Shown here one piece after another: positions 1 to 41,968 of a stretch of DNA of 41,968 nucleotides. The DNA is taken from positions 1 to 41,968 of the forward strand of contig PEAK01000036.1 of the NCBI GenBank assembly GCA_002753515.1, given 5' to 3'. The first letter of the stretch is position 1. Every line of letters begins with the position of its first letter. The stretch is from Magnetococcales bacterium (GTDB lineage Bacteria > Pseudomonadota > Magnetococcia > Magnetococcales > UBA8363). The position numbers were made by a program, and so were the translations under genes. The notes beneath the pieces were generated by a model. That model saw only the letters and a list, made by a program, of their open reading frames with translations. It searched no databases and had not been told where the DNA came from.

Positions 1-93
1 GAAGGAAAAAGTTATCGAATGAAAGAAAAAATAAAAGAATAAATGAAGAAAATGGGAAGAAAAGGCGGGAAGAACAATTTCAAACCGCTGCTT
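1..93. other. purine-rich non-coding stretch
   Basis: This A/G-rich stretch has no convincing ORF and lies just downstream of the minus-strand rep gene. I see no hairpin with a T tract that would qualify as a terminator. The integrated element of which the next 4 kb form the right part presumably continues to the left of the window. Confidence 0.4.
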
Positions 94-972
94 TTATGAC
101 ATTTCCAGGCCGATGTCCGCAGCATGGGCACCCTCATATCTGGCAAGCCTCAAAAACACGTCCCAGACCCACGCTTCCAGGGAGCTATTGGCTTGGTGGT
201 GGATCGATGCCACCATCAGGTTCGGGAAGGGATTCTTGAGTTGGAATAGTTGGCTGACCAGCATTTTTTTAAACCCATAGGCGTTCTGGTCAAGCCGAAT
301 TTCCAAGCGTGTCACGGGAAAATCTGGCACAGGCTCTTTGTCTTTGGAGAAGACTGCCTTGGCGTTGTTTGTCTTGATCTGTGCCGTTTTGTCGTACAGG
401 GCAACCAATTTCCCGGATTTATACTTTCCTCCCAGGTATTCCGTTCTCCCGCTTTTGGTGTTGACTTCGGTGATCTTGGTTTTGCCATGGACAAACAGAA
501 GGTCGTCAATCTGCACATTGACAATATCAATAGCCAGATCCATTCTGGTGACAATCCCTGTCGCCATGATGTGATCCCACCCGAAGCCAACCGGCATCAC
601 CTGATTGACCTTGGATCGCAACTCAGCGATATCTGTCACCTTCGATGGCGTAAAGGTGAGCCGCCCGAATTTCATTTTTGCACTTCCATACACGGATGAT
701 TTCGGTCCAGCCTGCAACCGTGCTGTCGTGGTTGACACCATGGCAGACGGGGCATAAGGCAACCATTTCCTTGTGACAGAGAAGGAAAACGCTTTTTGGT
801 ACATACTGTTGCAATCATCTGCATACATCACCTTCAGTAACTGATTCTGATATTGATCTGGGACATTGAACGTGATCGACAATTTATCCATCGTAAGCGG
901 GAATACCGTGATCTTCGTGCCCGACATCATGAAGATGACAGAACCATCTTTTTCCTTGATCGTGACCGGCAT
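94..972 (-). CDS. Rep_trans-type replication initiation protein
   Basis: About 292 aa. The protein resembles replication initiators of the Rep_trans family found on rolling-circle plasmids, filamentous phages and integrative elements, which nick the origin through an active-site tyrosine. The visible family signatures are a beta-strand motif TRMDLAIDIV in the middle and, about 40 residues later, YLGGKYKSGKLVALYDK, where the conserved K and Y residues of the nicking domain are expected. I chose the ATG at 972 because AGGAGG lies just upstream of it. A GTG at 996 with its own purine-rich leader is also possible. The gene is the last of a minus-strand series that begins with an integrase, so it probably belongs to an integrated plasmid- or phage-like element able to excise and replicate. 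Family assignment is by motif only. Confidence 0.7.
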   Translation of the reverse strand: MPVTIKEKDGSVIFMMSGTKITVFPLTMDKLSITFNVPDQYQNQLLKVMYADDCNSMYQKAFSFSVTRKWLPYAPSAMVSTTTARLQAGPKSSVYGSAKMKFGRLTFTPSKVTDIAELRSKVNQVMPVGFGWDHIMATGIVTRMDLAIDIVNVQIDDLLFVHGKTKITEVNTKSGRTEYLGGKYKSGKLVALYDKTAQIKTNNAKAVFSKDKEPVPDFPVTRLEIRLDQNAYGFKKMLVSQLFQLKNPFPNLMVASIHHQANSSLEAWVWDVFLRLARYEGAHAADIGLEMS

Positions 973-1055
973 GCCCCCTCCTGCAATCAACTGCACCCTT
1001 CTCCTCCCTATTAGTCAGAGGGGGAGATGTTGCAAACCAAACAGCGTCCGAATGC

Positions 1056-1289
1056 TTATCTGGAAACACGGTGCTGATTGAGCCAAGCATCCAAATCTTC
1101 AACAAGATACCGGACCTGTAGGCCAATCTTGACCCATCGGGGACCGGGCGTTCTGTTGTCCCGCACCCCATTCATGCGGTCTTGACGAAGATAGGATCTG
1201 GACATGCCGATATAGCGGGCGGTCTCAATTTCGTTGAGTGCCTTTTTCCCGGCAAATTCGGTGGAGTGGTTTGGTGTAGTGATGGACAT
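1056..1289 (-). CDS. AlpA/excisionase-family helix-turn-helix protein
   Basis: This 77-aa protein has the layout of the AlpA/HTH_17 family: LNEIETARYIGMSRSYLRQ forms the winged-helix recognition region, RWVKIGLQVRYLVEDLDAWL is the wing and last helix, and a basic tail follows. Such proteins act as excisionases or as regulators of integrase and rep genes in prophages and integrative elements. The ATG at 1289 is preceded by GGAG at a 6-base spacing, which supports this start. It lies between the unknown 201-aa gene (upstream) and rep (downstream), all on the minus strand, so it may control excision or rep expression. An inverted repeat immediately upstream (1345-1371) could be its operator. Confidence 0.8.
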   Translation of the reverse strand: MSITTPNHSTEFAGKKALNEIETARYIGMSRSYLRQDRMNGVRDNRTPGPRWVKIGLQVRYLVEDLDAWLNQHRVSR

Positions 1290-1344
1290 GCAGGTCTCCA
1301 GTGGTTGCGTGATGTTCCTGGAGAGAGACTGTACTACAAGCGCA

Positions 1345-1371
1345 TTGACGGAATGGCGGGCACTCCGTCAA
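1345..1371. repeat. inverted repeat, TTGACGGA / TCCGTCAA
   Basis: Perfect 8-base arms flank an 11-base loop. The right arm overlaps the stop codon of the 201-aa gene, and the repeat lies upstream of the AlpA-like gene. There is no T tract on either strand, so it is more likely a protein-binding site or an mRNA hairpin than a classical terminator. Role is inference. Confidence 0.4.
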
Positions 1372-1973
1372 CTTTTATTGAGAGAGGAAATTTTTTGTCT
1401 GATCGTATTTTCCGTTATCTTCCAAAGACCCTGCTTGACAATCCATTTGGCAACTTCACTTTTTGATGCCTCTGGACGCTTTTCCCAGTATGAATCAGCA
1501 AACTCCTGAATTTCTTGCCAAATCTCTTGGTAGTTTTCCACCCTTTGTTTTCCGCCCTTGCTGGCTGAAGCAACGGTATTTTTCCCTCTCTTGGCATGTG
1601 ACTCTTCCTTGCGCAAATCCATCCGCATTGCGGATCGGGCAAAGTACCACATGATTTGAGCGGCTCTTGTTGCGTCGTTTTCTTGAATCGCTTTTCTCAA
1701 ATGATGTCCACGGTACAAGATATCGGCAGCATCAGCGAGAACAGGAGGGTTCAAAGATGATATTTTACCGGGTAGTTTTTCAATATCCAACGTTATTCCG
1801 TTCTCTTGGAGTCTCTTTTTTGCCTTCTCCAAACTTATGCTGATATTGTCTTCTGCTTGTCCAAAACCTGACAGAAGAGTCCGAAACTCTGCCAATTCCT
1901 CCTCTCCAGAAGTGCTGTCAATGAGAAGCCTTTCCTGTTGGAACAATCCCGTATCGCTAATCTTTTTCGGCAT
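1368..1973 (-). CDS. hypothetical protein of mobile element, 201 aa
   Basis: I do not recognise this family. The 201-aa protein is soluble, with no signal peptide or membrane segment, and is mostly predicted helical. A lysine-rich stretch in the middle (KRGKNTVASASKGGK) follows a helix rich in R and M. The C-terminus (EVAKWIVKQGLWKITENTIRQKI) looks like a small DNA-binding or phage-type helical domain. The reading frame is open further upstream, but the ATG at 1973 (MPKKI...) is the sensible start because it only slightly overlaps the end of the DUF2442 gene. Its first 25 or so codons are duplicated, with changes, at 4386-4454 beside an IS21-like remnant, which confirms that this N-terminus is a unit that moved or was copied. 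Confidence 0.6.
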   Translation of the reverse strand: MPKKISDTGLFQQERLLIDSTSGEEELAEFRTLLSGFGQAEDNISISLEKAKKRLQENGITLDIEKLPGKISSLNPPVLADAADILYRGHHLRKAIQENDATRAAQIMWYFARSAMRMDLRKEESHAKRGKNTVASASKGGKQRVENYQEIWQEIQEFADSYWEKRPEASKSEVAKWIVKQGLWKITENTIRQKISSLNKS

Positions 1974-2211
1974 CTGTTGACTTCTTGTACATAAGAAGAG
2001 TGTCAATGGCGATATCCTCATCCACTGATGCCCAATGAATCCCCACACCCCCACCGATGAATCGCCAATTCTTCCGTTGTTCTTCTGTTGCCTCCTGCAA
2101 TCGCGGAAACCACACCAAAGGCGCGGCAACCTCGCGTCCATCCGCCAGCATCACCCGGAGCATATCCGCCGACACGACAACGTTGACTGCCAGGGGATGC
2201 ATTGCCCTCAT
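1957..2211 (-). CDS. DUF2442 family protein
   Basis: This protein of about 84 aa shows the DUF2442 pattern: a VVVSADMLRVMLADGREV hairpin, then PLVWFPRLQEATEEQRKNW, then GIHWASVDEDIAIDTLL. DUF2442 proteins are commonly encoded next to DUF4160 or other small toxin-like genes and are often regarded as antitoxin-like partners; direct biochemistry is limited. The gene starts a few bases after the YgiT gene stop (2216) and overlaps the start of the 201-aa gene, so all are probably co-translated. The ATG at 2202 is an alternative start. A second, diverged DUF2442 gene lies at 4768-5028; the two share the WFPRL.xAT.EQR core. Confidence 0.8.
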   Translation of the reverse strand: MRAMHPLAVNVVVSADMLRVMLADGREVAAPLVWFPRLQEATEEQRKNWRFIGGGVGIHWASVDEDIAIDTLLMYKKSTDAEKD

Positions 2212-2215
2212 CGTC

Positions 2216-2467
2216 CTACAAGCCCGCATACGCCTCAACCGGAACCATGATCGTCTTCATAGGCTTCTTTCCGGTATTCTGAATGGCAACGAAATCCCTT
2301 TCGATTTTTTTCAAGACGACGGCTTCAAAATATCGCTCCCCACAGAATTCGCACTCCAGGCAGGGAACATCCGTGACCACCAAAAACCGTTCACCGCTTC
2401 GGTAAAGGTATTCAACCTGTTTGTCCGCCATGTTCCGATGGCCGCAGAAAGGACATTGTTCAGCCAT
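2216..2467 (-). CDS. YgiT-type zinc-finger (MqsA-N-like) protein
   Basis: This 83-aa protein carries two CxxC pairs, CPFCG near the N-terminus and CLECEFCGE in the middle, followed by YFEAVVLKKIERD. That is the YgiT/MqsA N-terminal zinc-binding fold. In TA-like modules such proteins pair with an upstream DUF4258 or MqsR-like gene and act as the antitoxin. Here the upstream partner (2469-2776) is a recognisable DUF4258 gene broken by a frameshift. The ATG at 2467 lies within the overlap with that gene's stop, with AAAGGGG upstream as ribosome site. The TTG at 2485 is a less likely start. The zinc-binding cysteines are intact. Confidence 0.8.
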   Translation of the reverse strand: MAEQCPFCGHRNMADKQVEYLYRSGERFLVVTDVPCLECEFCGERYFEAVVLKKIERDFVAIQNTGKKPMKTIMVPVEAYAGL

Positions 2468-2468
2468 G

Positions 2469-2776
2469 TCAGTCACCCCTTTCAAATGGTGTTTTAAACT
2501 TTGGCGGCGTGGGAATGTAGACCGTGATGATCACCATCCGGTTGCCCAATTTCCCGCACACCACATGCACGGGCTTGCCCCCATGCGTGAATCCGGCCAC
2601 AAGGCAACTGTCACCCCGGCCCGTGTCTGCTACTGCTCCAGTATCCTGCCGTTCAGAATGGCCTGTTCCACCTCCTCAAGGCTCAGGGTATCGTTGTGCC
2701 TTTCTTGATCGCCATGGCGCGAATAGAGATAGGCGTCATCCCCCACGCATTCTTGAATCCACTCCAAAGCCAGCAT
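2469..2776 (-). pseudogene. DUF4258 gene, frameshifted (toxin-like partner of YgiT)
   Basis: Reading from the ATG at 2776, which has a strong AGGAAGGGGGG ribosome site, gives MLALEWIQECVGDDAYLY and then LEEVEQAILNGRILEQ, the N-terminal half of a DUF4258 protein. It hits a TAG near 2630. Shifting frame by one base there continues as DTGRGDSCLVAGFTHG, then KPVHVVCGKLGNRMVIITVY, ending at a TGA at 2469-2471. Both halves fit the family in order, so a single missing base around 2629-2632 has split the gene. DUF4258 proteins are usually encoded directly before YgiT-type zinc-finger genes, as here. Either the gene is inactivated in nature or this is a one-base sequencing error. Confidence 0.75.
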
Positions 2777-2791
2777 GACATTCCCCCCTTC

Positions 2792-4039
2792 CTACTGCCC
2801 CATCGCCAGCAAGGCAACGGCCTTGGCCTTGTGGCCAGGAGCCAAGTGCGCATAACGTTCCGTCATCGTGATGGAGGCGTGCCCCAACAAATCCTTCACG
2901 ACATACAAATCAACGCCCCGCATCACCAGTTTGGAGGCAAAATCGTGGCGGCAATCATGCAGATGAAAATCCGTGATGTTGGCCCGTTTCAGCAAACCGG
3001 CCCAGGCTGTCTTGAGGCTGGCCATTTTCTGGCCATTCCGGCCTGGAAATACCAACCCTTCTTCTTTTGATTGTTCGCGCCATTTCCGCAAAATCTCAAG
3101 CGCAACCTGATTCAAATGGACATGGCGCGTCTTGGCCGTTTTCGCGGTCCGGGCTGTTACCGTCAGCGTTTCTGTCTTGAAATTGATCGCAGACCACTCC
3201 AGCCCCAAAATTTCCCCGCGCCGCAACCCCGTATGCAGAGCCAACAGCACGATTGGCTTGAGATGATCGACAAAGGCTTTCCCCTCCAGGTTGGGGAGCG
3301 GTGCCATGCCCCTTTGCAGCAACCAGGCATTGTGTGACTCCCGCCCTTTGCGGATTTCCTCTTCCCGCGCATCCAGGGCATTCAGCAAGCGTTTCACTTC
3401 ATTCGGTTCCAGATACCGTACCCGTTCATCAGTCTCCACGGCAAGCGATTGCAATCCCTTCAGGGGATGGACGCTCAACACGCCTTTCTCTTCAGCATAA
3501 GAAAGCATGGCCCGCAAGGCGTTCACATCCCGGTTGATTGTGGTGGGGGCTGTACCGGATTCGGCCCGTTGCTTTTGCCAGGAAGCGATGCGCCACTTGT
3601 TGATTTCGGCCATGTCCTTGTCGAACAGGGCACCGAAGCAGGATGTCAGCCGCTTGCGCGTCGCCTCTCCCGACCCCCGGGTGTTCAGGACATCGGGGAG
3701 ATAGACGTTCTCCAGAAATGCCCCCAGGGTCCGGTTCTTCGCATCCCTGGCTTCCTGTCTGGCGATGGTTTTTTCCTGCTGCACATCCACCCCGGAAGCG
3801 GCCTTGCCGGATAGCTGAATGGCCTTGTCCCTGGCCTGGATGGGGGTCATCTCATTGGTCCGTCCGATCTTGATGCGCTTTTTGGTGCCATCCGGTGTCC
3901 GGTAAACCTGATAGTAGGTCATGCTCCCGGTGGGCTGAACCCGCAATAGAAACCCGTTGATCTCCGTGTCGATGACCTCATAAGGCTTCTCGGCGGGTTC
4001 CAGGGATTTTACCAGAGTGACGGTCAATTTTTTTTGCAT
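2792..4039 (-). CDS. tyrosine-type site-specific integrase
   Basis: This 415-aa phage-type integrase has an N-terminal arm-binding region typical of P4-like enzymes (GFLLRVQPTGSMTYY...), a core-binding SAM-like domain around residues 103-200, and a catalytic domain from about 205. The catalytic residues are visible: R273 in LHTGLRRGE, a lysine in the TARTAKTAKTRHV hairpin, H361 and R364 in LHDCRHDFAS, H387 in LGHAS, and the nucleophile Y396 in TERYAHL. The family usually has HxLRH at box II; here it is HDCRH, a Cys in place of Leu. The gene is full length. Its 5' end faces the tRNA-like attachment site at 4233-4281, as expected for an integrase at the edge of its element. Confidence 0.93.
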   Translation of the reverse strand: MQKKLTVTLVKSLEPAEKPYEVIDTEINGFLLRVQPTGSMTYYQVYRTPDGTKKRIKIGRTNEMTPIQARDKAIQLSGKAASGVDVQQEKTIARQEARDAKNRTLGAFLENVYLPDVLNTRGSGEATRKRLTSCFGALFDKDMAEINKWRIASWQKQRAESGTAPTTINRDVNALRAMLSYAEEKGVLSVHPLKGLQSLAVETDERVRYLEPNEVKRLLNALDAREEEIRKGRESHNAWLLQRGMAPLPNLEGKAFVDHLKPIVLLALHTGLRRGEILGLEWSAINFKTETLTVTARTAKTAKTRHVHLNQVALEILRKWREQSKEEGLVFPGRNGQKMASLKTAWAGLLKRANITDFHLHDCRHDFASKLVMRGVDLYVVKDLLGHASITMTERYAHLAPGHKAKAVALLAMGQ

Positions 4040-4149
4040 GCCGTGTTTGCCCCCTTTTCCGCCGCAACTCCATTTAAGTCCATATTAAGTCCACCGTGAA
4101 TGCACGGAACCGGAAATCCAGTGAACCGGAATGAACGCAGCATAGCAGA

Positions 4150-4169
4150 CAATTGCAATCAATTGCAAC
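4150..4169. repeat. tandem 10-bp repeats between integrase and att site
   Basis: Two adjacent copies differ only in the last base: CAATTGCAAT and CAATTGCAAC. They lie between the integrase start and the tRNA-like attachment site, where arm-type integrase or excisionase binding sites are normally found. That function is inference from position alone. Confidence 0.4.
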
Positions 4170-4232
4170 AGGTTATCTGTTTGTCGAGGATGGGGTGATG
4201 TGCATGGAAGTGGACCGGAAAAGCCTATGGAA

Positions 4233-4281
4233 ATGCCATCACACGGCAGGGGTCACAGGTTCAATCCCTGTGCCGCCACCA
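4233..4281 (+). other. tRNA 3'-end fragment, probable attachment site (attR-like)
   Basis: The sequence reads as the 3' part of a tRNA. An anticodon-arm-like stem (TGCC/GGCA around ATCACAC) is followed by a variable region, a T arm (ACAGG, TTCAATC, CCTGT) and an acceptor strand ending GCCGCCACCA. No matching 5' acceptor (GGCGG...) or D arm is found upstream, so the tRNA is incomplete here. Integrases commonly use tRNA 3' ends as target and leave a fragment at the distal end of the element. The intact tRNA should then lie at the other end, left of this window. One base seems missing between the T arm and CCA compared with a canonical tRNA, so the copy may be decayed. Confidence 0.6.
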
Positions 4282-4302
4282 TATAAAACAAATACTGAAA
4301 TA

Positions 4303-4368
4303 GAGGGACACCTTACCGATTTCCCTTGTCCCCATAAATCGAAATCGAGGGACACCTTACCGATTTCC
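4303..4368. repeat. two 22-bp direct repeats, period 44
   Basis: The 22-base unit beginning GAGGGACACCTTACCGAT occurs at 4303-4324 and exactly again at 4347-4368, separated by 22 bases. Its complement reads GGTAAGGTGTCCCTC. Similar GTGTCCCT-rich repeats flank REP-associated or IS transposase genes in other genomes, so this may be the end of a lost transposon. No transposase remains next to it. Confidence 0.5.
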
Positions 4369-4385
4369 ATTGCCAAATCTTTCTC

Positions 4386-4457
4386 TCTAGAAGTGCTGTC
4401 AATGACAAGCCTTTCCTGCTGGAACAAGCCAGTATCAACAATTTTTTTTGGCATCTG
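4386..4457 (-). pseudogene. duplicated 5' fragment of the 201-aa element gene
   Basis: In frame with the IS21-like remnant, codons from 4454 leftward read MPKKIVDTGLFQQERLVID and then STS. This matches the start of the 201-aa gene at 1973 (MPKKISDTGLFQQERLLID, then STS). The DNA is also clearly similar, including CAGATGCC just before the start. Similarity ends about 25 codons in. This is a second, truncated copy lying outside the presumed attachment site, so it probably predates or accompanies an earlier insertion of a related element. Confidence 0.65.
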
Positions 4458-4523
4458 TTGGCCCAACCGCAATTGGCGAATCAATTCCTTGATGTCGAAC
4501 ACGCTCCTTTCCTTTCTTGCCAT
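4458..4523 (-). pseudogene. IS21-like istA 5' remnant
   Basis: The 22 codons from the ATG at 4523 read MARKERSVFDIKELIRQLRLG, which resembles the N-terminus of IS21-family IstA transposases (a short basic start followed by the first helix of the HTH). The frame then runs directly into the duplicated fragment of another gene, so the transposase is cut after its first helix. Upstream lie tandem 24-25-bp repeats (4602-4667) like the multiple terminal repeats of IS21 elements. Family assignment rests on a short match and is tentative. Confidence 0.45.
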
Positions 4524-4601
4524 GGTGCGGCCTCCTGGGAAATCGGGTGAATTCCAAAAGACAAAATGAGATCATGGGTTCGAATTAAGGAAAGTCAGCA
4601 C

Positions 4602-4667
4602 TGGTACACTATGGCTGCACATGGGTGGTACACTTTGGGTGGACACGGGGTGGTACATTAAGGGCGG
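4602..4667. repeat. tandem ~25-bp repeats, possible IS21-type terminal repeats
   Basis: Two and a half units begin with TGGTACA: 4602 (TGGTACACTATGGCTGCACA), 4626 (TGGTACACTTTGGGTGGACA) and 4651 (TGGTACATTAAGGGCGG). The spacing is 24-25 bases. IS21 elements carry several such repeats at their ends as transposase-binding sites, and the istA-like start codon lies 80 bases to the left, transcribed away from them. Confidence 0.5.
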
Positions 4668-4767
4668 CTATTGACATTTGTGGCATCCTTCTTGGGGAGG
4701 TACCCGGCAAGGGTGGTGAAGGAGTCCACCTTTTCGCGCCGTCGCGCTATGCCGGGTATTCGTGGTG

Positions 4768-5028
4768 TTATTTACTGGAAGGAGCCGGGGCACCGCGCAA
4801 CAGGCCCTCAGTGCTGATATCTTCGTCAATTTCCTCCCAGTGAATGCCATAACTTCCCCCACACATTTCCCATTGTTCCCTCTGTTCTTGGGTCGCGTTG
4901 GCCAGTCTGGGAAACCATGCCAGGGGAGCGGGGATGGTCCTGCCGTCCATTAAATCAACATGAATGGCGTCATTGCCTATCTGAACGTTTTTTACTCGTT
5001 CATCTGCTCGAAGGGCCAAAATACCCAT
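4768..5028 (-). CDS. DUF2442 family protein (second copy)
   Basis: This 86-aa protein has the full DUF2442 pattern: VKNVQIGNDAIHVDLMDGRTI, PLAWFPRLANATQEQREQW and GIHWEEIDEDISTEGLL. The start ATG at 5028 overlaps the end of a broken DUF4160 gene (stop at 5000-5002). This is the standard DUF4160-DUF2442 arrangement, in which DUF2442 is thought to act as the partner or antitoxin of the upstream protein. It is diverged from the copy at 1957-2211, with a different N-terminus and tail, so it represents an independent module. The ORF is intact while its partner is not. Confidence 0.8.
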   Translation of the reverse strand: MGILALRADERVKNVQIGNDAIHVDLMDGRTIPAPLAWFPRLANATQEQREQWEMCGGSYGIHWEEIDEDISTEGLLRGAPAPSSK

Positions 5029-5240
5029 GCCATGCCTCCATCAAGGTGTGCGAATTCTGTTGAATTATTTTTCTAACCTCTGAAAGATCCTTTGCGGAAT
5101 ATCCAGTGTTTGATGACAGTTACAACGGAGAAATCCAAAATTTGGCAGAATTTCCATCCTTGTCTACATGAACATGCGCCGGTTCGTTGGGCTCATGGCT
5201 ATAGAAATAGAATCGGTACCCACCATGACGTAGTAGGCAC
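5000..5240 (-). pseudogene. DUF4160 gene, nonsense-mutated and 5'-damaged
   Basis: On the minus strand one frame reads LRHGGYRFYFYSHEPNEP, then AHVHVDKDGNSAKFWISPL. A TAA follows at 5120-5122, after which the same frame continues LSSNTGYSAKDLSEVRKII and WHGYFG to a TGA at 5000-5002. These blocks are the conserved order of DUF4160 (YRF.FYS.EP.EP.H.HV, FW, a GF/GY block, and a WH.YF tail). The TAA replaces one residue in an otherwise continuous frame. Near 5240 a GTG-CCT-A start is out of frame with the rest, as if a few bases were lost after codon 2. The gene directly precedes, and overlaps, DUF2442. Both lesions point to decay rather than one sequencing error. Confidence 0.75.
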
Positions 5241-5243
5241 GTT

Positions 5244-5380
5244 CTACCCCTTTCCCCTCAACGTAACAATATTTTCCCTGGGCTCTCCAGCCAGTGCGGC
5301 AGCGATTTGGCCAGATATGCGATCCGCAATGAGCTTGAGGGGATCCGCCTATAGATGGGCATACCTCGCGGTTCGCGCTT
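5244..5380 (-). pseudogene. C-terminal remnant of another tyrosine recombinase
   Basis: The minus strand reads ARTARYAHL, a TAG at 5349-5351, then ADPLKLIADRISGQIAAALAGE and a stop at 5244-5246. RYAHL with the nucleophile tyrosine, followed by a DPL..IADRI..QIAAAL helix, is the C-terminus of one group of phage-type integrases. Nothing recognisable as the catalytic domain precedes it. It differs from the intact integrase at 2792-4039 (RYAHLAPGHKAKAVALL), so it is left from a different element. Confidence 0.5.
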
Positions 5381-5650
5381 TCAATTTGCTCTTCTCTGCA
5401 CTAAAGAGGTGTTGCGTTTCCATCCCCACATCCATGATACCGCCAACGAATCAGGTATGGAAAGCATTCGTTGGTTAAGTCGCTACGGACTGCCGCATAC
5501 GTGAGCCAAACCGCAATCACCACAACACCCAAGGGTACGGGAACCTTCTGAATGGTCAGCTTATTCCGTTTTCCGACCCGTAATGTTGATCATGCTGCCA
5601 TTTTCATTTACTGCCATCAGCAAACTTCCTTTACCTCCGGATATGCCGCC
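5381..5650. other. no gene seen
   Basis: I find no frame with recognisable protein features here. An open frame on the plus strand through 5092-5478 is rejected because it runs antisense to the DUF4160 and recombinase remnants. The stretch may contain more decayed sequence of the mobile elements on its left or of the Spy-like fragment on its right. Confidence 0.4.
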
Positions 5651-6010
5651 ATGACTATCATGTCGTTGAGCTTGGCGACTCTGGGTCTACTGCTCAATCT
5701 GAGCGAGATCGTGGGTGTGCGTCGGGAAATCTCGAGCGAACTGCGGCGTTTCCTCAAGGGTGAGACGGCGGATCAGAACAAGGTGCTATCCCTGTCAAGG
5801 CGCTACGGCGAACTTGATGGCAACATGTCCTACCTATACGCAACTGCTTTCGCCAAAGTGGGCCAAACCTTGAGTCCCCAGCAGAAGCATGGCTTGATGG
5901 CTATGCGCAAAGTTGATCCAAACGAGCCAAAGGGGCCATTCCTTTACTCGTCACCGATCGCAATGCCAAAGGTTGACGATGCAGACCGATTCTATGACGT
6001 CAAGAGGTGA
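5651..6010 (+). pseudogene. C-terminal fragment of a Spy-like/unknown periplasmic protein
   Basis: About 119 codons from the ATG at 5651. After a short hydrophobic run the protein reads as an amphipathic helical hairpin: REISSELRRFLKGETADQNKV, GELDGNMSYLYATAFAKVG, LSPQQKHGLMAMR and KGPFLYSSPI. A helix, an A/S-x-x-Y-x-x-x-F helix, an LSPQQ(K/R) turn and an FLYS-PI end recall Spy/CpxP-like periplasmic metal- or stress-related proteins. No signal peptide is visible at the start and the family is usually longer, so the N-terminus has probably been lost. Function is not assigned with confidence. Confidence 0.35.
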
Positions 6011-6672
6011 GTGGGATATTTCATGGCGGTTTTCTGTAGCTGAGTCATGTAGACTTCTGGAGGTTTACGGCGTCCCCTATCGGCCACGGCGCAAGGACTG
6101 TGGGCGGGGCCGAAATAAGTTGAGGAAAGGTGGTCGAAAGGCATGACTCGCGCTACCGTTAATGAACTCGAAGGGAAGGGCGGGTTGTTGATATCACCAG
6201 CGCTCTCGTGACGGGCAGTGGGGAGACCTTGGCCAAGGCCATGAATGCCTCGCTTCAGTTCCGGAACGGTCAACGCCGCTGTTAACGTGCGACGAAGCCA
6301 AACGCTCTCGTGGTCGTGCCGAGATGGACGCCGGTGATGATTTGCAGGAAGTGTCCTTGGTGTGTCGGCATCGGTCTGGTGTCATGTCTGGGCAAGGAGG
6401 TTCACGGAGCCCTCATGGGCCAGTCCTGGCGTGGGAAAATAACATCCGTGAGCCATTCCGCCGATGGGCCAAAACTGATAACATCCTTGGATGTGCTTCA
6501 CCATGTCCAATCCAGTGATTGACTTGCAAGGCATCTTGGCTGGGAAAGTTCCTTTGGCCAGGATGGTGGTGTGGCGCAGCTGGCAACCAGGAAGGGTATT
6601 GTCGAAGAGAATGACTGATTTTTTTTGAGGGGTTGGTGTTGAATATCGAGGATCTTGAATCCTCCACATCGT
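6011..6672. other. gene-poor stretch
   Basis: No ORF here is supported by family features, length or a ribosome site. Several short frames exist on both strands, but those on the minus strand towards the right end mostly translate the neighbouring hairpin repeat. The region separates the fragment-rich left part of the window from the signalling locus and appears to be decayed or non-coding. Confidence 0.4.
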
Positions 6673-6823
6673 TATACCGAAACCAACTCGGGATACGTAG
6701 TTTTCCAGCGTCATTCCCGCGAAAGCGGGAATCCAAAAAGCTAGGGAATGGTGTGTAGGTTTCCTGGATCCCCGCATTCGCGGGGATGACAATAACTACA
6801 CATTCCAAGATGGCTGCGGTTTA
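6673..6823. repeat. dispersed hairpin repeat, copy 1 (MITE-like)
   Basis: This 151-bp element has imperfect terminal inverted repeats (left TATACCGAAACCA; right end complement TAAACCGCAGCCA) and two internal hairpins, ATTCCCGCGAAAGCGGGAAT and ATCCCCGCATTCGCGGGGAT. The same architecture occurs at 23861-24010 and 28849-29055. It contains no gene. Peptides such as FRGND from its translation are artefacts. It lies 79 bases before the REC-PAS-GGDEF gene and could act as an upstream transcriptional barrier. Confidence 0.85.
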
Positions 6824-6902
6824 CATGGTGCATTTTCTCAGTGTTACGTTCCGAAATTAGCATGCTGAAATCATCTTTTTGTGAATTAGATAATAAAATG
6901 CT

Positions 6903-8228
6903 ATGAATTTCACTCTTGAGCGTGTTCCTGTCTTTTTGGTGGATGATCAGGAAATTACCGGGTATGTCCTGAATAAAATTTTTTCAGAAGATTCCCGGGA
7001 TGATTTCATCCTGCATGCCACCAACAATCCCTTTGATGCCTTGCAAAAAGCGCAAGATGTCGGCCCTGCGGTCATACTGTTGGACCTTGTCATGCCCGGC
7101 ATGGATGGATTGACCCTGCTCGAACAATTTCGCCAGCACCCCGATTTCGCCGATACCCCCATCATCATGTTGTCCTCGCAGGAAGAGTCTTTTTTCAAGG
7201 CCAAAGCCTTTGAAATGGGGGCCAACGATTATCTCGTGAAATTACCAGAAAAGATTGAATTGTTGGCCAGGCTCCGCTACCACGCCAGCGCCTATTACAA
7301 TCTATTGAAGAATCGGGAATCCCATCGCATCCTCAAGGAAAAGGAATTGCAGTTTCGCATCGTCACCCAGTCCATCCTGGAAGCCATTGTCGCTTCGGAC
7401 CTGGATGGAACCGTCCGCTTTTGGAACCAGGGGGCGGCAACACTGTTTGGATATACTTTGGATGAGATGATCGGCCAGCAGGTTGATCGCCTCTTTCCGC
7501 AATCGTTCCATAGCGAGTTTAAGGAAAGCTTTAAAGAGTTGATTGCCACGGGTGGTTTGCAGAAAGGTGAACTGCGTGAATGGCAGGGGATCCGCAAAAA
7601 CGGCCAGGAATTTCCCATGGAAATATCCATCAATTCCTGGACCGAGGAGGGGAGGACCCTGATAGCCAGTGTCATGCGCGATATCACCCAGCGCAAACAT
7701 GAAGAAGATCGTATTCGTTACCAGGCCAATTATGACCATCTGACCGGTTTGCCCAATCGCAATTTTTTTGTACAACACCTCGACGAAAGCATCTCTTTGG
7801 CCCGTCGCCAGTCGGTCTTTTTTTCATTGCTGTTCATCGACCTGGACAGGTTTAAATGGGTCAATGACACCCTGGGGCATGAGGCGGGTGATTTATTGCT
7901 CCAGGAAGTCGCCAAACGGATGAAACATTGCATACGCACGACGGACACTTTGGGGCGCCTGGGTGGTGATGAGTTCACGGCCATCCTTTACGATGTCAGC
8001 CCGCATGGAACCCGTCTCGTTGCCAGAAAAATTTTGGATGAGTTGGCGAGGTCCTTTTGGTTGCAGGGGAACCACGTGCAGATCTCCGGGAGTATTGGTA
8101 TCACCCTGTATCCCAATGATGGGGAAAACAAGGAAATCCTGCTGAAGAATGCCGACATGGCCATGTATGTCTCCAAAAATGCGGGCAAGAATCGCTATTG
8201 GTTTTTTAATCCCAATGAAAACCAGTAA
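6903..8228 (+). CDS. REC-PAS-GGDEF diguanylate cyclase
   Basis: This 441-aa soluble response regulator is predicted to make cyclic di-GMP. The receiver (residues 8-128) has the acidic pair in FLVDDQE, phospho-acceptor D61 in LLDLVMPGMDG and K113; the usual Thr is Ser (LSSQ). A PAS domain follows at about 145-265 (FGYTLDEMIGQ... RKNGQEFPMEIS... ITQRK), then a GGDEF domain at about 275-435 opening with DHLTGLPNR. The catalytic motif GGDEF is intact at 354-358, and the inhibitory site R345-T-T-D348 sits exactly five residues before it, so product inhibition is expected. There is no EAL domain. The gene stands just before the chemosensory cluster and could be the true cyclase output of that CheA, since the operon's last GGDEF protein is catalytically degenerate. 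The ATG at 6903 has only a weak ribosome site. Confidence 0.93.
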   Translation: MNFTLERVPVFLVDDQEITGYVLNKIFSEDSRDDFILHATNNPFDALQKAQDVGPAVILLDLVMPGMDGLTLLEQFRQHPDFADTPIIMLSSQEESFFKAKAFEMGANDYLVKLPEKIELLARLRYHASAYYNLLKNRESHRILKEKELQFRIVTQSILEAIVASDLDGTVRFWNQGAATLFGYTLDEMIGQQVDRLFPQSFHSEFKESFKELIATGGLQKGELREWQGIRKNGQEFPMEISINSWTEEGRTLIASVMRDITQRKHEEDRIRYQANYDHLTGLPNRNFFVQHLDESISLARRQSVFFSLLFIDLDRFKWVNDTLGHEAGDLLLQEVAKRMKHCIRTTDTLGRLGGDEFTAILYDVSPHGTRLVARKILDELARSFWLQGNHVQISGSIGITLYPNDGENKEILLKNADMAMYVSKNAGKNRYWFFNPNENQ

Positions 8229-8302
8229 AGAAATGTCTTGACGGAGGAGGGACGGTTCGTGGATCTTGGATGGGGGTGAAATAGAACACATAAGGGGAAA
8301 CC

Positions 8303-9610
8303 ATGAAACTTTGTGACACGTTGAGCCGTCGGTTTTTCCTCAAATCTTCGTTGGCAACAGGTGTCATTCTGCCAACCATTCTGGGGATGCTGCCCAATCC
8401 GGTTGGGGGGCGCGCCCTGGCGCAATCGGAAAAAGGGATTGCCAAGGGATGGTTGGAACTGGCCGCGCGTCGTGGGGAGCCGACGGGAAAGTTTGGACGC
8501 ATCGGTGATCCGGTCACGTTGACAGTGGGATATCAGCCTTACTGTACCCCCTATTGGACATCAACCGTCAACAAGCAGGCGGAGTTGTGGGCACGTTATC
8601 TCCCCAAAGGGAGTCGGGTTCTTTGGTTTCGTGCCCTTTCCGGGCCGCTGATCAACAACAATATGAATGCGGGAGTCAATCAATTCGGTTATATGGCGGA
8701 GACCCCCGCCCTCAGGGCCGGGGATCTCGTGGCGTGCGACCTGGTTGCGGCAACCGGCTATGACACCGGCGAGACCGGAGCCATTGTAGTGCGCAAAGAT
8801 CTTTTGGACTCGGGCAAGGTCAAAGCGCCGGCAGACCTGGGGGGAAAGCCGGTCGGTACACCGTTTGGCTCCTATTCGCACCGGCAATTGTTGACCTGGG
8901 CGGAACAAAACAAGGTTTCGATGGATTTAAACGATCGCTCCATCGAATTGCAGATGAGTCAACTGAAACAAGATCTCCTGTGGGCTGGTGCCCTTTGGGA
9001 ACCTTACCCATCGTGGATGGAATATCGCAAACTGGCCGGACGCTGGGCAACGGGACTGGACATGCCCTGTACCTGTGCCACCACCAACAAGGGGGCGACC
9101 CAGCATACGTTTCGGGTCGTGGGTGCGACCCTGGCCCTCCAGGATTGGTTACGGGAACGACCTGATATCATTGCAGGTTATCTCAGGTCGGAGGAGGAAA
9201 GTCGCGATTTGCTCACCCACGACCCGGACTTGGCGACTTTCCACATATGGAGTGACATCCCGGAGGTACCACCCCCGGTGATCCGCTCTTCCTTGGATAT
9301 GATGGTTTGGGATGGCCGTATCGCCCCGGAAGTCCGCGCACACCTCAAGGGGTGTGCCAGAATGTGGCGGACCATTGGCCAGCTGAAAAATGATCGTACC
9401 CGTGATGCCGATGCCTATATCGATGAATGGGCCCAGGGGGGGTATCTCGACCTGGCCATCAGCGAATTGCAGTCGGAGGGGCGCTGGACCTCCGCTTTGC
9501 AACCCGGTTTCCCAAAATTGCTCCGCGATGATCAGCGGAAAACGCACGATTGGTCGCGTTACGCCGACATTCAGGTTCACAATGCACCTTGGTCACCGAC
9601 CAGGATATAA
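8303..9610 (+). CDS. Tat-exported ABC-type solute-binding protein (SsuA/TauA/NMT1-like)
   Basis: 435 aa. The N-terminus is a textbook Tat signal: SRRFFLK at residues 8-14, a hydrophobic stretch, and a cleavage site after ALA at about residue 40. The mature protein has the layout of periplasmic nitrate/sulfonate/taurine-type binding proteins (VTLTVGYQPYCTPYW near the start, then NQFGYMAETPALRAGD, then DLGGKPVGTPFGSYSHRQLL). Substrate cannot be told from sequence. AAGGGGAAACC precedes the ATG, a good ribosome site. No permease or ATPase gene accompanies it. Instead the next gene, 72 bases on, encodes a chemoreceptor with a very large periplasmic part, so the binding protein may present its ligand to the receptor rather than to a transporter. 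That role is inference. Confidence 0.85.
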   Translation: MKLCDTLSRRFFLKSSLATGVILPTILGMLPNPVGGRALAQSEKGIAKGWLELAARRGEPTGKFGRIGDPVTLTVGYQPYCTPYWTSTVNKQAELWARYLPKGSRVLWFRALSGPLINNNMNAGVNQFGYMAETPALRAGDLVACDLVAATGYDTGETGAIVVRKDLLDSGKVKAPADLGGKPVGTPFGSYSHRQLLTWAEQNKVSMDLNDRSIELQMSQLKQDLLWAGALWEPYPSWMEYRKLAGRWATGLDMPCTCATTNKGATQHTFRVVGATLALQDWLRERPDIIAGYLRSEEESRDLLTHDPDLATFHIWSDIPEVPPPVIRSSLDMMVWDGRIAPEVRAHLKGCARMWRTIGQLKNDRTRDADAYIDEWAQGGYLDLAISELQSEGRWTSALQPGFPKLLRDDQRKTHDWSRYADIQVHNAPWSPTRI

Positions 9611-9682
9611 TCCAGACAGAGCGGCCTGATGACATTTTCTTGATCGGGCCACATCCAAGCCTTTCGGCTACGGGGAGATGTT

Positions 9683-12295
9683 GTGTACCTTCGTCTTTCG
9701 CTACGAAAAAAACTCCTATTGATATCTTTGGTTATTGGACTATTGCCTGTTTTTGTGATGGGGCTCATAACCACTTACCAGGGTGCCAAGGCGTTGCGAA
9801 ATGGCGAATTGGAGCATTTGCAGCGCGTTCGTGACCTGAAAAAAGCGCATATTGAACAATTTTTTCAAGAACGCAAGCGGGATATGAACGCGCTGATGGA
9901 TATCGCCCAACTGTTGCAAAACGAGGCCAGTGCGCGTTTGCAAAGCGTTGTTGAAAACAAAAAGCATCATGCCGAATTGTTTTTCAAGGAACGTTTTATC
10001 GATGCGAAAGTGTTTTCGAGTAGTGAATCGCTTTCCCAGGCGGTGGACCAGTTCACCGGTGCCTTCAAGGTGGAGAAAAACCGGGCTGCCGGAGTGGCCT
10101 GGAAGGCCGTTGAAGACCGCTACGGCAGTGAAATCAATCAGTACCGCACTGAACGCGGCTTTGCCGATGTGCTGCTGTTGGACAACGAAGGTGATGTTAT
10201 CTACAGCAGCACCCGGGGAAGCGAACTCGCGGGTAACGTGTATCGGGATCCCCTGGATCAAACCCCTCTGAAAGCAGCCTTTGTCGCTGGATTAAAGGGG
10301 ATTCACATCGAAGATTTCGCCCCTTATGGACCCATCGATGGGGCGTTGTCCGCCTTCATCACTGCGCCCGTGTCCCGTTTTGGCGAGGTGATCGGAGTGT
10401 TGGCGTTACGTCTTTCCATGACCCCCGTGCATGATATTGTCCAGACGTCTGCAGGCATGGGGCAAAGCGGTCGCGTCTCTTTTCTGACTCCCAGCGGCCC
10501 CCTGCCACGTCGGCCCTCCGATACCAGGGATCGTCCCTCCGGTGGGGTTCGCGATATCGCGGGAATCCCTACCGGGATGCCTTCGCGCCAGTATGTCGTG
10601 GAGAGTGGCAGTGGAACCGTAAGTTTGGCCAGTGTGGTACCACTCGCCATCCCGGGTCTGGAGTGGCGTTTGGAGGCGGGCGTCAATCTGGATGAGGTCA
10701 TCAACCCTGTCGGTGACAAGGCCGATGAAAGTTTTTTGACACGCTATATTCAAAATCTGGGATATGACAACCTGTATATGGTGCAACCGGGAGGTCGCGT
10801 ATTTTTCGCCGCCCGACCCAACGATATCCTGGGTGTCAATCTTTTGGAAGATCCAAAATACAGACAAACCCATCTGGCAACCCTGTTGCAATCGGCGGTG
10901 GCGCAACGTGCGGAGGGTATCAGTGATCTGCTCCCCTTTGCCGCTTCGGGTGGGGTCCCGGTCAGTTTCATCGCGCGTCCGTTGCTGGTTCAAGGTAAAG
11001 TGGCGCTCGTTATCGTCATGCAAATGGCCGATACGTTCGTCAACGCACTCATGAAGCAGCGCAATGGTCAGGGTGACGGTGGTGAAACCTACCTGGTTGG
11101 TCCCGATTATTTAATGCGTTCCGATGCCATTCTGGACCCTGAGCATTATTCCGTGCGCGCTTCCTTTTCCGATCCGAGCCGAAGGGCCGTTACGACCCCT
11201 GCGGTCAAAGAGGCGCTGGAACATCGCTCTGGTGCCATGGAGAGTGTCAATTATCATGAAAATCCAGTTTTTGTCGCTTTTTCCCCGGTACAGGTGGGAG
11301 GGGTCACCTGGGCGCTGCTGGCAGAACGGGATCGGGAGTCGGTGTTGCGACCCGTTCAGAATTTGAAACTTATTTTTATGGTATTGTCTCTTTTTATTAC
11401 GACCTCTGTGGTATTGCTCAGTTGGTGGACTTCGCGTCGCATCGCCAAAACACTAACCATGGTTTCCCGGGAAACCGTGGCTGCGGCGGGAGAAATTGCG
11501 ACCACTATTTCCCAACAGGGGCGTATTTCTCAGGCACAGGCGGAAGCCATAACGGCGGTCACGGCGGGTATGGGGAGGTTGTTCGACACGGCGCGGCGTT
11601 CCGTGGAACAAGCGGATGCCGCTGGTGCCGGTAGTGAAAATGTTTTGGCATTGGCCAAGACAGGGGAGGAACGACTGTGGGCCCTCCAGGGGAGTATGGA
11701 TACCAACAGCCACAGCTCCGAGGGGATTGCCCAACAGATACGCTCTTTGAGCGACAAGTTTATCCAGATTGACGAAATCAGCGCCATGGTGACCGACTTC
11801 GCCGTCGAAACAAAGATTTTGGCCATGAACGCTGCCGTCGAGGCCGTGCGTGCCGGAGAGCAAGGCAAAGGGTTTACGGTATTGGCCGAGGAGATACGTA
11901 AACTGGCCGAGGACAGCAAGCGTTCCACAGATCGCATCAACAATCTGGTTTTGGAATTGCGGCAAATCACCTCCGGGACGGTCAAGGAATCGCACGATGG
12001 GGCGAGGAGAGCCCAGGAGGGACTCGCCATCATCCGGGAAACGAGTGAAACGTTCAGCCATGTGACGGAGTCGGCGGAGAATGCCGCCGCCAATGCCAAA
12101 CAGATTACACTCAATCTGCGCAATGAAGAGGAGGAGATCAAGCAGCAACTGAAAAATATGACAGAAATGAAGGTTTCAGCTCAGGAAAATGCATCCGGCA
12201 TTGCTTTAATCAATAAAGGGGTACAAAACCTGAACCAGATTGTCGGGGTGCTGGATGCCCTGATCCATGGAAAACCATCGGCGGGCAAGTTATGA
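9683..12295 (+). CDS. methyl-accepting chemoreceptor with large double-Cache-like periplasmic region
   Basis: 870 aa. A membrane segment at about 11-31 and another at about 561-583 enclose some 530 periplasmic residues, probably two Cache-type units (about 100-335 and 345-550; the latter ends with GETYLVGPDYLMRSD, typical of dCache domains). The cytoplasmic part lacks a clear HAMP and goes quickly into a coiled-coil signalling domain. Its tip (VETKILAMNAAVEAVRAGEQGKGF, residues 708-731) is the conserved CheA/CheW-binding hairpin, with Val/Ile and Met substitutions. No CheR-tethering pentapeptide is seen at the C-terminus. It starts at a GTG with GGGGAG upstream; its stop overlaps the CheR start by 4 bases, so the two are co-translated. 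In the Wsp-like scheme it takes the WspA place. Confidence 0.92.
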   Translation: MYLRLSLRKKLLLISLVIGLLPVFVMGLITTYQGAKALRNGELEHLQRVRDLKKAHIEQFFQERKRDMNALMDIAQLLQNEASARLQSVVENKKHHAELFFKERFIDAKVFSSSESLSQAVDQFTGAFKVEKNRAAGVAWKAVEDRYGSEINQYRTERGFADVLLLDNEGDVIYSSTRGSELAGNVYRDPLDQTPLKAAFVAGLKGIHIEDFAPYGPIDGALSAFITAPVSRFGEVIGVLALRLSMTPVHDIVQTSAGMGQSGRVSFLTPSGPLPRRPSDTRDRPSGGVRDIAGIPTGMPSRQYVVESGSGTVSLASVVPLAIPGLEWRLEAGVNLDEVINPVGDKADESFLTRYIQNLGYDNLYMVQPGGRVFFAARPNDILGVNLLEDPKYRQTHLATLLQSAVAQRAEGISDLLPFAASGGVPVSFIARPLLVQGKVALVIVMQMADTFVNALMKQRNGQGDGGETYLVGPDYLMRSDAILDPEHYSVRASFSDPSRRAVTTPAVKEALEHRSGAMESVNYHENPVFVAFSPVQVGGVTWALLAERDRESVLRPVQNLKLIFMVLSLFITTSVVLLSWWTSRRIAKTLTMVSRETVAAAGEIATTISQQGRISQAQAEAITAVTAGMGRLFDTARRSVEQADAAGAGSENVLALAKTGEERLWALQGSMDTNSHSSEGIAQQIRSLSDKFIQIDEISAMVTDFAVETKILAMNAAVEAVRAGEQGKGFTVLAEEIRKLAEDSKRSTDRINNLVLELRQITSGTVKESHDGARRAQEGLAIIRETSETFSHVTESAENAAANAKQITLNLRNEEEEIKQQLKNMTEMKVSAQENASGIALINKGVQNLNQIVGVLDALIHGKPSAGKL

Positions 12296-13806
12296 GTGAC
12301 CACTCGATTTCTCGGGATGATGGGTTTTTCAGCAATACCGGGAATGCTGCGGATCCTGATTGGTGGAACCGCCTGTACACCTTGCTGGAGCAAAAAACCG
12401 GACTGCTATTGACGCTTTCCCGAACCATGGTGTCCCATTTATTGCAGGATCGGCTGAACGCCCTGGGTTTGTCTGATCTTGAGAATTATTTTTCCTTGTT
12501 GAATGACCCTGTTGCAGGTCAGCGGGAGTGGCCGAACCTGTTGTCGCAATGGACAGTTAATGAGAGTTATTTTTTTCGTGATCCTGATCAACTCTCCGTC
12601 ATCGAAAAGCACCTGTTGCCGGAACTGTTGGCGCAGAACGGGAGGGTCCGCGACCTGACCTTATGGAGTGCCGGTTGTGCCAGTGGTGAGGAAACTTATA
12701 CCTTGGCCATGATACTGAACAACCTTTTATCTGAATCTGCGGGTGCAGGGTGGCGGATCCGCATATTGGGCACCGATATCGATGCCGATTGCATCAAACG
12801 GGCGCAACAAGGGTGTTACCGATCCTGGTCCTTCCGACACATACCCCAAAATATTTTGGCAACCTGTTTTCGCAAAGAAGCGGATGAATCGTATCGGGTC
12901 GACCCACGTTTGGCCGCCTGGATCCAATTCATGGAACTCAACCTGTTGGATGCGGGTGCTACCTTGGGGTGGAGGTTTCGATTCGACCTGGTATTGTGTC
13001 GTAATGTCTTTATCTATCTCTCCCCCCGGGCGGTACAACGCATTTCGGCGACGATCCATACCTTGCTCGCGCCAGGGGGATATCTGGTGACCGGGCATGG
13101 GGAAGTCGATCGACAATTCATGGAAAGAATTGGGTACGTGTTGCGAATGTTTCCCCACAGTCAGGTCTATCAGAAGCCCGTTGCCGAAAGTGGCCTCTCT
13201 CCTTCAGTGCGTCCTGTTACCCTTCCCGGTTCCACTATTTGTTCAACCTTGGTTAAGCCAAAAATATTCCACTCTCCTACCGATAATACAAGAAATTCAC
13301 CTCCCCCTATAGAGGATATATGCAATCGAATGCGTCGACTCATCGCGGAGGGGAATAACGCCTTGGCACAAATTGAGGGGGAGTCGTCGTTGTCGATTTA
13401 TACCAACGACGCCCACATTCGCACTTTGCTGGCCTGGGCGTTGGCCAACCTTGGAAAGCTCGCCCGGGCGGAAGAAACGTGTTGGGCGGCGATACGCTTG
13501 GATCCCACGGCTTCGGCACCCCACTACCTCCTGGGGCAAATTTTGTCTGATTCCCAGCGCTTCAGCGATGCCTTGCAGCACTTTCAGACAAGCGTCTACC
13601 TCAATCCCGGCGAAATTTTGGCGATGATTGAATTGGGAAACACTTTGGCGCGACTCGGCAGACGTCAGGAAGCCCTCCGGGAATGGCAAGCGGCGTTGGA
13701 TCACTTGCTGCGAGAACCTGCAGATCGTTACCTTGGACCCCTGGATCGTTGGCCGGTGCAAACATTGGTTGATGATCTCAAGCGTATGATCCGTGAGAGC
13801 TTGTAA
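12292..13806 (+). CDS. CheR-type chemoreceptor methyltransferase with TPR tail (WspC-like)
   Basis: This 504-aa protein transfers methyl groups from S-adenosylmethionine to receptor glutamates. An N-terminal helical CheR_N domain leads into NESYFFRDP at about 90-98 (the NETxFFRD motif with Ser for Thr), the SAM-binding loop LWSAGCASGEETYTLAM at 124-140, TDID at about 161, and the CRNVFIYL motif at 236-243. After a proline-rich linker (300-340), residues 370-475 form two to three TPR repeats (WALANLGKLARAEE, YLLGQILSDSQRFSDAL, LGNTLARLGRRQEAL). Fusion to TPRs is the WspC/FrzF type, where the tail restricts which receptor is methylated. ATGA overlap with the receptor before it and no gap to the CheW gene after it (13807) show tight coupling. 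Confidence 0.93.
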   Translation: MSDHSISRDDGFFSNTGNAADPDWWNRLYTLLEQKTGLLLTLSRTMVSHLLQDRLNALGLSDLENYFSLLNDPVAGQREWPNLLSQWTVNESYFFRDPDQLSVIEKHLLPELLAQNGRVRDLTLWSAGCASGEETYTLAMILNNLLSESAGAGWRIRILGTDIDADCIKRAQQGCYRSWSFRHIPQNILATCFRKEADESYRVDPRLAAWIQFMELNLLDAGATLGWRFRFDLVLCRNVFIYLSPRAVQRISATIHTLLAPGGYLVTGHGEVDRQFMERIGYVLRMFPHSQVYQKPVAESGLSPSVRPVTLPGSTICSTLVKPKIFHSPTDNTRNSPPPIEDICNRMRRLIAEGNNALAQIEGESSLSIYTNDAHIRTLLAWALANLGKLARAEETCWAAIRLDPTASAPHYLLGQILSDSQRFSDALQHFQTSVYLNPGEILAMIELGNTLARLGRRQEALREWQAALDHLLREPADRYLGPLDRWPVQTLVDDLKRMIRESL

Positions 13807-14883
13807 ATGGACGCTTTCTCTTTCCAGACGACCAGCGTTTGGCCTTACCTGGTGTTCCAGCTTGGTGATAAACACTATGGTCTCAAGGCGGAAGTCGTGC
13901 GTCAGATCGTACGCCTGCCCGAGATCGCCCCCTTGGAGGAGCTGCCGCACCACGTTGCCGGTCTGGTTAATGTTCGCGGTCGACTGGTGCCGGTCGTCGA
14001 CCTGGACGCCCGAACGGGAGCTGCGGAAAGATCATGGAGTGTCTCCGACTTTCTCATTATCATTATTTTGCACGACGAGGTCGATGTTGCCGTCATGGCC
14101 AATCACATCGTTGGCATTCTCGATCTGCAACCCAGGCAATCCAAAGAGCTTCGTCTCCTCCTGGGGGACGAGGAGGGCAACGGCATGCGCCATGGTTTTC
14201 TGTCCGGTGTGGCCAGTATGGACAATCAGGTCGTCGCCCTTTTGGATCACCATACCCTTCTGTCACCGCTGGATCGGCAAACCATGACGGCCATCGGCGG
14301 CATGGATGAACTAGAACTGCGTACACGCGGACAAGCAGCGCATCCCCGCCGTTTCAGTCCTGGTTCCTCGGAAAGGGAACACAGCGTGTTTCGCGAGCGC
14401 GCCCGACGTTTGACGCACCCGTTGCGCGCTACGGACACGACGCTGGTGCAAGCCTTTGCCATCGTGCAACTGCATGAGACCCGGCTGGCCCTGGCCATGG
14501 AGACGGTGCGCGGATTTGTCACCACAACGCAAATGACGCCCATTCCATGTTGCCCGGGACACATCGCCGGCATCATGAGCCGCCGGGGGGAAATGGTGAC
14601 GCTGTTGGATGTGTCCAGACTCCTGGCCATTCCCATCAGTGCCACTCCCATGGGAAAAGCCGTGCTGGTGGAAGTCCATGAGGATGAGATCCTTGGTTTT
14701 TTAGTCCACCAAGTGGTCGAGGTCGTCTACCAGGATGCCGAAACCCGCTTTCTCCCGGGAGTTCAAGATGGGGGGCCGGATCATTGGCTGGGTTCATTAC
14801 GTTGGCAGGGAGATGTGTTGTCGGTCATTCATCCGGCGAGATTATTGTCGTCCCCTGAACTGGTCGTTGATCAAACGCCTTGA
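13807..14883 (+). CDS. tandem CheW adaptor protein
   Basis: 358 aa made of two CheW-like domains. The first spans about 10-155 (PYLVFQLGDKHYGL... IVRLPEIAPL... VAGLVNVRGRLVPVVDL) and the second about 215-350 (AFAIVQLHETRLALAM... MTPIPCCPGHIAGIMSRRGEMVTLLDV). The second keeps the GxxxxRGE-V-x-L-L-D core that docks onto receptors and CheA P5. CheW links receptors to CheA in hexagonal arrays. Wsp systems have two separate CheW genes (WspB and WspD). Here both appear fused in one chain, which could crosslink arrays or serve the two different receptors of this operon. The ATG follows the CheR stop directly; the next receptor begins 38 bases after its stop. Confidence 0.88.
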   Translation: MDAFSFQTTSVWPYLVFQLGDKHYGLKAEVVRQIVRLPEIAPLEELPHHVAGLVNVRGRLVPVVDLDARTGAAERSWSVSDFLIIIILHDEVDVAVMANHIVGILDLQPRQSKELRLLLGDEEGNGMRHGFLSGVASMDNQVVALLDHHTLLSPLDRQTMTAIGGMDELELRTRGQAAHPRRFSPGSSEREHSVFRERARRLTHPLRATDTTLVQAFAIVQLHETRLALAMETVRGFVTTTQMTPIPCCPGHIAGIMSRRGEMVTLLDVSRLLAIPISATPMGKAVLVEVHEDEILGFLVHQVVEVVYQDAETRFLPGVQDGGPDHWLGSLRWQGDVLSVIHPARLLSSPELVVDQTP

Positions 14884-14921
14884 GAATCATCCCTTTGACG
14901 GGTTGCGGAGTCCCTTGTCCC

Positions 14922-17075
14922 ATGAAAATAAAATTTAAACTGTCAAGAGTGATAACACAGGGGTTTCTATTGGCGGGGGTGCTGCCCGCGATTTGTATCA
15001 ACCTGTTCACTTATTTTGCCCTGACGCCCACCTTGAAGGGAACCGCCACGCATCAGCTCGCTGCTGTTCACCTGAGTAACGCCAGGGAGCTGGAAAGATA
15101 TTTCTCAAATATCACCGATCAGGCCATGACAAAGGCCGAAAATCTCATCATCGCTCAGTCCCTGGTGGAATTTGCCCGGGCCGTGGAGGGGATCGAGGCG
15201 GAATTGGGTCCCGGATTCGATCGGGAAAAAGAGTTGCGTACCAATCAATTACGCTCCCGCTACCACGAACTGGCAACCCGAACGCAAATGATTCCAGAGG
15301 ATGCCGTGAGTCAGTTCTGGCCACGCAGCCGTACCGGGTTGTTGTTGCAATCCCGCTATATCGGTGAGAATCTCCTCCCTGGTGGCAGCAGGGCCAAACT
15401 GGACGGCAATGCCAAGGATGGCCCCTATGGTGCGGCCCATCTGCGTTATCACCCCCTGTTGCGTAATTGTTTGCTGCGTTCCGGTTTTCATGATTTGCTG
15501 TTGATCGAACCCAAGGAATTCAGAATCGTTTATTCGATTCAAAAGGAACTTGATTTTGGCCTTAATTTAAAGACAGGCCCTCACGCCGGGAAATTGTTGT
15601 CGGAAGCTGTGGCCCAGGCCATGGCCCAAACCACTCCGGGCAAGGTTTTCTTCGCCGATTTTGAACCTTATCCACCCACTTTCAATCGTCCCAGTGGTTT
15701 TGTTGTCGTCCCGGTTTTCATGGATGGGCAAAAGGTTGGCGCCCTGGCGTTGCAGCTTTCCGTTGCCCCGATCGAAGCCATTACCCACAATGGGGAGCGT
15801 TGGCAAGAGATCGGTTTGGGTATGACCGGGGAGAGTTTCCTTGTTGGGCCAGACCATATTTTCCGCAGCAATATCCGCCTCATGCTTCAGGATCCCAAAA
15901 ATTCGCTCGACGCCCTTAGAAATCGCGGGGTGAACGAGGCCGTCCTGGCGAAAATACAGTACTATCATAATGCAACCTCTTATCTCCCCTGGACTTCCCC
16001 CCATGTGGATGAAGCGGTCCAGGGAATGCGGCATGCCGCCGAAGAGATGACCGATTATCTCGGGCGCAAGGTGTTGACCAATCATTCCCCGATCACCCTA
16101 CCCGGGGGGCAGAAATGGGCGCTCTTCACGACGATTTCTCTGGGTGATGCTTACCAATCGTTGTTTCTCATTCAATGGGGAATCGCCATCATCAGCGTGA
16201 TTATTGTTTTGTTGTTGTGGTTTTTCAGTCGGCGGATCGGCCTGGGCATCGTGTTGCGTCTGCAGGAATTGTCGCAAACCATCTCCTTGTTTCTCGAACA
16301 ATTGCGTGGCCGGGTTTCGCAACAGGAGCTGACCGCCAGTCAGCAGGCCTCATCCGTCAATGAAACCAACGTTACCCTGGCGGAACTGGACAGTTCGGCA
16401 CGAAAAACTGCGGAGCATGCCGCTGAAACGACCACCCTGGCTGAAAATTCCCGGGATTTCGTTGCTTCTGGCATTGGCCAGTTGGAATCCTTACGCAACA
16501 GCATGACCGACACCAAGGAGAGGGTTTCCCAGATTGCCAATCATATCCTTGAACTGAGTGAACAAACCGACCAAATCCGGGATATTTCGCGTTTGGTGTC
16601 TGATTTCGCCAATGAGACCAAAATGTTGGCTATGAATGCCGCCGTGGAAGCGGTACGCGCCGGGGAGCATGGCAAAGGATTTTCCGTCCTGGCCCTGGAA
16701 ACCCGCAAACTGGCCGATGAATCCAAATGGTCTACCAAACGCATCAATGCCCTGGTGGGCGAAATTCAAAAAGCGACCAATGCCACGGTGATGATTACCG
16801 ATGAAGGGAGCAAAACCATGACGAAGGGCGTCGAAATGGCCGAAAGATCGGTGGTCGTCCTGCATGAAATCGCCGAAGCCATGGAAACCGGCCTGGAACG
16901 AACCCAGCAGATTTCCCTGAATGCCAAACAACAATCCCTGGCAATCACGCAGGTTGTGGCTGCCATGAATGCCATCAATGCCGGAGCGCGGGACAATGAG
17001 GAGGGCCTGGCCCAGGTGAACGCGGGGATCCGTTCTTTGGACGAGGCAGCAGCCAAGCTCCGGGCTATTCTATGA
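14922..17075 (+). CDS. methyl-accepting chemoreceptor with dCache-like sensor
   Basis: 717 aa. Membrane segments at about 12-33 and 414-436 flank a periplasmic sensor of roughly 380 residues. The end of that sensor, MTGESFLVGPDHIFRSN at 301-317, matches the corresponding block of the first receptor, so both have related Cache domains. The cytoplasmic part is a coiled coil with the signalling tip FANETKMLAMNAAVEAVRAGE. There is no C-terminal CheR-binding pentapeptide. The frame is open back to a TTG that overlaps the tandem-CheW stop, but the ATG at 14922 is preferred because the hydrophobic segment then begins a few residues after a basic start (MKIKFKLSRV). Two receptors with different sensors in one operon suggest integration of two inputs by one CheA. 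Confidence 0.92.
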   Translation: MKIKFKLSRVITQGFLLAGVLPAICINLFTYFALTPTLKGTATHQLAAVHLSNARELERYFSNITDQAMTKAENLIIAQSLVEFARAVEGIEAELGPGFDREKELRTNQLRSRYHELATRTQMIPEDAVSQFWPRSRTGLLLQSRYIGENLLPGGSRAKLDGNAKDGPYGAAHLRYHPLLRNCLLRSGFHDLLLIEPKEFRIVYSIQKELDFGLNLKTGPHAGKLLSEAVAQAMAQTTPGKVFFADFEPYPPTFNRPSGFVVVPVFMDGQKVGALALQLSVAPIEAITHNGERWQEIGLGMTGESFLVGPDHIFRSNIRLMLQDPKNSLDALRNRGVNEAVLAKIQYYHNATSYLPWTSPHVDEAVQGMRHAAEEMTDYLGRKVLTNHSPITLPGGQKWALFTTISLGDAYQSLFLIQWGIAIISVIIVLLLWFFSRRIGLGIVLRLQELSQTISLFLEQLRGRVSQQELTASQQASSVNETNVTLAELDSSARKTAEHAAETTTLAENSRDFVASGIGQLESLRNSMTDTKERVSQIANHILELSEQTDQIRDISRLVSDFANETKMLAMNAAVEAVRAGEHGKGFSVLALETRKLADESKWSTKRINALVGEIQKATNATVMITDEGSKTMTKGVEMAERSVVVLHEIAEAMETGLERTQQISLNAKQQSLAITQVVAAMNAINAGARDNEEGLAQVNAGIRSLDEAAAKLRAIL

Positions 17076-17114
17076 TATTTTACAGGTATATTTATTGTAT
17101 CAATTATCATTATA

Positions 17115-18299
17115 ATGTCAGCACGCCCCAGCCACCTTCCTTCGCAAACGGTCGGAACCGTGAAATTCGAGGCCTTTCAATCCGGCAAGCTCCATCAGCG
17201 GTATCAGTACAAGAGCTTCCACCCTGCACCCATCAACCAGGAGTGGTCCTGGGACGACCCACGCATCGGTACGTTGCTGGAGCGGGCGTCCAAGGCGCTG
17301 GGCGAATTGAACGCCTTCACCATGATTGTGCCCGAGGTGGATCTGTACCTGCAAATGCACGTTCTCAAAGAGGCCAACCTTTCCAGCCGCATTGAGGGCA
17401 CCCGCACCGAGATGGATGAGGCGGTGCTGGAGGAAGAGGAAATCCTACCGGAACGGCGCAACGATTGGCGCGAGGTGCAAAACTACGTCCGCGCCTTGAA
17501 TGAGGCCATCGCCAGTCTACGTGAACTGCCCCTTTCTTTGCGTCTGTTGAAGCAGACCCACGCCACCCTCATGCAGGGGGTGCGCGGCGAACGGAAAACG
17601 CCGGGCGAGTTCCGCCGCAGTCAGAACTGGGTGGGTGGGGCCACCCTGGCCGACGCTGCTTTCATCCCGCCACACCACGACGACCTGCCCGATTTGCTGA
17701 GTGATCTGGAGGCCTTCTGGCACAACGGTGCTATCCTTGTGCCGCACCTCATCCGCTGTGCCCTTTCCCATTATCAGTTCGAGACCATTCACCCATTTCT
17801 CGACGGTAATGGCCGCATTGGTCGCCTGCTCATCACCCTCTATCTGGTAAGCCACGGACTGTTGGCCAAGCCCTCTCTTTACCTGTCCGCCCATCTGGAA
17901 AAACACCGGAGTACCTATTTCGACGCACTGACCCGGGTGCGGGAGTCCAACGATCTCGGCCACTGGTGTCGTTTCTTTCTCCAAGCCGTGGAGGAGACCG
18001 CCGAGAACGGCAAGGAGACCTTTCGCCAACTGTTGGTTCTGCGTCAGGAGATCGACGGACACATCGTCACCTTGGGACGACGGGCGGAGAATGGGCGGCG
18101 ATTGATTCAATACCTTTACCGACGTCCAGTGGTCAACATCGGGCAAGTGGCGTCCGAATTGGGACTCCAATACCAGGCCGCCAATCAACTGGTGGCGGCA
18201 CTTGGCGAGTTGAACTTGTTGGAGGAGGTCACTGGCTACCAGAGGAACCGCTTTTTCCGGTTTCGGCCCTATCTGGATATTTTCCAAGCCGAAAAATGA
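17115..18299 (+). CDS. Fic-domain protein (putative AMP-transferase)
   Basis: 394 aa. The Fic motif HPFLDGNGRIGR (226-237) is intact, with catalytic H226, D230 and R237. These enzymes usually transfer AMP from ATP to a hydroxyl of a target protein. An N-terminal Fic_N region carries S90-S-R-I-E94-G95, matching the auto-inhibitory (S/T)xxxE(G/N) motif, so the protein is likely self-restrained (class II). The C-terminal 80 residues look like a winged helix (VVNIGQVASELGLQYQAANQLVAAL). It interrupts an otherwise classic chemosensory operon, 39 bases after the second receptor, behind an AT-rich leader containing TATAAT at the start codon. With the Rpn gene behind it, it looks like inserted cargo. 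No role in chemotaxis is evident. Confidence 0.9.
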   Translation: MSARPSHLPSQTVGTVKFEAFQSGKLHQRYQYKSFHPAPINQEWSWDDPRIGTLLERASKALGELNAFTMIVPEVDLYLQMHVLKEANLSSRIEGTRTEMDEAVLEEEEILPERRNDWREVQNYVRALNEAIASLRELPLSLRLLKQTHATLMQGVRGERKTPGEFRRSQNWVGGATLADAAFIPPHHDDLPDLLSDLEAFWHNGAILVPHLIRCALSHYQFETIHPFLDGNGRIGRLLITLYLVSHGLLAKPSLYLSAHLEKHRSTYFDALTRVRESNDLGHWCRFFLQAVEETAENGKETFRQLLVLRQEIDGHIVTLGRRAENGRRLIQYLYRRPVVNIGQVASELGLQYQAANQLVAALGELNLLEEVTGYQRNRFFRFRPYLDIFQAEK

Positions 18300-18316
18300 A
18301 TATGGAATTCCTTATT

Positions 18317-18385
18317 GTGATTTCGCGCCACGAAAAGATAATAATGGAATTGTTATGGTGATTTCGCGCCACGAAAAGATAATAA
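18317..18385. repeat. two 28-bp direct repeats containing a near-palindrome
   Basis: The unit GTGATTTCGCGCCACGAAAA plus GATAATAA occurs at 18317-18344 and identically at 18358-18385 (period 41). Each copy contains TTTCG-CGCCA-CGAAA, an inverted repeat with a 5-base spacer. They lie between the Fic stop and the Rpn gene. Two such sites in tandem resemble an operator, perhaps for the Fic protein's own winged-helix domain, or are remains of an insertion. Function unproven. Confidence 0.6.
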
Positions 18386-18486
18386 GGAAAGCGTTGTAGT
18401 GAGCGGTGGGATTTCCATTTCCAAAACAGCCGAAATCCTTCACGATGCCTATGGATCAGCAAGGCAGAGCATTCGAGGGCGTTACC

Positions 18487-19080
18487 ATGACCAATCCCGA
18501 CAATCAGAGCCAGCCGACAGAGTATGACTCACCGTGGAAAGAGATCTTGAAGGCGTACTTCAAAGATTTTTTGGCATTTTTTCTTCCAGAGGCTCATGGC
18601 GGTATTGATTGGCAGCGTGCCCCGGAGTTTCTGGACAAAGAACTGGACCGGATTACGAAGGAGGCAAAGGCTATCAATCGCCGCGTGGATTTGCTGGTCA
18701 AAGTATGGTTGATCCATGGTGATGAACTTTGGGTGTTGATCCACGTCGAAGTTCAGGGGGGGCGGGATGCCGATGAGGAGAATCAAGAGATGCCGTATAT
18801 CACGAGCGTGGAGCGGATTGGTGAGGAAAAAGGGAGATTGCTGGGCATCCAGATTGGCGAGCAGAGAGGCATCCAGATTGGCGAGCAGAGAGGCATCCAG
18901 ATTGGTGAGCAGAAAGGGGAGGCTGCGATTCTAACCCGCCTGCTGCATCACCGTTTCGGTGCTGTACCCGACTGGGCCAGCGAAAAAATCGCCAAGGCCG
19001 AGCTGCCCTCCTTGGAAGAGTGGAGCCTTCGCATCTTTGATGCCCAGTCCCTGGACGATATTTTCTCGGACAAGACATGA
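18487..19080 (+). CDS. Rpn-family PD-(D/E)XK nuclease-like protein, internally deleted
   Basis: 197 aa from the ATG at 18487 (GAGG eight bases upstream; earlier in-frame starts are weaker). The N-terminal part matches Rpn/'PD-(D/E)XK nuclease family transposase' proteins: YDSPWKEILKAYFKDFLAFF, then EFLDKELDRIT, INRRVDLLVKV and WVLIHVEVQG with the D..ExQ catalytic residues. Full-length relatives are usually well over 250 residues. Here the frame jumps from VEVQGGRDADEE straight to NQEMPYITSVERIG, the segment that normally lies after the rest of the nuclease domain, so the middle has been removed in frame. Three 8-residue repeats (GIQIGEQR) follow, then a DUF4351-like tail (LTRLLHHRFGAVPDW). 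It is probably inactive as a nuclease. Confidence 0.75.
   Translation: MTNPDNQSQPTEYDSPWKEILKAYFKDFLAFFLPEAHGGIDWQRAPEFLDKELDRITKEAKAINRRVDLLVKVWLIHGDELWVLIHVEVQGGRDADEENQEMPYITSVERIGEEKGRLLGIQIGEQRGIQIGEQRGIQIGEQKGEAAILTRLLHHRFGAVPDWASEKIAKAELPSLEEWSLRIFDAQSLDDIFSDKT
18844..18915 (+). repeat. three 24-bp tandem repeats within the Rpn gene
   Basis: The unit GGCATCCAGATTGGCGAGCA plus GAGA occurs twice exactly (18844-18867, 18868-18891) and a third time with two changes (18892-18915). It encodes GIQIGEQR-type octapeptides. Such in-frame repeats in the linker of Rpn proteins are common and copy number can vary by slippage without breaking the frame. Confidence 0.9.
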
Positions 19081-19109
19081 CACCATCGACCAAGTTACCA
19101 CTATAAAAT

Positions 19110-21488
19110 ATGATCAAGGACCGAGAACTTCGCAACCTGTTTCGCTCCGAAAGTACCGAGCGATTGGAAAAGCTTGGGGCCGGACTATTACAATTGGAGC
19201 AAAACCCCCAAGATTCTACGACTATACAAGGGTTGCTACGCGATGCCCACAGCCTTAAGGGTGCGGCACGCATGCTTGGTGTCACAGATGTTGAAAAAAT
19301 GGTGCATTGCTTTGAAGAGGTGCTACGACCCTGTTTTGAGGGACGCGTTGTTGTCAATCGCGAACTGGCGGACAGGCTCAATCGTGGCCTTACCGATGTC
19401 GAAACCTTGATACAGGCTTCCATTACAGGGAAGGAAAGTACCCTGTCGGTTCAGGAGGCTACAAATCGTTTGCGTGGCTTGAAACCAATAGCCCGGGAAC
19501 ATGGCACCTTGCAGCCTCCCTCTGCACCTGTGACGGAACCAGCCCGGGTCTATCAACATTCTCCTCAACAAAATCAGCATGTTGTAAAGATTGTGGCGGA
19601 ATCTCCCCTCTTGTCGATACCGGATATCGTTACTAAACCAATGGCACCGGATGTCGTTGCGAAACCGTCGGCAGCGGATGTCGTTACAAAACCATCGGTA
19701 GCGGATGTCATTACAAAACCGGGGGAGAAGGAATCTCGAACACCTGCGGAAGGCGCCACCACGGGTGAATCGGTTGAGCGTATCCGAACCATGCGCGTCG
19801 ATGCCGACAAGTTGGACCGTCTGTTGAGCAAGGTTGGCGAATTGCTTGTCGTGCGCAACCGGGTACAGCGGCGTCTCGAAGACGTCAATGAGTTGATTGC
19901 GCAGTGGGGATTGTTACAACGGCAGGGAATGACGCAAAGGCGCAACCTGGAGGATGCGCACCGGCCCATGGAGCATGTGGATCGGGGATTGGAGAGCCTG
20001 CGTCGGGAACTATTCGAAGATAATACCATGCTGGAACTGGTGGTCGGGGAGTTGGAAGAGGGGATTTGGAACCTGCGCCTCATGTCCCTGTTTGAGTTGT
20101 TCCGCATGTTTCCCAGGATGGTACGGGAGATGTCCCGACAACAGGGTAAGGATGTCCGTTTGCTGCAGGAGGGCATTGAAACCACTGTCGACAAGCACAT
20201 TGTGGAGGCTTTGAAGGATCCATTGACGCACTTGGTACGCAATGCCCTGGATCACGGGTTGGAGACGCCAGGGGAACGTCTGCATGCGGGCAAACCCCCT
20301 CAGGCAACGCTTTGGCTCAAGGGTCGAAGCTTCACCGACAGGGTGGAAATCGAGGTGGCCGATGATGGAAAAGGTTTGAATACCGCCGCTATATTCACAA
20401 AAGCCCAGGCCGAGGGATTGCTGCATGGGGATGAGACCCCCGAGCTTTCCGACAACCGGTTGATCACGATCCTGTGTACTCCAGGTTTTACCACGGCCAA
20501 GTATATTACCGACATTTCCGGGAGGGGGATTGGGATGAATGTGGTCCGGGAGCATGTGGAACAGCTCAACGGTCAATTGCAACTCATCAACCAGCCCGGC
20601 CGAGGATGTCGCTTCATTCTTTCCATTCCCAACGCACTCTCTTCGACTCCCGTATTTGTCATTTCCCTGGGAAGACAACGTTTCGTTATTCCCATGGAGT
20701 GTGTACAATTGGTACGGCGAGTCAGTTTGGATGCCATCTTTCACCTGGATGGGCGCGATACCCTGGATCTGGATGAAAGGCCCGTTGCCGTCAGCAGCTT
20801 GGAGCGCTTGCTCGGCTTTCCCGACACGATGCGGGAGCGCCAGGAGTCACGGCATCGTCCCTGCATCCTCTTGCAGGTGGGTGGTGAGCGTCTTGGACTG
20901 TTGGTGGATGAACTGGTTGATCAGCAAAAGTTGGTGCTTAAACCATACGCATCACTTTTGCGACGGGTACCCAATGTGTCGGGCAGTACCATCCTGGGAA
21001 CTGGAGAGGTCTGCATGGTATTGTCGGCGGAGGACCTGATGGCAACCGCGAAAAAAGGCGGTCACGCAACGGCCATGGCGTCTCCGGCTGCCGATAAAGG
21101 GACACCTGCCAACACGGAAGAGCGGCGCCGGGTTATCCTGTTGGTGGAAGATTCCATAACCACCCGGGTTCAGGAAAAAAGGATTCTTGAAGGGGCCGGC
21201 TATCAGGTGATCACAGCCGTCAATGGCATGGAAGCCCTGGAGAAACTGAGCCAATATCGCGTTGATGCCGTGGTCAGCGATGTCGAAATGCCGGAAATGG
21301 ACGGTTTGACGCTGACTGAAAAGATTCGCGCCTCGGGAGCCTTGCAAAAACTGCCGGTTATCCTGGTTACTTCTCGCGCTTCGCAGCAGGATCAACAGAA
21401 TGGTCTCATCGCCGGCGCCAATGCCTATCTGACAAAAAGTGGTTTTCAGCAGGATCACTTGATTCAAACCCTGCGGAGACTGACATGA
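19110..21488 (+). CDS. CheA-REC hybrid chemotaxis kinase (WspE-like)
   Basis: 792 aa. An HPt domain (1-105) carries the phospho-accepting H47 in DAHSLKGAA. A linker holds four 9-residue repeats (172-207). The dimerisation helices start at about 228 (VDADKLDRLLSKVGELLVVRN). The ATPase domain has the N box with N378 (VRNALDHG), the DDGKG box (418-422), the TTAKYITDISGRGIG lid (461-475) and REHVEQLNG. A CheW-like P5 domain occupies about 512-645. The C-terminal receiver (674-792) has the E-D pair, D724, T754 and K776. No CheY-binding P2 domain is obvious. CheA fused to a receiver is typical of Wsp/Frz-type systems, where the receiver tunes or sinks phosphate. The stop overlaps cheB by 4 bases. 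The start lacks a ribosome site and follows the Rpn insertion by only 29 bases. Confidence 0.95.
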   Translation: MIKDRELRNLFRSESTERLEKLGAGLLQLEQNPQDSTTIQGLLRDAHSLKGAARMLGVTDVEKMVHCFEEVLRPCFEGRVVVNRELADRLNRGLTDVETLIQASITGKESTLSVQEATNRLRGLKPIAREHGTLQPPSAPVTEPARVYQHSPQQNQHVVKIVAESPLLSIPDIVTKPMAPDVVAKPSAADVVTKPSVADVITKPGEKESRTPAEGATTGESVERIRTMRVDADKLDRLLSKVGELLVVRNRVQRRLEDVNELIAQWGLLQRQGMTQRRNLEDAHRPMEHVDRGLESLRRELFEDNTMLELVVGELEEGIWNLRLMSLFELFRMFPRMVREMSRQQGKDVRLLQEGIETTVDKHIVEALKDPLTHLVRNALDHGLETPGERLHAGKPPQATLWLKGRSFTDRVEIEVADDGKGLNTAAIFTKAQAEGLLHGDETPELSDNRLITILCTPGFTTAKYITDISGRGIGMNVVREHVEQLNGQLQLINQPGRGCRFILSIPNALSSTPVFVISLGRQRFVIPMECVQLVRRVSLDAIFHLDGRDTLDLDERPVAVSSLERLLGFPDTMRERQESRHRPCILLQVGGERLGLLVDELVDQQKLVLKPYASLLRRVPNVSGSTILGTGEVCMVLSAEDLMATAKKGGHATAMASPAADKGTPANTEERRRVILLVEDSITTRVQEKRILEGAGYQVITAVNGMEALEKLSQYRVDAVVSDVEMPEMDGLTLTEKIRASGALQKLPVILVTSRASQQDQQNGLIAGANAYLTKSGFQQDHLIQTLRRLT
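19623..19730 (+). repeat. four 27-bp degenerate tandem repeats in cheA
   Basis: The repeats encode DIVTKPMAP, DVVAKPSAA, DVVTKPSVA and DVITKPGEK in the linker between the HPt domain and the dimerisation domain. This Pro/Lys-rich linker sets the reach of the HPt domain, so a change in copy number could alter phosphotransfer. Confidence 0.85.
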
Positions 21489-22546
21489 TCCGGGTCGTGG
21501 TAGTGGATGATTCCCCCGTTGCCTTGAAAATATTGCAAGCGATCATCGAAGCCGATGGCGATATTGTCGTAGCGGCTACTGCGGCGGATGGCGTCTTGGG
21601 GTGGCAGTGTATCCAGGAGGTTCACCCGGATGTGGTCTGTACTGATTTCCACATGCCCAACATGAATGGTCTCTCATTGGTGCAGACGGTCATGTCGCAA
21701 CATCCTTTGCCAATGCTGGTGATCAGTGTATCGGTGGAGGAGGATAGCAACAGCACCACCATCCTGCAGGTGTTGCAGGCAGGGGCCATGGATATTCTGG
21801 CCAAACCACCGGGAGGTCCCAATATTCGCAATCATCGTTGGGGAAGGCAACTTCGGCAAAAAATTCGCGTCTTGGCCAATGCCAAGCCGTTGAATCTGAT
21901 ACGCCGCCCAGCCCTTATGGAACCCAAGAGCGATATTCCCCCGAAAAAGGCTATTGCCAATACCGGAGGGATTATTGCCCTGGGGGCATCCACTGGCGGT
22001 CCCCTGGCGTTGACGCGTATTCTTCAGGCTTTGCCTCGAGATTTTTCCTGGCCCGTGATCTGCGTGCAACATATTGGTTCCTCTTTTTTGCCGGGTCTGG
22101 TCACCTGGCTCGGCAAGGCAACGCCCCTGCCGATCATGCACGCCCGAACCGGTGATCGTCCCCGCCCTGGCGTAGTCTATTTCCCCCCCCCTGCCGCAGA
22201 CCTTTCGGTTTCGGAAATGGGGCAATTCCGCTGCCACCCCCACGACCCCGGTCAGGATGGCACGAGCTTATTTTCCATCGACCTGACCTTTAAATCTTTG
22301 GCGCGCTGTTTTCAATCCTCTGTTTTAGGAATACTCTTGACGGGAATGGGAAGTGATGGCGCCAGAGGTTTATTGGACATTCGTCGGCAGGGCGGGGCCA
22401 CCATTGCCCAGGATGAAACCTCTTCGGTGGTTTTTGGCATGCCCCAACAGGCCATTGAACTTGGAGCCGCCCAGACTGTCCTCTCACTCGATGACATTCC
22501 CGGGGCCATACTCACCTGGTGCAAAACCGGGAGATTATTATGCTGA
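21485..22546 (+). CDS. CheB-type receptor methylesterase (WspF-like)
   Basis: 353 aa. A receiver domain (1-125) has D8/D9 and phospho-acceptor D54 in CTDFHMPNMNG; the conserved Thr is replaced by Ser in VISVS. The methylesterase domain (about 160-345) shows the catalytic triad: S169 in LGASTGG, H196 in VQHIG and D291 in GMGSDGA. The enzyme removes methyl groups from receptor glutamates added by the CheR-TPR protein and thus gives adaptation. Its ATG lies in the cheA stop (ATGA), and its own stop overlaps the next gene by 7 bases, so cheA, cheB and the REC-REC-GGDEF gene are translationally linked. No CheD, CheZ or CheY gene is present in the operon. Confidence 0.95.
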   Translation: MIRVVVVDDSPVALKILQAIIEADGDIVVAATAADGVLGWQCIQEVHPDVVCTDFHMPNMNGLSLVQTVMSQHPLPMLVISVSVEEDSNSTTILQVLQAGAMDILAKPPGGPNIRNHRWGRQLRQKIRVLANAKPLNLIRRPALMEPKSDIPPKKAIANTGGIIALGASTGGPLALTRILQALPRDFSWPVICVQHIGSSFLPGLVTWLGKATPLPIMHARTGDRPRPGVVYFPPPAADLSVSEMGQFRCHPHDPGQDGTSLFSIDLTFKSLARCFQSSVLGILLTGMGSDGARGLLDIRRQGGATIAQDETSSVVFGMPQQAIELGAAQTVLSLDDIPGAILTWCKTGRLLC

Positions 22547-23784
22547 ATATTCTCTTGGCAGATGACAGTCTGGTGTTTGCAAAGCTTTTAAAGCGCCGCC
22601 TGGAATATGATCAAAGATATCGATTGGTCCACGTCGTGGATGATCAGCAATTGCAGTTGGCACTTGCGAATGGACATGAATTTTTACTCGCTTTCGTAGA
22701 ACTGTCCCTTCCCGGTGCCCGGGATGGCAACGGAATTCGCCAAATCATTGCCAGGCAGATCCCCGTAGTGGTTTTCACCTCCCTATTTGACAATCATTCC
22801 GATTCCTTGCTGTTACAGGATTATGAAATCGTCGACTATGTGACCAAAAAATCCATGAATCTGGATCCCATCGTCGAGATTATCATGCGAATGGAAAAAA
22901 ATAGTGATTATCCACTATTGGTCGCTTATGGTTCCCGCGCCCAGGAAGATGGGATCTCGGGACCGTTGCATCGGTATCGTTTTCCGATCTATATGGCGCA
23001 TGACGAACGGGAAGCCATGCAAACACTGACCGTCCATCCAGAAATTTGCCTGGTTGTGATCGATTATGCCACACCTGGTTGTGATGGTCTGAAGCTCCTG
23101 GAATGGATCCGCCAAGACCTGAAGCGAACCCGGGACGAGCTGGTGGTTATCGGCATATCTTCTCAAGGGGATGAGGCCTCGGTACGTTTCATCAAGGAGG
23201 GTGCGAATGATTTCCTCGCCAAACCATTCCAACGTGAAGAATTGATCTACCGGGTACACCACAATATACAACAACTCGAAAACCAGCGAACACTGGATGC
23301 CGTGACCTGCATGGATGCTGTAACCCGGTTGGCCAATGCACGGTATTTTTTGGATGTCGGGGCCACACTCCACAGCAATGCGGTTCGTGAAAACATGTCT
23401 GTTACCCTTGCTATCTGTGCCATTGATGGACTTGAATCATTGACGGACAGCTATGGGGAATATGCGCGCATGTTGGTATTCCAAAACATTGGCGAATTGT
23501 TGGTCGGCGCTTTTCGCAAAACCGATCTGGTGGCCAGGCTTGACGACGAAACCTTCGGTATATTGATTGCCAATCCACAACCAGATAATACATTCATGGT
23601 GTTCTCGCGCTTGAAGAAACGTATTGAATCCCAACAAATACCATACGAAGATGATTTTTTTCAAATCAAGGTGAGCATGGGCATCACCGCTCAATTGCTT
23701 GGATCTTTGGCAGACATGATGACCCACGCCAGAGCGGTCCTCAGACAAGTCCAGCGAGAAGGGGGCGGTATACTGTCAGGGTAA
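22540..23784 (+). CDS. REC-REC-degenerate GGDEF protein, probable c-di-GMP receptor (PopA-like layout)
   Basis: 414 aa from the ATG at 22540, inside the cheB stop. Receiver 1 (1-120) has the acidic pair but Glu (E54, VELSLPG) where the phospho-acceptor Asp should be, so it cannot be phosphorylated normally and may mimic the phosphorylated state. Receiver 2 (125-245) is complete, with D175 and K228. The C-terminal domain keeps the GGDEF fold (DAVTRLANARYF at the usual DxLTxLxNR position), but the signature is DDETF at 335-339, so cyclase activity is unlikely. The inhibitory site R326-K-T-D329 is retained exactly five residues upstream. Caulobacter PopA has this same REC-REC-GGDEF layout with an intact I-site and acts by binding c-di-GMP. 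It occupies the WspR position but probably reads c-di-GMP rather than makes it. Confidence 0.9.
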   Translation: MLNILLADDSLVFAKLLKRRLEYDQRYRLVHVVDDQQLQLALANGHEFLLAFVELSLPGARDGNGIRQIIARQIPVVVFTSLFDNHSDSLLLQDYEIVDYVTKKSMNLDPIVEIIMRMEKNSDYPLLVAYGSRAQEDGISGPLHRYRFPIYMAHDEREAMQTLTVHPEICLVVIDYATPGCDGLKLLEWIRQDLKRTRDELVVIGISSQGDEASVRFIKEGANDFLAKPFQREELIYRVHHNIQQLENQRTLDAVTCMDAVTRLANARYFLDVGATLHSNAVRENMSVTLAICAIDGLESLTDSYGEYARMLVFQNIGELLVGAFRKTDLVARLDDETFGILIANPQPDNTFMVFSRLKKRIESQQIPYEDDFFQIKVSMGITAQLLGSLADMMTHARAVLRQVQREGGGILSG

Positions 23785-23860
23785 AATGTTGCATGGTAGC
23801 AATTTCCGTTGCTATCATCGAGCTAACGGATATAATTGGTTTAATATTACCCGCCGGGGC

Positions 23861-24010
23861 TAAATCGCAGCCAACACGGGAAACGTAGCTTTCCAGTGTC
23901 ATTCCCGCGAAAGCGGGAATCCAGAAAGTCAGAGGAAGTAGAAATGCCTTCTGGATCCCCGCTTTCGCGGGGATGACAATATCTACACATTCCAAGATGG
24001 TTGCGGTTTA
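23861..24010. repeat. dispersed hairpin repeat, copy 2 (MITE-like)
   Basis: This 150-bp element has 13-base terminal inverted repeats with two mismatches (left TAAATCGCAGCCA, right complement TAAACCGCAACCA) and two internal hairpins (ATTCCCGCGAAAGCGGGAAT and ATCCCCGCTTTCGCGGGGAT). It sits between the end of the chemosensory operon and the 1217-aa kinase gene and may terminate transcription from either side. Central sequence between the hairpins differs from copies 1 and 3, while the hairpins and ends are conserved. Confidence 0.85.
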
Positions 24011-24070
24011 AACTTTTCGTAAGTACCCTCAAACTGGCGGGTTGCTTTTTTGAGGAACCCGATTGAACCC

Positions 24071-27000
24071 ATGAGTGACACAGGCAACGAGCCCAAGCGC
24101 ATACTCCTCATCGACGATCAATATCTCACTTATAAATATTTGGATCGGATGCTTGACGTCGACGATCTAAAACTTTTTTTTTGCCAGGATCCCCGCCAGG
24201 CATGCCTGGAAGCCGAAAAAATTCGACCCATGGTCATCCTGTTGGATTTGGTGATGCCCAATGTGGACGGAATGACCTTGCTACGTCAACTACGCGAACA
24301 TCGTGTCACCAGCAACATCCCCATCATTCTCCTGACCTCCATCGACGAACCCCAGATCAAGGCGGAAGGCTTTGCGGCTGGCGCCAGCAATTATCTGGTT
24401 AAATTCCCTGATCGGGTGGAAATGATTGCCCGCCTGCGTTACCACGCCCATACCTTCGTGCGTATGGCACGTAAATCCAGGGAGTGTGAAGCGTGTTCCG
24501 ACATTCTTCAATCCGATATCAAGGGCATCGTTTTGCTGGATGTCGTCTCGAAAACCATTATCGATGCCAACGAAACATTTTGTCAGATTATCGGGTTTGA
24601 GCGCCGTGCCTTGCTGGGTCATGAGTTGGGCGAATGTGTCCGCTTGGAGGATCGGGATTCGATACGTCGCGTCGTCAATCGGATCCCGGAACCGGATCAT
24701 CGCGTCTATGACATTTTTCTCCGACACATTTCAGGGAGTGACATTCGGGTACGCTTTTGCGTGACCATCGACACCCGGTTTCAGGGTGGTGATAAAATCT
24801 CCGTCTTCTCCTTCGTCATGGATCGTTCCGATACTTCGGATGCTTCTGATTCGGACTACAGTACGCAATTTCGCCTGCATGCCGATATGATTCCCGGAAT
24901 GGTATGGATGTGTAATCGGGAGATGAAACGCACCTTCTTCAATGATGGTTGGCTGATTTTTACCGGTAAAATCATGGCGCGGGAATTGGACGATGGCTGG
25001 CTGGAGGGCGTTCATCCCGAAGACGCCGAGGATTTGCGGACCCGTTTCGCCGAGGTTTTTGCCAAGCGCCAACGTTTTTCCATGGAATATCGTTTACGCA
25101 CCAAGGATGGGTCTTATCGCTGGGTGTATGACACGGGCTTCCCTTTTTTTGCCCAGGGGGAAAATTTTCTCGGATATACGGGCAGTTGTGTAGACATCAA
25201 TGAGCGTAAGGGCTTTGAAGAACGACTGCGCAATTTTAACATGGAATTGGAGACTCGTATTCATGAGCGGACCATCGAATTGCAAATGGAGGTGGAAGAG
25301 CGAAAAAAAGCACAGATGCGAGAGCGCCATGCGCGTGAAACGCAGAATACCATAAGCAACATGTTGCGTATTGCCCTCCTCTCCATCCCGTTGAAAAAAA
25401 AGCTGGAAACGGCACTGAGCATGATCATCAACGCCCCCATCGGCAGCCTGTTGGCCAGAGGGGCCATCCTGCTCAAGGATCGGGATCAGGAATCCTTATC
25501 GATGGTGGCGCAGCGCGGATTCAGTGAGCTGTCCCCCCCACCCTGCGCCCATATCAAATATGGTCAGTGTCTGTGTGGTATCGCCGCCCGTCGTCACGAA
25601 AACATATTTGCCACACAGATCGACGGACTGACCGACATTCGTCCCCCGGATGGGGAAATCCATGGGCACTATTGCCTGCCCATTCTTTCTGAAGATCGGT
25701 TGCTGGGGGTTCTGGCCATCTATGTCAACCATCGAACCGAGCATGATCCAGACGAGGAACGCAATTTTCAAGCATTCAGCAACACGCTGGCCACTATTCT
25801 GGAACAAAGTCGGACCGAAGAGTTGCAACGGGAAAAAATGGCTGCCGAAGCGGCCAATCGCGCCAAAAGTCAATTTTTGGCCACCATGAGTCATGAAATT
25901 CGTACCCCCCTGAACGGCATCCTGGGTATGACCAGTCTGCTATTGACCAGCGAAATGACCGACGAGCAGCGCCGGCGTCTGCTGCAAATTCACCAATCAG
26001 GCAATAACTTACTTAACATTCTCAATGATATTCTCGACATCTCCAAAATTGAAGCCGGTATGATGATCGTGGAGTCGCGCCCATTTGTACTTAACGAGGT
26101 CATCCGGGTGCTGTCCAATCTGCTGGAACGCAAGGTTGCGGAAAAGAAATTGATCTACAGTGTCACGATCCATCCCGATGTACCCCAATTTGTCAAAGGG
26201 GATTCGGTTCGACTGGGGCAGGTATTGAATAATTTGCTGGCTAATGCTGTTAAGTTCACTCAGGAAGGTCGGATCACCCTGAGTATTACCATGGATGATC
26301 TGCAATTTCATCAGGGTCTGATACGTTTCACCGTCGAGGATACCGGCATCGGTATCTCCAGACAGGCCCTCGCTGGATTGTTTCAACCATTCACCCAGGC
26401 TGATGAATCGACTACCCGGAAATATGGCGGAACCGGTCTGGGTTTGGCTATCAGCCAACGATTGGTGGAAATGATGGGGGGGAGAATCGAAGTGGACTCG
26501 GAACCGGGTCGGGGTAGCCGCTTCTCTTTTACCGTACGTCTCGGGATCACCCGGGAATCGCCCTCATCATCCATACCCGATCCGGTTTCGCCCAAACAGC
26601 TCGTCGTACAAACCCGCCGCGTCCTCAAGGGGGGACGCGTGTTGCTGGTGGAAGACGATCCCATCAACATTGATGTGGCCCGCGACACCTTGGAGCAAGT
26701 GGGTTTGCAGGTCGATGTGGCCCGTAATGGTGTCGAGGCATTGGCAACCATCATCGGAGATGGCGTTTCCAATACCCAACGTTATGATCTGGTGCTCATG
26801 GATCTCCTGATGCCGCGCATGGACGGGTTTGACGCCACCCGTCTGATCCGCAAACATCTCACCAAGGAACAACTACCCATCATAGCCATGACTGCCAGTG
26901 CCATGAGTGGTGAGCGGGAACGGTGCTTGAGTGCCGGCATGAATGACCACCTGCCCAAACCGGTCGAACTGGAAATGCTCTTTACCGTCCTGTCCCGATG

Positions 27001-27724
27001 GATACAACACACACCCAACGAATCGGAAGAAAAATCTGTCCCCATGTCATCTGCGGGTCAAAGGACCAGGGGAGATGATCTCGCGGGTGCCGATAACTTC
27101 GACGCCATCAAAGGCTTCAAAACGATCGATGTGGTTACAGCAACGCGCAAATTTGGCCATAATCCCAAATTTTATTTGAAGCTGCTCCGCGATTTTTGCA
27201 AGGGGTACGCCGATACCGGCAAAAGCATACGGGAGGCGTTGGCTCGGGGTGCCTTTGAAGATGCACGTCGACTGGCCCATACCATGAAAGGGGTATCGGG
27301 CAACATTTTGGCCCGTGATCTTTCTCAAGCAGCCCAGCAATTGGAAATCATTATCGCTTCCGATCCAAACACCGAGGTGTGCAACGAGCCCTTGCGGCAT
27401 TTCAACGACGCATTGACAAAAGTACTTCGGGAACTTGATCAGATCGCTCAGGAACATGGCCTTGAGGTCGACCCCCGGGAGGATGTGTCTATCGGCGATT
27501 TACCCACGGGTCTGGGCCAACTGGTTGTTGATCTGCAAAACAACAACGCACGCGCCCTGGATCTGGCGAGGCCGGTCAGTACCTGGCTCAAGGCAAAGGG
27601 ATTCGCGGAAGAACATGACCATTTCGTCACAGCGATGGACAAATTTGACTTCAAAGGGGCTTTGCAACAACTGCAGACGGTTTCCGGCAAGCTTGGCTTC
27701 AATATTTTGGAAGGCTCTCCATAA
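24071..27724 (+). CDS. hybrid histidine kinase, REC-PAS-PAS-GAF-HisKA-HATPase-REC-HPt
   Basis: 1217 aa with no membrane segment, so a cytoplasmic phosphorelay hub. Receiver 1 (8-130; D59, K111) is close to that of the diguanylate cyclase at 6903 (same YLVK-P arrangement). PAS domains span about 140-250 and 265-380, followed by a coiled coil (380-425). A GAF domain follows (430-580) with a C500-L-C502 pair. HisKA has H608 in [10 protein letters not shown]. The ATPase domain has ANAVKFT, DTGIG and [10 protein letters not shown]. Receiver 2 (855-980) has D911 and K963, and an HPt domain (1010-1125) has H1070 in AHTMKG. A further 70-residue C-terminal helical module is shared with other kinases of this locus. 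The ATG at 24071 is chosen over a TTG at 24050. Its stop and the next start share TAATG. Confidence 0.92.
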   Translation: MSDTGNEPKRILLIDDQYLTYKYLDRMLDVDDLKLFFCQDPRQACLEAEKIRPMVILLDLVMPNVDGMTLLRQLREHRVTSNIPIILLTSIDEPQIKAEGFAAGASNYLVKFPDRVEMIARLRYHAHTFVRMARKSRECEACSDILQSDIKGIVLLDVVSKTIIDANETFCQIIGFERRALLGHELGECVRLEDRDSIRRVVNRIPEPDHRVYDIFLRHISGSDIRVRFCVTIDTRFQGGDKISVFSFVMDRSDTSDASDSDYSTQFRLHADMIPGMVWMCNREMKRTFFNDGWLIFTGKIMARELDDGWLEGVHPEDAEDLRTRFAEVFAKRQRFSMEYRLRTKDGSYRWVYDTGFPFFAQGENFLGYTGSCVDINERKGFEERLRNFNMELETRIHERTIELQMEVEERKKAQMRERHARETQNTISNMLRIALLSIPLKKKLETALSMIINAPIGSLLARGAILLKDRDQESLSMVAQRGFSELSPPPCAHIKYGQCLCGIAARRHENIFATQIDGLTDIRPPDGEIHGHYCLPILSEDRLLGVLAIYVNHRTEHDPDEERNFQAFSNTLATILEQSRTEELQREKMAAEAANRAKSQFLATMSHEIRTPLNGILGMTSLLLTSEMTDEQRRRLLQIHQSGNNLLNILNDILDISKIEAGMMIVESRPFVLNEVIRVLSNLLERKVAEKKLIYSVTIHPDVPQFVKGDSVRLGQVLNNLLANAVKFTQEGRITLSITMDDLQFHQGLIRFTVEDTGIGISRQALAGLFQPFTQADESTTRKYGGTGLGLAISQRLVEMMGGRIEVDSEPGRGSRFSFTVRLGITRESPSSSIPDPVSPKQLVVQTRRVLKGGRVLLVEDDPINIDVARDTLEQVGLQVDVARNGVEALATIIGDGVSNTQRYDLVLMDLLMPRMDGFDATRLIRKHLTKEQLPIIAMTASAMSGERERCLSAGMNDHLPKPVELEMLFTVLSRWIQHTPNESEEKSVPMSSAGQRTRGDDLAGADNFDAIKGFKTIDVVTATRKFGHNPKFYLKLLRDFCKGYADTGKSIREALARGAFEDARRLAHTMKGVSGNILARDLSQAAQQLEIIIASDPNTEVCNEPLRHFNDALTKVLRELDQIAQEHGLEVDPREDVSIGDLPTGLGQLVVDLQNNNARALDLARPVSTWLKAKGFAEEHDHFVTAMDKFDFKGALQQLQTVSGKLGFNILEGSP

Positions 27725-28851
27725 TGCTCCCCACTTCTCAGCGTCGCATTCTCCTTGTTGACGACGATGCTCAAAGCATTCGACTGTTGCTGGAGGTATT
27801 GCGCCCCCTTAATCTGGACGTGCTCGTGTCCACCAATGGCCAATCGGCCTTGGAAATTATCGCCCAACAAACCCCTGACCTGATCCTATTGGATATTTTG
27901 ATGCCCGAATTGGATGGTTACGATGTTTGTCGGGCCATTAAAACCAATATCGAAACCAGAGACATACCCGTTATCTTCATTTCCGCCATGTCGGAAACAG
28001 AGGATGAAAGTGCCGGTCTGAAGCTGGGAGCGGTGGATTACATCACCAAACCGTTTCATTTCGATATAGTCCGTTCCCGGGTGCAAACTCACCTTGAACT
28101 GCGCACAGCCTACCGGGAGTTGGCTCGGATCAATCATAACCTATTGGAAGAAAGACGTCTCATTGAACGGGTATTGGCCAATACCCGGGAATCGGAACAG
28201 TTTGACCGACGCTACCTCGCCACCTATATCGCCCCCAAGGAAATTTCCATGGGGGATATCCTCCTGGCAGCCTTTCGCCCGGACGGCACGCAGCATGTCA
28301 TGTTGGGAGATTTTACCGGACATGGGCTGACCGCCGCCATTGGTGGTCCTTTGGTAGCCGATCTTTTTTATGCCCGCACCGCCCGCAATGATGGTATGGG
28401 GGGTATCGTTGAAGAAATTAATTTAAAGTTGTTTCGCACGCTGCCCGAAGGGATGTTCATGGCGGCCATTTTTTTGGAGATCTCCCCGGATCGTCGGAGG
28501 GTCACCCTGTGGAACTGTGGCATGCGTGAGGCTTATTTGTTTCGCGATGGACGTTGCCAGGAAAAACTTTCCTCAACGCATTTCCCCCGTGGATTGATGC
28601 AGGTTTCCGAACCTTTGGGGATTGAAATAGAAGTGCGTCCCGATGACAAACTTTATCTCTATAGCGATGGTTTCGTTGAGGAAATGGATGCGGAAAAGCG
28701 CATGTTCGGTGCGGAACGGTTGCTGCAACTGCTGCAAAAGATTGCCCGTGGTGAGGAAACATTTGATTTTTTAGCCGATACGTTGGCTCGTTACCGGCCC
28801 AAGGGAGAACCTCAAGGCGACGATATGTTCATGGTAGAGGTACGCTGTTAA
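27724..28851 (+). CDS. REC-PP2C (SpoIIE/RsbU-like) response-regulator phosphatase
   Basis: 375 aa. A receiver (5-125) has D57 in LLDILMPELDGYDVC and K109. A coiled coil (125-160) links it to a PPM/SpoIIE-type Ser/Thr phosphatase domain (165-375). The metal-binding motifs are visible: MGDILLA (D178), LGDFTGHG (D196), LYLYSDG (D315) and GDDMFMVEV (D366/D367). Such proteins dephosphorylate STAS-domain antagonists in partner-switch systems when their receiver is phosphorylated. A STAS gene follows after one repeat element, which makes it the obvious substrate. The start overlaps the preceding hybrid kinase stop by one base, suggesting that kinase as phosphodonor. The TAA stop lies within the terminal inverted repeat of the downstream element. 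Confidence 0.93.
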   Translation: MLPTSQRRILLVDDDAQSIRLLLEVLRPLNLDVLVSTNGQSALEIIAQQTPDLILLDILMPELDGYDVCRAIKTNIETRDIPVIFISAMSETEDESAGLKLGAVDYITKPFHFDIVRSRVQTHLELRTAYRELARINHNLLEERRLIERVLANTRESEQFDRRYLATYIAPKEISMGDILLAAFRPDGTQHVMLGDFTGHGLTAAIGGPLVADLFYARTARNDGMGGIVEEINLKLFRTLPEGMFMAAIFLEISPDRRRVTLWNCGMREAYLFRDGRCQEKLSSTHFPRGLMQVSEPLGIEIEVRPDDKLYLYSDGFVEEMDAEKRMFGAERLLQLLQKIARGEETFDFLADTLARYRPKGEPQGDDMFMVEVRC

Positions 28852-29055
28852 ACCGCAACCAGTACGGGATATGTAGTTTTTCAGCGTCCAGTACGGGATA
28901 TGTAGTTTTTCAGCGTCATTCCCGCGAAAGCGGGAATCCAAAAAGCTAGGGAATGGTGTGTAGGTTTCCTGGATCCCCGCTGAAGCCTGCCCTCGAATGC
29001 TTTAATCGGGGGCGGGGATGACAATAACTACACATTCCAAGATGGCTGCGGTTTA
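28849..29055. repeat. dispersed hairpin repeat, copy 3, with internal duplication and insertion
   Basis: This has the same ends and first hairpin as copies 1 and 2 (left TAAACCGCAACCA; right complement TAAACCGCAGCCA), but it is 207 bp long. Near the left end a 29-bp unit starting CCAGTACGGGATATGTAG is exactly repeated (28859-28887 and 28888-28916). In the second hairpin the loop is replaced by about 30 bases including GCCCTCGAATGCTTTAATC. The left terminal repeat supplies the TAA stop codon of the phosphatase gene. Confidence 0.85.
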
Positions 29056-29116
29056 GGAGCCATAAGATACCTTTTGTCACCCGTTTCCTGGAAGATGGAT
29101 ACCCCAGTGATCTTTA

Positions 29117-29479
29117 ATGGACGAACGAAGAATGATACCCTACGATAAAGTTATCACGGAACAAAATGGGACGGTTCTGATCATTCATCTATCGGGCTGT
29201 TTTGGCTATAAACTGATCCCCAAGTTTCGCGATGCCTATAAGGGTTTCGCGACGCATACGTCTGTAAGAATCGACCTGGAACGCGTCTATCAGATCGAAA
29301 GCTCCGCCCTGGGAGCACTTATGGTCATGCGCAATTTTTTTGGAGGCGACAAAGCCGATATTTCGCTGGTCAATCCTTCGAGTGAAATTCGTAAAATTCT
29401 TGAACTATCACAATATCATCGGGTCTTCAAAATAACAAACGGTCCCCACCCGTCCCAAAGTGGGGAAGCGGTAGCCTGA
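29117..29479 (+). CDS. STAS-domain protein (anti-sigma-factor-antagonist type)
   Basis: 120 aa, a single STAS domain. The pattern V.I..LSG.......F...Y.....H..VRIDLERVYQIESSALGALM matches SpoIIAA/RsbV-like proteins, with Ser62/Ser63 of IESSALG at the regulatory phosphorylation site (usually DSSGLG). Such proteins are phosphorylated by an anti-sigma or kinase partner and dephosphorylated by a PP2C enzyme. The REC-PP2C gene lies just upstream, separated only by a repeat element. No small HATPase kinase (RsbW-like) is present nearby. The next gene encodes a degenerate REC-kinase. The ribosome site before 29117 is poor; an ATG five codons later (29132) is an alternative start. Confidence 0.85.
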   Translation: MDERRMIPYDKVITEQNGTVLIIHLSGCFGYKLIPKFRDAYKGFATHTSVRIDLERVYQIESSALGALMVMRNFFGGDKADISLVNPSSEIRKILELSQYHRVFKITNGPHPSQSGEAVA

Positions 29480-29529
29480 CGGCAATGGCGTCGATGGAAA
29501 TTCATGCTCGGGAGGTGGAAGGTCCAGGG

Positions 29530-30657
29530 ATGAGCCAGTCAATCAAAAAGTCAACAGTCCTGATCGTCGATGACATGCCCAACAATATTCGGACGTTGGC
29601 AGAAATATTGAGTGATGATTACCAGGTACTTGTCGCAACCAATGGACAGGATGCCCTGAGCATTATCGCCTCGGAGGAGATTGCGGTTGTTCTGCTTGAT
29701 GTCATGATGCCCGAGATGGATGGCTATGAGGTCTGCAAACGAATCAAAGGGTCGCCTTCGGGCAGAAAGATTCCCATTATTTTTGTTACCGCCCTGAACG
29801 AAAAATTGGATGAGGCGCACGCCTTGTCTCTCGGGGGGATTGACTTCATGACGAAGCCGGTCCATGGAGCAGTGGTGCGTGCAAGGGTCCGCAACCACTT
29901 GGCCATGGCTGACATGATGCGGACCCTGGAGGAGCAAAAAAACCAGATCGAAGAATCGGCTGCTTTCAAGGAAGAGGTGAATCATATCTATCAGACCGAC
30001 CTCAGGGGACCTCTGGATCATATCGTCAGTATGATCAACATGCTGGCCTGGAATACCAGCCTGACCAAGCAACAGGAGGAGTTGGTCCTCCCCATTCTGC
30101 GCTATACCTATAAACTTTCCAATCTCATCAATTTTTCTATCGAACTCCACAAAATATCCCGAGGACAATACCTGTGTAAGTTTACCAGTTTTGACATTCT
30201 GGCCCTGATTGACGATTTTAAAACCATCGAGGGCGATTTTCTCAAAAAGAGGGGGTTCAATCTGGAAATCCTCCTTGATAACAGCCCCAGACGCGAGAAC
30301 CATGCCTTCAAGGTACGGGGTGATGTCCGTCTGTGTTACTCGATCATCAACGCCATTCTGATGAACATATTCAATGTTTCCGGTCAAGGGGACAAGGTGC
30401 GCATTGTTTTGGGAAGTGTTGAAATAGATGGTAGCCGCTTGGCCTGCGTGCAGTTCCATACCCGACATCTCTTCGTTTCACAATCCCCGGAATCAGCCCA
30501 GAAAAAACTACCCATTGGGAAAAAAGATGAAATGCGGTGGGAGTACGACCTTTACGCTGCTTCACGCATGATGAGAATTCAACAAGGCAATTTGGATATG
30601 GAGACTTCTCGTGAAACCGGAACCATGATCGCTCTAATTTTTCAGCTCCCGAACTGA
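29530..30657 (+). CDS. REC-pseudo-histidine-kinase
   Basis: 375 aa. The receiver (8-125) is complete: D57 in [16 protein letters not shown]87 and K109. What follows has the length and helix pattern of HisKA plus HATPase_c, but every catalytic hallmark is gone. The usual SHELRTPL reads QTDLRGPL (155-162), with Thr156 in place of the phospho-accepting His. The ATPase N box is [11 protein letters not shown], no DxGxG box exists (VQFHTRHLF instead), and the GLGL lid is replaced by [10 protein letters not shown]. The protein should bind neither ATP nor carry phosphate on His. It may be a receiver-controlled scaffold, for example holding the STAS protein encoded just before it. The ATG at 29530 has a purine-rich GGAGGTGGAAGG leader and is preferred to 29485. 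Confidence 0.85.
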
Positions 30658-30668
30658 GGGGGGATCAG

Positions 30669-33488
30669 TTGCTCCGGGAACAGGAACAACTCAGAATTAT
30701 CAATGAGGTCCAGGCTAACTACATTGGCATGCAGTCGGTCACGTTGGTATTTGAAAAGGCGTTGCAGAACATTTTGCGTGTGACCAACAGCGGATATGGG
30801 GTCTTCATTGCATTCGCGCATGGGGATGTTGTCAGTAATCCTCTCATGGTGTCGGCCACGTTGCCGTGTAGCGAAAAAAAACGCGATGAATGTGACCTTG
30901 GTGGGGAAATCAGGATATGCGACAACGTTGGATCTCTCTGTGCCCAATATGTCATCGCAGAGACCCCGTTCATTGCCAACCAGTCGGACCAGATACCTGT
31001 GGAAATACTGGCATGTTTCCATGGGGGACCTCCCGCACAATCCCTTCTGGCGATGCCGTTGGTGTCCGACAGTGGCGTTGTGGGTTACGCCCTTCTCGTT
31101 AACCGACCACAAGGTTACAACACAAAATTAGCATCCTTTCTACAGCCCGTTGCAGATTGCTGTGCCCGAATCATTGGTCGTGAGCGTAGCGAACGGATTA
31201 AGAACGAAATCTTGAACGAGGCGGAGCGATCCAGTAAGGCAAAGAGTAATTTTCTGGCCCATATCAGTCACGAAATCCGCACACCCATGAACGTCATCCT
31301 GGGTATGGGACAACTGCTGTCCAAAACCGAACTGACCCACAGACAAAAAGATTTGATCTCCAAGAGCCAAAATGCCTCCGAATTGCTTTTGAACATTATT
31401 AACAATGTCCTTGATTTTTCCAAGATAGAAGCCAATCAACTCAATCTTGAACATGTGCCGTTTTCCCTGTCGGCACTGATGAAACGTGTGTTGGCGTTGA
31501 TTTCGCTGCCGGCCATCCGGAAAGGATTGGAAATTCTATTGGACGTGGATGCCAATGTACCGCCCGTCCTGGTGGGAGATCCCCTGCGTTTGGAACAAGT
31601 GTTGACCAATCTGGGTAGCAACGCCGTCAAGTTTACACAAAAAGGGCAGATTGTCTTTCGTATCACTGTCATTTCCTGCACGGATACGCGGATCACCATG
31701 CGCTTCCAGGTACAAGATACCGGTATCGGCATGGACAAAGAGCAGTCTGCCAAACTTTTTCAACCGTTTCATCAATGCGACTCCTCCACGACGCGACGCT
31801 ATGGTGGTACCGGGTTGGGATTGGCGATTTCTCAACATTTGGTGCAACTCATGGGGGGGCGAATTGATGTCGAAAGCCAAGCGGAAAAGGGCAGCCTGTT
31901 TCAATTCGTTCTGACACTGATGCACCATTCGGATAAGGAACTGACCAACAAGGAAATACCAGGAGATGTAGATGGGCTGCATATTTTGGTCGTGGACGAT
32001 AACGATGATTCCCGTGCAATTTTGGCGAGCATGCTGAAGACGTTCTCTTATTCGGTTGTCACCGCACCTTCTGGGGGAGAAGCACTGAAAGTTGTGGATG
32101 CTCTTCAGTCCAAGGGTGACGATCTGGACCTTGTCATCGTCGATTGGCGCATGTCGGGCATGGATGGCGTGGAAACCGCCCAGCGTATCAGACAGAAATA
32201 CCAATCCCAAAAACAGCCGAACATCATTCTGATGACTTCCTTTGGTTGGGACGAAGTCGCCAGCGATAAAAATGAGGAAATTTTTCAGGGTTTCTTGCGC
32301 AAGCCCACCAGCTTTTCCACCCTATTGAACACCATTTTGGAAACAATGCATGGTCGGACGGTTCGGCCCTACGAGACGCTGGAGGTTCAACGGGTTCCCG
32401 CTTCGGTGATGCAAAAAATTCGCGGCATGCGTGTTGTTGTCGTCGAAGATCATAAAATTAATTGGGAAATAGTCGAAAATTTCTTGGAATACGCTGGTGT
32501 GGCTGCCCGATGGGCACAGAACGGCCAGGAAGCCGTGGAGATTGTACTCCGGGAGAAAAACGATTGCGATGCGGTGTTGATGGATTTACAAATGCCGGTC
32601 ATGGATGGCTATGATGCAACCCGGCTCATTCTAGAGAAGCGTCAAACGACCCGGCCCGCCATTATTGCCATGACCGCCCATGCGATGGGGGAGGAACGGA
32701 AAAAATGCTTCGACATGGGAATGTCAGATTTCATCTCCAAACCGGTGGATGCCACAGAACTCTATCTGGCTCTGGCCAAGATCGACAGACCAACATCGGC
32801 TTTCGTGGAGCCGGTGTTCGGTATGACGCCGCAATCGGACAAAGGTATGCAGAAAGAGCATGCCTTTCCTCTCGAACTGCCTGGTATTGATGTCCAGGAT
32901 GGATTGGGACGAATGGACGGCAAAGCCGATCTGTTAAGTCGGTTGATACGCGATTTCGCCCACCAGAATGTCACCTTTTTCGAGGAACTCACACATCTGC
33001 TACAGAGCGGCGACCTCTATGCCGCGAAGAAAAAAGTTCATGACCTCAAAGGATTGGCCGGGGGGATTTCCGCCAGGAAATTATGGCTCCTGGCTATGGA
33101 TTTGGAAGAGGTTTTGGTTGAAGAAAGCCCGGAACGTGATGACCTGTTGGTTCGAATTCGGGAGGCGTTGGAGGAGGTCATGGACAGTGCGCGCCGCCTG
33201 GAAGCAAACGCGTATGGTGGGGATGGGGAAAAGGGGAAGCCGCTATTGGCGACGGTGTCGCGCTCCGAATTGTTGGCACAACTCCTGACGTTGAAACAAT
33301 TGGTCGATCGGGGCGATTTTCAGGCGACAACGTTGTTTCGACGCATCAAGCCGGTATTGGTAGCGCATGGATATGGCAGCGCCGCCACCGGCCTGGAAAC
33401 CAGTCTCGATTATTTTGATTTTATCGGTTTTAAAAAATTGTTAACCGACATGATGACAGAACTGGAAGAAGAGACGGCGAACATCTGA
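30669..33488 (+). CDS. GAF hybrid histidine kinase with two receivers and HPt
   Basis: 939 aa, soluble. A GAF-like sensor (15-170; C-rich, ending [17 protein letters not shown]) precedes HisKA with H201 ([10 protein letters not shown]). The ATPase domain has SNAVKFT, DTGIG and [10 protein letters not shown] (378-388). Receiver 1 has D492 in [10 protein letters not shown], receiver 2 has D639 in [10 protein letters not shown], and an HPt domain (740-845) has H791 in VHDLKG. A C-terminal helical module (865-930) resembles those of the other kinases here. The start is a TTG at 30669: no ATG fits, but GAGGGGGG lies five bases before it, an excellent ribosome site that decides the start. It begins 11 bases after the pseudokinase stop, so the STAS, pseudokinase and this kinase form one unit. 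Confidence 0.9.
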
Positions 33489-33514
33489 GGCGCGACCGGT
33501 CACTAGTGGAACTT

Positions 33515-36500
33515 TCAATGGCCTTGTTCGTGGATAGATGGAAAAGGTGCTTCCATGATGCTCGTCACATAGCTGTCCAACCGATCATAGAGCGCCTTGG
33601 AATCCCTCTTTAACAATTCCACTGTTGTCAGATTTTCTGCTGTATAGGGATGTCTTGCCGTCAAAATATTTTCCATGCGGACCAATATCTGATCCGCTTC
33701 CTTTGGGGCCATGTTGACCAGCGTCTGATTCATTTGATGATTGGTCCGCACTATCAGCGAGGGGTATCCGTGTGTGCTGAAATCGGTCTCCTTTTGCCGA
33801 ATACGCAAGAATAACGAACTTATATCACGAAATAGTGTTCTGACCTCAACCAGACGCTCATCCAACAGATCCGCGATGCCTTCGACCTCCTTCCAGCGTA
33901 TTATCTCTTCTTCCCGAACTTTGGCCAGTTGCTCGTTGGCTTCCTGAAGCAGTTTCTGTCCCTCTTTTATAAGTTGTTGTCCGAAATTTGCCTCTTCCAT
34001 ATCAGAAAACAAGCAACCCGTATCGATAAAGTTGATGACCTCCATGATGATATTCGAGTTCAAATCCATAATAGACTCAATATATTCCAATATTTCAACC
34101 AGCTCCCCCAAAGATGTGGCCGCGGACATGAGTGGCAAGACCCCTAAAGTTTCCAGAACTTTTCTCTCGAAGACGTTCAGATTGGATTCCAGTTCGGCAA
34201 AACGCTTTTCCCAATCCATGGAGAAACACTCGCCATATTTTTTTTTAATTTCAATAATTGGGTAAAGGATATCACTGTAAACAGTGGAAATAGATTTTTC
34301 ATAAATAATGTGAATCTCCGGCTGTATTCTATGCAATTGGGTTCTCAAGTTGGAATATTGCTCCAAGCGGGTAAAGAATTTCATACGCCAATGATAGAAC
34401 GTCAATGGGAACCAAACAGGTTGAGGTTTGAATCCCTGCAGGAAAACGGCGGTTCCGACACTGTGAATCCGCCCTAAAAGAAAGCCGAATCGAATAAAAA
34501 TGGGGATTGATTTATCAGAAGAGTGCGCTGTATTTTCCATCGAAAACATTTTGGAAATTTTGCTCGCGTGGTCTAACCGATGGAAAAAAATCTGGTCGAT
34601 CTCTTTTTTTGTGTCGGAATTATTTTCCGTCATGCGTCTACTGATCGTGGTTAAGCTGGAGCGCCAAAGGTTACGGTTTGACATTCGGCCAAAGAAGGAA
34701 CAGTGGAGCCAATCGACCAGGTTTGATTTTTCAGGATGGATCAACCGTCGAACCGCTGCCAAGCGAACATTATAACTCCGTGCCCAAAGCGGTTTTTTAA
34801 GAGTGAACATACCGAAATACCACAAAAGAATGAGTTCAATGATGTTACGATCCCGAGGATGCTTGGTTTCTGGATCGTATTTTTCTATCATCTTGTAATA
34901 ATGGAGTTCAATCGCTATTTTATTAAATTTTATATTGTAGCCAATGAGGCACTTTGCCTGGCTTGCGGAAAGCGATTCCACGACCATATCTATAAAAGAA
35001 TTTTCCCATGCTTTAAGTTCCTCCAACCGAAGGGGAACCTGGGCTTGGTCTCTGCGGCTGCTCCGAGCCAGCAGGTGCGCAAATAACATGAGATCCCCCA
35101 ACACCATGCCGCCCGCCAGGAATAAAAATATCATCATCAAGACCAACCCCGGGGTGGGACCGTACCACTCACCGAGCATTGTGGCAAATTCCACAATGCC
35201 AAGCTGTCCAACCCGGGAAAACTTGTTGGTATCCAAAGCGTCAATGGCTTGGATGGGTGACGTTTCCATGGCAACGCGGTTGGTCACGTCGTCTGGGAAA
35301 AAGGTTCCAGATGGATTCACTTGGCGCAAAATCTCCAGATAACTACGAGTCAAATCGGAAAAATCTTCCGCAATCTGCTGACAAGTGGATCGGGTATTGT
35401 CCAATTCGGCACGAACTGCGGCGATCAGATTGTTGACAGAATAAGGCTCTGCCAATAGGAAACGCATGAAATCCAGTAGTGACTGATCCCTGATATCATG
35501 CATCTGGCGGAGTTGAGCCAGCCACCGATGCACGTTAACCCGGGTTTGCGCCCAATTTTTATGACATGTTTCTTGAAGTGATTGCGATTTTTCGCGAAAC
35601 GAGGAAGAAAAATCGATACCACTCCCGGCAAGGATTGTATCGAGAGTCTTGGATAACGGTGTGGAATTGGAAATACTTACATCGGAAATGCCGGGTTCGT
35701 AGCCACCATGGATGATAAAATGTTCCGCCCAGAACCGCGGGCCTTTGCGTGAATCGCGATAAGATGCGGTTTCCCCGGATTCATTACTGGGAAGTTGCTC
35801 CATTAATTCAATTTGAGCATTGATGGTATTACTGAGTATCACCTGAAAATCAGAAAGGGAACCACTACTCGTGGAAGAGGTATCAGAACCAAGCGCCACT
35901 TGAACGGTAGCTTCGATAGCCTTGGCCTGCACAGCCATCCTCTCCTTACCTGAGAAGAGGGTCATGATGATATCATTGCTCGCTTTGACAGTAAACAATG
36001 TGCAAAACAGTGCCACGGTCATCCATCGGGGACTAATCAGGAACGCATTACGAATTCCAGCGAATATTCCGCCCGATTCCGCCATTGCCTGTAACAGTCG
36101 ATCCTTGAAATCCAATACCACCGTGGAAATGACAACTCCCACAAGTGTTGCGATAAGGTAGCGACTTGATTCCCCTTCCAAACCTTGTATAGTGGGAAGA
36201 TATTCGCTTGTAACCGGGGATTGCAAGAAATGATTCGCCGCCAGGGAAATGGCACAGGCGGCTCCAATGTAAAGCAAGAATGCGACCGGGTTGTATAACA
36301 AAATGGCATAGGCCTTAAGAATAGCCACCATGTTGGAGAATACACCCCCGAATGCCCTGGGACGCCGCCATATTTCGCGTATGCTTGGTGCAAAACTGAT
36401 ATATGCTGGCAGCGGCTGCATCCGTTCCAGGATCTGCCTGGAAAGTGAATGAAACAACCCCATGCGAGAAGAATGAAAGATCATTAAGACAATTTTGTAA

Positions 36501-36946
36501 AAGGGGTTATCTTCTAATCCCTCCTCACTTCCCGAATGCAGGTGTTCACGAAATCTTTTTAACGCAAGCCCTTTTGATTTATAATCAGCAGTCGCCAACT
36601 GTTCTTCCTCATAAAGCTTTTGCCTGTAATGGTTGACGACACGAATTATTTTTTCTCTATCATCAGCATCGATCACCTCTCGCAAAGTTTGCTGGAAAAT
36701 TGACTTCGAACAACCACAATCGACTTGTTCAATAATCAAGGGATCCACGAATCCCCGTTGCAAGGAAGCCGAAGATTTGTAGGAGGCATCGGGAAGCAAC
36801 AAGCAATCCCCGTCTGAACATTTTCCGGGAATTGCATCCGTGTCGCTTTTCAACCCTGCACCAGGGTATAGGATATCACATGATTCCAAAGCAAACAGGT
36901 CGCTAACCAATTCACCGTAGAGTTTAAACAAGGAATCGGCAGTCAT
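33515..36946 (-). CDS. large membrane protein of unknown family
   Basis: 1143 aa; I do not recognise the family. Residues 1-205 are polar, with C43-x4-C48 and C77-x-C79 pairs. Hydrophobic segments lie at about 208-238, 263-281 and 307-325, then a loop of about 270 residues rich in Ser/Thr and long helices (326-597, probably periplasmic), then another segment at about 598-625, and finally some 515 residues of mostly helical, likely cytoplasmic sequence. The tail contains coiled-coil stretches (for example LIKEGQKLLQEANEQLAKVREEE). The layout is receptor-like or scaffold-like, but no HAMP, kinase, GGDEF or chemoreceptor motif is seen. It lies on the opposite strand among kinase genes, convergent with the GAF kinase and divergent from the FixL-like kinase. 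The start overlaps a 51-codon ORF by 4 bases, with GAGG just upstream. Confidence 0.8.
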   Translation of the reverse strand: MTADSLFKLYGELVSDLFALESCDILYPGAGLKSDTDAIPGKCSDGDCLLLPDASYKSSASLQRGFVDPLIIEQVDCGCSKSIFQQTLREVIDADDREKIIRVVNHYRQKLYEEEQLATADYKSKGLALKRFREHLHSGSEEGLEDNPFYKIVLMIFHSSRMGLFHSLSRQILERMQPLPAYISFAPSIREIWRRPRAFGGVFSNMVAILKAYAILLYNPVAFLLYIGAACAISLAANHFLQSPVTSEYLPTIQGLEGESSRYLIATLVGVVISTVVLDFKDRLLQAMAESGGIFAGIRNAFLISPRWMTVALFCTLFTVKASNDIIMTLFSGKERMAVQAKAIEATVQVALGSDTSSTSSGSLSDFQVILSNTINAQIELMEQLPSNESGETASYRDSRKGPRFWAEHFIIHGGYEPGISDVSISNSTPLSKTLDTILAGSGIDFSSSFREKSQSLQETCHKNWAQTRVNVHRWLAQLRQMHDIRDQSLLDFMRFLLAEPYSVNNLIAAVRAELDNTRSTCQQIAEDFSDLTRSYLEILRQVNPSGTFFPDDVTNRVAMETSPIQAIDALDTNKFSRVGQLGIVEFATMLGEWYGPTPGLVLMMIFLFLAGGMVLGDLMLFAHLLARSSRRDQAQVPLRLEELKAWENSFIDMVVESLSASQAKCLIGYNIKFNKIAIELHYYKMIEKYDPETKHPRDRNIIELILLWYFGMFTLKKPLWARSYNVRLAAVRRLIHPEKSNLVDWLHCSFFGRMSNRNLWRSSLTTISRRMTENNSDTKKEIDQIFFHRLDHASKISKMFSMENTAHSSDKSIPIFIRFGFLLGRIHSVGTAVFLQGFKPQPVWFPLTFYHWRMKFFTRLEQYSNLRTQLHRIQPEIHIIYEKSISTVYSDILYPIIEIKKKYGECFSMDWEKRFAELESNLNVFERKVLETLGVLPLMSAATSLGELVEILEYIESIMDLNSNIIMEVINFIDTGCLFSDMEEANFGQQLIKEGQKLLQEANEQLAKVREEEIIRWKEVEGIADLLDERLVEVRTLFRDISSLFLRIRQKETDFSTHGYPSLIVRTNHQMNQTLVNMAPKEADQILVRMENILTARHPYTAENLTTVELLKRDSKALYDRLDSYVTSIMEAPFPSIHEQGH

Positions 36947-37098
36947 GAAACCTCAATCTTCATCGGCGTTTGTATGCCCTGGTTGAACGACACTTCCAGA
37001 GCATGATACCCTTTAGTGTGGGGATTGGCAGCAAAAAACCGCAACACCTCATCATCAGGGATGGCGTCTTTCGAGGACACCAAACTTACTCGGGACAT
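36943..37098 (-). CDS. small hypothetical protein coupled to the large membrane protein
   Basis: 51 codons from the ATG at 37098 (MSRVSLVSSKDAIPDDEVL...) to a TGA that overlaps the ATG of the 1143-aa gene. The sequence EVLRFFAANPHTKGYHALEVSF looks like a folded alpha/beta fragment rather than noise. It may be a small partner, or a leader whose translation drives the large gene. The frame is open up to 37212, giving 89 codons, but that extension lies opposite the start of the divergent kinase gene. There is no strong ribosome site at 37098. Coding status is plausible rather than proven. Confidence 0.5.
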   Translation of the reverse strand: MSRVSLVSSKDAIPDDEVLRFFAANPHTKGYHALEVSFNQGIQTPMKIEVS

Positions 37099-37105
37099 GA
37101 TGCCG

Positions 37106-37136
37106 TTGAATTTACTTGATTCCCCTGGTTTATAAA
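37106..37136 (+). promoter_or_regulatory. possible promoter for the FixL-like kinase
   Basis: TTGAAT (37106-37111) and TATAAA (37131-37136) are spaced by 19 bases, in the short gap between the divergent small ORF and the kinase start at 37156. This is a sigma-70-like reading of a 57-base gap and could be chance. Confidence 0.25.
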
Positions 37137-37155
37137 ATGTTGGAGTACAGAATCC

Positions 37156-39486
37156 GTGAAATCTTATCGTAGAAATCGTCGGGCTCGTGGGACGTTTGTG
37201 GGATTGTCTCACGAAACTACCGAACGCAAGCGATCAGAGTCGGCATTACGCCGTAGCGAAGCAACGATCCGCTCCATTGTCGAGACAGCCGTCAGCGGCA
37301 TCGTCACCATTGACCAAACAGGACGAATTATCCTGTTTAACCCGGCTGCAGAGCGTATGTTTGGCTACAGCCCTCCCGAGGTATTAGGAGAAAATGTTAA
37401 AATTCTTATGCCTTCCCCTTTTCGGGAAGAACATGACCACTACTTGAAAAACTTTTTACAGACTAAAGAACGAAAGATAATAGGAATCGGACGGGAAGTG
37501 GTTGGCAGGAAGAAAAACGGTGTTGTTTTTCCAATTGACTTGGCTGTCAGTATGGTTGCTGTGGACGAAAATATCCTGTTTGTGGGAATCATCACGGATG
37601 CCACTCAACGGAAGAAAACGGAACAATCGCTGTTGGAAGCCAAACAATTGGCAGAATCGGCCAATCACTACAAAAGCGAATTCCTGGCCACCATGAGCCA
37701 CGAAATCCGAACACCTATGCATGCCATACTAGGTCTGTTGCATCTCACTTTACAAACCGATCTTAATGATAAACAAAGAGACTATATTATTAAAATCCAA
37801 AATTCTTCAAAATGCTTGCTTGAAATTGTTAACGATGTTTTAGATTTTTCAAAGCTGGGTGCAGGAAAACTGAGCTTGGAAGCCATCGATTTTTTCATGG
37901 ACGATATTTTGTCCCATGTGGCCAATATGAATGAAATCCAGGCCGATGCAAAGGGATTGAAATTATCTTTTGACCGATCCCCGGAGGTTCCAAATGCTTT
38001 GATCGGCGACCCCACACGTCTGGGGCAAATATTGGTGAACCTGACCAATAACGCCGTCAAATTTACGGAAAGTGGTACAATTGGTGTTTCCATCCAAAAA
38101 GAGGCATTTCTGGATAATCGGATACAACTTGGATTTCGAATCAGCGATACCGGTATTGGCATGTCTCCCGAGCAGTGTGCAACGATATTCCAAACATTTA
38201 CTCAGGGGGATGTTTCAACGACGCGTCGTTACGGTGGTTCTGGCTTGGGGCTCTTTATTTGCAAACAATTGGTTGAAATGATGGAGGGCGAAATCGGTGT
38301 TGTCAGTGAAGTGGGACGGGGTAGCGTATTTTCTTTTACCGTTTGGCTGCGATTACCTGAAAAAAAACAATATAATCAATACTTCCAGCAGTGGGACAAC
38401 GCCATTGGTAAAAGCTTTTTTTCCCGCGACAGCGAAACTATTTGGAACATTCCTGGACTTACTGTTCTTTTGGTCGATGATGCGGTTATTAACCAGGAAA
38501 TTGTCAAAGAATTTTTAGGGGGATTGGACATTCATGTGACCGTGGCGGGTGATGGCCGTGAAGCAGTACGTCAGGTTGAGGATCGTCTGTTTGATATCAT
38601 ACTCATGGACATTCAAATGCCAATAATGGATGGAATTACTGCAACCAAGCTCATTCGTAACTTGCCCAATGGAAGAGATCTGCCCATTTTGGCCATGACA
38701 GCCAGTATTTTGGATAGCGACCATAACAAATGCCTTGAAGCCGGCATGAATGGCTTTATTGCCAAACCCATTGAACCTGAAGAAATTCTGAAAATATTAT
38801 GCAATCGTTTTCCAGAAAAAAGGAAAAGATTTTTTGACGTTAAAAAAGAAGAAGTGAACTTTGATGCCAATCAATATTCAGACATTCTTCATGGAATTGA
38901 CCTGGAGATAGGGCTCAGCAGGGTCGGGGGCAGCATCACATTGCTTCGGAAAATGTGGAAACGCTTTCTTGATGAATATGTTCAAGGTCACTACAGGATT
39001 CGCGAAGCCCTGGAGCAAAATAATAGAGAGAAGGCTTTGTTAACCGTCCATACTCTAAAGGGGGTATCAGGCACTATCGGCGCTGTTGTATTACAGCACT
39101 CTGTAACCAGGTTGGAATCAGATCTGAAGAGTTCGGACAATCTGAAGAATATTTCTTCCTTGCTGAAGCATGTTGAGAACGAGCTTTATAACATTTCTGA
39201 AGGAGTTAACAGTTATTTTTCTTGGAATTCGCCAAATGAACAACACAAAAAGTCCGAACCCCTGACGCACGCAGCTGTGATCCCTCTCTTGGAGGAACTG
39301 GTCGTCCTGATCAGAGAGATGAATCCATTGGCAGAGGAAAAGGCCGAATGGCTTGTGGGATGCCTTACCGGCGAACCCGGCTATGACTTGGCTAGGGAAC
39401 TCGTTACTAAAATAAGCAATACTGAATTTGATGATGCGCTTGCTATTCTTAAAGAAATTGATATACTGCATAGCACTATTCCTTAA
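37156..39486 (+). CDS. FixL-like haem-PAS hybrid histidine kinase with REC and HPt
   Basis: 776 aa. The PAS domain (about 35-150) closely follows the FixL oxygen sensor: [32 protein letters not shown] with H93 at the haem-ligand position, and [16 protein letters not shown] with R113 at the distal-arginine position. The 20-residue spacing equals that of His200 and Arg220 in Bradyrhizobium FixL. HisKA has H182 ([10 protein letters not shown]). The ATPase domain has NNAVKFT, DTGIG and GGSGLGL. The receiver has D485 and K537, the HPt has H632 (VHTLKG), and a C-terminal helical module ends the protein. The N-terminus [15 protein letters not shown] is the tail of a preceding PAS/PAC unit, so the gene may have lost its 5' part. 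The start is a GTG without a clear ribosome site. No membrane segment remains. Confidence 0.88.
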
Positions 39487-39502
39487 TAAAGATGATTGCC
39501 TT

Positions 39503-40912
39503 ATGATATCGAACCAAAAAATATTGATTGTCGACGATCAAAAAGTCAACAGGGACCTTTTGGCCAATCTGTTTCAGTCAGATTACAAAGTCATGGTGTC
39601 AGGCAGTGGAGAACAGGCGTTGGTTGCCGCATCCAGACCCGATTTACGTCCCGATCTGATCCTCTTGGATGTCATGATGCCCGGAATGGATGGCTATGAG
39701 GTTTGCCGTAAACTTAAGAGCAATGAGGAAACAAAAGGAATTATCGTTATTTTTGTAACCTCCCTGGGAGATATACATGATGAAACCATGGGTTTGGAAT
39801 TGGGAGCCGTCGATTACATCTCCAAACCATTCTCCCCACCGATTGTCCGGGCCAGGGTTCGAAACCATTTGCTCTTGAAATCTTTAAGGGACACCCTTGA
39901 GGATCAAGTCGCAGTCCGTACCCAAGCATTGAGATCTGCATTGCTGCAAACGCAGGCTTCCGAACTGGCAAAAAGAGAATTCATCGCCAGGATGAGCCAT
40001 GAATTGCGTACCCCGCTCAATGCAATCATATCTCCCCTATCCATGCTTATCAAGCGCACCCGGGACGATGCCGATAAAAACCAGCTTGCACTGATCCATG
40101 AATCCTCCATCAGTTTGCTGACCCTGATCAACGAGATTTTGGATTTCTCCCAACTGGATTCGGGCGAAGCATTGGCAGAAAATTATTTTAATATTAAAGA
40201 ATTTCTTGTCGACTTACATTCTCAATGGGCTATCAAAGCCAGCAATAAAAACCTTACCATGAAACTCGATTGTCAAAAAATATTTTCTCTGACAATTTGC
40301 TTTGGTGACGCTACATTGCTCAAGCGTGCCCTTGAACCATTGCTCGACAACGCAATTAAATTCACCGATACCGGTGAAGTCGTATTACGTGTGATTCCTA
40401 CCGCCATTGTTCATGGACGCATATCTTTCCAATTTGATATTGCAGATACAGGTATCGGTATTGATCCCCGCCAGATGAATGAAATGTTCAAACCTTTCAC
40501 CCAGGCAGAATCGATTGGAACCCGGCGTTTCTCTGGAATAGGGCTTGGTCTGCCCTTGGCAGCCCATTACGTTAAACGGTTGGGAGGAGATCTTCAAGCA
40601 AAAGGTGACTTGGGGAAGGGAAGTGTTCTGTCATTCAATATTTCTTTCTCCATAATGGATGCTCCTGATGCCACAGAACATTGTATTCCTTTATCAAGTC
40701 CTGAAGAATTGAAAAGCGATCTTGCAAAACTCTCCAATCTGGTGAAAACAGGATTTCGCAATACGGATCAATTCTTGGCGGAAAAGGCTAATCAATGGCT
40801 TACAACACCTTGGAAAAGAGAATTGGAAGAAATTATCAATTTTGTGACCAATTATAATGCCAAGGGTTCCCTGAATGCCATTGATGTACTCATAAAAAAA
40901 TTGTCCTGTTGA
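39503..40912 (+). CDS. REC-histidine kinase (receiver at the N-terminus)
   Basis: 469 aa from the ATG at 39503, 16 bases after the FixL-like kinase; the frame is open upstream but that part overlaps the previous gene. The receiver (5-125) has D56 in LLDVMMPGMDGYEVC, T86 and K108 and closely resembles the receivers of the REC-PP2C and REC-pseudokinase proteins. HisKA has H166 in MSHELRTPLNAI. The ATPase domain has LDNAIKFT, DTGIGI and SGIGLGLPLA, so unlike its relative at 29530 this kinase looks active. It lacks a C-terminal receiver or HPt but still carries the helical C-terminal module (400-469). A kinase controlled by its own N-terminal receiver could accept phosphate from the HPt of the neighbouring FixL-like protein. 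Confidence 0.92.
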   Translation: MISNQKILIVDDQKVNRDLLANLFQSDYKVMVSGSGEQALVAASRPDLRPDLILLDVMMPGMDGYEVCRKLKSNEETKGIIVIFVTSLGDIHDETMGLELGAVDYISKPFSPPIVRARVRNHLLLKSLRDTLEDQVAVRTQALRSALLQTQASELAKREFIARMSHELRTPLNAIISPLSMLIKRTRDDADKNQLALIHESSISLLTLINEILDFSQLDSGEALAENYFNIKEFLVDLHSQWAIKASNKNLTMKLDCQKIFSLTICFGDATLLKRALEPLLDNAIKFTDTGEVVLRVIPTAIVHGRISFQFDIADTGIGIDPRQMNEMFKPFTQAESIGTRRFSGIGLGLPLAAHYVKRLGGDLQAKGDLGKGSVLSFNISFSIMDAPDATEHCIPLSSPEELKSDLAKLSNLVKTGFRNTDQFLAEKANQWLTTPWKRELEEIINFVTNYNAKGSLNAIDVLIKKLSC

Positions 40913-40955
40913 CTGAAACCGCATCTTGTCCCTTATTCAATGATCCAATACCAGA

Positions 40956-41510
40956 TTATTTCAGCTTATTCTCTCGCAGCATATTACAGAAGAGCGCTCC
41001 CTGTTCGATGGCATCATCGAGGGCGACGTGGGAGTGGGGAAGGTCATCGAACCAGTGGTCGGGCAGGTGGCGTTTACCGCTATCGCAATGTTTTGTTTTG
41101 AGTAGAGCCATGGCATAGGTGCGGATGTCCACGGCATTGTGTCCGAAAGGGCTCTCGCCCGTGAAACGAATGAGATACCAGTGGACGAAGAGGAAATCAA
41201 AAACTGCCGGATAAGCAACAAAAACTGGTTTCCCTGGTAAAGTTTTAAGCCAGAACAGATAGTTATTCATGGCCGCTCCAGGCGGTAGCGGTTCACGGCG
41301 ACAGGCTGTCCAGGCCTGTGGATTTTTTTTCCACCATGCAGCGGTATCCGGGTGTGGATCTGCGTTGGGAAGTGTTTCCAGATTGGCGGAGAACGTGGAG
41401 ATGAGTGTCTTGTCTTCCAGATAAGCTGCGGAGGCGAAACTGAGCATGGAGTGGGGGCCGGGAATTGGCCCATCTGTTTCGACATCGGTGCTGACGTATA
41501 TTTCCAACAT
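40956..41510 (-). CDS. DEDDh-type 3'-5' exonuclease
   Basis: 184 aa from the ATG at 41510 ([15 protein letters not shown]); the frame is open further upstream, but exonuclease motif I begins a few residues after this Met, as is normal. The acidic residues are visible: D and E of TDVETDG (ExoI), D of [13 protein letters not shown] (ExoII), and H and D of HVALDDA (ExoIII, DEDDh type). The family includes RNase T, oligoribonuclease and DnaQ-like proofreading enzymes; single-domain proteins of this size are usually RNA- or DNA-trimming exonucleases. The substrate cannot be told. It converges with the last kinase gene, with 43 bases between the stops, and is probably outside the signalling locus. 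Confidence 0.8.
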
Positions 41511-41936
41511 GATTGATTTTTCAATCGAAAGAGTTACCTGGTCTGCTCGCGACACGATTGTATTCAATGCTCGAGGTTGTGGATCCATTCCTTGCGCCAT
41601 AGAGATAGACTGCAAACCAGGCGGGGAGGGGGCGACGTGAACCATGCGGGTCGGTTGACCCCTGTCGCTCATTGGCGATTCCCTGGTTGAGTTTAATGTC
41701 TATTCACCCGATCACGCAAGATGTAACAGTTTTTCCTTTGACTTTTTGCCTCCTTGGTGGGTATCATAATTATGAATTATTCTTAAAGTATTCATTGTTT
41801 AATCTTTGCATTGAGGTGTGTATGGGTGTGAGTTGCCGATAGTATATTATATTATTACTCCACAGAACTTGACATATTTGCGTTAATTTCAGGCACCAAC
41901 AATTGCCTGTTCATTGAACACGGATGGGAAGTCAAT
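41511..41936. other. AT-rich intergenic region
   Basis: No supported gene. The left part is open in frame with the exonuclease but lacks family features. From about 41690 the sequence becomes markedly AT-rich, as expected for a promoter region. It includes a TATATTATATTATTA run and an ATAATTATGAATTAT near-palindrome. It probably holds the promoter of the gene starting at 41937 and possibly that of the exonuclease on the other strand. Confidence 0.5.
41738..41767 (+). promoter_or_regulatory. possible sigma-70 promoter
   Basis: TTGACT (41738-41743) is followed after 18 bases by TATCAT (41762-41767), pointing towards the gene start at 41937. The long leader that would result is unusual, so the call is weak. 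Confidence 0.3.
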
Positions 41937-41968
41937 ATGACGGAAGCGAACTGCTGGCCACATGGCAT
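41937..41968 (+). CDS. start of an unidentified gene, cut by the window end
   Basis: An ATG at 41937 with GGGAAG six bases upstream opens a frame (MTEANCWPHG) that runs off the window. An AT-rich, promoter-like region precedes it. Ten codons are too few to identify the product. Confidence 0.35.
   Translation, partial: MTEANCWPHG

Follow-up and report, generated by a model that had tools for sequence, protein, structure and literature searches.

Campylobacter jejuni CbrR is a REC-REC-GGDEF protein of 414 aa with a variant active site (SAEKI) and a variant I-site (KGRD), and the binding of c-di-GMP at this I-site was shown by DRaCALA and mutation in a study that also cites a reported interaction of CbrR with CheA (PMC8779298). 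A later study found that CbrR binds c-di-GMP and has no cyclase activity in vitro (PMC10790790). CbrR bound c-di-GMP and also GTP, so a protein with a degenerate active site need not be restricted to c-di-GMP as its ligand. PopA, a c-di-GMP receptor, joins two receivers to a catalytically dead GGDEF domain with a retained RxxD, and its diversification is reported to have taken place alongside that of PleD within the Alphaproteobacteria (PMC10333796). The Wsp system combines an MCP, CheR-TPR, CheW, CheA-REC and CheB with a GGDEF response regulator (WspA-F, WspR).

Here we analyse a REC-REC-GGDEF protein encoded at the end of a Wsp-like gene cluster in a 41,968-nt stretch of Magnetococcales DNA (the window). 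We propose, with a probability of about 0.62, that this terminal protein is catalytically dead and probably blind to phosphorylation, and that it acts as a putative c-di-GMP receptor within the cluster.

The chemosensory cluster and its head gene

All genes of the cluster, from 6903 to 23784, lie on the + strand, and by gene content it is a Wsp-like chemosensory operon, in which MCP, CheR-TPR, CheW, CheA-REC, CheB and a GGDEF regulator stand together:

6903-8228, + strand: head gene, REC-PAS-GGDEF of WspR type, with intact GGDEF motif and I-site (RTTD) (sequence motifs, match to WspR)
8303-9610, + strand: substrate-binding protein, SsuA/TauA-like, with a twin-arginine-type leader (weak family match)
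9683-12295, + strand: MCP with a dCache sensor (Pfam)
12292-13806, + strand: CheR-TPR, WspC-like (Pfam)
13807-14883, + strand: double CheW, CheW-CheW (Pfam)
14880-17075, + strand: second MCP (Pfam)
17115-19080, + strand: Fic protein (from 17115), then DUF4351 protein (from 18406) (Pfam)
19110-21488, + strand: CheA-REC hybrid kinase, WspE-like, Hpt and REC residues present (Pfam, residues)
21485-22546, + strand: CheB, WspF-like, receiver residues present (Pfam, residues)
22540-23784, + strand: terminal gene, REC-REC-GGDEF, 414 aa, with pseudo-REC1 (E54), pseudo-REC2 (D175 kept, acidic pair lost), degenerate GGDEF (DDETF) and I-site residues R326-D329, R357 and R283
23515-23526, + strand: RKTD, primary I-site motif, residues 326-329 (residue numbering; invariant in four orthologues)
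23542-23556, + strand: DDETF in place of GG(D/E)EF, residues 335-339 (alignment)

The terminal gene is real and is conserved in four species at the end of one putative operon, where its ATG overlaps the stop of the CheB gene by 7 nt. It was found in four of the eight genomes of the genus, with protein identities of 100, 91, 71 and 60% and the same surrounding gene order in all four carriers, and is absent from the other four, three of which are 95-99% complete. The orthologue set used below is made up of these four proteins, all within one genus.

The sequence-only reading had placed the terminal protein in the role of WspR, which would call for a CheA-phosphorylatable receiver controlling an active GGDEF domain. 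By sequence, the terminal protein lacks both of these, whereas the protein that heads the same cluster has both. The receiver of the head gene matches WspR at 2.4e-30 compared with 2e-14 for PleD, and its receiver residues are intact. Since this receiver is of WspR type and both REC and GGDEF are intact, the WspR of the cluster, if there is one, is the head gene. The head gene occurs in exactly the same four of eight genomes as the terminal gene, and the two flank one syntenic run in genomes G005 and G007. We consider it quite likely that the head gene encodes a CheA-controlled c-di-GMP writer.

The Fic and DUF4351 genes look like an insertion into the operon, since the second MCP adjoins CheA in G005 and G007; a DUF4351 gene also lies between these two genes in G006. 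In three genomes, the gene before the dCache MCP encodes the substrate-binding protein, from which the receptor may receive a ligand of sulfonate or nitrate type. No active orthologue was found in the slot after CheB, and the active sister proteins do not lie beside che genes. In related operons of more distant Magnetococcales (L074, L077 and L080; CheB 39-47% identical), all three slots inspected hold a REC-histidine kinase after CheB.

Upstream of the operon lies a phage-type integrase (2792-4039, - strand). No tRNA was found in the window, a search for phage families gave nothing specific, and no plasmid match reached 35% identity. Downstream, a PAS/GAF hybrid kinase with receivers and Hpt, a REC-SpoIIE phosphatase, a STAS protein and a REC protein (24050-30657) are conserved beside the operon in G006 and G005.

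The two receivers of the terminal protein

Pfam recognizes receivers (PF00072) and a GGDEF domain (PF00990) in the terminal protein. REC1 indeed carries Glu at the phospho-acceptor position, as had been read from the sequence; this residue, Glu54, stands against Asp in nearly all relatives, and the equivalent of T80 is lost in two of the four orthologues. The second receiver had been called intact, which is true of D175, S207 and K228, all three present and invariant in the four orthologues, but not of the acidic pair, which reads AYG, AYG, AFA and VDA in the four orthologues compared with VDD or VED in nearly all relatives. In receiver chemistry, this pair binds the metal ion (PMC12632262). 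A true receiver combines the acidic pair, the acceptor Asp, Thr/Ser and Lys; because REC1 has Glu as its acceptor and REC2 is without its metal-binding pair, neither receiver should take up phosphate, and canonical phosphorylation has very probably been lost in the terminal protein. In many regulators, though not in every one, Glu at the acceptor position can mimic phosphorylation, and for some pseudo-receivers such mimicry has been disproved (PMC12632262); Glu54 may mimic phospho-Asp. Of the motif [Y/F]xGPx[R/K]R, through which Cle-type pseudo-receivers bind c-di-GMP (PMC10333796), only a partial and non-conserved form, ISGPLHR, was seen in REC2.

These observations bear directly on the earlier proposal of a coincidence detector, in which CheA would phosphorylate D175 of REC2, c-di-GMP would bind the I-site, and both would be needed for output. 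In its favour stand the invariance of D175, S207 and K228 and the presence of Hpt and receiver residues in CheA, yet the Mg-binding acidic pair is gone from all four orthologues, unlike in nearly all active relatives, REC1 has its Glu and its partial loss of T80, and the head gene offers CheA an intact WspR-type receiver as target. With parts of the phosphotransfer site missing from both receivers, we regard a coincidence detector as quite improbable, and the terminal protein as probably gated by ligand only.

Cyclase domain and I-site

The GGDEF domain of the terminal protein scores 75 bits, compared with 129-185 for nearly all other GGDEF domains of the same genome. Residues 335-339 read DDETF, in agreement with the sequence-only reading, and the motif takes the forms DDETF and EDDAF across the orthologues. 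Beyond the motif, the catalytic residues of the sister clade (D294, K299, N302, D311, G335, G336 and E338) are all replaced in all four orthologues, with D294A, N302T/S/V and D311M/T/V and with K299 lost throughout. Every orthologue has lost the metal Asp, the Asn and Asp that contact guanine and, in the C-terminal helix, the Lys and the acidic residues. Because an active diguanylate cyclase relies on GG(D/E)EF together with metal- and guanine-binding residues, and all of these are lost, the cyclase is almost certainly dead. A residual, non-canonical diguanylate cyclase, as argued for other variant GGDEF motifs, would find precedent in motifs such as AGDEF, which can be active (PMC3974145), and in CbrR, with which a low level of c-di-GMP was seen in E. 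coli (PMC8779298). However, the losses here extend past the motif to the metal, guanine and C-terminal-helix residues in every orthologue, which leaves residual activity extremely improbable.

The dead domain is nevertheless maintained, since its pairwise dN/dS among the four orthologues is 0.11-0.17, as low as that of the receivers, with dS saturated beyond the closest pair. Pseudogene decay was ruled out by these values, well below 1 even though dS is saturated for the distant pairs, and by the four full-length orthologues. AlphaFold2 predicts an ordered GGDEF fold with a mean pLDDT of 86.6, and the solved structures nearest to it are PleD with c-di-GMP, DgcR and WspR.

Within this domain, R326-K-T-D329 lies exactly at the RxxD-to-GGDEF distance, as the sequence-only reading had stated, and the comparison of orthologues that it had suggested came out in its favour: RKTD is invariant in all four while the catalytic motif is dead in all four. 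Few invariant stretches of the domain are as long as the one that reads AFRKTD. R283 aligns with residue 198 of WspR chain 3bre (R198), which we take to be a secondary I-site residue. R357 aligns with R390 of PleD, whose I-site residues have been described (PMC7288161), and all four residues (R283, R326, D329 and R357) are present in all four orthologues.

RxxD by itself is unremarkable, being present in 33 of the 35 canonical GGDEF domains of the same genome, and RxxD alone was dropped as evidence for I-site function. The weight lies in its invariance across the four dead orthologues, since active relatives often lose it. The thirty active relatives compared, which come from the Magnetococcales and from other Pseudomonadota, have GGEEF in 30/30 cases and RxxD in 15/30, so RxxD is needed for neither fold nor catalysis; the dead clade shows the reverse pattern. 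In the tree, all four dead proteins come out as a single clade (100/100), with a stem of 1.44 changes per column, beside active Magnetococcales REC-REC-GGEEF enzymes with RxxD (joint group 100/97). In the sister group 70 columns of the GGDEF domain are invariant, and the four dead proteins all keep 32 of them (46%); within this set of 70, the I-site residues are kept in 4/4 cases and the catalytic residues in 0/7, and the hypergeometric value of 0.039 for the I-site is modest evidence, its columns having been chosen partly after seeing the data. Among active relatives, no residue tracks RxxD more closely than R283 (13/15 with RxxD compared with 1/15 without), an association that reflects just 2-3 independent events on the tree, for which a phylogenetically corrected test has no power.

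RxxD is also the ancestral state on the branch of the dead clade, and therefore its retention could be passive. On this rests a reading of the terminal protein as a ligand-free scaffold or decoy, its fold kept for protein-protein contacts, e.g. constitutive docking of CheA through a Glu-locked receiver, and its I-site an ancestral leftover. Such a scaffold would agree with RxxD being the default in this genome, with the loss of all enzymatic and phosphotransfer chemistry, and with the capacity of an acceptor Glu to mimic phosphorylation in many, though not all, regulators (PMC12632262). Yet along the long stem the catalytic residues drifted and all four I-site residues did not, active relatives frequently dispense with RxxD, and the conserved run around it is among the domain's longest; we judge the scaffold unlikely, although worth keeping in view. 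The comparisons among the four orthologues and with active relatives favour selection on c-di-GMP binding, short of proving it. Because catalysis is dead, the I-site is kept and active relatives show the opposite pattern, the terminal protein is probably a c-di-GMP receptor, and c-di-GMP is likely to be bound at its predicted I-site. With a dead GGDEF and an RxxD, it has the motif signature of the degenerate-GGDEF c-di-GMP receptors PopA, CbrR and PelD.

Two further proteins of the same genome are of note. An active REC-REC-GGEEF paralogue (L020, 1474-2724, - strand) has the opposite pattern, with catalysis intact and the I-site lost (GKTA). Another degenerate GGDEF protein (L051, 7614-8678, - strand) carries GDDRF with RGID, and its N-terminal part reads like a cyclic-nucleotide-binding domain, making it a second candidate c-di-GMP receptor.

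Proposed working and comparison with known systems

If the terminal protein is a c-di-GMP receptor, the chemoreceptor array would control CheA-REC, which would phosphorylate the WspR-type receiver of the head gene, and the phosphorylated REC-PAS-GGDEF protein would make c-di-GMP. The messenger, probably as an intercalated dimer, would then bind the terminal I-site through R326, D329 and R357 together with R283 of the neighbouring subunit. Binding would change the oligomeric or docking state of the terminal protein, whose pseudo-receivers would engage or release a partner, which could be CheA, CheB, the head cyclase or a motility or surface target. Feedback on the array as its output is a tentative suggestion and unlikely as it stands; also unlikely is a self-monitoring Wsp-like system, with array, writer and dedicated reader in one operon and the product level fed back onto CheA/CheB or the writer. 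If true, the proposal would mean that an operon producing a second messenger also encodes a former response regulator that now serves purely as a sensor of it, and that writer and reader together form a compact chemosensory unit. The dead clade, with catalysis dead and I-site kept, also offers a clean natural contrast to active relatives often without an I-site, in which the requirements of the I-site, including the role of R283, could be studied.

By sequence, the nearest named relative of the terminal protein is C. jejuni CbrR. The CbrR model (NF050064) is its best NCBIfam match at 1.7e-51, compared with 1.4e-27 for PleD, and covers it in full length and domain order (residues 3-408 on model 4-407), as for the broad CbrR-type REC-REC-GGDEF subfamily. 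Since all 18 aligned relatives match this model, active ones included, and the terminal protein scores 175.5 bits against an equivalog cut-off of 600, the model marks a subfamily and not orthology. The closest solved relative of its REC-REC part is the structural-genomics REC-REC/GGDEF regulator 3luf/3mf4 (4.4e-33, 31-32% identity), of which the receivers only are solved, and for this part PleD is a far poorer match than either 3luf or the CbrR model. The description of the terminal protein as PopA-like therefore stands for the layout, REC-REC with a dead GGDEF and an I-site, while specific kinship with PopA by descent is not supported by these matches. We read the terminal protein as probably CbrR-like by descent and PopA-like in its expected mode of action, as a putative functional analogue.

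The terminal protein shares with CbrR its domain order, its length and a variant active site. It differs in that CbrR is reported as an orphan with two predicted phospho-Asp residues, whereas the terminal protein has E54, is without the REC2 acidic pair and belongs to a chemosensory operon. PopA of Caulobacter works in a cell-cycle context, recruiting a partner in a pathway to the degradation of CtrA, unlike the chemosensory context here, and the terminal clade groups with active Magnetococcales REC-REC-GGEEF proteins in a tree without PopA, which was compared by description. The cluster departs from Wsp in that its WspR-type cyclase has a PAS domain and stands at the head with a substrate-binding protein, while the slot after CheB, which in other Magnetococcales holds a REC-histidine kinase reminiscent of Burkholderia WspH (PMC8552884), is occupied by the dead REC-REC-GGDEF protein.
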